This document shows, one piece after another, positions 1-54,441 of a stretch of DNA of 54,441 nt (positions within the stretch are counted from its first letter, which is position 1; each line of letters starts with the position of its first letter). Position numbers and translations under genes: made by a program. Where the stretch lies: positions 1-54,441 of the IMG/VR virus record IMGVR_UViG_3300025108_000063; one strand, written 5' to 3'. The notes under the pieces are model-generated. The model was not told where the DNA came from, searched no databases, and worked only from the letters and a program-made list of their open reading frames with translations. The DNA is from a virus.

Positions 1-1252
1 TTTTATTAACCATAAAATCTTCCATTGTTAATGAATTAAGAGAAACAATATCCCAATTTGATAAGGGCTTATCAAAATCGAAAGCACCATTAAACATTCC
101 TTTGAAATTATATACCTTACTCACATCCCAAGAACTAATATCTTGGTTAAAAGCTTGAGCTTGAAAAAACATTTGTTCCATTTTTGTCACCTTACTCACA
201 TCCCAATTACCTATTGGTTGATTAAATAAATCAGCACCCTGAAACATAGAAGTCATATTTCTTACATCACTTGTATCAAACACACTAACCGTACTATTAA
301 AAACTTTAGCATTACTAAACATACGAAACATAGTTCCTACATTAGATGTATCCCAAGTTGTAAAATCTTGATCGAAAGAAGAACAACTTGCAAACATATT
401 AGTCATATCTTCTACATTACTCACATCCCAACCCATCATAGAATTATTATTTAAAGATGTACAATTATTAAACATATGGCTCATAGAAGTTAATGTACTT
501 GTATCCATTCCACTAACATCACCATTAAAAGAAATACAACCATTAAAAATTCCATAAGCATTATTAGTTGCTGAAGTAAGGTCAAAATTTATATCGCTAT
601 TAAAACTTTCAGCATTAGCAAACATATATGTAAAATTTGTTATTGAAGAAGTATCCCAAGAACTCAAATCTGAATTAAAATCTGTAGCAGTTGTAAACAT
701 AAAAAATGCATTAGTTACATTGCTCATATCCCAATTAGATAAATCTCCAGTAAATTGTCTGCAGCCTTGAAACATAAATGAAGTATTAGTCAAATTACTA
801 ATATCCCAAAACTCTATATTTTGAATGGTAGTTAATTTACTACAACTCTGAAATGAAAGAGCAGCACTAGGAGATAAATTTATTAAATCCCTACAAACAG
901 GACCTCCAATAAAATCTTTACAATTAGTAAATTTACAGGTTTCAAAACTATACGTACCCCAACCTAATACTTCAATTATTTTTAATCTAGAAGTATTTAC
1001 TGCCTGAAAGTTCCATTTTGAACATTCTCCATCAATTATTACGTTGTAATCTGCACCAGTTGCGTAAGTATGAGTTCTATTTGCGTAAGTATTTGCTACA
1101 ACAGTTCCATCTCCCCAATCAATAGTTCCAGAATAAGTACCACTGCTTTCATAAGGCAAAGTAATTGATTGGTTGTTAGCACTTGTTCTCCATTTAGTTT
1201 CAAAACTAGAAGCTCCTGAAGTATTATACCAAAACGTATTTAAAAAATTCAT
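1..1252 (-). CDS. DUF285 (BspA-like) repeat adhesin, C-terminus cut by window edge
   Basis: The frame is open from an ATG at 1252 to the left edge, about 417 codons without a stop, so the C-terminus is missing. The first ~80 residues are beta-rich, with a PKD-like stretch (SGTIDWGDGT). After that come repeated units of ~25 residues of the form WDxSxVtnMxxMFxxaxxFNxDiSxWD, the hallmark of the DUF285/BspA-like repeat (PF03382). Eight or more units are visible, for example NWDMSNVTNAFFMF and SWDVSKVYNFKGMF. In bacteria this family makes surface leucine-rich-type solenoids. On a phage beside fibre genes it most likely forms a receptor-binding or host-adhesion part of the virion. It lies 8 bases downstream of the 310-residue fibre-like gene, on the same strand. 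The family call is strong; the role is inference. Confidence 0.85.
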   Translation of the reverse strand, partial: MNFLNTFWYNTSGASSFETKWRTSANNQSITLPYESSGTYSGTIDWGDGTVVANTYANRTHTYATGADYNVIIDGECSKWNFQAVNTSRLKIIEVLGWGTYSFETCKFTNCKDFIGGPVCRDLINLSPSAALSFQSCSKLTTIQNIEFWDISNLTNTSFMFQGCRQFTGDLSNWDMSNVTNAFFMFTTATDFNSDLSSWDTSSITNFTYMFANAESFNSDINFDLTSATNNAYGIFNGCISFNGDVSGMDTSTLTSMSHMFNNCTSLNNNSMMGWDVSNVEDMTNMFASCSSFDQDFTTWDTSNVGTMFRMFSNAKVFNSTVSVFDTSDVRNMTSMFQGADLFNQPIGNWDVSKVTKMEQMFFQAQAFNQDISSWDVSKVYNFKGMFNGAFDFDKPLSNWDIVSLNSLTMEDFMVNK

Positions 1253-1260
1253 ATTTTATT

Positions 1261-2193
1261 TTATATTAGACATATACAGTCGTTATATACCATACTTGCT
1301 TTTAGTCCTACCCCTTTATTTATGCTTCCTGTCTGCAGTATTCCTACTAATAGTTCATCTCCTACAGCAAAGTCTACACTTCCATTCGGTATTACTTGAG
1401 GTGATGCTGATACATTTGTTGTCTTTGTACCTGCATCTATCGTAGGATAATTAGTTCCTGTAAAAATACTAGTTCCATTTTTTGCAACTTCTAAAATAAT
1501 ATCTGCACCTGTTGGAGCTTGAGTAACTGAAAATCTAATTTCTGATACACAATTAAAAGCTCTAGTAAAAACAATAGTAAATTTTTTGTTTCCTGATGTT
1601 AAATCAGTGTCTTCATCGCTACAAGCAAAATCAAAATAATCAGAAGTAAATTCTAATCCACTGCCTGCAGAGTTTACTTTAACATTCTTTCCATTAGCAT
1701 TTGCTGCACCAAACCCTGGAGGACAACCATAACTATTTGGAGTGTCTGTTAACTCTATAAACTCAGTAACTCCTGTTGGTGGTGCTGTAGTAACAGAACC
1801 GTCAGCCATTAAATACTGTAGTGCTGTACCTCCTGTTTTTACAAAACTATTAAAAGACGCAACACCTGATGTTGCTGTAACACTACCTGCTGTTAATGTA
1901 ATAGCGCCACTAGCTAATGTTATATCTCCATCACTAGTATAATTGTTTTCTACATATAAATTGCCAAATATTTCAATCCCATCGTCAGTGGCATTTTGAT
2001 TCATTATACTATCAACTATACCTGTGCCTGCAGCATTCCACATAGTGATATCTTTAGGAGTTCCTGTACCAAATCCAGCGAACAAATCACTAGTACTTAT
2101 TTGTACGTTTTCTAATGCAGTATATCCGACTAGAAAATTTACGTCAGTTATTACTGTTTTGGTTTCGAATTGTGAAAATTTTAAATTTGCCAT
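1261..2193 (-). CDS. Putative tail fibre / virion surface protein
   Basis: This 310-residue protein begins MANLKFSQFETKTVITDVNF, the kind of N-terminus (FSQF...DVxFLVGY) I associate with fibre proteins of marine podoviruses that attach to the virion. The middle (~90-160) is a low-complexity Ser/Thr/Gly/Ala beta region typical of fibre shafts. The C-terminal ~120 residues look like a beta-sandwich (ILEVAKNGTSIFTGTNYPTI). There are no catalytic motifs, signal peptide or membrane segments. It sits between the 49-residue gene and the DUF285 adhesin, in the same minus-strand operon with very short gaps. Fibre or fibre-adaptor is the best reading, from composition and context rather than from a clear domain match. 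Confidence 0.65.
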   Translation of the reverse strand: MANLKFSQFETKTVITDVNFLVGYTALENVQISTSDLFAGFGTGTPKDITMWNAAGTGIVDSIMNQNATDDGIEIFGNLYVENNYTSDGDITLASGAITLTAGSVTATSGVASFNSFVKTGGTALQYLMADGSVTTAPPTGVTEFIELTDTPNSYGCPPGFGAANANGKNVKVNSAGSGLEFTSDYFDFACSDEDTDLTSGNKKFTIVFTRAFNCVSEIRFSVTQAPTGADIILEVAKNGTSIFTGTNYPTIDAGTKTTNVSASPQVIPNGSVDFAVGDELLVGILQTGSINKGVGLKASMVYNDCICLI

Positions 2194-2204
2194 TTTTTTA
2201 TTTA

Positions 2205-2354
2205 TTAGTTTTCAGGTAGCATTCTTGCATTAGCTCCACCTGTTTCTTGTATACAAAATTCATCAATCTCTGTAATGATGAAATCGGTTATAATAATTGG
2301 TTGTCTTTCTTCTAAAAACGGTATTCCGTTTGCTATTCCTATTCCTAGTGCCAT
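2205..2354 (-). CDS. Small conserved-looking late protein, 49 residues
   Basis: A short ORF of 49 codons starts MALGIGIANGIPF and ends ANARMLPEN. It fills the gap between the 103-residue basic gene (3 bases upstream) and the fibre gene (11 bases downstream), all on the same strand. The tight spacing and the absence of other coding sequence here support it as real. It has no recognisable domain, membrane segment or signal peptide. Its place in the fibre operon suggests a small virion or fibre-assembly role, but that is inference only. Confidence 0.6.
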   Translation of the reverse strand: MALGIGIANGIPFLEERQPIIITDFIITEIDEFCIQETGGANARMLPEN

Positions 2355-2357
2355 AAT

Positions 2358-2669
2358 TTATTTGCCTCCTGTGTTACCTTTATTTTTTCTTCCTTTACCT
2401 TTTTTACCTCTAGCTCTTCTATCTCCTGGAGTATTTGTTTTACTTCCTCGGTTTTTAGATGCCTTCTCCAATACTACCCTACCTTTTCTGTGAGAAACAT
2501 CAAGTCCATCATAGTTTCCGTAAGTTCCAAAACGCCTATTAGCTTTGTTATCAGCTACTCTTTGTTTTATTGATTTTTTCTTTTTATTATACTTGGCCTG
2601 ATAAGCTCGACGTTTTTTTCGTGCTTTAGGATTGTCCCTATAAAACTTAGCAGTTCTGCTTAATGCCAT
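2358..2669 (-). CDS. Strongly basic Lys/Arg/Gly-rich protein, 103 residues
   Basis: Lys and Arg make up more than a third of the residues. The N-terminal half is helical and basic (KFYRDNPKARKKRRAYQAKY). The C-terminal half ends in a disordered GRRARGKK/GRKNKG tail, with the motif NRGSKTNTPGDRRARG near residues 72-88. I recall similar small basic proteins from marine phage genomes, but their function is not known to me. Binding to packaged DNA or RNA is the natural guess. It is the first gene of the leftward fibre operon and starts only 11 bases from a -7 box at 2688-2695. Confidence 0.7.
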   Translation of the reverse strand: MALSRTAKFYRDNPKARKKRRAYQAKYNKKKKSIKQRVADNKANRRFGTYGNYDGLDVSHRKGRVVLEKASKNRGSKTNTPGDRRARGKKGKGRKNKGNTGGK

Positions 2670-2679
2670 AATAAAAGAT

Positions 2680-2695
2680 TATATTTGCAAAGATA
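2680..2695. promoter_or_regulatory. Back-to-back divergent Bacteroidota -7 elements
   Basis: TATATTTG (2680-2687, plus strand) is directly abutted by CAAAGATA (2688-2695), which reads TATCTTTG on the minus strand. Both fit TAnnTTTG. The plus copy would drive the gene starting at 2709 and the minus copy the operon starting at 2669. The -33 parts are poor on both sides, so activity may need a phage factor. With the two -7 boxes touching, only one polymerase could occupy the site at a time. Confidence 0.65.
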
Positions 2696-2708
2696 CAAAT
2701 TTAATTAA

Positions 2709-3176
2709 ATGAAAATTTTAAGAAAAGTAAAGAGAATTTACGAAAGATATGAGCCTAAAAATGATTATCTAAAATATTGGAAAGTTGTTAAGCAATGGGC
2801 TAAAGTTAAGTACGGTGTAGGTACAGCTGATATTGAAATGATGCTATTCCTATATAGTGAAGGATTGTTTACTCAAAAACAATTTGAAGAATATAATGAG
2901 ATTATGTCTTGGGATAGAAACAGATTCCACAATCTCAAAAAAGATAAATGGATTATTGTTTGGCGTAAACGCAAAGGACGTGAATCAACGTTGTACGAAC
3001 TGGGCTTTAGAGGTAAGCGCTTATGCGCTTCGATTTATAAAAAATTAAATATGGAGGAAACTGTCTCAGAAGATAGAAGACGAAATCCCATATTCGATCC
3101 GAAAGCAAACTACTCTCACAAAGTATATCGTAAGATAATAAAGAAAATGAATAAGGAAATTAAAAAGAAACTATAG
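2709..3176 (+). CDS. Winged-helix-like DNA-binding protein candidate
   Basis: This is a 155-residue basic protein, and the only plus-strand gene inside an otherwise minus-strand region. Residues ~40-110 (LFLYSEGLFTQKQFEEYNEI ... LKKDKWIIVWRKR ... STLYELGFRGKRLCASIYKKL) follow the helix-turn-helix plus beta-wing pattern of MarR-like regulators: a helix pair, then a 'recognition' helix, then the WIIVWRKRKGRESTLYEL hairpin. The C-terminus is a Lys-rich helix. Its stop overlaps the groES stop by 6 bases tail to tail. It could be the regulator of the divergent late promoter next to it. The fold assignment is by eye and the regulatory role is inference. Confidence 0.6.
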   Translation: MKILRKVKRIYERYEPKNDYLKYWKVVKQWAKVKYGVGTADIEMMLFLYSEGLFTQKQFEEYNEIMSWDRNRFHNLKKDKWIIVWRKRKGRESTLYELGFRGKRLCASIYKKLNMEETVSEDRRRNPIFDPKANYSHKVYRKIIKKMNKEIKKKL

Positions 3177-3428
3177 TACAACTACAATATCTCTTTCAGA
3201 TATAATTGTAACTACATCTTCTTCCAACATCATTTTATGACCTGCGTTTTTATCGTAATAAATAACATCATCTTTTGATACAACGGACACATCAGTCCCT
3301 GGAATAACTATTAATCCTTTTTTGTATCTTTGTAAGTTCGTGTCATCTGAAGTCAATAATATTCCTGACTGTGTTTTTTGTTGTTCTTTAATTTCTGTAA
3401 TTACAATGTACTTTCCTACTGCTTTCAT
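3171..3428 (-). CDS. groS: Co-chaperonin GroES
   Basis: At 85 residues this is slightly shorter than bacterial GroES (~95). It begins MKAVGKYIVITEIKEQQKTQSGILL, matching the first GroES strand and the mobile loop (SGILL corresponds to the GGIVL segment that docks on GroEL). It ends with DDVIYYDKNAGHKMMLEEDVVTIISERDIVVVL, matching the usual VLFxxxxGxxixxxGxxylvlxexDIlavl end. It would cap the phage GroEL to fold phage proteins, probably capsid or another large virion protein. It lies 2 bases downstream of groEL, so the order groEL-groES is the reverse of the usual bacterial operon. Confidence 0.93.
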   Translation of the reverse strand: MKAVGKYIVITEIKEQQKTQSGILLTSDDTNLQRYKKGLIVIPGTDVSVVSKDDVIYYDKNAGHKMMLEEDVVTIISERDIVVVL

Positions 3429-3430
3429 AA

Positions 3431-5002
3431 TTATTTTCGTTTCATTGTTACTATTGCGTTTGTACTTAGTATGGTTGTAGCTACACTTACTGCATTTTTT
3501 AGTGCATTCTTTGTAACTTTTGCAGGATCTATAACTCCCATCTTATACATGTCTCCAAATACTTTGTTTTTTACATCATATCCGTAATTATATGGAACTT
3601 TAGAGCAACTACACGTTTTATCTCTTATATTTCCTATATCTTCACCTGCATTTGCTAATATTTGACTAAATGGAGCTAATAATCCTAAATATAACACGTC
3701 ATTAGCGTGTCCATCCCTTAAATTCTCTGCACATCTTACAAGAGCCATGCCTCCTCCTGGTAAAATACCCTCTTCAATAGCCGATCTTACTGCACAAACA
3801 GCATCTTCTACCCTATCATACTTCTCTTTCTGCTCTACATCAGAGTTTCCTCCTACATATATTACACCTACAGCACCTGATAACAGAGCAATACGCTCCG
3901 TAATAAAGTCCCTTTCCTTCTTATCCTTGTTATTATCCTTCTGAACCTTCAATTCATCTATTCTAAGCTTAGCATCTTTACTACTTTTATCATCATTTAT
4001 AATAACAGTACTATCTTTACCTACTATAATCTTATCTGCATGACCCAAATCTTCCATTGTCAACATACCTATGTTGTCTCCCTGTGACTCACTAAAATAT
4101 TTCGCACCTATCGACAAAGCAATATCACTCATAAGCTCATTGGTCTTATATCCAAATGATGGTGGTATAATATTACAAAGCTTTAAATTATTCTGGATTA
4201 CATTGGCAGCTAATGTATTGGTTACATTCTGTGCGCAGTTACCGATAATCAGTAATTTCTTGTTCTGATTAATAATTGGTTTTAATATATTTTCAATCTG
4301 AAGAATATTAGTAATCTCCATATCAGTCATCAAAACACATACATCATCTAATATACATTCATCGTTTCTGTGATTATTGATAAATAACTTAGAACTATAT
4401 CCCCTGTCAATCTTAATTCCCTTTGTTATCTCATAATAAGTCTGGTCAGTTTTGCTATTCTCTACAGTAAGAACTCCATCTCTACCCAATTCCTTGTAAG
4501 CACTAGCAATCATTTTGCCTAAAACAGAATCATTGTTGGCAGATATAGTAGCTACATCACGCAAAGTTTTACCAGTTACCTTTTTAGAAGACTTACCTAA
4601 TGACTTTATTAATTCATCAGTAACATTATTTATATCTCGTATTAATTCAGTCGTATTAATATCAGGATTTTTTTCTATAACACGCATACCCTCCTTTACA
4701 ATAGCCTCCGTTAAAACTATCGCAGTAGTCGTTCCATCTCCTGCAGAAGTTGCAGTCCTCTCAGCAGCCTCCTTCATCATACGTATAGCTAAATTTTCTA
4801 CCGCATCTTCTAAATCTATAGACTTAGCAACCGTAACTCCATCTTTAGTTACCGTTATTCCATGTGTATGATTCTGTGATTCGATTAGTACAGTCTTACC
4901 GAGTGGCCCTAATGTACTTTTAACAGCTTTTGAAATTGTAGTTATGCCGTTTAATAATTTGTCTCTCCCTTCTTGGTCGAAGGATAATTCTTTTGGATTC
5001 AT
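3431..5002 (-). CDS. groL: Chaperonin GroEL (HSP60), phage-encoded
   Basis: The 523-residue length is close to bacterial GroEL (~545). ATP-site motifs are present: LGPLGKTVLI (31-40, for LGPKGRNV), the catalytic GDGTTTA (88-94), and ILPGGGMALVR (around 413) preceded by the D-AVxAxRxAIEEG segment that carries the hydrolytic Asp. The apical domain is more divergent, and the C-terminus ends TNAIVTMKRK, without the GGM tail of bacterial GroEL. It should form a ring that folds phage proteins with the neighbouring GroES. A good Bacteroidota promoter lies 25 bases upstream, and CGACATA-type repeats overlap and follow it, so expression is probably controlled. Divergence from host GroEL suggests a long history in phages. 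Confidence 0.96.
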   Translation of the reverse strand: MNPKELSFDQEGRDKLLNGITTISKAVKSTLGPLGKTVLIESQNHTHGITVTKDGVTVAKSIDLEDAVENLAIRMMKEAAERTATSAGDGTTTAIVLTEAIVKEGMRVIEKNPDINTTELIRDINNVTDELIKSLGKSSKKVTGKTLRDVATISANNDSVLGKMIASAYKELGRDGVLTVENSKTDQTYYEITKGIKIDRGYSSKLFINNHRNDECILDDVCVLMTDMEITNILQIENILKPIINQNKKLLIIGNCAQNVTNTLAANVIQNNLKLCNIIPPSFGYKTNELMSDIALSIGAKYFSESQGDNIGMLTMEDLGHADKIIVGKDSTVIINDDKSSKDAKLRIDELKVQKDNNKDKKERDFITERIALLSGAVGVIYVGGNSDVEQKEKYDRVEDAVCAVRSAIEEGILPGGGMALVRCAENLRDGHANDVLYLGLLAPFSQILANAGEDIGNIRDKTCSCSKVPYNYGYDVKNKVFGDMYKMGVIDPAKVTKNALKNAVSVATTILSTNAIVTMKRK

Positions 5003-5026
5003 ATTTAAGTTTAATTAGATTTAAGG

Positions 5027-5056
5027 CAAAGATACAAAAATAATGCCAATGACAAA
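5027..5056 (-). promoter_or_regulatory. Promoter of groEL-groES
   Basis: Read on the minus strand: TTTG (5056-5053), 18 bases, then TATCTTTG (5034-5027). This matches the Bacteroidota consensus TTTG/TAnnTTTG. The groEL start codon is 25 bases beyond the -7 box. One inverted copy of the CGACAT motif (5057-5063) touches the -33 element, suggesting a binding protein that controls this promoter. Confidence 0.75.
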
Positions 5057-5072
5057 ATGTCGATTTTATTTC

Positions 5073-5092
5073 TATATATATATATATATATA
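5073..5092. repeat. (TA)10 dinucleotide tract
   Basis: This is a pure alternating TA run of 20 bases inside a longer AT-only stretch (about 5064-5138). Alternating TA melts very easily, and tracts like this serve as unwinding elements at origins. It sits between one inverted CGACAT copy (5057-5063) and the direct CGACATA array (5139-5240). Confidence 0.8.
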
Positions 5093-5138
5093 ATTACTAC
5101 TATATCTTTTTTTATTTTCTATATAATTAGAATAAAAA

Positions 5139-5240
5139 CCGACATAATCGACATAAATAAAGTAAAGTATAATAAAATCAATAGTTTAGGTAAAAAAAAA
5201 TCGACATAAAACCGACATACCCTCGACATAAACCGACATA
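5139..5240. repeat. Iteron-like array of six (C/T)CGACATA repeats
   Basis: Six direct copies of YCGACATA start at 5139, 5148, 5201, 5212, 5223 and 5233. The last four are spaced 11, 11 and 10 bases, about one helical turn, so a protein would bind them all on one face. A seventh, inverted copy lies at 5057-5063. The same motif occurs again upstream of the primase (18295-18302 inverted; 18385-18391 direct). Together with the AT tract this looks like an origin or an operator cluster for a phage DNA-binding protein. Confidence 0.75.
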
Positions 5241-5244
5241 AAAA

Positions 5245-5269
5245 AGGGGCAAACATAAGTTTAACCCCT
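5245..5269 (-). terminator. Intrinsic terminator of the 5655-5307 operon
   Basis: AGGGG (5245-5249) pairs with CCCCT (5265-5269) around a 15-base loop. On the minus strand the hairpin is followed by TTTTTT. It lies 38 bases beyond the stop codon of the 68-residue gene, as expected for its terminator, and it shields the repeat array from transcription. Confidence 0.7.
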
Positions 5270-5306
5270 CTTTCTGAGAAACACAATCTAATTATTGGGA
5301 AGAAAG

Positions 5307-5513
5307 TTATTTATAAATACTAAAAAAATTCTTTTTAGCTTCAGCTAATTCAATTCCTTCTGCTATCATACTAATCTGCTTAGCACGATCTTTAGCTTTT
5401 TTAAAGCTAGCTAATTTTTTAATTCCTGTCGAGTAATAATCAAATCCTCCAGCAAGCTCATGCTTGTTTCGTTCTTGTAAATACTCTTTCATAATTGGTC
5501 TTTTACTCATCAT
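5307..5513 (-). CDS. Small hypothetical protein, 68 residues
   Basis: A basic, helical protein beginning MMSKRPIMKEYLQERNKHEL, with a Lys-rich middle (KKLASFKKAKDRAKQ). It has no membrane segment or known domain. It starts one base after the stop of the 46-residue gene and is followed by a clear terminator, so the two form a short operon. I do not recognise it; DNA or RNA binding is possible from its charge. Confidence 0.65.
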   Translation of the reverse strand: MMSKRPIMKEYLQERNKHELAGGFDYYSTGIKKLASFKKAKDRAKQISMIAEGIELAEAKKNFFSIYK

Positions 5514-5514
5514 A

Positions 5515-5655
5515 TTATTTCCATTTAAAATGTACGCTTATTATAACTAAATAAATTATAATCTCATTGAAATCATAATTTTCCTCAATGCCAAACCAAC
5601 TCCAACCAATCGCAAATCCAATAGGTATCCGATTATGTATTTCTATCTCTAGCAT
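5515..5655 (-). CDS. Small hydrophobic protein, 46 residues
   Basis: This short ORF is one base upstream of the 68-residue gene. It begins MLEIEIHNRIPIGFAIGWSW and contains two hydrophobic stretches: IPIGFAIGWSWFGI (~10-23) and EIIIYLVIISVHF (~31-43). That fits a tiny membrane-associated protein. I have seen similar IGxxIGWxxFxxx small proteins in marine phage genomes, without known function. A TATCTTTG -7 box lies 8 bases upstream. Confidence 0.6.
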   Translation of the reverse strand: MLEIEIHNRIPIGFAIGWSWFGIEENYDFNEIIIYLVIISVHFKWK

Positions 5656-5663
5656 TTAGAAAA

Positions 5664-5671
5664 CAAAGATA
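5664..5671 (-). promoter_or_regulatory. -7 element for the 5655-5307 operon
   Basis: CAAAGATA on the plus strand reads TATCTTTG on the minus strand, 8 bases upstream of the 46-residue gene. No clear TTTG is found at -33. The very short distance suggests a transcript with almost no 5' leader. Confidence 0.45.
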
Positions 5672-5755
5672 CAAAATTAATATTACTTATATAGAGGCTC
5701 TGGGTAATAATATAATATACGCAGCCAACCCCTGATCGAGAACCGTTTTATTTTT

Positions 5756-5862
5756 GATAGGGGGGGTGTGTTTTATTTTGATTTTTTTGCGTCAAATTTT
5801 TTTAGCTTTTTGCCTATCCCCTATCCCCTATCCTATCCCCTATCCCCTATCCTATCCCTTAT
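5756..5862. repeat. CTATCCCC tandem repeat with opposing G run
   Basis: Positions 5813-5862 are built from CCTAT and CCCCTAT blocks. A 19-base unit (CCTAT + CCCCTAT + CCCCTAT) occurs twice, followed by CCTAT and CCCTTAT. The minus strand therefore reads like telomeric GGGGATA repeats. GATAGGGG at 5756-5763, within a run of seven G, is the inverse complement, so the two arms can pair in single-stranded DNA or RNA. G-quadruplex formation is also possible. Confidence 0.75.
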
Positions 5863-6127
5863 ATTTTGTTTTTACGTAATACAAAACAAAGGTTTATTTA
5901 TGCCTTAATTTTATCAAATATCTAACTTTTTTAATACTAAAAAGATATATTTATTTATTGTTTTTTATTCAATTTTTACAATAGACAAAAAATATTTTTA
6001 AATTTTTTTTTGTGAATTCCAGGAGTCAATAATTTATCTAACTTATTGAAAATCAACATTTTAACTATTCAATTTTAAAAGCTCGTTTCAAAGATCTAAT
6101 TTTTTTTTACTTTTTTTTTATAATTTA

Positions 6128-6160
6128 TTTGTTTTATATAAATTTAATTCTATATATTTG
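6128..6160 (+). promoter_or_regulatory. Early promoter for the 159-residue gene
   Basis: TTTG (6128-6131), 21 bases, then TATATTTG (6153-6160), a good Bacteroidota promoter. The leader to the ATG at 6201 is ~35 bases and contains a small hairpin (TGGC 6164-6167 with GCCA 6174-6177). This is the first strong rightward promoter and may start the whole early region. Confidence 0.75.
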
Positions 6161-6200
6161 CAATGGCGATAATGCCAATTTAATTTAAATACATATAAAA

Positions 6201-6680
6201 ATGAAAAATTCAGTAAAAAGTAATTCAGTTAAAAAAGCAATTCAAACAAGCAAAAAAGTTGTAACACGCAAACCCTTAACAAAAGCGCAAAAAGAAGAAC
6301 GAAGAAAAAAGCGACTTGCAAACCCTCAAAGTAGCCATTTAGCATCTAATGTTTACAAGTTAGAGCAAATCGAATTTAGATTTAATGGCAAAGCTAATTT
6401 AATAGAAGCTAAAAGAAGACAAAACAAAGTTAGTTTAGTAAATTCAGGGTATGAAAATTTATCAGATTTGAAACTTGCAAATAAAGTAATTAACAAAATT
6501 GCAAAAGATAAAATTTTACTTGAAATGTCGCTTGAGGCCGTAAGAGTAAACAAAGACAAAAGCTATTCAGTTTTTTACTTTAATCAACTTGCACAAAAAA
6601 TCGTTAAACTTTTGGGCAAAGGTTTTGAAATTAATAAAGCGCTTGTTTTCATAGCTAATCAGAAAAAAGCTAATAAGTAA
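6201..6680 (+). CDS. Basic protein of unknown function, first early gene
   Basis: This 159-residue protein is strongly basic at its N-terminus (KAQKEERRKKRLANPQ around 43-58), with a helical C-terminal half (VINKIAKDKILLEMSLEAV, IVKLLGKGFEINKALVFIA). No domain is recognisable. Its codon use differs somewhat from its neighbours (more GC-ending codons such as gcg and ctt/ctc in runs). As the first gene behind the strong early promoter and just before the large structured RNA, it could be a nucleic-acid-binding early protein that acts on the host or on that RNA. This is speculation. Confidence 0.7.
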   Translation: MKNSVKSNSVKKAIQTSKKVVTRKPLTKAQKEERRKKRLANPQSSHLASNVYKLEQIEFRFNGKANLIEAKRRQNKVSLVNSGYENLSDLKLANKVINKIAKDKILLEMSLEAVRVNKDKSYSVFYFNQLAQKIVKLLGKGFEINKALVFIANQKKANK

Positions 6681-6695
6681 TATAAGCTAATTTAA

Positions 6696-6747
6696 GGGCG
6701 TTATTTGTGTGAAATAGCACAAAGTTAAACTTCGATGTTTAACGCCC
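6696..6747 (+). ncRNA. Compact three-way-junction RNA fold
   Basis: GGGCG (6696-6700) pairs with CGCCC (6743-6747) and encloses two more stems: TTTGTG/CACAAA (6704-6709 with 6718-6723) and GTTAAAC/GTTTAAC (6724-6730 with 6737-6743). All arms are perfect; only base 6743 is shared between two stems. It starts 15 bases after the stop of the 159-residue gene. It lacks a T tract, so it is not a standard terminator; it may be a processing or stabilising 3' structure. Confidence 0.5.
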
Positions 6748-6753
6748 ACAAAA

Positions 6754-6769
6754 AGCCTAAAAATAGGCT
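6754..6769 (-). terminator. Minus-strand intrinsic terminator-like hairpin
   Basis: AGCCTA (6754-6759), AAAA loop, TAGGCT (6764-6769). On the minus strand the hairpin is followed by TTTTT, as in a rho-independent terminator, but no minus-strand gene ends here. It may stop antisense transcription through the RNA region. Confidence 0.45.
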
Positions 6770-6800
6770 AAAATAAACGTTCTTACTTACATTAAAAAAA

Positions 6801-7442
6801 TACAACTTCAATATATAGGCAAGTCCATATATTAACACAGGCAATAGGCAAGACCATTGCAAACAAGTTGTAAATGTAGACATATTGAATAGATAGAAAC
6901 AGCTATTGTTAGTTAGTAGCTAAGGGAGTCAGCACCTAATGACGTTAAACACAAGATGAAGGCCTAAAGTCTATTCTGTTTGGAATAAAATACCACGTAA
7001 TGCAAAGCATTTTTAATGGGAGAGGTGAGTCAAGTTACCACCTATCTACTAATAAACATTAATACCATTGAGGCAGGATCCCAAGCAATTGCATTTAGAT
7101 AACTGACAACCCTACGGCATTTGGTATGAGGTGGGAGGCCATGTAAGAGTAAAGTATCAGGACTACTTGTAAAGCATGGAGTGGACTATATAATTTCGAT
7201 ATAGTAGAGAGCCGTAAAACTGCCTCTCGTAACTACTAAAGCACATAGACAGAAACACCTAGCAAGTGGAGAGTTTATGTTGTAAAGAGAAAAGAGAAAC
7301 GATATTACAGAGATACAATATTGGGAAGATAGGAATGTATCAAGGTAATAGAAGGTCTATGGGTATGGTTAGACTATCTGAGAATGACTGAAAAGATAAA
7401 AACCAAGAGAGAGGTGAGAGGGTTCGAATCCCTCCACCTTTA
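6801..7442 (+). ncRNA. Large structured RNA with tRNA-like 3' end
   Basis: About 640 bases without a gene, richer in GC than the surroundings and full of hairpins. An 8-bp stem TACAACTT/AAGTTGTA (6801-6808 with 6865-6872) encloses two hairpins with different stems but nearly the same loop, AGGCAAGTCC (6817-6826) and AGGCAAGACC (6846-6855). Further stems are AGCTA/TAGCT (6901, 6917), TATTC/GAATA (6972, 6983), AGGTG/CACCT (7023, 7039), ATACCA/TGGTAT (7062, 7122), ACTATAT/ATATAGT (7185, 7199) and GAGAG/CTCTC (7207, 7224). The 3' end is a T-arm, GAGGG-TTCGAAT-CCCTC (7418-7434), stacked on a 7-bp acceptor-like stem AGAGGTG/CACCTTT (7410-7416 with 7435-7441). Size, phage context and tRNA resemblance recall the GOLLD and ROOL classes of ornate large RNAs. 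Membership is unproven. Confidence 0.7.
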
Positions 7443-7464
7443 CTAATTATTAAATAAACAAAAG

Positions 7465-7566
7465 ATGTCAGTAACACAATTTACAGATTACACTATCACA
7501 GGAATGATAGTGTTAGTACTATTATTTTGTATAGTAACAATAGTAAGAGAATTTATTAAAAAGTAA
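7465..7566 (+). CDS. Tiny single-pass membrane protein, 33 residues
   Basis: Starts MSVTQFTDYTITGM, then a continuous hydrophobic helix (MIVLVLLLFCIVTIV, ~14-28), and ends REFIKK. This is a classic N-out, positive-inside single-pass peptide. It begins 23 bases after the structured RNA and ends 4 bases before the next gene. The function is unknown; a role in lysis or at the host membrane is possible. Confidence 0.6.
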   Translation: MSVTQFTDYTITGMIVLVLLFCIVTIVREFIKK

Positions 7567-7570
7567 ACAA

Positions 7571-7819
7571 ATGGGAAAACGTAAAAGAATACGCATAAAA
7601 GTGGGAGAGCTTGGTGCGTTAATCTCTGCAAGAGAAAAGAGAAAAGAGAAAATGTTTGGAGAAGTTATCACAGACATAATGCAAGAAATCCAATGCACCT
7701 GGACTGAAGCAAAAGAAATCTACAAGAGAAGAAGATTAGAGAACGCAATAAAGCGAGAGATGAATGCTTTGGGGAGTGGTGTTCACACTCATAAGAATAT
7801 TATTAATTTAAAAGCATAA
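7571..7819 (+). CDS. Hypothetical basic protein, 82 residues
   Basis: A charged helical protein: MGKRKRIRIKVGELGALISA, then REKRKEKMFGEVITDIMQEI and a W-containing amphipathic segment (CTWTEAKEIYKRRRLENAIK). It carries a 16-base repeat (7777-7792) that codes for SGVHTH and recurs at 12385-12400. No known domain; it may bind nucleic acid. It is tightly packed with its neighbours in the early operon. Confidence 0.6.
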   Translation: MGKRKRIRIKVGELGALISAREKRKEKMFGEVITDIMQEIQCTWTEAKEIYKRRRLENAIKREMNALGSGVHTHKNIINLKA

Positions 7820-7824
7820 ACAAA

Positions 7825-7917
7825 ATGAAAGAAGATTCAATTTTAGGTAACGCAGGAAATATTTTTTGCATAATCCTATTCGTAGTAGTAGTAGTAGTGT
7901 TAAATTTAAAATCATAA
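7825..7917 (+). CDS. Tiny single-pass membrane protein, 30 residues
   Basis: Begins MKEDSILGNAGN, then ILFVVVVVVLNL forms one transmembrane helix. It lies 5 bases after the previous stop, and the next ATG is 3 bases after its own. It is the second of three such peptides in the early region. Function unknown. Confidence 0.5.
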   Translation: MKEDSILGNAGNIFCIILFVVVVVVLNLKS

Positions 7918-7920
7918 TAT

Positions 7921-8097
7921 ATGGAACGCAAACACGTAGTAGTAAACGGATTACATTGTATAACAGAGAACGGACACGTTCACGTATACACAGAGCAAGA
8001 GTACAAAGACAGAGAGGACCAGTGTACTTGGTGGACTCGAACAAAGAGAGTATTAACCGACTTAGGTGCAGGAGCATCTTGGGCAATTAAAAACTAA
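7921..8097 (+). CDS. Small hypothetical protein, 58 residues
   Basis: Starts MERKHVVVNGLHCITENGHV and ends LGAGASWAIKN. The first half looks like a short beta hairpin pair, the second a helix (EYKDREDQCTWWTRTKRVL). It fits neatly between the 30-residue peptide and the 116-residue gene, with 2-3 base gaps. An overlapping ORF in another frame (7866-8090) fits the gene spacing less well and was set aside. Function unknown. Confidence 0.6.
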   Translation: MERKHVVVNGLHCITENGHVHVYTEQEYKDREDQCTWWTRTKRVLTDLGAGASWAIKN

Positions 8098-8099
8098 TT

Positions 8100-8450
8100 A
8101 TGGGAGTATTTAGCTTTATGACAACGGACACGAACAAGAGTGTGCCAAACAAATGGAACGAAGTCAGACCAACATTCACAGTCTATATGATAGACAACAA
8201 AGGTAATGTATGGGAAGAGAATGATTACGAAGGATATGGAGACTTCGGAGGCAAAGACATATATGAATTAATAGCAGAAATGAACGGATTCAAAGGCAGG
8301 GACAAAGGTATAGATATATTTTTCAATCCAATAGAGAATATGATATACCCAAACTTAGTGACAGATGATAGCAGAGAGTGGGAGAACAAGTTACTATTAG
8401 ACTGCCCATATCAAGGACATTTTTACGAGGGAATAATAATAATAAACTAA
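8100..8450 (+). CDS. Hypothetical early protein, 116 residues
   Basis: Begins MGVFSFMTTDTNKSVPNKWN and continues with a pattern (FTVYMIDNKGN ... YEGYGDFGGKDIYELIAEMN) that I recall from many marine phage genomes as a conserved protein of unknown function. The fold appears alpha/beta with a glycine-rich loop; there is no signal peptide or membrane helix. It starts 2 bases after the previous gene. The gene is probably real and widespread, but its role is not known to me. Confidence 0.7.
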   Translation: MGVFSFMTTDTNKSVPNKWNEVRPTFTVYMIDNKGNVWEENDYEGYGDFGGKDIYELIAEMNGFKGRDKGIDIFFNPIENMIYPNLVTDDSREWENKLLLDCPYQGHFYEGIIIIN

Positions 8451-8460
8451 ATAAATAAAT

Positions 8461-8805
8461 ATGAAAGCAATACACTTAGTAGACCACATTAGTTACAACA
8501 TGGAATCTAAAATCATTATAAACATTAATTCCATGTTTAGAGCAGAAGTAAGAGTATACTCTTATATCTATAAAACTATTGGCAAAGACAAATTTGAAGT
8601 TGACCAAACAGATAGCGAAATTGAATGGTATCTAAACGATAAAAAAGTTAATTACAAAGGATTCAAAGAACTTTATAATAAACTATACGGAGAAAAATCC
8701 TACAATGAATTAGAAAAAGACGTACGCAAATCTGCTGAAGATAAAGTGGAGACTAGAATAAAGACTGGTCAGTCATTCAAACAAATTATTATTAGTAATA
8801 TATAA
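8461..8805 (+). CDS. Hypothetical early protein, 114 residues
   Basis: Begins MKAIHLVDHISYNMESKIII. An acidic/basic mixed protein with a predicted beta-rich first half and a helical second half (ELYNKLYGEKSYNELEKDVR). The start is preceded by TAAATAAATAAATATG, the A/T-rich start signal repeated in this region. No known domain. Confidence 0.6.
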   Translation: MKAIHLVDHISYNMESKIIININSMFRAEVRVYSYIYKTIGKDKFEVDQTDSEIEWYLNDKKVNYKGFKELYNKLYGEKSYNELEKDVRKSAEDKVETRIKTGQSFKQIIISNI

Positions 8806-8815
8806 ATAAATAAAT

Positions 8816-9148
8816 ATGAGAACAAAAGATTTAATTATTAATGACACAGACATCATAGAATTGTTTATGAGAAAAGATGTAGAAGAAATTTTAATTACAA
8901 CAGACCTTAGAGCATTCAATTTAACAGAGGAAAATTTTGGTCTAAAAATAATTGAAAATTGTGATTGGGTAGAATTGGTGGACTTTGGTATGAAGAATAT
9001 AATATGCACAGAATTTTATTATGCAGAGAAAGTTCCTTACAACAAAGTAACAGCAGTTCTTGTCAGATACAGTGATGCTGACAAATATGGTAACGAAGTA
9101 GAGACATTCATTAACAAGAATTTTTCAGAAACAATCAAATCAAATTAA
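8816..9148 (+). CDS. Hypothetical early protein, 110 residues
   Basis: Begins MRTKDLIINDTDIIELFMRK. The predicted fold is alternating helix and strand (EILITTDLRAFNLTEE, LKIIENCDWVELVDFGMKNI), acidic overall. Its first five residues (MRTKD) match the start of the next gene, suggesting either a shared leader sequence or a small duplication around the start site. No known domain. Confidence 0.6.
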   Translation: MRTKDLIINDTDIIELFMRKDVEEILITTDLRAFNLTEENFGLKIIENCDWVELVDFGMKNIICTEFYYAEKVPYNKVTAVLVRYSDADKYGNEVETFINKNFSETIKSN

Positions 9149-9150
9149 TT

Positions 9151-9402
9151 ATGAGAACAAAAGACGAAACACATTCAGCAAAGTTTGACAAGCTATTAAA
9201 AGGAAAGAAGATAGACTCTTGTAGGTATATGACAAGAGAAGAAGCCGATCAGTTTGGTTGGTACAAAAGACCACTCATTATTATGTTTACTGATGAGAGT
9301 TACATAATATTACAGAGTGACGACGAAGGTAACGATGGAGGCGCAGCCTTGTACGAAGACATTCCTAGTAAGGAGAACTATAATATAATTTATACTATTT
9401 AA
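9151..9402 (+). CDS. Hypothetical early protein, 83 residues
   Basis: Begins MRTKDETHSAKFDKLLKGKK, then a compact strand-rich segment (SYIILQSDDEGNDGGAALY). Such small 'sensor-like' phage proteins often carry a DDEGNDGG-type loop, but I know of no function. It starts 2 bases after the previous stop and ends 3 bases before the amidoligase gene, so it belongs to the same transcript. Confidence 0.6.
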   Translation: MRTKDETHSAKFDKLLKGKKIDSCRYMTREEADQFGWYKRPLIIMFTDESYIILQSDDEGNDGGAALYEDIPSKENYNIIYTI

Positions 9403-9405
9403 AAA

Positions 9406-10635
9406 ATGGAAACACAATTAGAAGAAATGGTATGGTCTAAGGTAATGGATAGACACATACCAAGTGACGAAGCTTACGAAGTTAATGGCGACGTTGTAAC
9501 GAGAGAGTTCAGAGACGAGAACTATCGTCTTACAATAGATGATGATGAATATTACCCTAAAGATGCTGTTTATCTTTGTCAGGTTTCACAAGAGTTCTAT
9601 TCGACTGATGAAGACTTTTCAACCAGTTATTGTGGCGATTACGGACACGAAGAAAGTTTCTGTGATTCCGATTACCGTTGGATTGAAAGAGGAACAGCGG
9701 CAGGACATTGGTTATATTGTGACCACACAAGCTACTGTACCGACATAGACGAAAGTGTTCACGAAAATGATGCGACTTACTGCGATGTAGATGATGAATA
9801 TTATTATGACACCGACAACATGCCAGGCTCAGGATATGAACGTAATGAAGTTGGAAACTATCATTCGTGCAAAGACTATGTAGAAAACCTTAACAGTCCA
9901 TATCATGGACACAATACACAATTCAACATTGGGTTTGAGATAGAGAAAAATGTATTTCATACAGACAATGGAGATGCTACTGACGAAGGTGACCAAGTAG
10001 GTTGGTATGATTTGTTTGCAGGATTCGAGACCGATAGTTCTTGTGGTGTGGAGGCAGTGACTCACATACTGCCCTTAGGCTCTCCTAGAAGTAAGGCACG
10101 ACTCAAGGTTTTCGATATGATGGACGAGGCATCAATGGTAATTAACAGCCCTAAAGATATCACTTGTGGTGGTCACATTACTGTATCTGTAAATGGTATG
10201 ACAGATGGCTATGAATTGGTAGATAAAATGAGGGAGAAGTTAGCCATACTGTATGCACTATACCGATACCGATTGAAACGTAGCTATTGCTGTAGTAACA
10301 AGGGCATAAAGAAAGATAACAATGTCAAGTATGCACCTGTTCACGTCAAGGGTTGTAAGGTTGAGCTTAGGATACCATCGGCAGTAGCCAATGTAAAACA
10401 ATTAAAGTTACGTTATGATTTGATGTACAAGATTATGCACCACTCATTTGAACGCAGGGTACATTTCGAAGTATTTCTTTCAAACATACGTCACATTATC
10501 AAGAAGATGTACAATGGTAATGACCAAAAAGTAGATGCTATATTTGAATTGGCACACCACTTTAGAAGATACTTAATTGTAGAAGAAACATCATCAAATA
10601 TAAATGAATTTATTAATCACTCTAACGAAGAATAA
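9406..10635 (+). CDS. Amidoligase-family enzyme (glutamine-synthetase-fold COOH-NH2 ligase)
   Basis: 409 residues. The C-terminal part (from ~170) has the amidoligase (PF12224-type) signature: NIGFEIEKN (174-182; acidic metal/ATP ligands), FETDSSCGVEAVTHILPLGS (207-226; the D-x-S-C/G-vE block), a CGGHITVSVNG block (254-264) and VELRIP (319-324; last metal ligand E). These enzymes join a carboxylate to an amine using ATP. The N-terminal ~160 residues are very acidic and Tyr/Cys-rich, with repeated YC(D/G) units that may bind metal. The partner gene (10638-11642) begins 2 bases later and carries a glutaminase that could supply ammonia. The substrate (peptide, protein or metabolite) cannot be read from sequence. 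The family is well supported, the pathway inferred. Confidence 0.8.
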   Translation: METQLEEMVWSKVMDRHIPSDEAYEVNGDVVTREFRDENYRLTIDDDEYYPKDAVYLCQVSQEFYSTDEDFSTSYCGDYGHEESFCDSDYRWIERGTAAGHWLYCDHTSYCTDIDESVHENDATYCDVDDEYYYDTDNMPGSGYERNEVGNYHSCKDYVENLNSPYHGHNTQFNIGFEIEKNVFHTDNGDATDEGDQVGWYDLFAGFETDSSCGVEAVTHILPLGSPRSKARLKVFDMMDEASMVINSPKDITCGGHITVSVNGMTDGYELVDKMREKLAILYALYRYRLKRSYCCSNKGIKKDNNVKYAPVHVKGCKVELRIPSAVANVKQLKLRYDLMYKIMHHSFERRVHFEVFLSNIRHIIKKMYNGNDQKVDAIFELAHHFRRYLIVEETSSNINEFINHSNEE

Positions 10636-10637
10636 CA

Positions 10638-11642
10638 ATGTGTATAATTATTATTAAAGACAACAAGAAACAAATTAAGACTGAGACACTAATTGCATCA
10701 TCAGTCAAGAACCCAGATGGACTAGGCGTATTGTGGCTAGACAAGTGGAACGTGACCTATCACGATAGCGCAGACTATATGATACTCAAAACTAAACGAC
10801 CATACATTGCACACTTTAGGTATGCTACGATCGGTGAAGTCAGCAAGGCTAACTGTCACCCATTCGACATCAACAAGGACAACATACTGTTTCAAAATGG
10901 TACAGTATACGGACTAGGTAACAAGAAAAAGACAGACACTCAGCACCTAGCCGAGATACTTTCAGACGTACCACCCAATAGATGGAGAGAAGTGTTGGAG
11001 ATGAATGACTCAAGGTTTGTTACTGCCAACCTAAAGACTAAGAAGTATACGCTATACAACAAGTCTGATTGGACTAAAGTAAATGACATTTGGTACAGTA
11101 AAACAAATGTACTTGACAAGGTATTGATTGGTGTGTATGGCACACTCAAGAGGTATGGTAGTAATTACGACTACCACTTGGCAGACTCTATCTATGTAGG
11201 CAAGGCGAACACTTTAGAGAAATACCCTATGTTGATACAAGGCATACCTTATGTACTTGACAAGCCAGGAGTAGGACACCACATAGATATTGAACTATTC
11301 TTAGTAGACAGGAAGACGTGCCTACCAAGTATTGACAGGCTAGAGGGACACCCCACTTGGTATGAGAGAAGAAAGACAGATGTTATATTAGAAGATATGT
11401 GTACTGTACTTACTCCTTATATATACTTCAATGACACTGTAAAAGATGAGGGAGAGCATCACAAGACATTTACTCAGGAGGTATATGGATTTTATGACAA
11501 TCCTTTGTTAGGTGGAATTGAACATTACGAGTGCAAATGTGCCAACCCTGAGCCTGTATTAGATTACAACGACCATTACTGTGATATATGTTACGGTGAT
11601 ATTATAGAAGACGAACATACTATTAATCAATTTAATTTTTAA
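10638..11642 (+). CDS. Class II glutamine amidotransferase fused to gamma-glutamylcyclotransferase-like domain
   Basis: 334 residues in three parts. Residues 1-~150: Ntn-type class II glutaminase. Cys2 directly follows the start Met (MCIIII); DGLGVLW (27-33), IAHFRYATIG (57-66), NCHPF (72-76) and FQNGTVYG (85-92) match the family motifs. Residues ~164-270: a GGCT/AIG2-like domain with VYGTLKRYG (166-174) and IDRLEGHPTWYERR (232-245), including the expected catalytic Glu. C-terminal tail: CKC (299-301) and CDIC (315-318), a likely zinc knuckle. The glutaminase would release ammonia for the amidoligase encoded 2 bases upstream. The cyclotransferase part would form or remove a gamma-glutamyl-amine product. 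Aravind and colleagues predicted amidoligase gene neighbourhoods with such partners; the fused form here is notable. Confidence 0.82.
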   Translation: MCIIIIKDNKKQIKTETLIASSVKNPDGLGVLWLDKWNVTYHDSADYMILKTKRPYIAHFRYATIGEVSKANCHPFDINKDNILFQNGTVYGLGNKKKTDTQHLAEILSDVPPNRWREVLEMNDSRFVTANLKTKKYTLYNKSDWTKVNDIWYSKTNVLDKVLIGVYGTLKRYGSNYDYHLADSIYVGKANTLEKYPMLIQGIPYVLDKPGVGHHIDIELFLVDRKTCLPSIDRLEGHPTWYERRKTDVILEDMCTVLTPYIYFNDTVKDEGEHHKTFTQEVYGFYDNPLLGGIEHYECKCANPEPVLDYNDHYCDICYGDIIEDEHTINQFNF

Positions 11643-11645
11643 ACT

Positions 11646-11765
11646 ATGGCAGACACAAGTACAACAATTTTAAAGATTTCTTTCAACCTATATGGCAAGG
11701 AAGCAACTGAACTTACTCAACAAGAGAGAGACAAAGTAATGGAAATATATTACGACTTTTATTAA
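11646..11765 (+). CDS. Small hypothetical protein, 39 residues
   Basis: Starts MADTSTTILKISFNLYGKEA and ends EIYYDFY. It lies 3 bases behind the glutaminase fusion gene and 18 bases before the next gene. It is acidic, with one short strand and one helix. The tight spacing supports translation; function unknown. Confidence 0.5.
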   Translation: MADTSTTILKISFNLYGKEATELTQQERDKVMEIYYDFY

Positions 11766-11783
11766 CTTAATAAATTACAAACT

Positions 11784-12017
11784 ATGAGTATATCTAAAAA
11801 AGGATTTTACGAATTAAAGACAGAGACCTATACAGTACTAGTAGAGTATATGTATTACTACACAAGTGGGACTTATGAAGACCCCCCTGTAGAAGATATG
11901 GAGATACATTTAGTTGAGCTAAATGGAATGGACATTACAGACTTCTTTTGGGATTTTGTAGACGACAAAGTATATGAACAAGTATGGGAGTATGCACAAG
12001 AAAATAAGTTTAACTAA
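11784..12017 (+). CDS. Hypothetical acidic protein, 77 residues
   Basis: Begins MSISKKGFYELKTETYTVLV, with alternating strands in the first half and an acidic second half ending VYEQVWEYAQENKFN. No cysteine pairs, membrane helices or known domain. Its high Asp/Glu/Tyr content resembles the anti-host or DNA-mimic proteins that phages often make early, but nothing proves this. Confidence 0.6.
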   Translation: MSISKKGFYELKTETYTVLVEYMYYYTSGTYEDPPVEDMEIHLVELNGMDITDFFWDFVDDKVYEQVWEYAQENKFN

Positions 12018-12035
12018 TATAAATAAATAGAAATT

Positions 12036-12380
12036 ATGGGAAGATATTATGATGGAGACATAAGCGGCAAGTTTATGTTTGCAGTACAATCAAGCGACGC
12101 AGCAGATAGATTCGGATCTGCTGGTTACAACAATTATTTAGACTACTACTTTTGTGAAGACCACCTGCCTACAATAAAGGAGGAGTTGGCTTTACTAAAG
12201 GAAGACTGGGAGGTAGTCAATGAGTTCTTTAAAGACAGAGATACTTGGACTACACAAGAACAAAAAGACGCAGGTATCACAAGTGAACAGATGAGTAACT
12301 ATGCTGACTATCGTTTAGGTAAGCAAATTCTAGACCATGTGAAAGAGAATGGAGAATGTCAATTTTCAGCAGAGCTTTAG
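12036..12380 (+). CDS. Hypothetical acidic protein, 114 residues
   Basis: Begins MGRYYDGDISGKFMFAVQSS and continues ADRFGSAGYNNYLDYYFCED, then a helical segment (PTIKEELALLKEDWEVVNEF). I recall this MGRYYxGDIxGKFwFAxQsSxxAdrFG opening from phage and host early proteins of unknown function. It is acidic and soluble. It is the last gene before a 207-base gap with RNA-like hairpins. Confidence 0.65.
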   Translation: MGRYYDGDISGKFMFAVQSSDAADRFGSAGYNNYLDYYFCEDHLPTIKEELALLKEDWEVVNEFFKDRDTWTTQEQKDAGITSEQMSNYADYRLGKQILDHVKENGECQFSAEL

Positions 12381-12587
12381 GTGATGGTGTTCACACTCAT
12401 CATTTTATAAAATTAAAGTGAGTCATTATGAAATCCTTAGTTGTCGCTAATGTAGGCCGTTGTAATGCTTAAAAAGTTAATGTGTTACTCACACCTTTTA
12501 ATATTAGGTTTATTCATTCACAAATTACAACAAGACTGACAGGACGGAAAGACGCCCCTCTTTTGAGGTAACTTTAAATAAATAAAA
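12381..12587 (+). other. Intergenic region with nested hairpins
   Basis: No clear gene. A hairpin at 12383-12401 (GATGGTG, loop TTCA, CAC-T-CATC) contains the 16-base repeat shared with 7777-7792. A longer-range stem GTGAGT (about 12419) with ACTCAC (about 12488) encloses a 14-codon ORF (MKSLVVANVGRCNA). CCTC/GAGG around TTTT lies near 12560. This could be an attenuator or an RNA processing site between early gene blocks. Confidence 0.4.
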
Positions 12588-12785
12588 ATGGTAAAACTAA
12601 ATTTAAGTGAAGAAAGTACAAGACACTTAGTGGATATGTACGAAGCCAGGATTGAAGCCTTGCAAAAAAACATTAAGAAACTAAAGCTAATAATTGATGA
12701 TAGCATACATCAAGAAAAGCTAGATAACTGTAGTGCAAACGCATCAGAAGAATTCATAGAATCATTAATCAATAAACACAATTAA
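12588..12785 (+). CDS. Small coiled-coil protein, 65 residues
   Basis: Begins MVKLNLSEESTRHLVDMYEA and is almost entirely helical. Heptad spacing of hydrophobics across ~12-40 (LVDMYEARIEALQKNIKKLK) suggests a short coiled coil, hence an oligomer or a partner-binding peptide. A/T-rich start (AAATAAATAAAAATG). No known function. Confidence 0.55.
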   Translation: MVKLNLSEESTRHLVDMYEARIEALQKNIKKLKLIIDDSIHQEKLDNCSANASEEFIESLINKHN

Positions 12786-12788
12786 ATT

Positions 12789-12911
12789 ATGGAAGATTTT
12801 TTAAACAAAGTATTTTTAACAGTATTAACATTATTAATAGTTCCCTTTATGTTAGTGTATTTAATAGGAGACTGGATTGTTAAAGGAGTAAAGAACACGC
12901 TATTTTTATAG
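12789..12911 (+). CDS. Small membrane protein, 40 residues
   Basis: Begins MEDFLNKVFLTVLTLL, then a long hydrophobic helix (VFLTVLTLLIVPFMLVYLIG), and ends IVKGVKNTLFL. It is a single-pass or amphipathic membrane peptide, 3 bases after the coiled-coil gene. Together with the 33- and 30-residue peptides it is one of the few candidates in the window for a holin-like or host-membrane function. Confidence 0.5.
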   Translation: MEDFLNKVFLTVLTLLIVPFMLVYLIGDWIVKGVKNTLFL

Positions 12912-12930
12912 AAATAAAAGAATAAAAAAA

Positions 12931-13083
12931 ATGAAAGAACAAACATTTACAGTACACCTGTATTATGCAGGAGAGATGTCAGATGAAACAAAACACACTA
13001 CATCTTTAGACCAAGCGAGAAGATGGGTTGCAGACGCAGCTCATGGAACAATTATTAACCAAAATCAAATAATAATACAATAA
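12931..13083 (+). CDS. Small hypothetical protein, 50 residues
   Basis: Starts MKEQTFTVHLYYAGEMSDET and ends INQNQIIIQ, a beta-alpha-beta size peptide with a helix at QARRWVADAAH. It is tightly packed before the next gene (2-base gap). Function unknown. Confidence 0.5.
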   Translation: MKEQTFTVHLYYAGEMSDETKHTTSLDQARRWVADAAHGTIINQNQIIIQ

Positions 13084-13085
13084 TT

Positions 13086-13355
13086 ATGGGAGCAACAAAC
13101 ATTCATTACACAGCGAGTAAAAAACAATACAAATCGGCAAGAGATGCGTATCAAGAACTAAGAGAAGATGCACAATACGAGTACGGACACGATCCATACA
13201 GTGGTACTATTGCCACCTGTTCATTAGAAGGTAAGATATCCGAGCCTAAAACTGAAGAGGAGTATGACGAAGCATTAGACAGAGTAGACAAGAGAGAATG
13301 TGTATACTACGAGACAGAAAAAGAATATGTATTCATTGGGTGGGCCGCATGTTAA
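13086..13355 (+). CDS. Hypothetical protein, 89 residues
   Basis: Begins MGATNIHYTASKKQYKSARD, then an acidic middle (GHDPYSGTIATCSLEGKISE) and a C-terminal strand (VYYETEKEYVFIGWAAC). I recall a related conserved phage pattern (AYxxLxExAxxExGHDxYSGTIxT) without known function. It is a single soluble domain and starts 2 bases after the previous stop. Confidence 0.65.
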   Translation: MGATNIHYTASKKQYKSARDAYQELREDAQYEYGHDPYSGTIATCSLEGKISEPKTEEEYDEALDRVDKRECVYYETEKEYVFIGWAAC

Positions 13356-13375
13356 ATAAAATAATAAACGAAAAA

Positions 13376-13675
13376 ATGGAAAACACAATCAATTTTAATT
13401 TAGACGAAATGGGCAGTTCAGATATTGCCTCAATGCACAAAGTAATTGACGCATACGAAAACATTCCTTCAAGTGACAAATACATAATGTATGGAGGGAC
13501 AGGTTTCAATACTAGTTCAGGCTATGTTTATATAGCTTTAGAAAACGGAGTTTCAATTTGTTCTTGCTTTAACCAGTCAGTTGATTATCTTGTGACTGAT
13601 TACGATACAGGTGACGAACAATTCTTTGACACATACGAAGAAGCAATCGAAGAGCTTGAAAATATTAATAAATAA
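13376..13675 (+). CDS. Hypothetical acidic protein, 99 residues
   Basis: I place the start at the ATG at 13376 (MENTINFNLDEMGSSDIASM), after an A-rich run, rather than at an upstream ATG in the same frame that would overlap the previous gene by 58 bases. The protein is acidic, ends in a helix (DTYEEAIEELENINK) and has a central beta region (YIMYGGTGFNTSSGYVYIAL). No known domain. It lies 5 bases before the methyltransferase gene. Confidence 0.6.
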   Translation: MENTINFNLDEMGSSDIASMHKVIDAYENIPSSDKYIMYGGTGFNTSSGYVYIALENGVSICSCFNQSVDYLVTDYDTGDEQFFDTYEEAIEELENINK

Positions 13676-13680
13676 ACAAT

Positions 13681-14724
13681 ATGAATGTACTATCATTATT
13701 CGATGGCATGTCCTGTGGACAGATAGCCCTCAAGAATCTTGGTGTAAAAGTAGACAACTACTATGCATCAGAGATTGACAAGTATGCTATAAAAATAGCA
13801 AAGAAAAACTTCCCTGACATGATTCATGTTGGGGATGTAACCAAGCTAAGTTATTCTGATTACAGAAAGTGTTTGGTAAGAGAGAAAAGTTCTCAATATA
13901 TACAGGATATACCCAAGTCTAGACGAATAGATCTTATAATGGGTGGTAGTCCATGTCAAGGATTTAGTAAGGCAGGAAAAAACTTAAACTTTGATGACCC
14001 TAGAAGCAAATTGTTTTTTGAGTTTGTGAGGTTAGTTAAAGAATGTAAGCCAAAGTATTTCTTATTGGAGAATGTAAAGATGACAAAAGAACACAGAGAT
14101 ACTATATCAGAGTTCTTAGGAGTTCAACCAATATACATAGACTCAGCACTTGTATCTGCACAAACCAGGAAGAGGTACTATTGGACTAATATACCTTATA
14201 TATTTGCCCCTATAGACCTAGGGGTAAAGCTAAGCGATATTATTCAAACAGAAGGAGAGCTTGAAGGTTCATTAGTTGATGAGAGGATGGTAACAAATAA
14301 AGGTAAAGCCTATTGTCTTACAGCAAGATATGATGGAGCTGTATGGTGGAACAGTATAGAAAGAAGTCAACGAAGTATGATTAGAATAGAAGATAAGGTT
14401 TGCTTTCCTGAAGCCACAAAGAAAGGTTATGCCGCTGCAGGTGTTGGAGAGGGATTAGATCTGTCATTTCCTAACAGTAATACTAGAAGAGGTAGACTAA
14501 TAAAAGAGAAAGCTCATTGCGTTACTACAATCTCACCAAATCAAGGCATCATAAATGAAAAATATAATTGGAGAAAATTAACTCCAATTGAATGCGAGAG
14601 ACTGCAAACAGTTCCTGATAACTATACCGAAGGTGTATCTAATGCACAAAGATATAAGATGTTAGGAAATGGATGGACAGTTAAAGTAATAGAACACATA
14701 TTAAAACAAATAAAAGTTGTATAA
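13681..14724 (+). CDS. DNA (cytosine-5-)-methyltransferase
   Basis: 347 residues with the full C5-MTase motif set in order: motif I SLFDGMSCGQIAL (5-17; AdoMet binding), motif IV GGSPCQGFSKAG (89-100; catalytic Cys in PCQ), motif VI LLENVKM (~126-132), motif VIII QTRKRYYW (~160-167), and motifs IX-X in the C-terminus (LTPIECERLQTVPDNYT and MLGNGWTV). It would methylate the C5 carbon of cytosine in a specific sequence, probably to protect phage DNA from host restriction. The target-recognition region is ~180-290. No cognate restriction gene is present, so it is an orphan phage methylase. Its stop lies inside a 39-base direct repeat that recurs after the next gene. Confidence 0.95.
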   Translation: MNVLSLFDGMSCGQIALKNLGVKVDNYYASEIDKYAIKIAKKNFPDMIHVGDVTKLSYSDYRKCLVREKSSQYIQDIPKSRRIDLIMGGSPCQGFSKAGKNLNFDDPRSKLFFEFVRLVKECKPKYFLLENVKMTKEHRDTISEFLGVQPIYIDSALVSAQTRKRYYWTNIPYIFAPIDLGVKLSDIIQTEGELEGSLVDERMVTNKGKAYCLTARYDGAVWWNSIERSQRSMIRIEDKVCFPEATKKGYAAAGVGEGLDLSFPNSNTRRGRLIKEKAHCVTTISPNQGIINEKYNWRKLTPIECERLQTVPDNYTEGVSNAQRYKMLGNGWTVKVIEHILKQIKVV

Positions 14725-14741
14725 TAAATAAATAAATATTA
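14703..14741 (+). repeat. 39-base direct repeat, upstream copy
   Basis: Identical to 15663-15701, exactly 960 bases further on. It covers the last codons of the methyltransferase gene and the -33 part (GTTG 14716-14719) of the next gene's promoter. The pair brackets the PAPS-reductase-like gene. Confidence 0.9.
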
Positions 14742-14795
14742 AATTTGTAGTATATGAAAAAACATAAATATTAAATTTGTAGTATATGAAAAAAC
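14732..14795 (+). repeat. Tandem 32-base duplication containing promoter and start codon
   Basis: Two exact adjacent copies (14732-14763 and 14764-14795), each with a TAAATTTG -7 element (14740-14747; 14772-14779) and an ATG (14754; 14786). With GTTG at 14716-14719 and 20-base spacing, the first copy makes a good promoter. The first ATG opens only MKKHKY and stops at 14772-14774; the second is the real gene start. The duplicated start could act as a short upstream ORF that damps translation. Confidence 0.8.
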
Positions 14796-15673
14796 ATAAA
14801 GACATTATTGCTTGGTGGTCAGGAGGAGTCACTTCTGCTGTTACATGTAAAATATGTGTTGATAGTTATGGTAAAAAAAGAGTAAGAGTTATCTTCATAG
14901 ACACACATAATGAACATGACGATACATACCGATTTAAAAGGGATTGCGAGAAATGGTATGGAGTTGACATAGAAACCATTAGTAATATAGGAGATAAGTA
15001 CGAGAAAATTCAAGACGTTTGGATAAAGTATAAGTCTTTAAATGTTGCGCATGGAGCTGTATGTTCTTCTGAACTAAAAAGAAATACTCGAGAAAAATGG
15101 GAGAAAAATAACAATTACACACACCAGGCATTTGGCTTTGATATTGATGAGGTTAGGAGGGTTAAAGGAATGAAGTTAAATCATTCTAGAGCTAAACCTA
15201 TATTCCCCTTATTAATGCATCACTATTCAAAAAAAGATTGCATTAACATAATTCAAGATGCAGGAATAGAAGTACCTGTTATGTATAAGATGGGGTTTTT
15301 AAACAACAACTGTTTTAAAACAGGATGCGTTCAAGGTGGGATAGGTTATTGGCAAAAAATGAAAAAAGATTTTCCTGAAAAGTTTGATGCTATGAGTAAA
15401 GTAGAACATGATTTAACAAATCTTAAAGGAAAACCTGTTACAATGCTAAAAGATCAATCAAAAAGGGGAGGATTAGTATTTCTGAAACCACATCCAAAAT
15501 ATCCTAATATAAAAGATATAACAAAGATGAGAGGAAGAGAGCCTAAACCATTGTTTGAATGCAACGGTTTTTGTGGAGTAAACGATTTAGAAAAAAGAAG
15601 TCCTGAAGAACAGGATATAAACTACCAAATAGATATGTTCGATTCTATTTCTGAATTAAATAAAAACAAATAA
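14786..15673 (+). CDS. PAPS reductase / PP-loop (adenine nucleotide alpha-hydrolase) family protein
   Basis: 295 residues. WWSGGVTSAVTCKI (10-23) is a PP-loop (SGGxxS) as in PAPS/APS reductases and ATP-pyrophosphatases. VIFIDTHNEHDDTYRFKRD (32-50) matches the following conserved block of phage PAPS-reductase-like proteins. Cysteines at NNNCFKTGC and CNGFCG in the C-terminal half could bind a metal or Fe-S cluster. Such phage proteins may reduce sulfate, thiolate a nucleic acid or otherwise use ATP; the DndC protein of phosphorothioation is a relative, but no dndA/B/D/E is present. The gene has its own promoter and lies between 39-base direct repeats, so it looks like an acquired cassette (moron). 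Confidence 0.8.
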   Translation: MKKHKDIIAWWSGGVTSAVTCKICVDSYGKKRVRVIFIDTHNEHDDTYRFKRDCEKWYGVDIETISNIGDKYEKIQDVWIKYKSLNVAHGAVCSSELKRNTREKWEKNNNYTHQAFGFDIDEVRRVKGMKLNHSRAKPIFPLLMHHYSKKDCINIIQDAGIEVPVMYKMGFLNNNCFKTGCVQGGIGYWQKMKKDFPEKFDAMSKVEHDLTNLKGKPVTMLKDQSKRGGLVFLKPHPKYPNIKDITKMRGREPKPLFECNGFCGVNDLEKRSPEEQDINYQIDMFDSISELNKNK

Positions 15674-15701
15674 AAGTTGTATAATAAATAAATAAATATT
15701 A
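15663..15701 (+). repeat. 39-base direct repeat, downstream copy
   Basis: Identical to 14703-14741. It overlaps the end of the PAPS-reductase-like gene and supplies the -33 part of the next promoter. Recombination between the copies would delete exactly one gene and leave one working promoter. Confidence 0.9.
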
Positions 15702-15707
15702 TATTTG
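15676..15707 (+). promoter_or_regulatory. Promoter for the replication-recombination operon
   Basis: GTTG (15676-15679), 20 bases, TATATTTG (15700-15707), a good Bacteroidota promoter. The next gene starts 25 bases later (15733). It likely serves the tightly packed genes from 15733 to the terminator at 18261. Confidence 0.7.
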
Positions 15708-15732
15708 CAAAACACAATCTAATTTAATTATC

Positions 15733-15948
15733 ATGGGAAAATCAAGAGAAATGTTCAACCGAGAGCGTGAACAACAATCCGAAACTTTAAGAGAATTTTT
15801 AGACGACACATACCAGTCGTCTCAATACCACGCTAATAAACAGCGACTAATACTTAGCGAAATATTTGTAACATTTTCACAAATATTCGGTGAAGAAGAT
15901 AAATTTAACTTAAATAAAACTAAATCCAATGAAAAGAGGAATATTTAA
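15733..15948 (+). CDS. Hypothetical small protein, 71 residues
   Basis: Begins MGKSREMFNREREQQSETLR, charged and helical throughout, ending in Lys-rich NKTKSNEKRNI. It overlaps the next gene by 20 bases. As the first gene of the recombination/replication transcript it may be a regulator or accessory factor, but no domain is recognisable. Confidence 0.6.
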   Translation: MGKSREMFNREREQQSETLREFLDDTYQSSQYHANKQRLILSEIFVTFSQIFGEEDKFNLNKTKSNEKRNI

Positions 15949-16219
15949 TCGATACGTTGATTATATCTGTTCAGAAACAGGTGTATCAAGAGACTTATTA
16001 TTTAAAAAGGATAGGTCTTCAAAGTATTCTACAGCAAGATTTTTATTGTATGCTGTATGTTACCAAAGACCTATGACTATAGTTCAGATAGTAGATCTTA
16101 TGTCTGAGAATGGCTACAGTATTGCTAGACAAGGTGTAGAATATGGAATACAAAAGATAGAAGATTCAAATGATTATGACGTTAAGTCTTTTATAAAAGA
16201 TGCAATTAACAATGCATAG
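15929..16219 (+). CDS. DnaA domain-IV-like helix-turn-helix protein
   Basis: 96 residues in one helical domain. The pattern VDYICSETGVSRDLLFKKDR ... STARFLLYAVCYQRPMTIVQ ... SENGYSIARQGVEYGIQKI follows the DnaA C-terminal DNA-binding domain (helix, sR.....aR.ia.yl, HTH with a final recognition helix). The DHxT signature is weak (SIARQGVEYGI). No AAA+ part is present. It could bind the CGACATA repeats or another origin site. Compare the second such protein at 23022-23591. The family is likely; the role is inference. Confidence 0.6.
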   Translation: MKRGIFNRYVDYICSETGVSRDLLFKKDRSSKYSTARFLLYAVCYQRPMTIVQIVDLMSENGYSIARQGVEYGIQKIEDSNDYDVKSFIKDAINNA

Positions 16220-16595
16220 TCTCAAAGATTTATGGGATGAAGCATCTACCAGTAGGAAATGCACTAATTTAAGTTATAAGACAGAGTTATCATATATTTA
16301 TAGGGGCATTAAGATTTGTAATGTAAATAATAACATTAAAATATATAATGCAGGAATACAAAAATATGCCTATAAAGAATTAACTGAAGATGAATATCAG
16401 TTTTTATATGATAACGGTTTTATAAAAGGAGTTCACCTTACAAAAATGGGAAACTACAAGGACAAGATTTCAATCTTAAATAAAAAGATAAAGAATGAAA
16501 TCAATACAAGGAATAATAAAAAGCATTATGATTCTTTGAAAGTTAAAAGAGAAAATCTAATTAATAAATACACACAAATATCTAAATTAAATTAA
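16200..16595 (+). CDS. Hypothetical basic protein, 131 residues
   Basis: The longest frame starts MQLTMHSLKDLWDEASTSRK; the second Met (16212), giving an 8-base overlap with the previous gene, is an equally good start. The protein is basic and has a helical C-terminus (KMGNYKDKISILNKKIKNEI ... LKVKRENLINKYTQ), probably a coiled coil. It sits just before the annealing protein. No known domain; DNA binding or recombination support is possible. Confidence 0.6.
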   Translation: MQLTMHSLKDLWDEASTSRKCTNLSYKTELSYIYRGIKICNVNNNIKIYNAGIQKYAYKELTEDEYQFLYDNGFIKGVHLTKMGNYKDKISILNKKIKNEINTRNNKKHYDSLKVKRENLINKYTQISKLN

Positions 16596-16596
16596 A

Positions 16597-17193
16597 ATGG
16601 GAAACACAAAATCAACATTTAAGGAACTTACATCAATCAATGTAAAGGACAAAGTAGAAAAGAAAGGTAGGTTTGATTACTTATCTTGGGCATACGCCTG
16701 GGCTATAGTAAAAGACAAGTACCCTGATTCAAACAGGACTGTATATGAATCAGAACACACAGGTCTTAATTACTTTAGTGATGGATCTTCTGCTTATGTA
16801 AAAGTGGGTATTACTATAGGTGGTACAGAGCATATAGATTATCTACCTATTATGGGCCACAACAACCAATCATTATCTATTGATAAGATTACTTCATTTG
16901 CAGTAAATAAAACTATTCAGCGTAGTACAGTTAAAGCTATTGCTATGCATGGATTAGGGTTATCTTTATGGGCAGGTGAAGACCTTGCTGATATAAGTGA
17001 GACAGCTCCTAAAAAAGTATCTGCTACAGTTAAAAAGACTACACTTAAAAAGACACACGATAAGTGGAACGATGTAGTTAATTTTGTAAAGGCTAACAAG
17101 AATGAAACATTTGCATCTACCATATCTAAAGTAGAGCAGAAGTTTACATTGACTGCTGCAATTAAAAAAGAACTTTCTACGTATGCAAAATAA
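16597..17193 (+). CDS. Single-strand annealing protein, DUF1071 type (Redbeta/ERF-like)
   Basis: 198 residues. The core FDYLSWAYAWAIVKDKYPDS (25-44), the middle VKVGITIGGTEHIDYLPIMG (67-86) and NKTIQRSTVKAIAMHGLGLSLWAGEDL (~104-130) match the DUF1071 family of phage annealing proteins. It should coat single-stranded DNA and anneal complementary strands during phage recombination and replication. The C-terminal third is Lys/Thr-rich. It overlaps the RecE-like exonuclease start by 11 bases, the usual two-gene recombination unit, with an SSB-like gene directly after. Confidence 0.85.
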   Translation: MGNTKSTFKELTSINVKDKVEKKGRFDYLSWAYAWAIVKDKYPDSNRTVYESEHTGLNYFSDGSSAYVKVGITIGGTEHIDYLPIMGHNNQSLSIDKITSFAVNKTIQRSTVKAIAMHGLGLSLWAGEDLADISETAPKKVSATVKKTTLKKTHDKWNDVVNFVKANKNETFASTISKVEQKFTLTAAIKKELSTYAK

Positions 17194-17920
17194 TATAATT
17201 GAACAACTCAAAGACGATAGTAATTACTATGGTAAAGTTGGTCAGCAATACTTATCTAACTCAGATATTTATAGCTTACTAAAAAACCCTAGAAATTTTA
17301 GAAAGAAAGAGAAAAGCCTAGCCCTCATAGAGGGTGGGTATTTTCATACAGCTATGTTAGAGCCACATAAGCTGAAAGAATACTCTGTAATGGATGTATC
17401 TAGTAGAGCAACCAAAGGTTTTAAAGAGTATATAAAAGACAATGACCTTCATCCTTATGATGTCTTGCTTACAAAAGAAGTAGAAAAGATCAACACTTGG
17501 GTTGATGCTATGAAGTCAAACTTTGTAATGTATACAGATATATATGCAGAAGGAAACGTATATGAGAAACCTGCTGTAACTAATATGTTTGGTGTAGATT
17601 GGAAAGGAAAAGCTGATATAATTACTCAGACAAGAGTTATAGATATAAAGACAACTGGTAATGTTGACAAGTTTAAATGGAGTGCCAATGATTATAATTA
17701 TGATAGTCAAGCCTACGTTTACGAACAGTTGTTTGGTAAACCTGTAGAGTTTTATATAATAGATAAGACAACTCTTAAATTAAAGATAGCTAAGCCTTCA
17801 CCTGAAACAATATTAAGGGGTAGAGATAAGGTTTTAAAAGCTATTGAGGTATATAATAAATTCTTTGCAGAAGATTCAGCAGAGGACATCACACAGTACA
17901 TTGAGTACGAACAGTTTTAA
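17183..17920 (+). CDS. RecE-like 5'-3' exonuclease (PD-(D/E)XK, DUF3799 type)
   Basis: 245 residues. GGYFHTAMLEP (~52-62) is the family's conserved GxxxHxxxLEP motif. WKGKADIITQTRVIDIKTTG (~138-157) holds the PD-(D/E)XK catalytic residues (D in KAD, D-x-K in VIDIKTT). YDSQAYVYEQLFGKPVEF follows, as in RecE/lambda-exo relatives (QxxxY). It would degrade one strand from double-strand ends to feed the annealing protein encoded just upstream with an overlap. It acts on phage DNA during recombination-dependent replication. Confidence 0.88.
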   Translation: MQNNIIEQLKDDSNYYGKVGQQYLSNSDIYSLLKNPRNFRKKEKSLALIEGGYFHTAMLEPHKLKEYSVMDVSSRATKGFKEYIKDNDLHPYDVLLTKEVEKINTWVDAMKSNFVMYTDIYAEGNVYEKPAVTNMFGVDWKGKADIITQTRVIDIKTTGNVDKFKWSANDYNYDSQAYVYEQLFGKPVEFYIIDKTTLKLKIAKPSPETILRGRDKVLKAIEVYNKFFAEDSAEDITQYIEYEQF

Positions 17921-17976
17921 AGTAAAGGAGTCAGATGCGCTGCTCCAACTCAGCGCTCAACATTAATACTATTATT

Positions 17977-18240
17977 ATGTCACAAGACAAAGTATTTGCA
18001 GACGGATTTCTTTTCAAGAGAAGAGAGAACGCACCAGATTTCGTAATTGGTAACATCAGCGTAAAGGTTGAAGATGCTATTACATTTTTAACAAACAATC
18101 AAAAGAATGGATGGGTAAACCTCAACGTGCTTAACAGCAAGGGAGGAAAGCCATACATTGAACTCGACACTTTTGTTCCTAAGAAAAAGGAAGAAGGAAC
18201 TAAAGTTAAGGCTGAAAAACAAGCTGATTTACCATTTTAA
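17977..18240 (+). CDS. SSB-like single-stranded DNA-binding protein
   Basis: I choose the ATG at 17977 (MSQDKVFADGFLFKRRENAP), giving 87 residues; an upstream in-frame ATG at 17935 would add a poor leader. The predicted fold is a small OB-like beta barrel (DFVIGNISVKVEDAITFL, GWVNLNVLNSKGGKPYIELD), and the protein ends ADLPF, like the acidic, proline-containing tips of SSB proteins that recruit partners. Its position after the annealing protein and exonuclease supports the call. It is followed by a clear terminator. I rate it probable, as the OB fold is inferred by pattern only. Confidence 0.65.
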   Translation: MSQDKVFADGFLFKRRENAPDFVIGNISVKVEDAITFLTNNQKNGWVNLNVLNSKGGKPYIELDTFVPKKKEEGTKVKAEKQADLPF

Positions 18241-18260
18241 AAGTTTGTGTTGCTAAGATT

Positions 18261-18285
18261 AGGGGTGTAAAAACCCCTTTTCTTT
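18261..18285 (+). terminator. Intrinsic terminator after the SSB-like gene
   Basis: GGGG (18262-18265), loop TGTAAAAA, CCCC (18274-18277), then TTTTCTTTT. It lies 21 bases after the stop and closes the recombination operon, so the primase must have its own promoter. Confidence 0.8.
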
Positions 18286-18294
18286 TATCTTATC

Positions 18295-18391
18295 TATGTC
18301 GAAAATGTCAATTATTTTCCTTAGATATGGCAAACTAAAATTAAATTAATTATAATTATATAAAGTATATATATACAAATAAAATCGACAT
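18295..18391 (+). promoter_or_regulatory. Primase upstream control region with two CGACAT sites
   Basis: TATGTCGA (18295-18302, inverted) and TCGACAT (18385-18391, direct) flank ~80 bases of AT-rich DNA with a TATATATATA run. The second site overlaps the primase start codon (ATG 18390). These are the same motifs as in the 5057-5240 array. No TAnnTTTG box is visible. A protein bound here could repress or tune the primase, so this may be autoregulation by the origin-binding factor. Confidence 0.55.
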
Positions 18392-20816
18392 GGATGAAAA
18401 TCAAGTTACTATATTTAGAAATATAAAAGATACATCTACTCCATTCTTTAGAGACATACAATCAATATTAGACAGAATAAAAGATGGAACATCTAAAGAG
18501 CTTATAAAGCAAATACGTTCTGAGAAAGACAAAGAGGTTAGACAGGGTTTAAAGAAAAGCCTACCTGCTATTTGTTTCTCAGGAATGTTCAACAAGAGAG
18601 CAGATGATAGTATAACCGTACACAGTGGGTTTATATGCCTGGACTTTGATGGTTATAAAACCAAGAAAGATATGATGTCTGAAAAAGAACGACTATCAAA
18701 AGATAGATATACATATTCAGTGTTTATATCTCCAAGTGGAAATGGTCTAAAGGCTTTAGTTAAGATACCTAAAGAACCAAACAATCATAAGAATTACTTT
18801 ATGTCATTAGAAAAGTATTTTAATTCAAGCTACTTTGATAAGACTAGTAAGAATGTATCAAGAGTATGTTATGAGTCATACGATCCGTTGATATATATAA
18901 ATAAGAATTCTTTCTTATGGGATAAGATAGAAGAACAAGAGTATAAGGTTGTAGATAAGTATTCTTCTAGACCAACAATACCTGTTACTGATGAGAATAA
19001 GATAGTAGACATTCTTATGAAGTGGTGGACTAAGAAGTATGGAATTATTGATGGAGAAAGAAACAATAACATATACATATTGGCAGCAGCATTTAATGAC
19101 TATGGAGTCAGTAAGTCATTGGCAGAATATATTATGTCTCAGTTTGAAAGTAGTGACTTTAAAATTAGTGAGATAAAGACCACTATTAATTCAGCCTACT
19201 CACAAAAACAAAACTTCGGTTCAAAGTATTATGAAGATGAAGATAAGGTAAACCAGGTTAGAATGAAACTTAAAAGAGGTGTGTCAAAAAAAGAGATTCG
19301 TCTTCAGTTATCTGAAACCCAAATTGAAGACGCTGTAATTGATTCTGTTATTACTTCCATTGAAGAAGATGAGAGCGAGAAAAGATTTTGGAATAAAAAT
19401 GACAAAGGGGTTATAACAATAATACATTATTTGTTTAGACAATTCTTAGAAGACCATGGCTTTTATAAGTTCTGTCCAGAGGGTAGTAAACATTTTATAT
19501 TTGTTAGAGTAACAAACAATCTTATTGACCATACCAATGAGGAGGAGATAAAAGATTTTATATTAGGATATCTTGAAGACCTTGATGATATGTCTGTATA
19601 TAATTACTTTGCTGATAAGACTAGGTTCTTTAGGGAAGAATTCTTATCATTACTAGGTACAGTAGATGTATACTTTATAGAAGATGATAAAGATAGTGCC
19701 TACTTATACTATAGAAATTGTGCAGTAAAAGTTACAAAGGACAAGAAAACAACTATTGACTATCTTGACTTGGGTGGTTATGTTTGGAAAGACCAGGTGA
19801 TTGATCGTGACTTTGACTTATGTGATTCTTTTGATTGCGACTATAAAACATTTATAAAGAACATATCAGGAGGAAACAAGCAAACAATATTATCAATGCG
19901 TAGTACAATTGGTTATATGCTTCATGCTTATAAGAATTTATCTTATTGTCCTGCAATAATATTAAATGATGAGATTATATCAGAGAATCCAGAGGGGGGA
20001 ACAGGTAAGGGTTTATTTGTAAATGCTCTGTCACAAATGAAGAAGTTAGTTGTTATTGATGGTAAAGCATTTAACTTTGAAAAAAGTTTTGCTTATCAAT
20101 TAGTAAGTGCTGACACTCAGATCCTATGCTTTGATGATGTAAAGAAACATTTTGATTTTGAGAGATTGTTTTCTGTAGTCACAGAAGGTCTTACCTTAGA
20201 AAAGAAAAACAAGGATGCTATAAAGATTCCTTTTAGCAAGTCACCAAAGGTAGCTATTACAACTAACTATGCTATAAAGGGTAGAGGTAATTCCTTTGAA
20301 CGTAGGAAGTGGGAACTTGAGTTCTCTCAGTTCTATACCAAAGACTTTACTCCCCTGGTTGAATTTGGTAAGCTATTGTTTTCAGAATGGGATGAACAAG
20401 AGTGGTGTGCTTTTGACAACTATATGGTTGAGAATCTTATGTTCTACTTATCAAAGGGATTAATAAAAGGAGACTTCAAGAACCAAACTGTTAGACACTT
20501 ATCAGCAGATACCTGTCACGAGTTTGTTGAATGGTGTGGACTATTTGATGATGATTACAAAAACGAAAGTATAAGGTTCAATGAAAAGATATATAAGAAT
20601 GAATTGTATTTAGAATTCATAGCTGACAATCCTGACTTTGCACCTAAAGCAAAACGTACTATATCTAGAACAGAGTTTTATCGTTGGCTAAATTCTTTTG
20701 CTTTGTTCAAGACGGAAACAAAACCGAAAGACGGAAGAGACCTAAATGGTAGGTGGATAGTATTTGTAACAAATAAAAACAAAGAATATAATGATGGAGA
20801 TCAATTGGCATTCTGA
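18390..20816 (+). CDS. Primase-helicase, BT4734/VirE-N primase plus SF3 helicase
   Basis: 808 residues. The N-terminal ~190 residues (AICFSGMFNKRADDSITVHS ... FICLDFDGYKTKKDMM ... YSVFISPSGNGLKALVKIP ... CYESYDPLIY) match the BT4734/VirE-N domain common in Bacteroidota mobile elements and phages: the LDFDG acidic motif and PSGxGLKALVK of the archaeo-eukaryotic primase fold. The C-terminal half is a D5/SF3-type AAA+ helicase: Walker A PEGGTGKGLF (~533-542), Walker B ILCFDDV (~579-585), sensor VAITTNY (~620). It would prime and unwind phage DNA at the origin. No DNA polymerase is encoded, so the host polymerase probably extends its primers. The upstream region has CGACAT sites that may control it. 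Confidence 0.88.
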   Translation: MDENQVTIFRNIKDTSTPFFRDIQSILDRIKDGTSKELIKQIRSEKDKEVRQGLKKSLPAICFSGMFNKRADDSITVHSGFICLDFDGYKTKKDMMSEKERLSKDRYTYSVFISPSGNGLKALVKIPKEPNNHKNYFMSLEKYFNSSYFDKTSKNVSRVCYESYDPLIYINKNSFLWDKIEEQEYKVVDKYSSRPTIPVTDENKIVDILMKWWTKKYGIIDGERNNNIYILAAAFNDYGVSKSLAEYIMSQFESSDFKISEIKTTINSAYSQKQNFGSKYYEDEDKVNQVRMKLKRGVSKKEIRLQLSETQIEDAVIDSVITSIEEDESEKRFWNKNDKGVITIIHYLFRQFLEDHGFYKFCPEGSKHFIFVRVTNNLIDHTNEEEIKDFILGYLEDLDDMSVYNYFADKTRFFREEFLSLLGTVDVYFIEDDKDSAYLYYRNCAVKVTKDKKTTIDYLDLGGYVWKDQVIDRDFDLCDSFDCDYKTFIKNISGGNKQTILSMRSTIGYMLHAYKNLSYCPAIILNDEIISENPEGGTGKGLFVNALSQMKKLVVIDGKAFNFEKSFAYQLVSADTQILCFDDVKKHFDFERLFSVVTEGLTLEKKNKDAIKIPFSKSPKVAITTNYAIKGRGNSFERRKWELEFSQFYTKDFTPLVEFGKLLFSEWDEQEWCAFDNYMVENLMFYLSKGLIKGDFKNQTVRHLSADTCHEFVEWCGLFDDDYKNESIRFNEKIYKNELYLEFIADNPDFAPKAKRTISRTEFYRWLNSFALFKTETKPKDGRDLNGRWIVFVTNKNKEYNDGDQLAF

Positions 20817-21063
20817 TTTTAAATGGTGTATTGATAATGATTTTCAAGTTTATATAAAAATGCTTAACAACAGTGGCCAGTGTAATATTGCCATTCGCAA
20901 AGGAGGTATTTCTACAGATGGGAAATCATCAAAATATTGTAAAGAAAAAAACACTACCATTTATAGCACTGTAACACTTGGTTCAGTGACTTATAAAAAT
21001 CAAAAACAAGCGACAGAAAATTTGCCTAAAGTATATAAATATTTAAGAGAAACGTATGGTTAA
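20791..21063 (+). CDS. Hypothetical protein, 90 residues
   Basis: Begins MMEINWHSDFKWCIDNDFQV, inside the end of the primase-helicase gene (26-base overlap). Beta-rich middle (TTIYSTVTLGSVTYKNQKQA) and a helical end (LPKVYKYLRETYG). The stop overlaps the helicase start by 8 bases. Its position between two replication enzymes hints at an accessory factor. No known domain. Confidence 0.6.
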   Translation: MMEINWHSDFKWCIDNDFQVYIKMLNNSGQCNIAIRKGGISTDGKSSKYCKEKNTTIYSTVTLGSVTYKNQKQATENLPKVYKYLRETYG

Positions 21064-22300
21064 ATTTAGAGATTATCAAAGCAGAATTATTGAAAAAGGA
21101 TTTGAGATACTACAATCGAAAAGATTTGTATATCTATCTATGGAGGTTAGAACAGGAAAGACATTAACCTCTTTAGGAATTTTAAATAAAATGATGAGTG
21201 TGAACAAAGTGTTGTTCATCACAAAGAAGAAAGCTATTCGTAGTATTGAGAAAGACTACGAGCTTTTAAGTCCAGGGTACGAAATATATGTAATAAACTA
21301 TGAATCCCTACACAAGGTAGACATATCTAGTTGGGATGCAATAGTATGTGATGAAGCTCATAGTATGGGAGCTTTTCCAAAGCCTAGCAAGAGAGCTAAA
21401 CAAGTAAAAGAGTTTGTTATAAAAAACAACCCCTATGTTATATTGCTATCAGGAACTCCTACCCCTGAATCATTTAGTCAAATATATCATCAAATATATT
21501 CAATACCTAGCAATCCATTTAGAGAATATACAAACTTCTATAAATTTGCTAGAGACTATGTTGTGTCTAAAACAAAACGCATTGGATCATTTATGGTAAA
21601 TGACTATTCTCATGGTAGGCAGTCTATACTAGATAAGATGAATCCTTATATGATTTCTTACACCCAAAAAGAAGCAGGGTTTGAATCTTCTATAAAAGAA
21701 ACAGTACTTAATGTAGATGCCCCAGAATCTGTTTTAAGGCTTTGTAAGAAGCTTACAAAAGATTTGGTAGTTGAGGGAAAGAATGATGTAATACTTGCAG
21801 ACACGTCTGTTAAATTAATGCAGAAGCTACATCAAATGTATAGTGGAACAGTTAAGTTTGAAAGTGGCAACTCTATGGTTCTTGATACATTTAAAGCTCA
21901 GTATATATATGATAATTTTTGTTCAAACAAAATAGGAATCTTCTATAAATTCAAAGAAGAATTGAATGCTCTTAAAAAAGTATATGGAGATTATTTATGT
22001 ACAGATTTAGATACTTTCAATGAAACAGACAAATCTATAGCTTTACAGATTGTAAGTGGGCGTGAAGGTATTAGTCTGAGAAAAGCTAAATTTTTAGTAT
22101 ATTACAACATTGATTTTAGCGCCACTAGTTATTGGCAGAGTAGAGATAGAATGACCACTAAAGACAGGCCAGAAAACGAAATCTTCTGGATATTTACAAA
22201 CGGAGGTATAGAGTCTAAAATATATAAGGCAGTAAGTAAAAAGAAAGATTATACATTAAAACATTTTAAAAAAGATTTATTAACTTTAAATTCAATATAA
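21056..22300 (+). CDS. SF2 (SNF2/DEAH-like) DNA helicase
   Basis: 414 residues with SF2 helicase motifs: I MEVRTGKTLTSLGIL (28-42; Walker A), II WDAIVCDEAHSMGA (~95-108; DEAH), III ILLSGTPTPESFSQIYHQIY (~130-149), and in the second half IALQIVSGREGISLRKAKFL (V) and SYWQSRDRMTTKDRPENEIF (VI, with QxRDR for the usual QxxgRxxR). It would translocate on DNA, perhaps remodelling forks or recombination intermediates beside the primase and VRR-NUC nuclease. It lacks accessory domains and is short for a chromatin-type SNF2 protein, which is normal in phages. Confidence 0.87.
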   Translation: MVKFRDYQSRIIEKGFEILQSKRFVYLSMEVRTGKTLTSLGILNKMMSVNKVLFITKKKAIRSIEKDYELLSPGYEIYVINYESLHKVDISSWDAIVCDEAHSMGAFPKPSKRAKQVKEFVIKNNPYVILLSGTPTPESFSQIYHQIYSIPSNPFREYTNFYKFARDYVVSKTKRIGSFMVNDYSHGRQSILDKMNPYMISYTQKEAGFESSIKETVLNVDAPESVLRLCKKLTKDLVVEGKNDVILADTSVKLMQKLHQMYSGTVKFESGNSMVLDTFKAQYIYDNFCSNKIGIFYKFKEELNALKKVYGDYLCTDLDTFNETDKSIALQIVSGREGISLRKAKFLVYYNIDFSATSYWQSRDRMTTKDRPENEIFWIFTNGGIESKIYKAVSKKKDYTLKHFKKDLLTLNSI

Positions 22301-22497
22301 TGAAAGTAATGCTAATTTATGATTGCGGTGATGAATTTATCAATGATGTAAGAACTGAATATTTTGATTCTGAATCTTTAATGCTAGAATTTGTAAATAA
22401 AGAAATACAAAACATTAAAGTCATAAAATGTTTTAATATCGGTAGAGAAATAATAATAGAACCTTTTGAAAAAGTAGTGCAATATAGAATTAAATAA
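22300..22497 (+). CDS. Small hypothetical protein, 65 residues
   Basis: Begins MKVMLIYDCGDEFINDVRTE and is alpha/beta and acidic. Its ATG overlaps the helicase stop by one base (TAATG), and its own stop overlaps the VRR-NUC start in the same way, so translation is likely coupled. No recognised domain. Confidence 0.6.
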   Translation: MKVMLIYDCGDEFINDVRTEYFDSESLMLEFVNKEIQNIKVIKCFNIGREIIIEPFEKVVQYRIK

Positions 22498-22739
22498 TGA
22501 CCGAACAACAAATTCAGAAAAAACGAATAGATCAGTTAGAAGCTGAAGGTTACTATGTTATTAAGTTGATTAAAACTAATAAGAATGGTATACCTGATAT
22601 TATAGCTATACCACCTAACTGTGAAGTTCTTTTTTCAGAAGTAAAAAAGCCAAGAGGCAGGGTGTCTGCCTTACAAGAATATAGACTAAAAGAATTAAAA
22701 AAACATGGATGTAAAACAGAAGTATACAGAGGAATTTGA
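22497..22739 (+). CDS. VRR-NUC nuclease (Holliday-junction-resolvase-like)
   Basis: 80 residues, the usual size of a stand-alone VRR-NUC domain. EAEGYYVIKLIKTNKNGIPDII has the G-x-PD-hydrophobic catalytic motif (PD of PD-(D/E)XK), VLFSEVKKPRGRVSALQEYR has the E-V-K and the R-x-S-x-x-Q that define the family, and LKELKKHGCKTEVYRG ends the fold. It likely cuts branched DNA such as Holliday junctions formed in phage recombination. It is coupled by a TAATG overlap to the gene before it. Confidence 0.85.
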   Translation: MTEQQIQKKRIDQLEAEGYYVIKLIKTNKNGIPDIIAIPPNCEVLFSEVKKPRGRVSALQEYRLKELKKHGCKTEVYRGI

Positions 22740-23016
22740 AATAGATGAAATGTTCCTTATTCAAATGAGAAACTTTACTAATGGCTCAGCTGAAAAAATA
22801 GGAGGAGTAATAGATACTATATACGGTATAGAATCAACTAAAGGTTTTATTAAAAATATGACTGGTAACGTAATGGATAATAAAGGTAATCCTGTTTTCT
22901 TTTCATTCGATTACTACAGAGAAGATGATGGACCGATAGTTCTAGTAGATGTATATCACATAACTCTAGATGAATACTTAGACTCAATAAACTTAAACTT
23001 AAATATAAAACAATAA
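22705..23016 (+). CDS. Hypothetical protein, 103 residues
   Basis: The longest frame starts MDVKQKYTEEFEIDEMFLIQ and overlaps the VRR-NUC gene by 35 bases; a start at the second Met (22750) would remove the overlap. Beta-rich and acidic (VFFSFDYYREDDGPIVLVDV). Ends ...LNLNIKQ, 5 bases before the DnaA-like gene. No known domain. Confidence 0.55.
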   Translation: MDVKQKYTEEFEIDEMFLIQMRNFTNGSAEKIGGVIDTIYGIESTKGFIKNMTGNVMDNKGNPVFFSFDYYREDDGPIVLVDVYHITLDEYLDSINLNLNIKQ

Positions 23017-23021
23017 TAAAT

Positions 23022-23591
23022 ATGTCAAAAAATAATGAATTAAATGTAATTAAAAAATATGTAGATGATTGTGCAGGTTATGATATATCTACTAAATCTA
23101 GAACAACAGAACAAGTTTCATATAGAACATTGTACTTTAAAATAGCAATTGATACAACTAATTATTCTCTTGCTAAAATAGGTAAAGTAGTAAAAAGAGA
23201 TCATGCTACAGTACTACATGCAAAGTCTAATTTATTTGATGAGTTAATGAGAAATAAAAGACTCTCAAGATTGTATGATATATTTAAGGTAAAAGTTTTA
23301 AAAAATGAAGTTGACGATAAATACGAAAAAGAACAGCAGTATGATGACTTAAAACAAAAATACAATGAGCTTCTTGCTTACAAAGAATCACTAAAGGAAA
23401 GATTAATATCTAATGATTTACTAACTGATGTAGAAAAAGAATACCGAAATCTTTCATTATCTGAACAAGAAGATTACGATAAACGAGCATCTTTAATTAT
23501 AAAGGGTTATAAATGGAAAAAACAAAACCAAGAAGCAGAAATAATAATATGTAACAGTGGGGGTTTAGACGCAAGAGCATCATTAAGATAA
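23022..23591 (+). CDS. DnaA domain-IV-like DNA-binding protein with C-terminal coiled coil
   Basis: 189 residues. SRTTEQVSYRTLYFKIAIDT (~25-44) and the signature KVVKRDHATVLHAKSNLFDE (~56-75) match the DnaA C-terminal domain that reads DnaA boxes (D-H-[AS]-T-V-[LM]-H-A). No AAA+ ATPase part is present. The second half is charged and helical (EKEQQYDDLKQKYNELLAYK), probably a coiled coil for oligomerisation. It may bind the phage origin, block host initiation, or redirect host DnaA. A second protein of this kind is at 15929-16219. Confidence 0.75.
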   Translation: MSKNNELNVIKKYVDDCAGYDISTKSRTTEQVSYRTLYFKIAIDTTNYSLAKIGKVVKRDHATVLHAKSNLFDELMRNKRLSRLYDIFKVKVLKNEVDDKYEKEQQYDDLKQKYNELLAYKESLKERLISNDLLTDVEKEYRNLSLSEQEDYDKRASLIIKGYKWKKQNQEAEIIICNSGGLDARASLR

Positions 23592-23610
23592 AAGTTTTTA
23601 ACAATAAATT

Positions 23611-23844
23611 ATGAAATACACTTACGAAAATATAGATAAAATTGTTGAGTTTAAAACCTGGACAATAAAACAAAAATTAGACGAATTGTTTAGAATTGAC
23701 TGCGATATGTACACAAACTTAGGTATTGAGTCTACAAAAAAAGAAAGAGATGAGGTAAAACGTATGTCTAAACAAATATACAAAGCGATCTCTAAAATAG
23801 ATTCAAACATAGGAAAACATTTAATAGTTAATATGGATGGTTAA
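23611..23844 (+). CDS. Small hypothetical protein, 77 residues
   Basis: Begins MKYTYENIDKIVEFKTWTIK and is helical and charged (KQKLDELFRIDCDMYTNLGI, KERDEVKRMSKQIYKAISKI). The small positive helical pattern resembles coiled-coil accessory proteins. It precedes a 56-base AT-rich gap. No known domain. Confidence 0.55.
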   Translation: MKYTYENIDKIVEFKTWTIKQKLDELFRIDCDMYTNLGIESTKKERDEVKRMSKQIYKAISKIDSNIGKHLIVNMDG

Positions 23845-23900
23845 TAACTTTTAATAGCTTAATTGCTTTTAATTTGTATTTTTAGTAAACGCCATTCATA

Positions 23901-24089
23901 ATGTCTATTCAAAAAAACAGCAGAAACTCAATTAACTTTATTAATTTGTTGATGAAACAAATCAACAATCTGACCGACGATATTTATGAATCGTTAATGG
24001 ATGAAGACCATGAGTCTTTAAATAATACCATCAAAGAGCTTCAGTCTGTTTTGCGAGAGACGCAAAAATTAACAGAAGATGAGTTTTAG
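23901..24089 (+). CDS. Small helical protein, 62 residues
   Basis: Begins MSIQKNSRNSINFINLLMKQ and is almost all helix (NLTDDIYESLMDEDHESLNN, LQSVLRETQKLTEDEF), acidic at the C-terminus. It overlaps the phosphoesterase start by 11 bases, so it belongs to the same transcript. Function unknown. Confidence 0.55.
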   Translation: MSIQKNSRNSINFINLLMKQINNLTDDIYESLMDEDHESLNNTIKELQSVLRETQKLTEDEF

Positions 24090-25095
24090 ACCTAGACTAA
24101 ACGAAGACGAATACGAATTAATTCAGAAACACAGAGCTTTAGAAAAAGAATGTGAGATTAGTGGGATACCAATGAAAGATGTGGATCACTATTGGCACAA
24201 AGGAAAGTACTTTTCACTTCACGTAAAAAATAAAGGAGTATCTCCTGAAGAATTAAGAGACGACATTATAAAGGCAATGAATGAGCATTCGCCTTCTTAT
24301 AAAAAAATAAAGAGAAGTAAATCTGAAAAAGGTCACCTCTTAGTTATTGATCCTGCAGATATACATATAGGGAAGCTTGCTTCTAGTTTTGAAACAGGAG
24401 AAGAATATGATTCTCAGATTGCAGTAAAAAGAGTTTTAAAAGGAGTTAGAGGTATACTACAAAAGTCTAACGGATTTAATATAGACAAAATACTTTTCAT
24501 TGGAGGTAACGATATCTTGCATATTGATACACCCAAAAGAACCACAACATCTGGAACACCACAAGACACGCATGGAATGTGGTATGAAAATTTTCTTACA
24601 GCTAAAAAACTATATGTAGATTTATTAGAGTTACTCATATCAGTTGCTGATGTACACTTTGTATACAATCCGAGTAATCACGATTATATGTCTGGATTTA
24701 TGTTATCTGATTCTATACAGTCTTGGTTTAGAAAATGTAAGAATATAACATTTGATTGTAGTATTGCTCACAGAAAAGGATTTATGTACGGACAAAATTT
24801 AATTGGCACTACGCATGGAGATGGAGCAAAGTTAGCTGACCTTCCACTAATAATGGCTAATGAGTTTTCAAAAGAATGGGCAGAGACAAAACATAGATAC
24901 GTATATACACATCACGTTCATCACAAATCAAGTAAAGACTATCATGGGATTACAGTTGAATCTTTAAGGTCACCCAGTGGATCTGATTCCTGGCATCATC
25001 GAAAAGGATATGGAGTTGGAGGAGTAAAAGCTGTCGAAGGTTTTGTACATTCTAAAAACCATGGTCAAGTTGCAAGACTAACACATATATTTTAG
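24079..25095 (+). CDS. Calcineurin-like metallophosphoesterase
   Basis: 338 residues. The N-terminal ~85 residues are a basic linker (HWHKG-like start of conserved phage form). Metal-site motifs follow in order: DPADIHIGKL (D-x-H, ~93-102), FIGGNDILHI (GGND, ~140-150), YNPSNHDYMS (NHD, ~196-205), GTTHGDGAK (~238-246) and YTHHVHHK (~275-282; GHxH-like). It is a two-metal phosphoesterase that probably acts on DNA ends (SbcD/Mre11-like) or nucleotides, as the last rightward gene of the replication region. Its stop overlaps that of the giant late gene on the opposite strand by 4 bases. Confidence 0.85.
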   Translation: MSFRPRLNEDEYELIQKHRALEKECEISGIPMKDVDHYWHKGKYFSLHVKNKGVSPEELRDDIIKAMNEHSPSYKKIKRSKSEKGHLLVIDPADIHIGKLASSFETGEEYDSQIAVKRVLKGVRGILQKSNGFNIDKILFIGGNDILHIDTPKRTTTSGTPQDTHGMWYENFLTAKKLYVDLLELLISVADVHFVYNPSNHDYMSGFMLSDSIQSWFRKCKNITFDCSIAHRKGFMYGQNLIGTTHGDGAKLADLPLIMANEFSKEWAETKHRYVYTHHVHHKSSKDYHGITVESLRSPSGSDSWHHRKGYGVGGVKAVEGFVHSKNHGQVARLTHIF

Positions 25096-28000
25096 TCACC
25101 AAAAGACTTAGGTTTAAAAGAACCATCATCGCTACTACTTGGATTAAAAGATTTATCATCACGTTTTGTAGGTGATGTATTTCCTCTTTTTTCTTTTCTA
25201 ATTTTTTTCATTTCTTTTTCTACTAAAATATCGCTAGGATTTTGTATTTGCTTATCATTAAGTCTCTGAATTGCATCAGCTTCAATGTCATACCTTTTCT
25301 TCTTTTCGGTCATTTTAGTTATATTCTTGAAAGCTCTTTCGGAAACATAACCTACCTCACTCATATTCATTAAAGGTACACCTACTGCATGCATAGCGTA
25401 GGTAGCAGCAATAGTCGTTAATTTATCAATAGCTTCAGGACTTAATTTCTTAGAATAAGACTTTCCTGCGTATGACCCAGTAAATTCACCTGTTTGAATT
25501 GTCATTATCATATCTTTAAGAATAAGAGCTTTCTTTGGCCCAATACCTAAAGTACCTATTTGGTCTGCTAGTTTTTTCTCTGTTTTAGCAAAAAACTTAA
25601 ATGGGTCGTCGTCTCCTTCTTGAAAGAGACCCATAAGTCCGTTTATCTGATTTAAAGTTTCGTCATTTAAAATAGGAACAGGAACAAGGACATCTGCTAT
25701 CATATTTCCTAATCTTCCTCTTAGCCTATTCATAAATTGCTTTTCTTCAGCATCTCTTCTTTTCTTAAGATTTTTAGCTCTATTTAAGTTAGGGTCGTCT
25801 TCATCTTCTCCTGAAACCTCTCTAGCTATAGAACTAAGCATTTGAGTTATACCTAATCCAACAGCGTTAAAAGTTACTGTTTCAGCTACCAAACCACCTA
25901 AAGATTTTACTGCTCTAGTCTTATCACCTGGAAGAGTGGTTTTGCTAGATAAAGTATTAACATCTGAGTACATTCTTGTTTTTTGATTTAATAAGAAGTT
26001 GGCAAATGGAAATAATGTTTTTCTTAAAATTTGAACACCTGCATTTTGATCAGTAAATAACTCTCCTTGTAAGTCTTGGTCAGAAGTGTTTTGCTGTCTG
26101 TCAACTTGTTGTTGTGCAAATTGTGCGGCTTCTTTATCAAGAGGTTTTGTGAAATCTATCTCACTTGTCTTAACACCTTTTTTATTCATTGCGTTTAAAT
26201 AATAAGCAAGGAAAGAAGCTTTAGCAGTTGCAACATCAGGAGCAACTAAGAAATACTCTAATGTCTTTTTATTTATCTTATCAGCAACGTCAATAGCTTT
26301 ACCTATCTTAGTATTGGCTTTTTTACCAATTCTACTATCTACATTTTCAATATCTGCTTGAGACTGTATGCCTCTGTTTGCAATAGGTAACCCTGAATTA
26401 TTTATTGCTTTTCTAACATCAGGGTCGAACATTAGCTTTGTTCCTTCTAATGTATTTACCAAACCTGCATTAACTCCTGTATTGAATATAGGTATAACTT
26501 GTTTAAGCATTTGAGTAGGCCCACCCAAAACTCTAGATACACCAAGTGTCGCTACTTTATTTAGTCTTCTTAAAAATCTTTTTTGACTCTTGTCTAAATA
26601 GTTCTTGCCTCTTTTTGAATCAACATAATTATTTACTCTGTCTTTTAATATTTCTTTAGACCCTTCATTTGTGAATACTTCATTGAAAGCTTTAGATTGT
26701 CTAGCTCCTTTTACTTGCTGTATTGAAGATGCTGTATAAATATCTGTTAAAGCAGCTTTATAGTTATTCATGTTCTGAGAATCAAAACTTAAATTCAATA
26801 CTTTATTTTTTGGAAGGTTTTTAGGTTTTGTTGTGGGTTTTAAAACACCTGTTTCTTTGTCATAAGCATTTTCTCTATTGCCACTTGGATTAAATACAGG
26901 CTCAGTAATATCTCTAGTATCTTCTGAATCTTTTAACTTTTGAAAATTTCTAGGTGTATAGTTTAAATCACTACCTAAGTTTCTGTTATATACGTTTAAA
27001 GAAACATCTGCAAGTTCAGGATATTTTTTAGCCCACAAATCAGTTACATATTCTACACCTTGAAGATTTACAGGGTCTGCTTTGCTTTCAACCTCAGCAA
27101 TGGTTTTTGAGTCTTTTAAAAGTTTTTCGTATTGTTCTTTTATAGCCTCTCCTTTTTTTACTTTGATTTTGTCTGATGAATTTAATAAAGCTTCGTAACT
27201 ATCTTTAACTAGTTTTTTACTCTTTTCAAACTCTGCCTGTTGTTCAGTTTCTGTTCCAGGTGTAACCCTTCTAACTTCAGCTAATATTCCTCTTTCAGTA
27301 TCATTTTGTAAATCAAAATAAATTCCACTTTTCATTTTCTTTTTACCAAAAGACTCTGCATATTTATTTTCTACATTGATTCCTTCAGTTTGAGCTTTTG
27401 CAGAACCATTTATAATTCCATCAAGGCCCATAGCGTCCATTACAGCTCTAGCTTTTTGCTGTGATGCAAAAACAAGTTCAAAGGCATTAGGTAATGTTGA
27501 AATATACTTATTCCAAAGTCTACCCAAGCTTGTGCTTTTTTCACTAGACTTTATTCCTTTGTTTTTTAATTTTTGCATATTGACATTACCAACTTGTTGA
27601 CTTAATGCAGCTTGCATTCCACCTGTCGATTGGTTTAGTTCAAAGTTTACAATTGAATCTAATGCTTCCATTTTTTGATTGGTAGTCATAAGACTTAAAT
27701 TCATATTCAAAAAATTATCAATCAAAGTCTTTTGTTCTTTGGTAACCTTTATGTCTCCTGACTCTATAGCTCCTTTAATGTTGATTTTAGTATTCTTAAA
27801 AGCGTTAGTTACAGCTTTATCAATTGTATCAGCTTTTTCTTTTAATCTCTTACTTTTTTCTTCAGGAGTCATTTGTTTTCCATCTATCTCATACATCATC
27901 TCTTTCATTTGGTCAAGAGTTAAATCTCCTGGCTCTAGACCTGTAAGTTCTTGAAAAGATTCTTTTGCAAGCTCGTAGTTTCTTATAGCCTCTGCCTCTA

Positions 28001-31000
28001 CTTCTTTCTTAGAGTACTCTGTTATCTTTTTGATGTCAAAGGGTTTAGTTACTTTTAAATTTCCCTTAGAAGGTTTTCTAGTTGGCTGCAGTCCTTTGCT
28101 TACAGCTTCTGCTTTTTCTAAGTAATTGTCAATATCTGATACATTACTTGGATTTACTTTTACAAATTCTTTAGCTGCATCAGAAAGACCTGCTTCTTTG
28201 CCTTTTAGTTTTTTCTTTATTACTTTTTGAAGTTTGTTTGCTTTATCTAATTTGCTAGAATATTCAGCATCATTCATAGCTTTTTCAGTAAAGTCAATTA
28301 CATCTTGAACCTTCTTAGCATTGTATAAATTTACGTTGCTTACTTTCTTAAGTAGTGAGTTAGCTTTTTTAGTAGTTATATTACCTGCTTTTAGAACCGC
28401 ATCAATAGCTCCTTGTAAACCTTTTCTTCTTTTGTTTACATCGTTCTTAGCGTCTCTAGCTATTTTTTGTTCTTTACGAAGATCTTTTTTAAGAGCAGCA
28501 TAGTCACTTTTTACTTTTATTGTAGTAGGCTTGCCCATTCTTTTTATACCTAAAAGTTTTTTAGCAGTAGGAGCTTTAATTTCTACTCCTAGTTTTTTAC
28601 TAACATCTCTAAGTATAGTTTCTCTTTCTGTATCTGTTGCTTGTTCAAATAGTTTAGAACCTTTTAAATATTCTATTGCGTTGTCTGCAACTTTTTGAGG
28701 GTTAGTGCTTTCTCCTACGTTTCTACTTTTTGTTTTCTCAACAATACCATCAACAATAGAGTCTACCCTTTCTTTGTTCACACTCATCACTTCTGTTTCA
28801 GAAGTGGTATCTGTTAGCTGTTCAGTATCTGTCTGCGTAGTCGTGTCGCTAACTTGGTCGGTTTGCGTTTCACTTTCTTCTTCTTTCGTTTGGGTAGTGT
28901 CTGACTCAACGTCTCCTTCTCCCACTTGTCGCAGTTCCACTTGGGAGTCTCCCCCCTCTTTTTCGCTTCCTGCATCATCTTGTAACACTTGCTTCTCTGT
29001 GCTTGGCTTTGAAATGGCATCTTGTTTTATTTTTATAAGTTCATCTGATTTTTTTATTTTCTGTTGTTCAGTAGGAGACTCAATTCCATCAGCTTTTAAA
29101 GCTTCTAAAACTTCTTTATCTGTAACTGTAACTTCAACTTCTCCTTCCTGCTCGCTTTTTATAATTGCTTTAGCTTCTATTTTATCTTTTTCGTAAAGAG
29201 CATCTAGTTGTGCATCTACATCAGCTATTCTAGAATCAATATCTCTTTTACCTGGACCTTCTAGCCCTTCTTTTTGACTTATTAGATTTTGTCTTTGAGT
29301 AAGTAAGTCTGAAGCTTCCTCCATGTTTGTAGAAACTAAAATAGTTCCTTTTGTTTTATTTACAGCAGTTTGCATATTATATATTTCTGTATATGCATTC
29401 ATAGCTTCTTTCTTACTTAAAGAACCTTCTTTTACTAACACATCTAAAGTCTCCTGAAGATTCTCTACATCATTTGCTAATACTCGTACTAAGTCAGCTC
29501 TTTTGTTTCCACTTAAAAGTTTCTTAGAACCTAATGTAGATGTTGCTCCTATAGTCATTACAGCTGTTTCAATACCATCTGCTAAAGTAACTTTTTGATT
29601 AAGAACTTGTTTTCCTATTGTTTCGTTTACTAAGTAGTTTATACCTCTCTCTGAAAATAAAACAGGAAGCTCTTCTATTCCTAGCTCTTTTGCGTTTTCC
29701 TTAAGTAAATCTTTTCCTTTGTCTAAAAATTGCTGTCTAGTAAATTTACTGCTACCTTTTTTTAAAGCTAAATTTTTTATTTGTTCTTTAATACCTTGGA
29801 ATCCTGTTAAAAGCTTTTGGTTACTACCTGCTAAACCTGAAAATATTCCATCCAAAGTAGCTATAGCCTGACCTGCATTTACAGCAATACCCATAGCTTC
29901 TTTTTCTGACATTCCACTAGCCATAAGCTGAGACCTTATATCATCGACATTCCCTGTTACAGAGCTAGCAAATGAAGAAATACCCATACCTAGTTTACCT
30001 GCAGTACCTGCTTTCATATATTTTTCAAGCCCCATGGATTTATTTACTTTTCCCCCTGTTCTAATCAATCCGTATAAATTCATAAGAGTACTTGTAAGAC
30101 CCTGAACAACAGTACCTCCTGTAAAATTAATTTCTGTATTTGGAACTGTTTTAGATCTTTCTTGAATACTTCTTATATCCTCTTTACTTATAATACCATC
30201 CATTCGGATATTATGAGAATCAAATACAGTACCATTGGTGTCTACAATATATTTTTCACCTCTATAAGTAACAGGTTTTCCTTCTATAAATCCACTTCTT
30301 TTTACTTGACCTATTTCTGTTTCTAGATGTTTAGCACTGTCTGCAAACATTTCAGACAATCCTGCTAGTAATCCTTTTTCATCATATCCTGCGGCAGATA
30401 ATCTTTGGTCAATTATACCAGGTATAGCTGAGAAAAATCCAGTTGCAAAATCTACAACAGCCATCGTACCTGTTTTTACTAACTCCTGAGTGCCTTCACT
30501 GAACTCTTCTACTCCTCCTTGTCTTACAGAATTATAGAATTCTTTTCGTCTTCTTAAGTCTTCATCTTCGGAATACTGTTTGTATTTAGGAAAAGACTTA
30601 ATTGTTTCTTGAATACCGTTTAGCCCTTTATAGAAATCACCTGTTAGCTGTTTCTCTTGTTTTTTTAATTCTTTTATTTCTTCAGGATTGGTAGTGAGTT
30701 TTATTGCAGCTTGAACTTTAGACAATTGGGCTGTAACTCTATTTAATTTATAAGCTTTAAAGGATTGTATTTTTTCAAAAGCTCTTTTTTCTTTCTCATA
30801 TTCATCGCCTTCATCACTAGCTAATAAGGTTTTAAAAAACTTATATGCAGAATTTTCTTGCCTAGTATTTTTCTTTTCCCATTTTAAAAACTCTTCGTTG
30901 CTTATATTGTTATTTATTAAAACATCTATACCTACATTATCTATGTTATCATAGTCATCATCATTAAGCTCTACATCTAAATAGTTTTCAGGATCTATTT

Positions 31001-31817
31001 TTTTATTTGCTTTTTCGTAAATTTTAATAGCATCTAAAACTTTAGAATCTATTTCTGAAGCTTTTTTTCTAACCTCTTTTCCATCTTCAATAAAAGTATA
31101 TGTAGGATCTGGCTTAGGAACACCTTCTACTTGTGTATATACTATCTCAAAATCAGAAGGTTTGAAGCCTACAGAATCTAATAATTCAGTATTATTTCTT
31201 GCGTCAAATTTATTTTTCCAAGAGCCTTTTCCATATTCTATAGCTGACTTTTCGTCTGAGCCAAAGTTTACAACCTCGCCTCTTCTCTGTGCTTCTTCAT
31301 AAACAGAATTCCAATCTTGTTCTGCTTGCTCAGACATGTCCACAAAAGAACCATCTTCGTTTTGAAATACTGTAGGGAATGAAAACCAATTGCCTTGACC
31401 ATCGGTTTCTGTTCTCATTTTGTGAGTAGAAACGCTGCCATCTTCATTTTGTAAAGTTCCTTTTCTTGATGGTGCGTCAGGTATTGAAATCTCAACCTCC
31501 TCTTCTTGTTCTACAGGAGGTATTTCAAAGCTTGTTGTTGTTGAAGAAGAGTCCAAAGACGAAGGACTTGCTTCCATTTCTGTAGTGGATTCCGTAACGC
31601 CCTCTTCTGAAGTGGAAGGAGTACCGACTTGATTTTTTTTTTCAGCGAATCCATATTGAGATTTGAATTCCTCAAAAGATTTTGTGTAGTCTCCTGCCTC
31701 ACTTAATCCATCAAAAAGCTTTTTTGATTTCTCAGAATCTCCATATTGCTGTACAAACTCATCAAATGATTTAGTGTACTCACCTGCTTCAAAAAGCTTA
31801 TTGTATAATTCTTCCAT
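25092..31817 (-). CDS. Giant internal virion / polyvalent protein, 2241 residues
   Basis: The largest gene in the window and the last of the leftward late operon. The N-terminus holds two ~27-residue repeats (LFEAGEYTKSFDEFVQQYG, then LSEAGDYTKSFEEFKSQYG; ~8-53). Residues ~105-200 (RKGTLQNEDGSVSTHKMRTE ... WFSFPTVFQNEDGSF) form a conserved phage module. A hydrophobic stretch lies near 455-475, Asp/Glu/Thr-rich low complexity at ~950-1030, and long helical segments in the rest. The C-terminal ~450 residues (VLGGPTQMLKQVIPIFNTGV ... FPFANFLLNQKTRMYSDVNT) look like the conserved end of large virion or 'polyvalent' phage proteins. By place and size it matches T7 gp16-type ejection proteins delivered with the DNA. 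No peptidoglycan hydrolase motif is obvious. Identity as an internal virion protein is likely; biochemical roles are open. Confidence 0.7.
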   Translation of the reverse strand: MEELYNKLFEAGEYTKSFDEFVQQYGDSEKSKKLFDGLSEAGDYTKSFEEFKSQYGFAEKKNQVGTPSTSEEGVTESTTEMEASPSSLDSSSTTTSFEIPPVEQEEEVEISIPDAPSRKGTLQNEDGSVSTHKMRTETDGQGNWFSFPTVFQNEDGSFVDMSEQAEQDWNSVYEEAQRRGEVVNFGSDEKSAIEYGKGSWKNKFDARNNTELLDSVGFKPSDFEIVYTQVEGVPKPDPTYTFIEDGKEVRKKASEIDSKVLDAIKIYEKANKKIDPENYLDVELNDDDYDNIDNVGIDVLINNNISNEEFLKWEKKNTRQENSAYKFFKTLLASDEGDEYEKEKRAFEKIQSFKAYKLNRVTAQLSKVQAAIKLTTNPEEIKELKKQEKQLTGDFYKGLNGIQETIKSFPKYKQYSEDEDLRRRKEFYNSVRQGGVEEFSEGTQELVKTGTMAVVDFATGFFSAIPGIIDQRLSAAGYDEKGLLAGLSEMFADSAKHLETEIGQVKRSGFIEGKPVTYRGEKYIVDTNGTVFDSHNIRMDGIISKEDIRSIQERSKTVPNTEINFTGGTVVQGLTSTLMNLYGLIRTGGKVNKSMGLEKYMKAGTAGKLGMGISSFASSVTGNVDDIRSQLMASGMSEKEAMGIAVNAGQAIATLDGIFSGLAGSNQKLLTGFQGIKEQIKNLALKKGSSKFTRQQFLDKGKDLLKENAKELGIEELPVLFSERGINYLVNETIGKQVLNQKVTLADGIETAVMTIGATSTLGSKKLLSGNKRADLVRVLANDVENLQETLDVLVKEGSLSKKEAMNAYTEIYNMQTAVNKTKGTILVSTNMEEASDLLTQRQNLISQKEGLEGPGKRDIDSRIADVDAQLDALYEKDKIEAKAIIKSEQEGEVEVTVTDKEVLEALKADGIESPTEQQKIKKSDELIKIKQDAISKPSTEKQVLQDDAGSEKEGGDSQVELRQVGEGDVESDTTQTKEEESETQTDQVSDTTTQTDTEQLTDTTSETEVMSVNKERVDSIVDGIVEKTKSRNVGESTNPQKVADNAIEYLKGSKLFEQATDTERETILRDVSKKLGVEIKAPTAKKLLGIKRMGKPTTIKVKSDYAALKKDLRKEQKIARDAKNDVNKRRKGLQGAIDAVLKAGNITTKKANSLLKKVSNVNLYNAKKVQDVIDFTEKAMNDAEYSSKLDKANKLQKVIKKKLKGKEAGLSDAAKEFVKVNPSNVSDIDNYLEKAEAVSKGLQPTRKPSKGNLKVTKPFDIKKITEYSKKEVEAEAIRNYELAKESFQELTGLEPGDLTLDQMKEMMYEIDGKQMTPEEKSKRLKEKADTIDKAVTNAFKNTKINIKGAIESGDIKVTKEQKTLIDNFLNMNLSLMTTNQKMEALDSIVNFELNQSTGGMQAALSQQVGNVNMQKLKNKGIKSSEKSTSLGRLWNKYISTLPNAFELVFASQQKARAVMDAMGLDGIINGSAKAQTEGINVENKYAESFGKKKMKSGIYFDLQNDTERGILAEVRRVTPGTETEQQAEFEKSKKLVKDSYEALLNSSDKIKVKKGEAIKEQYEKLLKDSKTIAEVESKADPVNLQGVEYVTDLWAKKYPELADVSLNVYNRNLGSDLNYTPRNFQKLKDSEDTRDITEPVFNPSGNRENAYDKETGVLKPTTKPKNLPKNKVLNLSFDSQNMNNYKAALTDIYTASSIQQVKGARQSKAFNEVFTNEGSKEILKDRVNNYVDSKRGKNYLDKSQKRFLRRLNKVATLGVSRVLGGPTQMLKQVIPIFNTGVNAGLVNTLEGTKLMFDPDVRKAINNSGLPIANRGIQSQADIENVDSRIGKKANTKIGKAIDVADKINKKTLEYFLVAPDVATAKASFLAYYLNAMNKKGVKTSEIDFTKPLDKEAAQFAQQQVDRQQNTSDQDLQGELFTDQNAGVQILRKTLFPFANFLLNQKTRMYSDVNTLSSKTTLPGDKTRAVKSLGGLVAETVTFNAVGLGITQMLSSIAREVSGEDEDDPNLNRAKNLKKRRDAEEKQFMNRLRGRLGNMIADVLVPVPILNDETLNQINGLMGLFQEGDDDPFKFFAKTEKKLADQIGTLGIGPKKALILKDMIMTIQTGEFTGSYAGKSYSKKLSPEAIDKLTTIAATYAMHAVGVPLMNMSEVGYVSERAFKNITKMTEKKKRYDIEADAIQRLNDKQIQNPSDILVEKEMKKIRKEKRGNTSPTKRDDKSFNPSSSDDGSFKPKSFGD

Positions 31818-31828
31818 TTATTTTATTT

Positions 31829-33892
31829 TTAATCATCATACTTACCTTTTCTTGATGAGTAGTTTTGGTCTGAATTTATATTAGATAAAAACTCTGTAAC
31901 TAAAGCTTTTGCCTGAGTTTCAATTGTACTTGCGTCTATACCTGGACTATCATCAACTGTACCAGAAACAGTAATGTTTTTACCATCAGAATTTACGGCT
32001 GTAATTTTAATAGTAGTTCCATCGTTTGTTACTTTTGGAGCAGACTGCATGTTTTGACCACTATTTAATAAAGCTTGTTGAAGTGAGCTTTGTAGACCTG
32101 AAGCCAAAACTGCATTATCTGAACCACCAAAACTTGCCCTATCGGCTGCATCTGCAATTATAGCAATATCATCTCCTAAAGTTGATTTATTGTTTCCTGT
32201 TCCACCTGTTGTAGTATCTAAACTTAATCGAATATTAACAGAACTAACTTTATCTCTTTTCCTAAAATTTTCTACTTTGTAGTTTTCTTCAAATTTATTA
32301 CCTTCACTTATGTAAGTGTCAAACAAATCTTTTGTTTCTGTAGGATTTGTCATCATTATTGCTAGAGTCTGTCTAGTTCGTTCTCTTAAAGGTATATTTT
32401 CTCCATCTTTTGTTGTGTGATAAACATAAGTGTCTCTAGGACCACTGGGAGTTTGAACTCTATATACTTCTGCCATTCTTGTATCACCATCTATAGTTAT
32501 TTCCTGAACGGCTGACTTACTTAAAATTTGATTATATCCTTTTTCAAGAGTATACAATCCACTTTGATTCATTTCTTCTAGCGCTTTATCTGCTTCTTCA
32601 CCACCTAGAGCTAGTCTTTTACTAAATTCAACTCGACCTACCTTTTCCTTCTTTAATTCTTTTTGCGCAATATCTGAGGCATTATCTCTCTGTGGAGCGA
32701 AATCACCAACCTTTACTCCTGGGTCTATGGTTTGCTCTAATGAAGATATAAGAGCTGTCTGTGCTATTTGTTCTGCTGCTAATTGATCTCGTTCACTTAG
32801 TACAGCGACAAACGAATTATTAGTAGCAAGCTTAACTTGTAGATATTTACTTTTAACTCCTTTTTTAGTTGAACCATCCAAAGCAGTATATTCAAAAGAT
32901 ATAGTTTCGTTTTTCTGTGCATCAGATAAAGCATCCCATTCTGAAGGAGTCAATGTTGTTGTTTGTTGTGCATCAGGTCCGTTGTCTGCTAACATACTAA
33001 CAACTTTAGGAACAGTATTAGTAAGAGAACTTGTTGCCTGTTTTACTGTCTCCTTAAACCCTGGGCTTTGACTCATATTATCCTTAACACTGCCTAGTAG
33101 GCCTTTAACCTCAATAAACTCCTCATAAGCAGCACCCATAAGACTATCTTTACCTCTTGTTAACTTAGTAACCTCATTAGCAAGAACAAACATAGGGGCT
33201 TTAGTATTTCTTTCGTCCATAAAAGCTAACATAGGAATGTTAGACTGACCGTCTATTGGAATTGGATTTCCGTCAGCATCTAAATCTAAAACTTTTGTTT
33301 TTGTTTCTTCATCAATTTTAGTTTTGAACATAGTAATATTACCCATTCCATTGCTCATAAATTTAAATTCCTGTCCCCCTGGAATCATAAACTCGTCATT
33401 TATTCGTTGAAGAGCCGCTTGATAATCTCCTGCTGTAGGTTCTACAAAATTTCCTTCATCATCATAATATCCACTAGCCTCTTTCATGGCTTGTTCTTTT
33501 CTAGTGCTATAATTATTTATTAAATCAGCAGCTATTTCAAATGATTGTTTTCCGTTTTCCTGAAATATAAGATTATCTTCTGGTTTTAAAACACCATTCT
33601 GAACCATAGACATATTATTATAAAGCATATCCTTATAATTAGCTAGACCTTGTATTACAAGGTCTCTTTCTGTCTTAGTATTAGGTAAATTAGCATAAGC
33701 TTCTTTTTCAGCTTCTCTTACTTTTGTTGCAGTATCAGTTTTTAACTTAAGACGTTGATCGTCTATGTTTTTTTTCCAAGCTTCTACATCCTCTACAAAA
33801 TTATCAACAGCCTCTAAAGTTTTTGTTGGCTTTGCTACACCTGTAAGGCCTTGACCTAATGCATATTTTATTGACTCTAATTTATTTCCCAT
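31829..33892 (-). CDS. Internal virion protein, 687 residues
   Basis: Helix-rich, with Gln/Lys/Glu coiled-coil stretches (DDQRLKLKTDTATKVREAEK near the start) and a Ser/Thr/Gly/Asn-rich C-terminus. No enzyme motif is recognised. It lies between the 319-residue membrane-like virion protein (which ends right at its start, no gap) and the giant protein, the same three-gene layout as T7 gp14-gp15-gp16. Its most likely role is a middle component of the ejection machinery that crosses the cell envelope with the DNA. Confidence 0.65.
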   Translation of the reverse strand: MGNKLESIKYALGQGLTGVAKPTKTLEAVDNFVEDVEAWKKNIDDQRLKLKTDTATKVREAEKEAYANLPNTKTERDLVIQGLANYKDMLYNNMSMVQNGVLKPEDNLIFQENGKQSFEIAADLINNYSTRKEQAMKEASGYYDDEGNFVEPTAGDYQAALQRINDEFMIPGGQEFKFMSNGMGNITMFKTKIDEETKTKVLDLDADGNPIPIDGQSNIPMLAFMDERNTKAPMFVLANEVTKLTRGKDSLMGAAYEEFIEVKGLLGSVKDNMSQSPGFKETVKQATSSLTNTVPKVVSMLADNGPDAQQTTTLTPSEWDALSDAQKNETISFEYTALDGSTKKGVKSKYLQVKLATNNSFVAVLSERDQLAAEQIAQTALISSLEQTIDPGVKVGDFAPQRDNASDIAQKELKKEKVGRVEFSKRLALGGEEADKALEEMNQSGLYTLEKGYNQILSKSAVQEITIDGDTRMAEVYRVQTPSGPRDTYVYHTTKDGENIPLRERTRQTLAIMMTNPTETKDLFDTYISEGNKFEENYKVENFRKRDKVSSVNIRLSLDTTTGGTGNNKSTLGDDIAIIADAADRASFGGSDNAVLASGLQSSLQQALLNSGQNMQSAPKVTNDGTTIKITAVNSDGKNITVSGTVDDSPGIDASTIETQAKALVTEFLSNINSDQNYSSRKGKYDD

Positions 33893-34852
33893 TTAACTAT
33901 TCTGTTTTCCTATTAATCCAAACGATTCGAATATATTCGTAAAGCCATTTCCAAACGGACCATTTAAAATGGGATTTGAACCTTCTTTTTCTTTTAACAT
34001 TTTTTCTGCAGCAGCATTTATCGCAGCTTGTACACTATCATCAACAGCCACTTCAGGGTTTTTATTGTTAAACGCATTTACACCTTGTAAAGCATTAAAA
34101 TTTTCTTCATAAGCACTAACACTAGCTCCACCTGTCATAGAACTGCTTGGTGGATCTATTAAATACCTATTAAATTGTCTATATTGTTTTCCTTTAGTAA
34201 AACCTAGTTCATCAACAGCTCTATTAGCATCTTCTAAACTATACCCTTTGTCTACATAATCATTAATAAGGTCTTTTTTTGCTTTACCACCTCCAAAAGC
34301 TGTTACTCCTGCTGATAAAGCCGCTACCCCTGCATCCATAAACGCACCTGTTGCTTCTCCTTTTAAATCTTCTGCTTGCTGAGCTAATGCCATAGATTGT
34401 AATCCTGCTGCTGCTGCTCTATCATCAAACATAGCTGCTATTTCTGAAGCATCTTTCTCTGAAGCTTCAGCACGCTTTAAATCTATATCTAGTTTTTGCT
34501 GAGCCATTTTATCTGCAACTTGACCTGAAGCTATATCTTGAGCTAATTTTACTTTACCTGCCGTTGCTGCAACACCTCGTTGGTCTCCCTCTTGAGCTGC
34601 TTCTAAAATCTGACTACCCTGAACATTAGAAAGTTGTAGTTGCTTATCATATATATCAGTGGTAGCTCTCACAGCATCATAATAATTAGCTTCCAACCTA
34701 GCAACTGATTCTCTTTCTAGTTTTTGTTGTTCTAAAGCTAACTGTCCTGATTTACGAGAAGCTGCACTTGCGGCATTCGAAGCTTGTACTCCTTTAAATA
34801 CAGATGAACCCACTGCTACTGTTGCCATTGCTATTGTTGTAAATCCTGCCAT
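33893..34852 (-). CDS. Internal virion protein, T7 gp14-like candidate, 319 residues
   Basis: The N-terminus MAGFTTIAMATVAVGSSVFK is hydrophobic, then a long Ala/Gln/Lys-rich helix region (ARLEANYYDAVRATTDIYDK, LDIDLKRAEASEKDASEIAA), with another small-residue hydrophobic segment at ~175-195 (AFMDAGVAALSAGVTAFGGG). The tail is hydrophilic (YRQFNRYLIDPPSSSMTGG). This resembles the gp14-type pore-forming internal core proteins of podoviruses. It is adjacent to the 687- and 2241-residue virion genes. Confidence 0.6.
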   Translation of the reverse strand: MAGFTTIAMATVAVGSSVFKGVQASNAASAASRKSGQLALEQQKLERESVARLEANYYDAVRATTDIYDKQLQLSNVQGSQILEAAQEGDQRGVAATAGKVKLAQDIASGQVADKMAQQKLDIDLKRAEASEKDASEIAAMFDDRAAAAGLQSMALAQQAEDLKGEATGAFMDAGVAALSAGVTAFGGGKAKKDLINDYVDKGYSLEDANRAVDELGFTKGKQYRQFNRYLIDPPSSSMTGGASVSAYEENFNALQGVNAFNNKNPEVAVDDSVQAAINAAAEKMLKEKEGSNPILNGPFGNGFTNIFESFGLIGKQNS

Positions 34853-34853
34853 A

Positions 34854-35264
34854 CTATAATTTTTTTATCATTTCTTTATTATAACTATCTCCTTGTATAT
34901 AACCATTACTTTCGTAATGTTTTATTAATGATTCAGATTTTATTAAAGCGTATGAATATTTACATCCTGATAGCTTTAATGACTCTGTTAATACCCTTAC
35001 AAGCTCTATTATAGCCTTTTTTCTATTTTGCTTATGTTTATATTCAAAGTTAGATATAATCCAATCACACCAACCTACTGACGAATTAGTTATATAGATA
35101 TAACCTGCACATACAGGAGTGTCTTTGTCATAAACAATAAATCCTCCTTCACCATCCTCTGGTAAAAAATCTTTTAGAGGTGGTGTCCATCTCCAATCTT
35201 TCCACCATTTTCGTAAAATCAATTCGTAATCCGAATCGTTTAATTTTCTTATATTAAATTTCAT
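34854..35264 (-). CDS. GNAT-family N-acetyltransferase
   Basis: I place the start at 35264 (MKFNIRKLNDSDYELILRKW, 136 residues), because a longer frame runs into the preceding gene and a TATCTTTG -7 box lies just upstream. The GNAT pattern is visible: first strand MKFNIRKLNDSDYELI, central strands GFIVYDKDTPVCAGYIYITN, the acetyl-CoA region (EYKHKQNRKKAIIELVRVLT) and the C-terminal YALIKSESLIKHYESNGYIQ typical of the last helix-strand. It would transfer an acetyl group to an unknown target, perhaps a virion or host protein. It is unusual to find it inside a structural operon. Confidence 0.8.
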   Translation of the reverse strand: MKFNIRKLNDSDYELILRKWWKDWRWTPPLKDFLPEDGEGGFIVYDKDTPVCAGYIYITNSSVGWCDWIISNFEYKHKQNRKKAIIELVRVLTESLKLSGCKYSYALIKSESLIKHYESNGYIQGDSYNKEMIKKL

Positions 35265-35269
35265 TAACG

Positions 35270-35277
35270 CAAAGATA
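35270..35277 (-). promoter_or_regulatory. -7 element just upstream of the acetyltransferase
   Basis: CAAAGATA (plus strand) reads TATCTTTG on the minus strand and ends 5 bases before the GNAT start codon. Transcription from here would begin at or next to the ATG, giving a nearly leaderless message. No clear -33 TTTG is seen. Confidence 0.5.
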
Positions 35278-35283
35278 CAAAAT

Positions 35284-36057
35284 CTATGGATAACTTTGAA
35301 AGACATCAGAGTCAACAGTAAATAATTCAACTGCATCCTGACTGTCATTGGTTAATTTAAATTCCATATAGTATCCTGTTGCTCCGTAAGATTCTGCTAT
35401 ACTGTTTTTTGAAGTGAATATATATGCTCCTGCTGGAACACTTGAACCTATAGGTGTAAAAAGAGAGCTATCAATCGTAATAGACTTTCTACCTTCTCCT
35501 ATAGATGTTATTGAACCTATTTTATCAGTAGTAGTTCCATCACTATAAAAAACTTCATCTCCGTAGTTAATTATATTACTTATAGACACACTAAAATCTA
35601 ATGTTATTGGATCAGGAGATACTCCTGTAGCTAAAAGAAAAGTACCTATACCCTGTGTTGACCTTAAAGAAAAGTCTTGACTACCTGTTATTCTTCTAAT
35701 AAAAGAAAACCAAGCACCTTCTTTTTGCTCAAAATATGATTGGTCTATAGTTCCTGCACCTAAATCTGTTGTTATTTGACAATCCCACGAATCATCACTC
35801 TCTAGTTCAATTGTTTTAAATACTTTTACCTTAGTAGGCTCTTGATTAAAAACACTTGTTATTGTAGATGTATAATCTACTCCATAGTATTGATTTCTAA
35901 TAGGATTAGTATTGTGCCTATATAATTTTCCATTTTTAAAAGTATATAAGTATTGATTCATACCTAATATAAACTCAGGTTTATAGCTATAAAAAGAAGG
36001 CCATCCTTTTACTGATTCACTAAATGTTAATGTATATGTTGGTATATCTAATGTCAT
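35284..36057 (-). CDS. Virion structural protein, 257 residues
   Basis: Beta-rich sequence with many Ser/Thr/Tyr/Gly residues (MTLDIPTYTLTFSESVKGWP ... YLYTFKNGKLYRHNTNPIRN). The segment GWPSFYSYKPEFILGMNQYL, followed by YTFKNGKLYRHN, looks like a receptor-binding or stabilization beta-propeller blade. No catalytic residues. It lies 10 bases after the 330-residue virion gene in the same operon. Probably a tail or stabilization accessory; exact role unknown. Confidence 0.6.
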   Translation of the reverse strand: MTLDIPTYTLTFSESVKGWPSFYSYKPEFILGMNQYLYTFKNGKLYRHNTNPIRNQYYGVDYTSTITSVFNQEPTKVKVFKTIELESDDSWDCQITTDLGAGTIDQSYFEQKEGAWFSFIRRITGSQDFSLRSTQGIGTFLLATGVSPDPITLDFSVSISNIINYGDEVFYSDGTTTDKIGSITSIGEGRKSITIDSSLFTPIGSSVPAGAYIFTSKNSIAESYGATGYYMEFKLTNDSQDAVELFTVDSDVFQSYP

Positions 36058-36067
36058 TTATATTATT

Positions 36068-37060
36068 TTATGTACATGATTGAGTATTTGAAACTACACC
36101 CTCTGTTACTGTTATTACCTGATTGTTATCCATTAAATAATTTTGGTCTGAAACACGACTAGCACCATTAGCATCTAAAAAAACAGGAGCATTAGACTGA
36201 GGATAACTACTAGTTGTATCGCCTTGAAATCTAGCAAAATATAAGGTTACTGTAGTTGTACCACATGATGTACTGCTTCCTATAGCTTGAGCGCTAAAAG
36301 AAGGCAAAGGTTCTGCGCAATTCACCTTTATATCCCACCCTGTTTGGTTGCAAGGTCCTAATACTTGTATTGTAACAATAGCAGGACTTGCATTTGGCTT
36401 TGGCACTACCAATGTACTAAATACTTCTCTGCCTCCATAAACTACATCACCAGGATTTATTGTTGTGGTTTGAGGTGAAGGAGAACCTTCATCCCAATTA
36501 CCATTACTATATCCATCATAAAAATCAGTATCAGGATCAGTAGTAGGAGCATTAAATACATTAGGACAATTACCTGCATCTGCGTATGTAGGACCACCTA
36601 GTATAGTAAATGCATCTGCTACACCACTTGTACTCTGTCTGTTTCCACCAGGATCTGCAGGTTGAGGGTAAGGGTCAGAAGGTCCATAAGCAGGTGTTGC
36701 AGGAACTGACAATCTATTATAATATACACCATCATATAACACTCTAATTCCATCAGGAATAGTCTGAGGATTAAAATAAACAACTATAGCCCCCACATCT
36801 GATTGAGTTCCTCCTGCTGAAAACTCTAATTGATATAACCCACTAGCACCACCTGGAGGAGATATGTTTTGTCCACAAGGAATACCACATATTTCACAAT
36901 TAAATAAAGGTCCTAACAAACCATTTAACTGAATTCTATATTGGTCGTTATGCTGATATACGCCATCAACAGATTTTATTGTTAAATGAACATCATCAAA
37001 CACAGCGCTTGCTGTTGCAAAACTTGATGAATCTATATATTTATCTACAATAGTTGCCAT
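36068..37060 (-). CDS. Virion structural protein, 330 residues, Cys-containing
   Basis: Starts MATIVDKYIDSSSFATASAV. Repeated beta strands with Gly/Ser/Pro-rich loops and cysteines that could pair (CEICGIPCGQ, NCPNVF, GPCNQ, SCGTTTV). This looks like a surface or fibre-attached beta protein stabilised by disulfides, unusual for a cytoplasmically assembled virion part. It follows the stabilization protein with a 15-base gap. No known domain. Confidence 0.6.
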   Translation of the reverse strand: MATIVDKYIDSSSFATASAVFDDVHLTIKSVDGVYQHNDQYRIQLNGLLGPLFNCEICGIPCGQNISPPGGASGLYQLEFSAGGTQSDVGAIVVYFNPQTIPDGIRVLYDGVYYNRLSVPATPAYGPSDPYPQPADPGGNRQSTSGVADAFTILGGPTYADAGNCPNVFNAPTTDPDTDFYDGYSNGNWDEGSPSPQTTTINPGDVVYGGREVFSTLVVPKPNASPAIVTIQVLGPCNQTGWDIKVNCAEPLPSFSAQAIGSSTSCGTTTVTLYFARFQGDTTSSYPQSNAPVFLDANGASRVSDQNYLMDNNQVITVTEGVVSNTQSCT

Positions 37061-37075
37061 AATTTAATTTTAAGT

Positions 37076-40000
37076 TTAATCGCATTCACAACAAGCTTCT
37101 TCAGGAGTAGATGAGTCATAACAAAATTGTAATAAGTCTGACTCTCTTAAATCCCAAACTAAATACATATAATTAGCTTGTGTGCTATATGTAAAACTAG
37201 CTTGATATTCAGGGAAACTGCCTGTTATAGGTGTTGCTGTATTTAATAAAGGTATTAATGTGTTTAAATCTACTTCGTTATAATCTACATTAGTAGTTAG
37301 ATATTTGAATTTATCTGAATTAGCATCAAACTCAAATGTTTGTCCTGGACTTTGTCTGTTCTGCATAATAACAGTAGAACCCAATGCAGGTATCGTACCA
37401 AAAGAACTAGTACCTGTTTGTTCTGTAAATAAAGATACACCATCATCCTCTAAAGTAACTGAATTTGTACTATAAGGACTTAAAGTATTTAAAAGCTGCC
37501 ATCTATATCTGCAAGTAGTAGTTAAGCTAACGTCTCCATTAAAGTTTATAACTATTTCTTTAACTGTTAATTCATCTCCGATAGGACAGTTTAAGTTCAA
37601 TGTAAAACTAGGCTTATCTCCTGAAGCAGGAAACAATGTAACTTTAGCTTGAGTAGGAAAAGATTCAGATTTATTAAAAGATACACTACCTGTTCCTGTT
37701 ACAAGGTCAGCAATAACAGCATTATTATTCCATTCTACTAATATATTTAAACTTCCCACCGTAACATTATAGTCAAATTGAACATCTCCTATAATGCTTG
37801 TTAAATCTAACATAAAAGAATAACTAAGTTCTAATTCATTCATTTCTAAAACAAATCCACATTCTCTTTCATCTAAAGGTTGAGGTATAGTTACATTACT
37901 AGAACCTAAAACATACTCATTCATATAAGGATCAAATCCTCCTAATTTTTGAGTTTCAAAAGACTCTCTAAATAAATCTCTAAACCAAGACCTCATTCCT
38001 ACTTCAGATATAACACTAAGTCTATCTGCTTGAGCGCTTCCTCCTTTAATCTGCAAAACAGCATTTCGTTTAGCATCGGTAAAGAAAACATCATATCCAT
38101 AAGCTGTGAAGCTTTCAGGATTATTACTAATTCCATATTCTTCAATTCTTGCTATCTGCTTACCTAATACTTCAGGTACTGAAGTAATAGCTCCACCTGC
38201 AGCAGCATCAGATAATAAGTTCTTACCTACTTGTAAATAAGATATTTTATCTTCTTGAAGTATTAATATATCTGTTTGTCTTGAGTGCATTTTTCTTATA
38301 GGTCCATAAGATGCTTCAAGTGTTTTAAAATTAGTTAAAGACAAATTAAATTGATTTAACTTATTTAAATTTGTCTCTTGATTAAATACACCACTATATG
38401 TTACATCTGAAAATCTATGAGCTTCTTTAAATTCTTCCTCAGAAACTGAAGTAACTTTTTCTCCTAAATTTAATGTAGGAGAAGTTAATGCATCTAAAAT
38501 AGCCATACTTTCTACTCCATTTCCAAATGTATAGCAATTAAAAAAACTTAAATCTACAATTGCAGGAAGCGTTGCAGTTTGGTTTTGGTCAGCATTTGCA
38601 TCTCCTGATAAATGAAATCCGTTTTCAATATCAAATGTTTGTTCGTTCTCATAATACAATTCATCATTTGCTTCTAATGGGTCTGTTTCAAAAACCATTA
38701 ATGATGGCGCTCTTTGAATTTCTACTTCAACATAAGCGTATGAATATCTAGGACTAATTCCTGCACATTTTGGAGTCCCTGTTTGAATAGTAAGATATTG
38801 TTTTCCACTATAACTAGCGCCTGGGGTTGTAGTTGGGTTATCGCAAGCGTCTTCTTGAAAATATATAAAAGTAGTACCATTTACTCCTATACCCCCTGGA
38901 GGATTACTGTCAGGATTTCCTCCTCCTCTATTTTGATTTGGCCAATCAATTAGATTTTCTACAAATACTATTGTATTTGTTGTATCATCATCACCATAAC
39001 TTATTCCATTAGTTAAATCTATATTATCTCCTATAACAAAATCATATAAACTATCATAATCATTATTAGAAACAAATCGTTTATCAAATTCATAATATCT
39101 ACTTCCGCACTGGTTACCTCTTCCTCTTCTATTTGTGTTTAATTTTATGTTTATAATACTACCTGCAGGAATATCAGCAGGAATAAACTTACTATTTACA
39201 GTCCCTGGAGTTCCATCACACGAAGGAGCAGTTGAATCATAATCAGGATTTGGAATACTTACATCAGCAATAGCTTCACAATAATTTCCACTTGAGCAAC
39301 TACCTTGTCTGTCTATAAAAGCATTTTCAGGCGCTCCAGCAATAAATCCATTTGGTTTTAGTTGCATATAAGTTCCTGCAAATTGACCACATGGTTCAGA
39401 ACCGTCTATAATCTCTCCATCTGCGTTTTTATCACAAAGAAAATCATCAACCTCAACACCAAAACCTAATACTTTTGTTTTAGCACAATTTAATACAGGT
39501 CCACTTGTATCTTTTTTTACATGTAAAATACTATTATCCTCTACTTTATCTCTGTTGTCCCCTTCTAATTTAAAGTAATAAATACCTGTGGATTCTTCTT
39601 GAAAAAATACATTTGAATAAACAGTTCTATAAAGACCTTTAGATTCTTTAATTACAAATTTATATTTAGTAGCCCAGTATGGAGGATAACTATTTAATTG
39701 TACTCTAATATTATTTTTAGTTATAGATTTTTCACAAGGAATAAAAACAGTATTGGAAGTATCTACTAACGCAGTACTACTTCTACCATATTCATCCATG
39801 TAAACTATAGCTACCTCATAATCTCTATTACTATGTAAACTTTGTTTTGATTCATCTTTATTATATAAGCCTGTAGCTTCTATTGAAGATAAATATTCGT
39901 AAGCTTCTTGTCCTGTTGTCGATTCTTCAAATTTAATTGCTGGTAAAACAAAACTAATTTCATCACTGCCTTGTGCTGACTCTATTATTATTCCCTGTGG

Positions 40001-41554
40001 TGAAGCTGTAAATCCAAAGCCTGCATGAACCCAACCGTTTTTTGCGGAAACACCACAATTAAAAAGATCAGTTTGACTACTTCCAGAGCTACAATTAGCT
40101 GTACATAAATCAAAACAACTTGAGTCTTGAATAGCTACAAAGTCGCTTACTGCATTTATAAATTCAGGACTTATAGATAATTCATAAACACTTGAATAAT
40201 CTTGCTGTATATTAAAAATAAAAGTACTTTCAAAAGTATTCTCAGGTTGAGTCCCATCTTCATAAGTACCACTAGTATCTGTATATAAAGTACTTTGGTA
40301 ATTAAATATAACTCCTATTTGAGAACCATCTATTAAATCTACTCCCCCAAAATCTATTGTAATTTTAGAATTATTAACAAGAGTACTACTCCCTCCTAAT
40401 GTATAAGTATAATCACTTGAAAAACCCTGTATTTCTTCTGCTTGAATAGGCTCTGAGATTAAAGACAAATCGTAATCTAAATATATATCTCTTCCATCAT
40501 CTCCTTTAATGTCATATCCATCAACATAATTGCCATACATTAAACGGTTACCCATTATTGTTTGACCTTGTGCAATTCTAGGAACATTATCAAATAACCT
40601 AAGCAATTGAGCTTCAGGAAGTGTAGTATATATTTTTTTATTATTAAATGTTAATGTTTGGTTTACATTATCAAGCCATCCTTCATTTTCTTTATTAAAT
40701 TTTTCTATAATATTAACAGACTGACTAGTACTAAATTTAAATATAACATCTATATCTTTTACATTTCTACCTCCTGTATCAAATGTAATATCTGTTGTGT
40801 TAAAAAGATTAGACATTCCATCATTATCATAAGTTTGATAATTTAGCTCAAATGGCCCTGGGGTAAATGCCACTCTACTAAAAGGAGATAATACAGAATA
40901 TTCTCCATCCTCGTATTGCCATCTATATGCAAAGCTTAAAAAAAGCTCATTCATATAATCTTCTCCACCACCAACTTGATAAGACTCTATTTCAGGAGCG
41001 TTTAATGGTGGTGCAACAATAACACCTATATCTTGCTCTGTTATTCTGTCAATAGTTGAAGGAACATTAGGCTCTAAATAATTTCTATTTATATTTATTT
41101 TTCTAGGAGCATTTAAGTTATCTGTAAAAAATAAAAGTTCTCCAATTAAATCTATTCCATTTATTAAATACTCTTTATCAAAGTTTAATACAGAAGTAGA
41201 AATAACATGATAAAACAATATATTTTTTCTAGTATTAAAAGAAACAATTAAATCAACTTTACCTGTTGCAGATAAACTATTTCCTTCATCATTAACAAAC
41301 CAATATATAGTTTCATTTGCTCCATCTTCATAAGCACCAATACATTTAGCAGCATTACTTAATGGTTGATTTAAAAATTTTAATTCAACTAAAAGCTCAT
41401 TACCTTTTGAATTCTCTACAGCACCAATCTCTGTTCCCTCTGTTGAACCTAAACGAACATTTAAAGCATCAATATATTGTCCTTGAGGAACTAAACGTTC
41501 ATCAACACTTTTATTCATTTTACCTGCTATAAAATTCTTTTGAATTTTTGCCAT
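37076..41554 (-). CDS. Tail / DNA stabilization protein (P22 gp10-like), 1492 residues
   Basis: The N-terminus MAKIQKNFIAGKMNKSVDER, followed by the VGAVENSKGNELL-like start (IGAVENSKGNELLVELKFLN), is the recurring opening of phage 'stabilization proteins' in podoviruses and crAss-like phages. The first ~400 residues form a beta-propeller-like head (WFVNDEGNSLSATGKVDLIV, LFFTDNLNAPRKININ). The rest is a long series of beta domains with Asn/Asp/Gly loops, and the protein ends CCECD. In P22 this part closes the portal after packaging and attaches tail components. The length is far above gp10 (~470), so extra domains, probably adhesive or ring parts, are fused. It follows the two ring/connector candidates. 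Confidence 0.78.
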   Translation of the reverse strand: MAKIQKNFIAGKMNKSVDERLVPQGQYIDALNVRLGSTEGTEIGAVENSKGNELLVELKFLNQPLSNAAKCIGAYEDGANETIYWFVNDEGNSLSATGKVDLIVSFNTRKNILFYHVISTSVLNFDKEYLINGIDLIGELLFFTDNLNAPRKININRNYLEPNVPSTIDRITEQDIGVIVAPPLNAPEIESYQVGGGEDYMNELFLSFAYRWQYEDGEYSVLSPFSRVAFTPGPFELNYQTYDNDGMSNLFNTTDITFDTGGRNVKDIDVIFKFSTSQSVNIIEKFNKENEGWLDNVNQTLTFNNKKIYTTLPEAQLLRLFDNVPRIAQGQTIMGNRLMYGNYVDGYDIKGDDGRDIYLDYDLSLISEPIQAEEIQGFSSDYTYTLGGSSTLVNNSKITIDFGGVDLIDGSQIGVIFNYQSTLYTDTSGTYEDGTQPENTFESTFIFNIQQDYSSVYELSISPEFINAVSDFVAIQDSSCFDLCTANCSSGSSQTDLFNCGVSAKNGWVHAGFGFTASPQGIIIESAQGSDEISFVLPAIKFEESTTGQEAYEYLSSIEATGLYNKDESKQSLHSNRDYEVAIVYMDEYGRSSTALVDTSNTVFIPCEKSITKNNIRVQLNSYPPYWATKYKFVIKESKGLYRTVYSNVFFQEESTGIYYFKLEGDNRDKVEDNSILHVKKDTSGPVLNCAKTKVLGFGVEVDDFLCDKNADGEIIDGSEPCGQFAGTYMQLKPNGFIAGAPENAFIDRQGSCSSGNYCEAIADVSIPNPDYDSTAPSCDGTPGTVNSKFIPADIPAGSIINIKLNTNRRGRGNQCGSRYYEFDKRFVSNNDYDSLYDFVIGDNIDLTNGISYGDDDTTNTIVFVENLIDWPNQNRGGGNPDSNPPGGIGVNGTTFIYFQEDACDNPTTTPGASYSGKQYLTIQTGTPKCAGISPRYSYAYVEVEIQRAPSLMVFETDPLEANDELYYENEQTFDIENGFHLSGDANADQNQTATLPAIVDLSFFNCYTFGNGVESMAILDALTSPTLNLGEKVTSVSEEEFKEAHRFSDVTYSGVFNQETNLNKLNQFNLSLTNFKTLEASYGPIRKMHSRQTDILILQEDKISYLQVGKNLLSDAAAGGAITSVPEVLGKQIARIEEYGISNNPESFTAYGYDVFFTDAKRNAVLQIKGGSAQADRLSVISEVGMRSWFRDLFRESFETQKLGGFDPYMNEYVLGSSNVTIPQPLDERECGFVLEMNELELSYSFMLDLTSIIGDVQFDYNVTVGSLNILVEWNNNAVIADLVTGTGSVSFNKSESFPTQAKVTLFPASGDKPSFTLNLNCPIGDELTVKEIVINFNGDVSLTTTCRYRWQLLNTLSPYSTNSVTLEDDGVSLFTEQTGTSSFGTIPALGSTVIMQNRQSPGQTFEFDANSDKFKYLTTNVDYNEVDLNTLIPLLNTATPITGSFPEYQASFTYSTQANYMYLVWDLRESDLLQFCYDSSTPEEACCECD

Positions 41555-41555
41555 A

Positions 41556-42482
41556 TTACTTTATAAGCTTGTTTTGACCTCTTAGATTCATTAATAGTCT
41601 TCCTGGATGTATATTACTCAATCTTATTTTTGCATTCCTTAGAAGAGCTGATTTCTCTTTTCTAGTCCTATTTATTATGTATTCTTGAATACCATACTTA
41701 CTAGAAAGAATTACATATTTCATATATGCATACACATATTCTTCAAATAATTTATTTATACTTATTTCAGAATCATCTCCATTTTCCATTCCATCAGAAA
41801 CATATTCTACAACACAAAACTCTCCTGCCATCCCTGAGCTAAAATTAATAACTCCTCCTTTTTTATTTATACTAAAAGTAGGATTTTGATTTGCAGTTTC
41901 TGTATTAAGTCCATATCTTCCTCCAATTGGATATTCAAAATACCACAAACCATCTACGCAATAACCTTCTTGTCCGTTGTAAGGACTATTCTCATTTAAA
42001 TAAATACTAGTTTTACCACCTGTAATTCTTTGTAAATCTAAAAATGATGTTGAAGGCTTTAATATATTTCCATCATGGTCAAATAATATTCTACATGTAT
42101 TATCTTGAAGATAAGCATCACTCCAATTTGTTTGGATATTTTCAGTTAATGGTCGTAAAACTCCATCTTTATATAATGAAACTCTTACCCAATTAACATA
42201 GTCTGGAGGCAATACAAATCTTAGTATATCACAAACTTCTAATTCTAAAATTTTTATTTCCTTTACAGCATCATAATTAAGCTCTTGAATAGCTCTCTTT
42301 GCATGAAAAAGAACATTATATCTTTCAGCATTATTTATAAGTTTATCATTACCAACATACATTAACATAAAATTGTTAACTATATTTTCTAATGTTACGT
42401 ATTGATATGAACCCCAATTCTCTTGTTCAGTATGAGGGTTGCCTGTATTTTCATAATATTGATATTCTGTTATATATGCCAT
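41556..42482 (-). CDS. Head-tail connector / ring protein candidate, 308 residues
   Basis: Starts MAYITEYQYYENTGNPHTEQ. Helical segments (NIVNNFMLMYVGNDKLINN, ERYNVLFHAKRAIQELNYDA) precede a beta region around ILELEVCDILRFVLPPDYVN, the pattern of 'ring' or tail-tube adaptor proteins (T7 gp11/P22 gp4 type) of crAss-like and marine podoviruses. It is on the same strand as the stabilization protein, with 1-base gaps on one side. Identity is by neighbourhood and general shape; medium certainty. Confidence 0.6.
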   Translation of the reverse strand: MAYITEYQYYENTGNPHTEQENWGSYQYVTLENIVNNFMLMYVGNDKLINNAERYNVLFHAKRAIQELNYDAVKEIKILELEVCDILRFVLPPDYVNWVRVSLYKDGVLRPLTENIQTNWSDAYLQDNTCRILFDHDGNILKPSTSFLDLQRITGGKTSIYLNENSPYNGQEGYCVDGLWYFEYPIGGRYGLNTETANQNPTFSINKKGGVINFSSGMAGEFCVVEYVSDGMENGDDSEISINKLFEEYVYAYMKYVILSSKYGIQEYIINRTRKEKSALLRNAKIRLSNIHPGRLLMNLRGQNKLIK

Positions 42483-42485
42483 AAT

Positions 42486-43463
42486 CTATCCTTCTTGTGT
42501 TGTTGCTTCTTTTTCTTCTGCTTTTCCAAACTGTACTAAAGCAGCTTCTCGTATTGACATTCCTGCGTACTGTAATATTTTATTTATAATATTAGTTTCA
42601 TCCGATAAAGGAAGTTCGAAATCTTGATAATCTAATGCTGTTTCATCAAAACTAGGCTCTCCTCCTGTTATAATATTAAAATATGTCCAGTTAGGATCTT
42701 TTGGGTATCTTATATACTGAGATACTACCTGACCTATATCAATAATAGTATCTGGATATAATTGTGCATCCAAAGAATTTTGTGTGTAAGCAGGATAATG
42801 CAAAGTTGGTTTTGTAAGCATTGAATTAGAAAGCATAGTTATTTTACTATGAGTAACTTTTTCTGCTTCCTTTACTTTAGAATAATCATATACTATATAA
42901 TCCACTGGGGGAGACCCTACATTACTAGCATTTACAGTTAATGTTGTTGAGCTATTAACTCCTGTAACAATTTGATTATAAACTACTGAAGAATCTCTAT
43001 AGGAAACTATATCTCCTACAACAACTCCACTAGCAAAAAAATCAGCATTAGAATCTATAATTTTATTTGACCCTCCACTAGTTCCTGTTGTTACTCCTGA
43101 AGCTTTTTGTTTTTGATAAACTAAAATTTTATTTATAATATAATAATCACTTCCATTAATTTCTTGATTAGGAAGAATATATAAACTACTAGGATAACTT
43201 ACAACTTTTTTAGATAAAGGAGCAAAAACTGTAAAAGTATCTATTACTTCTTCTATTCCTTTTACAATATCTGCATATCCTGATCCTGAAACTCTAGCAT
43301 TTTGTTTTACTATTTGTGAATTATATTGATAAAAATAGTCTTCAAAAATATCTAATTGCGCTTGCTTTGCATATAAATTAAAATCAGCAGGTGTTATATA
43401 GCCAAAGTTATTTTTATTTGCTATTGACAAAACAGTTGCTCTAACTGTATTTATTAAACTCAT
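42486..43463 (-). CDS. Head-tail adaptor / ring protein candidate, 325 residues
   Basis: Starts MSLINTVRATVLSIANKNNF, then YITPADFNLYAKQAQLDIFE, a pattern common in phage head-closure or ring proteins. Beta-rich middle (VVGDIVSYRDSSVVYNQIVT) and helical end (FGKAEEKEATTQEG). It starts behind an independent terminator/promoter junction (43482-43525), so it may be transcribed partly from its own promoter. It pairs with the 308-residue gene, as the two 'ring' genes do in crAss-like phages. Confidence 0.6.
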   Translation of the reverse strand: MSLINTVRATVLSIANKNNFGYITPADFNLYAKQAQLDIFEDYFYQYNSQIVKQNARVSGSGYADIVKGIEEVIDTFTVFAPLSKKVVSYPSSLYILPNQEINGSDYYIINKILVYQKQKASGVTTGTSGGSNKIIDSNADFFASGVVVGDIVSYRDSSVVYNQIVTGVNSSTTLTVNASNVGSPPVDYIVYDYSKVKEAEKVTHSKITMLSNSMLTKPTLHYPAYTQNSLDAQLYPDTIIDIGQVVSQYIRYPKDPNWTYFNIITGGEPSFDETALDYQDFELPLSDETNIINKILQYAGMSIREAALVQFGKAEEKEATTQEG

Positions 43464-43481
43464 AATTATTTAATCTTTTTA

Positions 43482-43525
43482 CAAAGATACAAAAAAAGGG
43501 GTTTCATTTTTTTTGAACCCCTTTT
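43482..43525 (-). terminator. Terminator followed by a -7 box, between structural genes
   Basis: On the minus strand AAAAGGGGTT (43525-43516) pairs with AACCCCTTTT (43503-43494), followed by TTTTT and then TATCTTTG (43489-43482), a promoter -7 box. The stem of 10 bp is perfect. It separates the 247-residue gene from the ring-protein genes, so downstream late genes can be set to a different level from the upstream ones. Confidence 0.75.
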
Positions 43526-43551
43526 ATGAAATAGCCTGTTTTTTAAGTTGG

Positions 43552-44295
43552 TTATAGCTTGTCTTCCAATATACTTAAAACTTCTAACCCTTCATCACTT
43601 TGAAGAAAAGATGCCAATATAAATAATGGGTCTTCTCCATAAGGAATTGTCATTAGTTTATTTTTATTTCCTTTTAAATTATAATAAATATCTTTTTTAT
43701 TTTTTATAATTAATAATCCTTCGCTAAAAAATTTAGCACATTTGTTTTGTAAAGATAATAATGGGTCATTGATTGAATCTAAAAACTCAACAGGATATCT
43801 TTGTGCAAACAATCTAACATCTCTTTTTAATTCAGATGATGTTAATCTATCTACTTTTAAACCTATAACTACACGAGCTACAGTTTCTAACATTTCAATA
43901 TCTAAGTCTTTAGCTAATATTTGAGCTTCTAATTCTAAATCCATAGACTCAACAATATTTGTTGCATCTTTTTCATTATCAACCTCAACAAATGCTTTAC
44001 CATTTAATGGATGAAAAGATAAAAACTTTTGTAATACTTGATTAGTTTTATCTACAGATAAAAATCCATCTTCAAAAATAATTGGTTCTAATATTACATT
44101 TCCATCTTGTTCATCTTCAAAAATACTTTTTTGATTTCTAGCATAACGCAAGGACCTATTTGTTCCAGTTTCCTCATCAAAATAAAGTAAGGCACTTCTT
44201 TTAGTATTTCTAGATGGTATTGTGTAGCTTAATGGCGCTCTGTCTTGTGTGAGCTTATAGCTTTTAGTAACAAAAGCTTGTTTCTTTTTTTTCAT
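43552..44295 (-). CDS. Structural-region protein of unknown function, 247 residues
   Basis: Starts MKKKKQAFVTKSYKLTQDRA. The middle (ALLYFDEETGTNRSLRYARN, QKFLSFHPLNGKAFVEVDNE) resembles a conserved but unnamed protein seen between capsid and ring genes in Bacteroidota podoviruses. Its second half is helical (SSELKRDVRLFAQRYPVEFL, FILASFLQSDEGLEVLSI). It may be a head-stabilizing or completion protein. It is flanked on both sides by terminators, so it seems to be a single-gene unit within the late region. Confidence 0.55.
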   Translation of the reverse strand: MKKKKQAFVTKSYKLTQDRAPLSYTIPSRNTKRSALLYFDEETGTNRSLRYARNQKSIFEDEQDGNVILEPIIFEDGFLSVDKTNQVLQKFLSFHPLNGKAFVEVDNEKDATNIVESMDLELEAQILAKDLDIEMLETVARVVIGLKVDRLTSSELKRDVRLFAQRYPVEFLDSINDPLLSLQNKCAKFFSEGLLIIKNKKDIYYNLKGNKNKLMTIPYGEDPLFILASFLQSDEGLEVLSILEDKL

Positions 44296-44320
44296 TTGAT
44301 TTTAATTTAAGTTTAATAAA

Positions 44321-44348
44321 AAAGGGGACAGGATTAACCATCCCCTTT
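44321..44348 (-). terminator. Intrinsic terminator after the major capsid gene
   Basis: AAAGGGGA (44321-44328) pairs with TCCCCTTT (44341-44348), loop of 12. On the minus strand it is followed by TTTT(A)TT. It lies ~20 bases after the capsid stop codon and probably raises capsid levels relative to downstream genes by partial termination. Confidence 0.8.
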
Positions 44349-44367
44349 ATTGAAATTATTCTATATC

Positions 44368-45789
44368 TTATTTAAAGATAAAGAAGTTGTTAGCACCTAA
44401 AGTACATAAAGCTCTTTCAGATAAGAAGTTTACTTCCATAGCATCTAAGCTAGAAGTAGCTGCTCCACCTGCTGAACCTGTAATCCAAGTCTTGTAACGT
44501 CTGTCTTCTGTTTCAGAAGCTCTATAACGAACATGTAAGAAAGGTCGCTTAGCGTTCTTTCCTAATACTTGGTCATATACAGTAGTAGAACCTGCAGGAA
44601 CTAAAATTCCATTGATTGCACCACCTACAATATCACCACGCATTGTTGGGTCGTTTAAGTATTTCCAGTCTGTCTTATAGAAGTCATAACCTCTACGGAA
44701 TCCTGAAAATCCTAAGTTAAGAGCCATCTCTTCATCATTGTCAAAAAGACCGTATGATGTACCTCCTGGGTTACCATAAGAGTTTTGAGCAGCTAACATA
44801 TCATCAATGTCAAATCCAAACTGTCTGTTTAAGAAAATAACATTTTCTTCAATAGAACCTTGCTTGTCTAATCTTTGAATAATATCGTCAAAGTCTGTAA
44901 GAGCTGTTGGGTTTCCACCACTCCATACATTTCCTCTTTGCTCAACTACGTAAAAAAGTCCTTCAGAACCTTTGTTACCTACTCCACTTGCAACTCCTGC
45001 CGCAATTGCTGCTACACCACCACCTGCTTCAGCTGGTACTGCTTCAACCATTGCTGTCTCTAAGTAATCTTCAAAACGTAAACGAGTTTCGTGTTCTGAT
45101 TTTAGATACCACAAGAATCCTGTTGCACCGTTTTCAGTAGTTACTTCAATCCAACCGATTTGAGCCATATCAGAACCGCTTACTGCGTAATGGTCTTTTA
45201 TGATAATTGGTGAATTAGAAAATATCTGATCATCAGCTTCTAATTGACCTTGCATTCCGTTAGTTCCTTTTTGGAACTCAGAACCATAGATAAATAATGA
45301 ACACTGAACATTTGCAGCCATTGTTTGACCACCTGCTTCATAATATGCAACATCAATAGTAGCATTTGCAGTATCTACTGCTGTAATTATTGCTTTGTTA
45401 CTATTTGTTGAATTTATAGAGCTATCAGAAAGCATCACTGTTTGACCAACTCTTAATGCAATGTCTCCTGTTCCAGGAACTAAAGCATCATTAATATCTA
45501 AAGTTGCAATGTCTTGAGCTGCTGCTGCTTGAGAAGTAACATTTGTATACTTCGTGTGTAATCTTCCTTGCTCAGCCCATTTGATAAGGTCAGAGTTAGA
45601 AGGCATTTCAGCGCCAACCATTCGTAAGAATGAAGCTACTGTTCTGTTTCCATAACGTTCGAATTCTTTTTCGTAAGTATCTGGTAAATACTGATTTAAG
45701 AAATCAAAGTTAGTAATATAATTTGTTTGTAATAAAACCTGTTCTGAACTTGGTTGTAAGTCAAACCCAGGTACTGCATCTACTGCCAT
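44368..45789 (-). CDS. Major capsid protein
   Basis: 473 residues. Starts MAVDAVPGFDLQPSSEQVLL, followed by NFDFLNQYLPDTYEKEFERY, then a beta-hairpin and helical core (MLSDSSINSTNSNKAIITA ... GMQGQLEADDQIFSNSPIII) and a C-terminal LNFLSERALCTLGANNFFIF. The length, its place after the scaffold gene, a following terminator and the typical HK97-like opening of Bacteroidota podovirus capsids make it the best capsid candidate. It forms the icosahedral shell around phage DNA and is the likely client of the phage chaperonins. Confidence 0.82.
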   Translation of the reverse strand: MAVDAVPGFDLQPSSEQVLLQTNYITNFDFLNQYLPDTYEKEFERYGNRTVASFLRMVGAEMPSNSDLIKWAEQGRLHTKYTNVTSQAAAAQDIATLDINDALVPGTGDIALRVGQTVMLSDSSINSTNSNKAIITAVDTANATIDVAYYEAGGQTMAANVQCSLFIYGSEFQKGTNGMQGQLEADDQIFSNSPIIIKDHYAVSGSDMAQIGWIEVTTENGATGFLWYLKSEHETRLRFEDYLETAMVEAVPAEAGGGVAAIAAGVASGVGNKGSEGLFYVVEQRGNVWSGGNPTALTDFDDIIQRLDKQGSIEENVIFLNRQFGFDIDDMLAAQNSYGNPGGTSYGLFDNDEEMALNLGFSGFRRGYDFYKTDWKYLNDPTMRGDIVGGAINGILVPAGSTTVYDQVLGKNAKRPFLHVRYRASETEDRRYKTWITGSAGGAATSSLDAMEVNFLSERALCTLGANNFFIFK

Positions 45790-45807
45790 AACTTTTGTTT
45801 TTAATTT

Positions 45808-46908
45808 TTAACTATTTTTTTTACTTCTAATTTTTAATCCTTTTCCACTTGTATCTGAAACTTGTCTGGCTTTAAATCCAGTGTCGCCAATTGCTTGAGG
45901 AGTTTGTCTCATGCTCATATTAATGTTTTTACTTTTTTTAGTAACATCTTCTATAGCATCAGCTTTACCTTGCTCATAAAAATAATTAGCAAATCTTTGA
46001 GGATCCATAGCAGCACTTAATGCTGTATGCCACCCTTTAGCATTTGAAATCAAACCATCGTCGTCAACATATTTTTTGACTAAATTGTTTAAATCACTTT
46101 GCTTAGATTTCATTTCATTAACATCACCGTAAGAATACTTAACGGTTTTATCTCCTACATTGAACTCAAAACCTTTGAATTCAGGATTAAAAACTTCATT
46201 TGTTTTCTTTAAGAAAAATTTATTTTTTCTCTCGTGAGCCTCTAAAGTAGATTTAGATTCTTCTATATAACTTCTATAAGCTTCAATATCTTTTTGTTGA
46301 TCTTCAGACAATGAATTCCCACTTGACTCAAGAGGAATTTTATATTGTTCTTTTACATCATTAAGATACTTTTTAGCTTTTGAAAGTTCTCTTTTTTTAG
46401 CAATATTCTTTTTTTTAATTTCGTTTTCATCATCAATTTCTTCATCATATGAAAACTTTTCATCCATTAAATAACGAATGTCTTCATTATCTAAATCTGA
46501 TTCTGTTAAAGAATAATACTCTGATAACACCTGGTCATCATTTAAGTCATCGTAATTTTTATTTATTTTTACAAAATCTTCAAATCCACGCCCTGTGTTT
46601 TTTTTATAATCTAAATATTTTGACACATCTTCTGGTAAACTTTCTGATTGCTCTCTTTCAGCAAACAAATCATCAACTGAAGATATATCTTTATTATATC
46701 TATTTTTAATATATGAAAGAACGTCTTCGTCTTTTATAGTTGGACTTTCAACTGCCGAATCTTCGGCTACTTTTTCTACAGGTTGATCTTCAACAACATC
46801 AGTAGATTTATCGTTATTTTCTTCTTCGTGTTTTTTAAGTAGAGTTTCTTCTACTTCCTGAACAGATTTCTCTGGAACAGAATCTAATGATTTCACTTTA
46901 ATTTCCAT
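45808..46908 (-). CDS. Capsid scaffold protein candidate
   Basis: 366 residues, very acidic and Lys/Glu-rich, mostly coiled coil and disorder (SLDSVPEKSVQEVEETLLKK, SEDQQKDIEAYRSYIEESKS), with a helical basic end (KNINMSMRQTPQAIGDTGFK). No hydrophobic core, as in phage scaffolds. It lies directly between portal and major capsid genes, the classic position. Scaffold is the best reading; an included protease motif was not found. Confidence 0.75.
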   Translation of the reverse strand: MEIKVKSLDSVPEKSVQEVEETLLKKHEEENNDKSTDVVEDQPVEKVAEDSAVESPTIKDEDVLSYIKNRYNKDISSVDDLFAEREQSESLPEDVSKYLDYKKNTGRGFEDFVKINKNYDDLNDDQVLSEYYSLTESDLDNEDIRYLMDEKFSYDEEIDDENEIKKKNIAKKRELSKAKKYLNDVKEQYKIPLESSGNSLSEDQQKDIEAYRSYIEESKSTLEAHERKNKFFLKKTNEVFNPEFKGFEFNVGDKTVKYSYGDVNEMKSKQSDLNNLVKKYVDDDGLISNAKGWHTALSAAMDPQRFANYFYEQGKADAIEDVTKKSKNINMSMRQTPQAIGDTGFKARQVSDTSGKGLKIRSKKNS

Positions 46909-46923
46909 TTAATTTAATTTTTA

Positions 46924-46931
46924 CAAAGTTA
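46924..46931 (-). promoter_or_regulatory. Possible -7 box upstream of the scaffold gene
   Basis: CAAAGTTA reads TAACTTTG on the minus strand (TAnnTTTG) 15 bases before the scaffold ATG, in an A/T-rich 50-base gap after the portal gene. No good -33 element is visible, so it is weak support for an internal late promoter. Confidence 0.35.
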
Positions 46932-46958
46932 ATATATAATTATAATTGATTTTTAAGG

Positions 46959-49415
46959 TTATCTAGGCTCAAATTCTGCTAAGTCAAAACCATCTAAACT
47001 ATCTTCATTTGATTCAAAACTAATTGAAGGTAGATTATTTTTTCTTTGCTCTATAAGTTTTGATTGCTCTGTATTAGCTTGAGATATTCTATTTGATTTA
47101 GCATTTTCTCTTTCAGCTTCTCGTTTCTGCAAACCTTCCTGCTCCATCTTTTTTAAGTCTATATCCACTCCTTTTAATTTCATTTGAAGTGAAAATTCAA
47201 GATTCATAAGCTCTGCTTTTATCGCAGCTTCACCTTGCATTTTTTGAACTGCAAATTGACTCTTAGCTTGCTCTAATTGTACAGCAGCTTGATTTTCCAT
47301 TTGGAATTGTTGCATTTTTGCTTGAGCTGCCATTTGTTGAGATTGAGCATTAATCTGAGCTTGTTGCTGTGCTTCCGCAGCTTTTTCTTTTTGTTGTCTA
47401 TCTTGTTTTGCTATTCTTTTTAACTTAAGTATTTGGTTAGCTAACTTTAAGTTTCTTATCTCACGTATATCAATAGCATCTTCTAAATTTATAGAATCTC
47501 TCTGTAATGCCATTTGAATATTCTGTTCTAGCATTTTTCTTTCTTCTTCGTCAGGTTCTATTTCTATAAATATTCCAAAGTCACTTAAATATAATTTACT
47601 AATTTCATCAATTATAGAAACATTAAATCTTCCTATTTGATTAGTTAATTCATCTTTAAATTCTGAATACTCTAATAAATCAGCAATTCTGCTAGATAAA
47701 GCAGTACATAGCCTTTGACTTATTTGTAATCCTGCATCTAAAATATGTCTGGTTGCAGTATTACTACTTAAAGCAGCTAATTTTTGTAGTCCTACTAAAG
47801 AGTATGAATCTGGTGTTGATCCATCTCTAGCTTCATTAAGGCCTGTAACATCTCTTAGCATTTGCATATAATGATTATATGAACCTACCAAGCTATTTAT
47901 TTTACCTTGACCTGAATTACTGTTTAATTGTTGTATTGGTACTTTAGCTTGGTTAAAATCTCCATCCTGTGTATAGCTTCTACCAATAACAGAACCTGTT
48001 TGAAAAAACATTCTTAATGCATCTTCAGGATTATATGCCTGCCCTGTTCCTAAATCTACTTCATTTAATCCGTCTGCATCTATAAACACACCATCAGGAA
48101 CTACTCTAGATATTACTTGTTGTAATTTTAAATGAGTAATTTGTATCAAATCTGCAAACGTAATCATACGTCTAACTAATGATTCAAAAACACCTTTATA
48201 CATTCTAGGCGCACACGCTACATATTCAGGATAAACTTCTTGAGATGCAGATTGAGGTCTAGCCATGTTTTCAGACATCTCCCATTTAAGAAGAATATTA
48301 GTACCCATAACCATAACACCTTCATACCATACATCTATTGTTTTAGAAACTTTTTTAAAATTACCTTCTTCTTGCATTTCTGAAGTAGGATTAAAAGTAT
48401 CTTCTTTTTCAATAACTTTTTCAGCTCCAGATGCATTTACTTTTTTCTTGTAAGTAAAAGTATTTGTAGTCTTATAATTAAAGAACAAAACTGTAGCACT
48501 ATCTTTACTGAATAAGCTATTATTATAATATTGAGCAGTATTATTGTAATTATACCAACTTTGACTATATTTAGATATTTCATCCATATCTTGTCTAGTC
48601 AAACTAGTATCTATTTTTTTTAACTCTACAATAGGAATTGTTTTGATTTCTCCCCAGTAAAAACAATCTTGAAAATGAGGGTCTTCGGTATAACTATACA
48701 CAACATTAGCAGGATCTACATATTCTATAGAAATACCTGAGCCTGGCTTAAAAGTGTTTTTACACATTGAAACTCCCAGTATTGTTTGGTCATAATACAA
48801 TTGCTTTTGTATTTCATAATACCTGTTTTCAGATAAAACTGTATTTATAGCTTCTTCTTCAGCTATTTCTATTGAAGGCTTATATTTAAGTTGCATGTGC
48901 AAAGCTAGTTCTTCAGAACTATTAGGCACATCTTCTTCTGATGTAGCAAAAGTATTTATTCCTAAATCTTGTTGAACCTGTTTCATTACAGGCTTAGCTA
49001 ACATATCTTTTTGAAGTTGTTTTTGATATTCACTTCTTTTATCTAAAGACATGCTATCCTGAGCATAAGCATTTACTTTAAATATTCTATCAGCCATTCC
49101 ATTAACTACTATATCAACAAATTTTGGAATAATAGGAACAGGAGTCCAGTCAAGATTTAAATAACTTAAATCTCCATCAATAGCTAATTCATTTTTATAT
49201 TTTTGTATAGATTGTTCTCCACGAGCATACAATCGTAATCTATGAAACTCTGCCCATTGACTATAAAATCTACTTTGACGACCATCTTTTCTAAACCATT
49301 CGTATTGAATAGCCTGGCCTATTTGTAAACCGAACTCATAAGATTTTTTTTCTGAGTCAGAAACAAATTGACTAGGAAATCCTGTTGGGTTTAATGAAAT
49401 TTTTACATCCTCCAT
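46959..49415 (-). CDS. Portal protein
   Basis: 818 residues. The N-terminal part (LQIGQAIQYEWFRKDGRQSR, WAEFHRLRLYARGEQSIQKY, LNLDWTPVPIIPKFVDIVVN) is the recurrent opening of large portal proteins in Bacteroidota podoviruses, with a central stem/clip region (~250-560). The C-terminal ~160 residues are a Gln/Ala/Lys-rich coiled coil (EKAAEAQQQAQINAQSQQMA). Twelve copies form the DNA entry ring at one vertex. It directly follows the large terminase gene (no gap) and precedes the scaffold, as in most tailed phages. Confidence 0.88.
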   Translation of the reverse strand: MEDVKISLNPTGFPSQFVSDSEKKSYEFGLQIGQAIQYEWFRKDGRQSRFYSQWAEFHRLRLYARGEQSIQKYKNELAIDGDLSYLNLDWTPVPIIPKFVDIVVNGMADRIFKVNAYAQDSMSLDKRSEYQKQLQKDMLAKPVMKQVQQDLGINTFATSEEDVPNSSEELALHMQLKYKPSIEIAEEEAINTVLSENRYYEIQKQLYYDQTILGVSMCKNTFKPGSGISIEYVDPANVVYSYTEDPHFQDCFYWGEIKTIPIVELKKIDTSLTRQDMDEISKYSQSWYNYNNTAQYYNNSLFSKDSATVLFFNYKTTNTFTYKKKVNASGAEKVIEKEDTFNPTSEMQEEGNFKKVSKTIDVWYEGVMVMGTNILLKWEMSENMARPQSASQEVYPEYVACAPRMYKGVFESLVRRMITFADLIQITHLKLQQVISRVVPDGVFIDADGLNEVDLGTGQAYNPEDALRMFFQTGSVIGRSYTQDGDFNQAKVPIQQLNSNSGQGKINSLVGSYNHYMQMLRDVTGLNEARDGSTPDSYSLVGLQKLAALSSNTATRHILDAGLQISQRLCTALSSRIADLLEYSEFKDELTNQIGRFNVSIIDEISKLYLSDFGIFIEIEPDEEERKMLEQNIQMALQRDSINLEDAIDIREIRNLKLANQILKLKRIAKQDRQQKEKAAEAQQQAQINAQSQQMAAQAKMQQFQMENQAAVQLEQAKSQFAVQKMQGEAAIKAELMNLEFSLQMKLKGVDIDLKKMEQEGLQKREAERENAKSNRISQANTEQSKLIEQRKNNLPSISFESNEDSLDGFDLAEFEPR

Positions 49416-51641
49416 TTATTGTATGATTTGGCTATAACTTCCCTTATTGTCATATCTTGCAAAGTTAAGTTTTATTTTTGATTTCTTTTTAATGGGCTGA
49501 TATAGGTTTTTTTGTGTAGCCATTATAGCTAAACCTGAACTAATAGAAGCATCAAACTTTGTTCTGTTATTAATATTAAATCTTGCCCAATCTGTTAATG
49601 TTCTTGTAAAATACATAGAACCTATTTCATCTTCACCTCTAAAAGCTCCAGATAAATCAAATCCTACATGTTTTTCAATATAAGATTCTATAGCAGCTGC
49701 ATGAGCTTGTTTAATATCTTCAGAACTATTAGGCATTCCTCCTAATTCTTTTTCTGTTTTTGATAATTTATTATACTGTCTATCAGGCCTATTCATACTA
49801 TACCCTCTATATCCTCTATTCTTAAAATGATATAATAATCTAGGTTTATTGTTTTCTATTAAAATTGGCATTCCATAAAAAACGCAAGCCATTAATACAT
49901 CTTCAAAAAATATTTCTGCTGTTTGTGGTCTTGCTATATATTCTAAAAAAAAATGGTTTGTAGGACCTTCATCCATGTGAAACTTAGTCATTCCATGTAA
50001 AGCACCGTTACTTCCACCGCCACCAACAGTACCGCTAATGTCGTAACTATCACATCCAAAAGCACCCATGTGTTCATTGCCAGGATATTTAATTCCATTC
50101 TTAAAATAATAATTGTTTTGTAAATTTTTATTAGGAGTCCAAGAAACATAAAATCTTCCTGAATTATTGGGAGTAAAAATAACTGTAGTATCTTTTATTC
50201 CATTATTCCAACTAAAAGAACCCCTTGTAACAACTCTATCTTTTATTAAAGAATCATTGTAATCTATTTGTTGATATAATTTTTGAAGATTAAATAATGA
50301 TTGTTTGCTTTCATCTCTAAATGCATGAGACTCTGTTCTAGGAAATTGTCTATAATATTCATTTAATCCATCAGGATCTGACTTCAATCCATCTACTTCG
50401 TTAGTCCAATGCTCTATAACGCCCTGGTCTATAATATCTCCAAATGGACCTTCTATTTCTTTTTCTGGAACATCAAATACAGGATGACCATAAATATCAA
50501 TAAAACCCTCATAATTCCATTCCATAGGTATAAACAATGAATATAAACCTGATTTAGTTTGTCCATTTCTATTCCTTTTTTTTACGTTAGAATCTGAGTA
50601 TAATTTTTTAAAATTACCACCACCTTTTTCAATAGAATTAGATGTACTTCCCATCATACATTTTCCTATAACTCTACTTCCTAATCTAAGACAAGTTTTT
50701 GTAACTCTCCAATTATTTAGTATGTTATCAGGTCTTTCCCATTTACCACTTTCATCGTGAGCTAGTAATTTTAACTTTTCTCCATCATACGAGTTGTCCC
50801 CTGTGTTTTTCCAATCAATAGTAGTATCTAATCCTTCAAGCTCTTTGATAGATTCATTTGCATCAAGTTTTTTTCTTGTAAGTTTTGACGCAGGAACTCT
50901 ATACGCAAGCTCCGTTTTTGGCCTATCCATTCCATCTTGAATTGGCTTGAAGAAAAACGGATAATTGAGCGATATGGGAACAACTTTGTCTGTAAACATT
51001 TTTTTTGCATCAGAACCTGTTTTGGATAAAATTCCATAACGTGAATCTTTTGATGTGGTTGCAAGATGAACCAATTCTGATGATGACATAAAACTAAATC
51101 CTGATCGTCTGTTTTTAAGGTAACACATTCCATAGCTTCTTGAGTCTGCTTTGCAAGCTTCCCAGAATATAAAGAATAATCTGTTTGATTCCCTAAAGTT
51201 TGGCTGCCCAACATCAATTTTTGTCCACCGCAAGTACATGTAATGAGAACCAGTGATGTAAGTAGGATTGTTTTTGTTATTAAACCAAAAGCCTTCTTCC
51301 CTTCTTTCAAACTCTTTGTCAATATAGTCATACCACTTTTCTTTAAAATTATCTGGATATTTATCCCAATCAAAAACACTTTTTATTTTACTTAGTTCTT
51401 TAGGATATTCTATATGACTCCAATAACTATTTTTAAAACGATAAATATTTTTTTGTTTTGGTAATGCAATCTTTAAATTTTGTATTTCATAAACCTCACC
51501 AATTGTACCATCTTTTGATATAACAACAATGTCATATTCTTTATTATATCCATATACCCAAGCCTTTTTTTTATTATTAGACTTTAATTCCTTTTCAGGT
51601 ATAATATCATCTAGTATTTTATATAAAGTTTGTTCGTACAT
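49416..51641 (-). CDS. terL: Terminase large subunit
   Basis: 741 residues. The packaging ATPase core is visible: an atypical Walker-A-like LKNRRSGFSFMSSS (176-189), Walker B plus catalytic Glu LKLLAHDES (290-298) and the coupling motif KCMMGSTSN (~330-338). The C-terminal nuclease part has acidic sites at MGAFGCDSYD and later at ILIENNKPRLLYHF, the RNase-H-like fold of terminases. It would cut concatemers and pump DNA into the capsid through the portal. It overlaps the small-terminase candidate by one base (TAATG). The Walker A lacks the usual GKS, which other divergent terminases also do. Confidence 0.9.
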   Translation of the reverse strand: MYEQTLYKILDDIIPEKELKSNNKKKAWVYGYNKEYDIVVISKDGTIGEVYEIQNLKIALPKQKNIYRFKNSYWSHIEYPKELSKIKSVFDWDKYPDNFKEKWYDYIDKEFERREEGFWFNNKNNPTYITGSHYMYLRWTKIDVGQPNFRESNRLFFIFWEACKADSRSYGMCYLKNRRSGFSFMSSSELVHLATTSKDSRYGILSKTGSDAKKMFTDKVVPISLNYPFFFKPIQDGMDRPKTELAYRVPASKLTRKKLDANESIKELEGLDTTIDWKNTGDNSYDGEKLKLLAHDESGKWERPDNILNNWRVTKTCLRLGSRVIGKCMMGSTSNSIEKGGGNFKKLYSDSNVKKRNRNGQTKSGLYSLFIPMEWNYEGFIDIYGHPVFDVPEKEIEGPFGDIIDQGVIEHWTNEVDGLKSDPDGLNEYYRQFPRTESHAFRDESKQSLFNLQKLYQQIDYNDSLIKDRVVTRGSFSWNNGIKDTTVIFTPNNSGRFYVSWTPNKNLQNNYYFKNGIKYPGNEHMGAFGCDSYDISGTVGGGGSNGALHGMTKFHMDEGPTNHFFLEYIARPQTAEIFFEDVLMACVFYGMPILIENNKPRLLYHFKNRGYRGYSMNRPDRQYNKLSKTEKELGGMPNSSEDIKQAHAAAIESYIEKHVGFDLSGAFRGEDEIGSMYFTRTLTDWARFNINNRTKFDASISSGLAIMATQKNLYQPIKKKSKIKLNFARYDNKGSYSQIIQ

Positions 51642-51928
51642 TATTTTGATCTACCTTCAGCAAATCCTTTAAATGAAGATGCTTTACTTTCTTTTTTATT
51701 AATGTCTATCATATTATTTTCTTCTTCAATCTTTGTTAAGATTTCAAAAGCATCAAATATTGCAAGCTTTTTAGATGCCGCTGCATTTTTTAATCTATCT
51801 GCTGCTATATCAGGAGCTAGTCCATCTAGGTCTTTTTTTAATATACCTTCATTAGCAACTTTTATAAGTTCTTTTACAGCTTTTTTACCTGCTTTTATTA
51901 TTTCTAATTTTAATTCAGTATTATTCAT
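51641..51928 (-). CDS. Terminase small subunit candidate
   Basis: 95 residues, helical (LKLEIIKAGKKAVKELIKVA, ADRLKNAAASKKLAIFDAFE), basic N-terminus and acidic/disordered end (FKGFAEGRSK). Position just before terL, with a TAATG overlap, and a size and helix content fitting DNA-recognition small terminases (HTH type). No clear HTH signature is seen, so this is by position. Confidence 0.6.
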   Translation of the reverse strand: MNNTELKLEIIKAGKKAVKELIKVANEGILKKDLDGLAPDIAADRLKNAAASKKLAIFDAFEILTKIEEENNMIDINKKESKASSFKGFAEGRSK

Positions 51929-52488
51929 AATACTAATGTTATGTTTTTATCAAACATTCTATAAAGTTTTTCATCGTCTACAGTAAATTCATATTCACTA
52001 TCTGGTTGAAACGAAACTTTAGTTCCTTCAACAATACCTTTTTCTGTAAGAATTTTATTTGAATATTTAATTATACCTACTAATGGCTCTTCATCTTGAT
52101 GAGTCTTTAAGTACTTTTGTTCTTTAGGTATAGGTTTTACCATGCAATACTTTGAATGACATAACCATTTGTTGTTATGTTTATACATATAAAATTGGTC
52201 AAAGTCTATAAAAAACAAATCGTCTTTAAAAAAACTCTTACCACTTCTTTCTTTTCCTTTCATGTCATTATAATATTTAAAAACATTATGATGAACTAAA
52301 AGTATATCTCCAGAAGATATTTCTCCTTTGTAGTTTATAGGAACTGATACAACTTCTGCGTATCTATTTGATGCGGTATGATCTTCTTTGGATGTGCTTG
52401 TTATAAAATTAACATTTCCAATTTTTTTTGTGTTATCATACCTTTTGTCATTGCATGGTTTTACAATGAAATAAAAAGGTGATTTCAT
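51925..52488 (-). CDS. Tandem GroES-like protein
   Basis: 187 residues. The second half (CMVKPIPKEQKYLKTHQDEE ... VGIIKYSNKI ... GIVEGTKVSFQPDSEYEFTV ... LYRMFDKNITLVL) has the GroES layout of VxVKPxxxxxxxxG-like start, the KVxF/QPDSEYEF strand and the DIlaVL-type end. The first half (FYFIVKPCNDKRYDNTKKIG ... VVSVPINYKGEISSGDILLV ... HHNVFKYYNDM) shows a weaker copy of the same pattern. Two GroES folds in one chain also occur in plastid Cpn20. It overlaps the small-terminase candidate by 4 bases, far from groEL-groES, and may be a head-assembly cochaperonin. Homology is inferred by eye. Confidence 0.55.
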   Translation of the reverse strand: MKSPFYFIVKPCNDKRYDNTKKIGNVNFITSTSKEDHTASNRYAEVVSVPINYKGEISSGDILLVHHNVFKYYNDMKGKERSGKSFFKDDLFFIDFDQFYMYKHNNKWLCHSKYCMVKPIPKEQKYLKTHQDEEPLVGIIKYSNKILTEKGIVEGTKVSFQPDSEYEFTVDDEKLYRMFDKNITLVL

Positions 52489-52715
52489 TCAAAATTTATA
52501 TTATATTCAATTGATATAGGCATATTAGAATTAAATTCTTTCCAAAGAAATATTTCTGCTTGTTTGTTTTCAATCCAAACTTTTATAGAGTTGCTTTCGT
52601 TTATATGCTTTATTAAATGAATACGATAACTTCCATTAAAAATCTCTTGATTTACTATGTAGTGCATAGCACTAGACTTATAATCTGCACCGACAGATAT
52701 TTTTCTTATATCCAT
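52485..52715 (-). CDS. Small hypothetical protein, 76 residues
   Basis: Starts MDIRKISVGADYKSSAMHYI and has a compact alpha/beta pattern with a strand-rich end (AEIFLWKEFNSNMPISIEYN). I recall a related early-late phage protein beginning MDIRKISVGxDYK, without known role. It overlaps the tandem GroES-like gene by 4 bases (ATGA-type), so it is translated with it. It may modulate packaging or assembly. Confidence 0.6.
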   Translation of the reverse strand: MDIRKISVGADYKSSAMHYIVNQEIFNGSYRIHLIKHINESNSIKVWIENKQAEIFLWKEFNSNMPISIEYNINFE

Positions 52716-52731
52716 TATTTATTTAATTTAA

Positions 52732-54441
52732 TTATACATTAAAGCCCATTGCCACTAAAGCATCTTTTATTTGGTCGTACCAATACTGCTCAGGGTCTGC
52801 AGGGTTATGTTCTAAATCTTCTGACCAATACATTCTTCGTGGAGTGCTTGTCGTGTAATCATTTAACATAGTTATATTAGAATATGCATTAGCAGGTATA
52901 CTAGACGGTCTTCCTGGTTCTCCTGCATCATAACTATTACTAACTGGAGGGTTAGTAAAATTATTTGCGGCTAGCATTCCATTAGGTGATACTAAAGGTA
53001 ATAGCGTTGAATCGGGAAGGAGGTAAGGGTAAGGATGAAAAAACTTAGACCTATAAATATTAGTAGTTCCTGCTGCAGTTTCAAGTGTAGAAATAAAGCT
53101 TCTAACAGCAGCTATATCAGCTACTAAGTTAGCATTTGTAGTATTATCTCTATTTGTCCAAGGGTTATCAATACCTGCACCAGGTACTTGATTCTGCATA
53201 TTATAACTACTTATTGATTCATCACCAAACGCAAACATAACTACAGTATCTGCATTTGGATAATATCCATTTGCATCTATAGTGTCTCCCAAGCCTCGGT
53301 TTGCAAGGAATCCTATTTGTCTTTCCGCTATGTCATTACACCAGTATATTCTGGAATCATAAGCATCACTACCATTAGTAGCTCTGTCTGTATTTCCACT
53401 TGCTTCAGTTCCTCCTGTTGCATAGAAATCTTGAAGTAAGTTTCTTAAATTTTTTGTATTTGCATAATCAGCAGATTTCTGAGCGTCTGTTAGATTAAAA
53501 GTAATTGAATCCCTATATGTTATACTTGAAGTTAATTGAACTGAAGCTCCTGTAGATGTAACAAGGTTATATATCCTCTCAAGTCCAGATTGTGCAAAAA
53601 ACTCAGCGAAAGTTCCTGAAGGTATTGAAGGATGTACAACTTCCATACCATCTACAATACATAAGTATGACTTTCTTGCTCCTTCAGAAACTTTACCCAT
53701 ACCATTAGGTAACGGACTCAAGGTAACGCCTATGGAAATTTGTGTGCTACCACTAGTATTAAATGAGTTAGCAGCTTCTGTTTTTACAACTGGAACACTA
53801 GCTATCTGAGATGTCACTTCTACTGTAGAGTCCATAGACCCACTAGTATCACTCCAAAATTGGAAGAAAGTATCTCCTGTTACTGTTAATCCTGATATTG
53901 TAAAATCTTGAGTTGCTGATAATCCATCATTATCTGTTACTGTCATCACTACATCAATACTTCCTCCAGGATATGTTCCTGTTAGCGTTCCTGTGCAATC
54001 GCCATTGTCTGTAAAAGTTAACCAACTAGCTCCTGCAGCAGGGAATATCTCTACCCCATCTACTGTAATAACATAATCTAAATCTGCACATGGTGTATTA
54101 TCATCACTTGTTGTCCAGTTATATGTCCAAGTATCTCCTGCTTCTAAGTTAGGATATGTGCCTGCAGCTACAGGGTCTGTAGATGTCCATATTGGGGGGT
54201 TAGGAGTAATTGGTACTAACTCTATCTCACCTGTTAATGTCTGAGTTTCAGTTCCATCTACTGTAAATATTCCTCCTGGATTAATCGCAGTAAAAGGAGC
54301 GGATGATTTAAATCGATATCCTGTATTAGCTAGTCCGTTTGTTATAAACTGATAGCTAACTCCTGGTTGTCCTTGTTTAATGTCATTTAACTCATTACCT
54401 GCCAACGTATAGTTTGGTGCGCCTGGAGTATTATCTATAAT
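52732..54441 (-). CDS. vWA-domain virion protein, N-terminus cut by window edge
   Basis: The frame is open to the right edge (12 extra codons beyond the TTG at 54405), so the start lies outside. Counting from that TTG: an Ig/cadherin-like region (~60-170; IWTSTDPVAAGTYPNLEAGD ... DVVMTVTDNDGLSATQDFTI) is followed by a von Willebrand A domain beginning FFQFWSDTSGSMDS (180-193), with the MIDAS metal motif D-T-S-G-S, and a further strand VVMFAFGDESIS. The vWA fold binds partner proteins or sugars through a metal. It sits at the start of the packaging/head operon on the minus strand. A host-adhesion or fibre role is likely. Confidence 0.8.
   Translation of the reverse strand: MIDNTPGAPNYTLAGNELNDIKQGQPGVSYQFITNGLANTGYRFKSSAPFTAINPGGIFTVDGTETQTLTGEIELVPITPNPPIWTSTDPVAAGTYPNLEAGDTWTYNWTTSDDNTPCADLDYVITVDGVEIFPAAGASWLTFTDNGDCTGTLTGTYPGGSIDVVMTVTDNDGLSATQDFTISGLTVTGDTFFQFWSDTSGSMDSTVEVTSQIASVPVVKTEAANSFNTSGSTQISIGVTLSPLPNGMGKVSEGARKSYLCIVDGMEVVHPSIPSGTFAEFFAQSGLERIYNLVTSTGASVQLTSSITYRDSITFNLTDAQKSADYANTKNLRNLLQDFYATGGTEASGNTDRATNGSDAYDSRIYWCNDIAERQIGFLANRGLGDTIDANGYYPNADTVVMFAFGDESISSYNMQNQVPGAGIDNPWTNRDNTTNANLVADIAAVRSFISTLETAAGTTNIYRSKFFHPYPYLLPDSTLLPLVSPNGMLAANNFTNPPVSNSYDAGEPGRPSSIPANAYSNITMLNDYTTSTPRRMYWSEDLEHNPADPEQYWYDQIKDALVAMGFNV

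Follow-up and report, generated by a model that had tools for sequence, protein, structure and literature searches.

A structured phage RNA outside GOLLD and ROOL that ends in a tRNA-like minihelix and whose body forms one exchanged block with most of the adjoining protein gene

The N/nut system of phage lambda and the put system of HK022 comprise a small basic early protein and/or a nascent RNA element, and they are swapped between phages as matched sets. The c4 RNA controls an antirepressor. GOLLD and ROOL, found in phages and prophages, are large structured RNAs that are tied to tRNA genes and sit close to tRNA islands (PMC12286853). Such large phage RNAs are among the bigger unsolved RNAs. 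In vertebrates, the long RNAs MALAT1 and MEN-beta (mascRNA) derive a 3' end from a tRNA-like structure that RNase P and RNase Z cleave; bacterial RNase P tolerates heavily truncated tRNA substrates, and it also processes polycistronic mRNAs and two noncoding RNAs, OLE RNA and the c4 antisense RNA of phages P1 and P7 (PMC4919922). Here we describe a phage RNA whose type adds an unrelated set to the large phage RNAs and offers a clue that GOLLD and ROOL lack, namely that a protein gene moves along with the RNA.

We analyzed a virus record of 54.4 kb (IMG/VR IMGVR_UViG_3300025108_000063, 54,441 nucleotides), hereafter the window. Its terminase is 68% identical to that of a Manatee Spring phage and approximately 44% identical to those of Flavobacterium elemo phages, and on the basis of these identities we regard it as a phage of Bacteroidota-type hosts. 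A leftward gene block containing groEL is followed by a rightward early operon, which opens with a gene we call K (6201–6680, + strand) encoding a basic protein of 159 amino acids (37 Lys/Arg, 12 Asp/Glu). K received no confident Pfam or PHROG family assignment, and no close relative of it was found in cultured phages. Upstream lies a promoter-like site (6128–6160, + strand; TTTG-N21-TATATTTG), identified by its match to the Bacteroidota-type consensus. It is the sole match of its type within 5200–7600, a scan that found no such site inside the RNA stretch described below. The phage groEL and a GroES-like gene occupy 3431–5002 and 51925–52488.

Directly after K comes a large gene-free stretch. 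The first-pass annotation, made from the sequence of the window, had described about 640 bases without genes at 6801–7442, and indeed 6681–7464 contains no convincing ORF. No + strand ORF of at least 50 amino acids occurs between 6680 and 7571, and a single − strand ORF, of 52 amino acids (6725–6883), reaches into the stretch. The first downstream candidate is a hydrophobic ORF of 33 amino acids (7465–7566, + strand), located directly 3' of the tRNA-like end and alike at 30 of 33 residues in the relative L021; its peptide, MSVTQFTDYTITGMIVLVLLFCIVTIVREFIKK, resembles a small membrane protein. An 82-amino-acid gene follows (7571–7819, + strand), whose kinship tracks the tRNA-like end rather than the body of the RNA. 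An amidoligase-like protein is encoded further along the window, at 9406–10635, with a gamma-glutamyl cyclotransferase gene adjoining.

The stretch had also been called packed with perfect stems, which is only mildly true: the folding energy of the window RNA lies below that of its shuffles by z −1.1 (20 shuffles) or −2.4 (60 shuffles). That it is structured stands, while its start is probably earlier than 6801, near 6696, giving an RNA of about 700–750 nt on the + strand. The predicted fold begins with a domain at 6696–6769, likely the 5' part of the structured RNA, that combines an element closed by GGGCG/CGCCC with an AGCCTA/TAGGCT hairpin. A three-way junction closed by TACAACTT/AAGTTGTA (6787–6879) is followed by a conserved 90-nt core of three helices, P1–P3 (6887–6976), and by a variable body with weakly predicted structure (6977–7340), for which we found no relative past approximately 7017. 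The 3' module at 7367–7404, GGTT..TATCT-GAGAATGAYTGAA-AGATA..AACC, is common to the window and the relatives L021, L022, and L038, with the stem reading TGTCT/AGACA in L038. A GTCTA/TAGAC hairpin that we had considered a conserved part of this module was dropped, as it is absent from L021 and L038.

The three-way junction holds the twin hairpins that had first drawn attention to the region. Both are present with the stems originally reported, at 6810–6833 (AATATAT-A-GG-CAAGT-CC-ATATATT) and 6841–6860 (GCAAT-A-GG-CAAGA-CC-ATTGC); what had been taken for 10-letter loops is better read as a bulged A, GG/CC pairs, and a 5-nt loop. The hairpins have a 14-mer in common with one mismatch, a repeat that is not rare by itself (5 of 60 shuffles); bulged GG-N5-CC hairpins, counted by their stem and bulge geometry, number 2 against 0.035 expected. 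The proposal that the loops are under selection found no support across phages, since the AGGCAAGWCC pair occurs in the window only. A similar bulged hairpin (GG-UUAAU-CC) occurs once in each of the relatives L024 and L030. As a family signature the twin-loop motif was rejected: a scan of viral contigs returned only chance or coding matches, and elsewhere in them the motif pair did not turn up as an RNA. Other members carry a short motif twice, at 2949–2963 and 3008–3022 in L036 and at 5180–5202 and 5434–5456 in L030; the duplicated motifs in L036 and L030 are TTWTAAGCGTTCTTA and AAAGTGGTTAATCCCT, so that each RNA type has a different one.

Assignment to the GOLLD/ROOL type had been suggested, with a new class as the other option, and the latter fits best. 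The window has no match in Rfam 15 at gathering score. At E ≤ 5, the interval 6650–7600 yielded a 17-nt T-arm recognized as a piece of tmRNA (13.3 bits) and two irrelevant weak matches, so that covariance searches with the GOLLD (RF02032), ROOL, OLE, and tmRNA models gave no match beyond this T-arm; the OLE model matched nowhere in that interval up to E = 5. RNAs of the relatives matched no family at gathering score, GOLLD and ROOL included, and we found no close RNA relative in cultured phages or plasmids. Among known identities, an intron was rejected for lack of any relevant Rfam match even at E ≤ 5. The same fate met tmRNA, of which the T-arm alone matches, with an acceptor that closes locally over a 1-nt bulge, and tRNA, since no cloverleaf with an anticodon arm is formed; ARAGORN found neither tRNA nor tmRNA. 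The region is a real, previously undescribed structured phage RNA, apparently noncoding and with a genuine tRNA-like end, and it lies outside GOLLD and ROOL. It also differs from c4 and OLE RNA in sequence and location. It might nonetheless resemble GOLLD and ROOL in function, as an ornate RNA that self-assembles into a cage, of the kind that GOLLD forms as a 14-mer, or into another homo-oligomer, and to which K is merely adjacent. Comparable size, phage origin, association with tRNA, and the repeated hairpin motifs of several members speak for this reading; we consider it quite improbable given that neither Rfam model matches and that the relatives' sequences differ almost wholly, in contrast to GOLLD and ROOL with their conserved cores. 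The window RNA is further set apart by its 3' minihelix and by the exchange of its body with a protein gene.

Using the amidoligase-like protein as an anchor, we identified five to six distinct IMG/VR phage relatives, all metagenomic. In L021, L022 (nearly identical to L021), L024, L030, L031, L038, and probably L036, an RNA is likewise situated between K and the small gene that follows, and six related RNAs likewise fall below their shuffles in folding energy (z −1.9 to −4.5). L033 and L034 possess K and the downstream gene with no room for an RNA between them, so the RNA is not indispensable to K in every phage. MW202828 has a tRNA-like element at the site without a large RNA. A large homologous RNA family in approximately 75 amidoligase-bearing phages was rejected, as the conserved gap there is the groEL-divergent intergenic region plus a minus-strand 85-amino-acid ORF. 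In L024, the Rfam DUF805b RNA (47 bits) lies at 5890–5922, just 5' of the amidoligase-like gene.

Compensatory changes among homologs, proposed in the first-pass annotation as one check, were found at two levels. In the 90-nt core, common to the window, L024, and L030, 56 of 57 cells across helices P1–P3 are paired and 10 of 19 pair columns have changed on both sides; P1 was positioned by hand, the automatic alignment being out of register. For P2 and P3 together 97% of cells are paired, a figure that drops to 28%–60% when the partner is slid by 1–3 columns, and the unpaired core letters are invariant across all three. A search of 0.98 Mb of sequence with a core model recovered only the window, L024, and L030, and further core and 3'-module matches from pattern scans of viral and genome contigs were discarded because they fall in coding sequence. 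Aligned over 552 columns, the RNAs of L024 and L030 are 82% identical; none of the 142 predicted pairs is broken, and 13 are maintained by compensatory change (column-shuffle mean 3.6, maximum 7). The alifold z score is −10.9 on this strand, compared with −4.3 on the opposite strand and −3.0 for an adjacent coding gene. A possible second core, "core2," in L031 and L038 is suggestive only: its flanks AAGTAGTAG and GAAGCCAAA are common to both, but statistical backing is weak, with z −2.7 and 4 compensatory pairs where shuffles give 2.35.

These comparisons bear on whether the RNA is simply a long structured 3' untranslated region that shields the K messenger from exonucleases, with an unspecific body free to drift. 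The position of the RNA directly after K, its lack of a promoter-like site of its own, and its fast change between relatives are as expected from such a region, but the 13 compensatory and 0 broken pairs in L024/L030, together with the invariant unpaired letters of the core, point to specific selection, and we regard this explanation as unlikely.

Comparison of close relatives revealed a feature absent from the earlier annotation: the RNA body is exchanged with most of the K gene. Up to position 6261, which is codon 20 of K, the window matches L021 at 93% identity; the two then have nothing in common up to 7321, and from 7322 identity of 89%–97% resumes through the minihelix and the next genes. 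The exchanged block (6262–7321, + strand) therefore has no detectable similarity to L021, with both flanks about 89%–97% identical. An independent second pair, L030 and L031, is 86% identical to codon 17 of K, retains only a 76-nt hairpin region thereafter, and returns to 87% identity 13 nt before the tRNA-like element. Across the two pairs, whose flanks are 86%–94% identical, the boundaries thus fall near codons 17–20 of K and 13–88 nt before the tRNA-like end, leaving the first ~20 codons of K conserved and the remainder inside the block. L024 and L030 have K (84%) and the RNA in common while their downstream genes differ (27%), and L031 and L038 likewise resemble each other in K (50%) and differ in the downstream gene (25%). 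Together with the block boundaries, these cases indicate that the RNA body travels with K and the tRNA-like end with the downstream genes. Near-identical phages with different cassettes thus provide a natural comparison.

As in N/nut, a small basic protein adjoins an RNA and is exchanged with it, which plain linkage could also explain. Because linkage alone suffices, and because other early stretches are also mosaic between the window and L021 (8097–8798 and 8847–9129), a matched K–RNA pair is suggested only. Processive antitermination of the N/nut or put kind, in which K and the nascent RNA would modify RNA polymerase so that early terminators are passed, would account for a basic first early gene co-exchanged with the RNA, and the L036 RNA is bounded at both ends by terminator-like hairpins with T runs. 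Against it, the RNA is several-fold longer than nut, put, or EAR elements, and the sequence immediately downstream in the window showed no clear intrinsic terminator; this mechanism too seems unlikely to us. An antitermination role would be drawn from analogy with lambda and HK022, from which the window RNA differs in being ~700 nt long and present at one site.

The 3' end had been described as a T-arm with a 7-bp acceptor and no D or anticodon arm, and this proved exact. The minihelix (7410–7442, + strand) comprises a 7-bp acceptor, a 1-nt bulge, a 5-bp T stem, a TTCGAAT loop, and an unpaired A; at 7410–7441 it reads AGAGGTG-A-GAGGG-TTCGAAT-CCCTC-CACCTTT, with 12 of 12 pairs formed and a single nucleotide in place of the D, anticodon, and variable arms. 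All 12 pairs are kept between the window and L021, one acceptor pair having switched between U-A and A-U. Between L030 and L031, one acceptor pair and one T-stem pair have changed compensatorily, and both elements contain an identical 31-nt insert able to form a small arm. L024 has a different hairpin and no tRNA-like end, and the element of L038 is degenerate. The window minihelix resembles a tRNA-Ser minus its middle arms. In the L021 element, the 5' strand of the acceptor and a 20-nt stretch of the 3' half equal those of a tRNA-Ser from a Cyclobacteriaceae assembly, making it likely that the element descends from a serine tRNA that lost its middle. Arm-less mitochondrial tRNAs are similarly cut down to a few arms; those decode, unlike the window, L021, and L030-type elements, which have no anticodon.

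To place these elements in context, we scanned 1.1 Mb for a 7-bp acceptor joined to a 5-bp T stem and T-loop. This returned 24 matches, whereas shuffled sequence gave 0.3; of the 24, 23 lie on the amidoligase strand. Approximately nine are ordinary tRNAs; the others are reduced or odd, were missed by the tRNA finder, and lie nearly always on the gene strand, mostly at gene boundaries. Similar reduced elements thus recur in the phage group, for example between genes without an exchanged block. Intergenic examples occur in L042 (6470–6522 and 6813–6854), L041, L047, L080, L106 (13381–13429), L086, and L092, and several lie immediately 3' of a terminator-like hairpin with a T run. These distributions bear on the idea that the tRNA-like end is left over from an attachment site (attP), with the block being an integrated element. 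The 20-nt match of the L021 3' half to bacterial tRNA-Ser and the proximity of the tRNA-like end to the exchange boundaries lend it some appeal, but the paired acceptor 5' strand is also retained and covaries, no integrase was found among ~31 window proteins scanned, and similar elements lie between genes elsewhere without a block. We consider it highly improbable.

With stems kept and decoding parts lost, selection would be for end-processing enzymes rather than translation. The minihelix has the geometry of an RNase P/Z substrate, with a 12-bp coaxial acceptor and T stem, a T loop, and a linker of at least 1 nt, the minimum that the human enzyme needs in a tRNA-like substrate (PMC4919922). 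The tolerance of RNase P and the precedent of MALAT1 make processing feasible (PMC4919922), with the difference that MALAT1 and MEN-beta are vertebrate RNAs with a larger tRNA-like part, and that processing of the phage RNA is a prediction.

From the RNA-level structure, the tRNA-like end, and the co-exchange of K and RNA, we infer a noncoding RNA that is co-transcribed with K, has a 3' end processed at the minihelix, and has K as its partner; we put the probability of this reading at roughly 0.45. Besides the linkage and mosaicism noted above, the phages that have K without the RNA (L033, L034), the missing tRNA-like end of L024 and the degenerate one of L038, and the unremarkable folding energy of the window RNA by itself speak against it. 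An early transcript from the promoter-like site near 6128 would carry both K and the RNA, which would fold on it. Host RNase P (5' of the acceptor) and/or RNase Z (3') may then cut at the serine-tRNA-like minihelix, parting the K–RNA portion from the downstream messenger and leaving the processed RNA with a defined 3' end that resists exonucleases. The RNA body and the variable part of K would most likely assemble into a ribonucleoprotein, because both are replaced together; since structure prediction for K stayed at pLDDT 49–50, it is charge alone that points to binding. The likely leading ideas for its use are early transcription control, in the manner of N/nut, or dealing with host defense. 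More broadly, and with considerable doubt, the locus may represent a polymorphic module of Bacteroidota phages in which a conserved N-terminal tag, a variable basic domain, and a matched 500–700-nt RNA are exchanged as a single cassette that is under diversifying selection, a tRNA-Ser-derived minihelix both marks and makes the 3' end, and reduced tRNAs serve as punctuation in early operons. Such reduced elements hint that tRNA processing enzymes may be used by phages to cut their own messages.

A separate repeat was observed in the early region of MW202828 (L107), where the perfect palindrome GTGTCGTTAACGACAC occurs 14 times within 7746–19155, mostly before genes, and is absent from the remaining 36 kb. 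It is possibly a phage operator, and a similar sequence, GTGTCTTYAAAGACAC, recurs in L082, L086, and L092.

Follow-up and report, generated by a model that had tools for sequence, protein, structure and literature searches.

Two adjacent genes of the window, a 54,441-nucleotide stretch of viral DNA (IMG/VR record IMGVR_UViG_3300025108_000063), behave as one accessory unit in related uncultured phages. The first gene of the pair (gene 1, 9406..10635, + strand, 409 aa) encodes an amidoligase-like protein, as identified from the open reading frame, fold matches and residue invariance. Gene 2 (10638..11642, + strand, 334 aa) starts 2 bp after the end of gene 1 and encodes a class II glutaminase-type domain fused to a GGACT-type cyclotransferase, as identified from the open reading frame, Pfam and AlphaFold2. 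The positions, the strand and the 2-bp gap are exactly those of the initial annotation, and all of the motifs it quoted are present in the two proteins. We estimate a probability of about 0.5 that the pair constitutes an accessory phage module for amide or gamma-glutamyl chemistry operating through the steps proposed below.

The window derives from a flavobacterial-type phage, with terminase and portal families that match PHROGs. Its terminase is closest to that of phage ctfjg026 (68%), followed by Flavobacterium Elemovirus (44%) and Cellulophaga phages (37-39%). A DUF285-repeat-rich protein is encoded near the window start (5-1252, - strand, E 2.3e-82), followed by a GroEL-like and GroES-like chaperonin pair (3171-5002, - strand; PF00118 E 4e-56, PF00166 E 2e-9) that is also found in Elemovirus and in many of the relatives bearing the module. 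On the other side of the two genes lie a C5-cytosine DNA methyltransferase (13681-14724, + strand, PF00145), which is common to close relatives without the amidoligase pair (e.g. L186), and a PAPS-reductase-family protein (14786-15673, + strand), which also matches the PADLOC SspD model (E 2.9e-13). PADLOC returned no credible match for either gene of the pair, and the signals from promoter and terminator scans were at or under the shuffled background.

The catalytic domain of gene 1 (residues 169-381; 9910..10548, + strand) was delimited from fold, invariance and profile alignment. It contains the motifs GFEIE (E178, E180), E208/D210/E216, CGGH (H257), R289 and ELR (E320, R322), and displays the GhExE metal/ATP signature as defined for the amidoligases (PMC2588565). 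The AlphaFold2 model of the protein has a mean pLDDT of 92.9, and residues 169-381 resemble the glutamine synthetase (GS)/YbdK fold with Z scores of 9.2-9.5 (3.6-4.3 A), the best matches being 3fky (Z 9.5) and YbdK (1r8g, Z 9.2 over 194 residues); Z scores of about 9 with 170-194 aligned residues are evidence of fold, not of substrate. Likewise, the closest named matches among the viral structures of BFVD are mostly phage proteins termed "amidoligase enzyme". On the basis of the saddle-shaped GS-type fold of the model and the signature residues, gene 1 is placed as a predicted member of the GS/GCS carboxylate-amine ligase superfamily.

Conversely, gene 1 matched no Pfam model. Amidoligase_2 (PF12224) was reached above its gathering score neither by gene 1 nor by its relatives (0/59), and none of these 59 reached any other Pfam amidoligase model; a PF12224 search across phage contigs was uninformative, as its controls gave no match either. 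As no member reaches a Pfam amidoligase model, the family of gene 1 represents an unrecognised amidoligase branch. A comparison of its profile with four PF12224-type phage ligases gave a probability of only 82%, which together with the divergence from Pfam counts against the ligase reading, and lined up D210/S212/E216, CGGH and ELR. E208, D210, E216, H257, R289, E320 and R322 are invariant in 111/111 amidoligase relatives, as are E178 and E180 in all 110 sequences that cover those columns. The catalytic domain is preceded by an acidic, Cys-containing beta-repeat extension (approximately residues 1-165; 9406..9900, + strand), predicted mostly as high-confidence beta units and confined to the subclade of the window, across which the number of Cys residues varies from 5 to 12. 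The BFVD matches of this region include a "LIM domain containing protein", and by analogy the extension may be LIM-like and metal binding, with putative ligands.

Three segments are distinguished in gene 2, starting with an Ntn domain of the class II glutamine amidotransferase type (residues 2-161; 10641..11120, + strand; C2, R61, H74, N87-G88, D100). This is followed by a GGACT/AIG2-like gamma-glutamyl(amine) cyclotransferase domain (residues 162-283; 11121..11486, + strand; YGTLK and a catalytic-type E236) and a zinc-ribbon-like Cys-pair tail (C299/C301/C315/C318; 11532..11591, + strand), which is a putative metal-binding site. The four-cysteine tail was thus correctly called at the outset, and most relatives of the fused protein retain its Cys pairs. 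The GGACT assignment is firm at the level of the profile (PF06094, E 3.6e-13, 50.6 bits vs a gathering score of 22.8); the YGTL motif is present, and 58/58 relatives match the same model. The Ntn domain remained below the gathering score of both GATase_6 (E 2e-4, 21.7 bits vs 27) and GATase_4 (15.9 vs 23 bits), and a partial alignment of gene 2 to GFAT spans residues 57-99.

Structural comparison was carried out on an AlphaFold2 model of gene 2 with a mean pLDDT of 90.8. The cyclotransferase domain superimposes on human gamma-glutamylamine cyclotransferase (3jud) with Z 18.9 (2.0 A, 121 residues), and the Ntn domain on the glutaminase domain of GlmS (3ooj) with Z 12.3 (3.9 A, 156 residues) and on EgtC with a gamma-glutamyl substrate (4zfl) with Z 11.8. 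The glutaminase-site positions are in place (the Cys2 nucleophile, R..T..G, NG and D), and none of C2, R61, T64, H74, N87, G88, D100, Y167-G168-T169 and E236 varies among the 104 distinct fused proteins. The counterpart of E236 in human GGACT is E82 (position counted from the alignment), the residue altered in the 3jud mutant. The human enzyme shares the fold, the catalytic glutamate and 31% identity with gene 2 but is a single-domain protein, whereas gene 2 has a glutaminase-type domain and a Cys-pair tail in addition. In combination, the predicted folds (GS/YbdK, GlmS and GGACT) bear out the amidoligase, glutaminase and GGCT calls of the initial annotation, and the invariance of the core residues in 104 fused proteins and 111 amidoligases, together with the predicted metal-site motifs of the ligase, its expectation of intact active sites. 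Chance motif matches were rejected as an explanation, since they are contradicted by the folds and the residue invariance.

The distribution of the two genes was studied in IMG/VR, where at least 214 stretches encode the fused protein and at least 213 an amidoligase of the gene 1 type; the best 80 of each were analysed. The fused state was found in 80/80 of the loci with the fused protein. The ligase lies upstream on the same strand in 72 of these, and the other 8 reach the contig end within 2 kb upstream. The spacing between ligase and fusion ranges from 2 bp, in the subclade of the window, up to nearly 5 kb. So as to avoid selection bias, loci were next gathered through a neighbouring PDDEXK-like marker, which gave 33 loci with at least 7 kb upstream. 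Both genes were present in 6 of these, neither in 27 and a single gene in none, a distribution expected by chance once in 1,107,568 without phylogenetic correction. Seventeen whole contigs were also examined, of which 15 had no pair close to the marker; none of these 15 carried either gene elsewhere. The distance matrices of the fused protein and the amidoligase correlate with r 0.73, compared with 0.53 and 0.55 for each against a neighbouring gene, and the correlation is 0.62 once the effect of the Sak neighbour is removed; as the sequences are related, these co-inheritance figures are guides and not strict tests. The pair is accessory, because neither gene is present in 27/33 marker-picked loci, and L186, a near relative of the window, keeps the flanking methyltransferase and recombination genes without it. 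The same 27 loci led to rejection of the view that these are core genes of the phage family, an impression that came from the first sample, collected using the genes themselves.

Presence in cultured relatives was likewise rejected, as a profile search of Elemovirus elemoA_7-9A gave no match to gene 1 or gene 2 and tblastn found neither gene in other Flavobacterium or Cellulophaga phages. A search of cellular genome contigs gave one match, on a contig of a Cytophagales MAG where the adjacent genes (Sak, PDDEXK, SSB-like, primase) match those of the window phage, and thus no cellular home was found. The plasmid search returned a partial cyclotransferase match only.

The fusion also occurs in a second lineage. 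Phage C75C1 (OQ984151) encodes the fused protein with a PF12224 amidoligase (E 3.5e-30) about 0.85 kb upstream, and its terminase is absent among the relatives of the window terminase. Of 12 further fusion contigs of the C75C1 type, 10 have a PF12224 ligase upstream, and 2 end 1.2-1.5 kb upstream. Since this lineage pairs the fusion with a PF12224 ligase, two ligase subfamilies and two phage backgrounds accompany the same fusion. C75C1 and ctfjg026 (MW202828) are the two GenBank phages with the fusion, annotated in both only as gamma-glutamyl cyclotransferase, and both resemble the window in having an amidoligase upstream of a fused glutaminase-cyclotransferase. C75C1 differs from the window in its canonical PF12224 amidoligase, its gap of about 0.85 kb and the lack of a Cys-pair tail. 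Co-occurrence in related phages, on which the initial annotation had staked its proposal beforehand, was thus found in 72/80 loci, in the 6/27/0 marker-picked sample and in a second lineage. These data bear directly on the view that the genes drift together by common descent, as degenerate or chance neighbours lacking a joint function. This would fit the confinement of all window-type loci to one phage group with a shared order of neighbouring genes, but the active sites are invariant despite 36-60% identity, presence is all-or-none, and the second lineage is unrelated and carries another ligase subfamily; the view is disfavoured and highly improbable.

Two contigs, L096 and L163, initially appeared to lack a counterpart of gene 2, which was rejected, as in each the ligase is directly followed by an unfused glutaminase-type gene. 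The class II glutaminase-type protein of L096 comprises 247 aa and that of L163 about 300 aa, both with a Cys-pair tail, and L163 also encodes a second ligase, of the window type. In the latter contig (2839-6729), the unfused glutaminase-type gene thus lies between two amidoligases, with no cyclotransferase. A GGACT domain was not found on either contig in a search in which the controls were positive. The Methylophilales phages MEP401/402 (Zobellviridae) are described as carrying an amidoligase and a GATase (PMC10580990). MEP402 resembles the window in that gp06 is an amidoligase with a Cys-rich N-terminal part and is overlapped by the GATase gene gp07, whereas a cyclotransferase domain is missing from MEP401/402. 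MEP402 gp06 (L166 1616-3262) is annotated as hypothetical, although amidoligase motifs and the Cys-rich region are present and PF12224 is matched below threshold. As L096, L163 and the similar overlapping gp06/gp07 pair of MEP402 have both proteins and no cyclotransferase, the ligase and the glutaminase-type protein are probably the basic unit. From the arrangement of the sequences, the cyclotransferase domain is probably an optional insertion that separates the glutaminase-type domain from the Cys-pair tail. The "two-gene system" of the initial annotation consequently stands as a genetic unit, while its cyclotransferase proved dispensable.

The constant association of ligase and glutaminase-type domain, even without the cyclotransferase, would also be expected for a glutamine-dependent amidation. 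In that case the Ntn domain would act simply as a glutaminase and supply ammonia to the ligase, which would form a primary amide on a carboxylate, e.g. in a protein side chain or in the stem peptide of peptidoglycan, and the cyclotransferase would only clear by-products. GS-fold ligases are able to use ammonia, and the positions with which GlmS-type enzymes bind free glutamine are invariant in the fused proteins. However, the glutaminase-type domain and the ligase sit on different polypeptides, and this reading gives no account of the fused cyclotransferase, an enzyme that acts on a gamma-glutamyl head whose alpha-amine is free. Such an amidation is a possible reading, albeit not a likely one.

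The reading that we prefer, a module for amide or gamma-glutamyl chemistry, was built on the observed gene order, fusion, predicted folds, residue conservation and all-or-none inheritance. According to its fold and invariant residues, gene 1 would activate a carboxylate with Mg-ATP and join it to an amine or ammonia, the likeliest carboxylate being the gamma-carboxyl group of glutamate, whether free or as a residue. In gene 2, Cys2 would cleave a side-chain amide, with R61 and D100 presumably holding the alpha-amino and alpha-carboxyl groups of the substrate. Glutamine or a gamma-glutamyl-amine would be the expected substrate, because the domain keeps the positions predicted to bind a free gamma-glutamyl head group. 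This cleavage could either supply the ligase with ammonia or remove a gamma-glutamyl group: the obligatory pairing of ligase and glutaminase favours direct cooperation, and fusion to a second gamma-glutamyl-cleaving domain favours a removal role. The GGACT domain would, via E236, release the amine from a gamma-glutamyl-amine with formation of 5-oxoproline, a de-capping similar to that of GGACT itself. The interpretation in the initial annotation is thus supported in part: its view that the activities make, trim and recycle one modification, with ammonia from glutamine, stays a hypothesis.

The removal step could also stand on its own. Here gene 2 would strip gamma-glutamyl groups from host metabolites or conjugates and gene 1 would cap a phage-made product, a protect-modify-deprotect route drawn by analogy from the logic of EgtA/EgtC or butirosin BtrJ/BtrG. 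Two observations fit such a route: the Ntn domain matches the substrate-bound structure of EgtC (4zfl, Z 11.8), and NCBIfam links gene 1 weakly to a glutamate-cysteine ligase family of the EgtA type (E 3e-4, well short of the cut-off). The EgtA/EgtC system of ergothioneine synthesis resembles the pair in combining a GCS2-type ligase with a gamma-glutamyl hydrolase of class II glutaminase fold, but differs in having no cyclotransferase and a known small-molecule substrate, and the similarity of gene 1 to EgtA is weak. No conserved third enzyme was found among the 80 neighbourhoods, which speaks against the intervening step that such a route requires, and we regard it as quite unlikely.

Separate genes for the same activities are known from other phages. 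Phages phiEco32, RIO-1 and PSA-HP1 carry a "peptidoglycan modification cassette", for which peptidoglycan modification and a block of superinfection were proposed (PMC5498523; PMC10580990). In phiEco32, it comprises gp77 (GGCT), gp80 (ATP-grasp), gp83 (class II glutaminase), gp84 (amidoligase) and gp86 (COOH-NH2 ligase) (PMC5498523). The phiEco32/RIO-1 cassette resembles the window in having an amidoligase, a class II glutaminase-type protein and a GGACT-type cyclotransferase in one region, the counterparts in phiEco32 being gp77, gp83 and gp84; gp77 (4e-16) and gp83 (1e-7) score against the window profile. In phiEco32, however, these are three separate genes in a larger set with an ATP-grasp protein and a second ligase, whereas the window has the fusion and another amidoligase subfamily. 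By analogy, the pair might remodel peptidoglycan side chains and thereby exclude superinfecting phages; the host cell wall is the candidate target most cited in the literature on phiEco32-like phages (PMC5498523). There is a published proposal for phages with amidoligases, ATP-grasp, glutaminase and cyclotransferase (PMC5498523; PMC10580990), and the accessory, all-or-none distribution fits a gene of phage-phage conflict. Still, the published idea is itself a proposal, and neither cassette partner, the ATP-grasp protein or the PF14395 (COOH-NH2) ligase, was recognised by Pfam or PHROGs among the scanned window proteins, a scan that covered the small ORFs in part and in which a divergent ligase could be missed. 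Superinfection exclusion thus appears a doubtful explanation.

The amidoligase family has been predicted near a glutaminase-like thiol peptidase in proteobacteria or an AIG2 cyclotransferase in firmicutes, and was assigned to the synthesis of glutathione-like peptides or secondary metabolites (PMC2588565). The window shares with the family of Iyer, Burroughs and Aravind 2008 the three activities predicted to cooperate and the GhExE signature; in that family the glutaminase or the cyclotransferase is a neighbour, whereas the window has both within one polypeptide. No description of the fused protein, the divergent ligase branch or the all-or-none distribution was found in the literature compared. 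Priority for the fusion is not certain, because Iyer et al. 2009, which reportedly extended the 2008 neighbourhood predictions, lay outside the literature compared. The initial annotation was right that such neighbourhoods had been predicted computationally (in papers of 2008-2009), and a separate-gene cassette has also been published (PMC5498523). Its suggestion that the fused form is undescribed agrees with the literature found, although the form itself is present in hundreds of IMG/VR contigs and two GenBank phages.

One argument against the preferred module is that writing and erasing from the same operon would be a futile cycle unless timing, transport or an intermediate reaction kept them apart, and the 80 neighbourhoods showed no conserved third enzyme. 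It is conceivable, though rather unlikely, that the pair represents a reversible gamma-glutamyl or amide system, a writer and a two-headed eraser in one mobile unit, which would tag and then untag its target during infection; candidate recipients of such a tag are a host protein, a peptidoglycan precursor or a defence-related metabolite. Since both cleaving domains of gene 2 would recognise a gamma-glutamyl head group, the search for a substrate should begin with gamma-glutamyl-amines. Phage amidoligases have been predicted for more than 15 years, and neither a demonstrated substrate nor biochemistry for any family member was found in the literature. The compact two-gene form, with intact active sites in every relative, offers a tractable route to an amidoligase substrate, and the near-identical phage backgrounds with and without the pair provide a natural comparison set.
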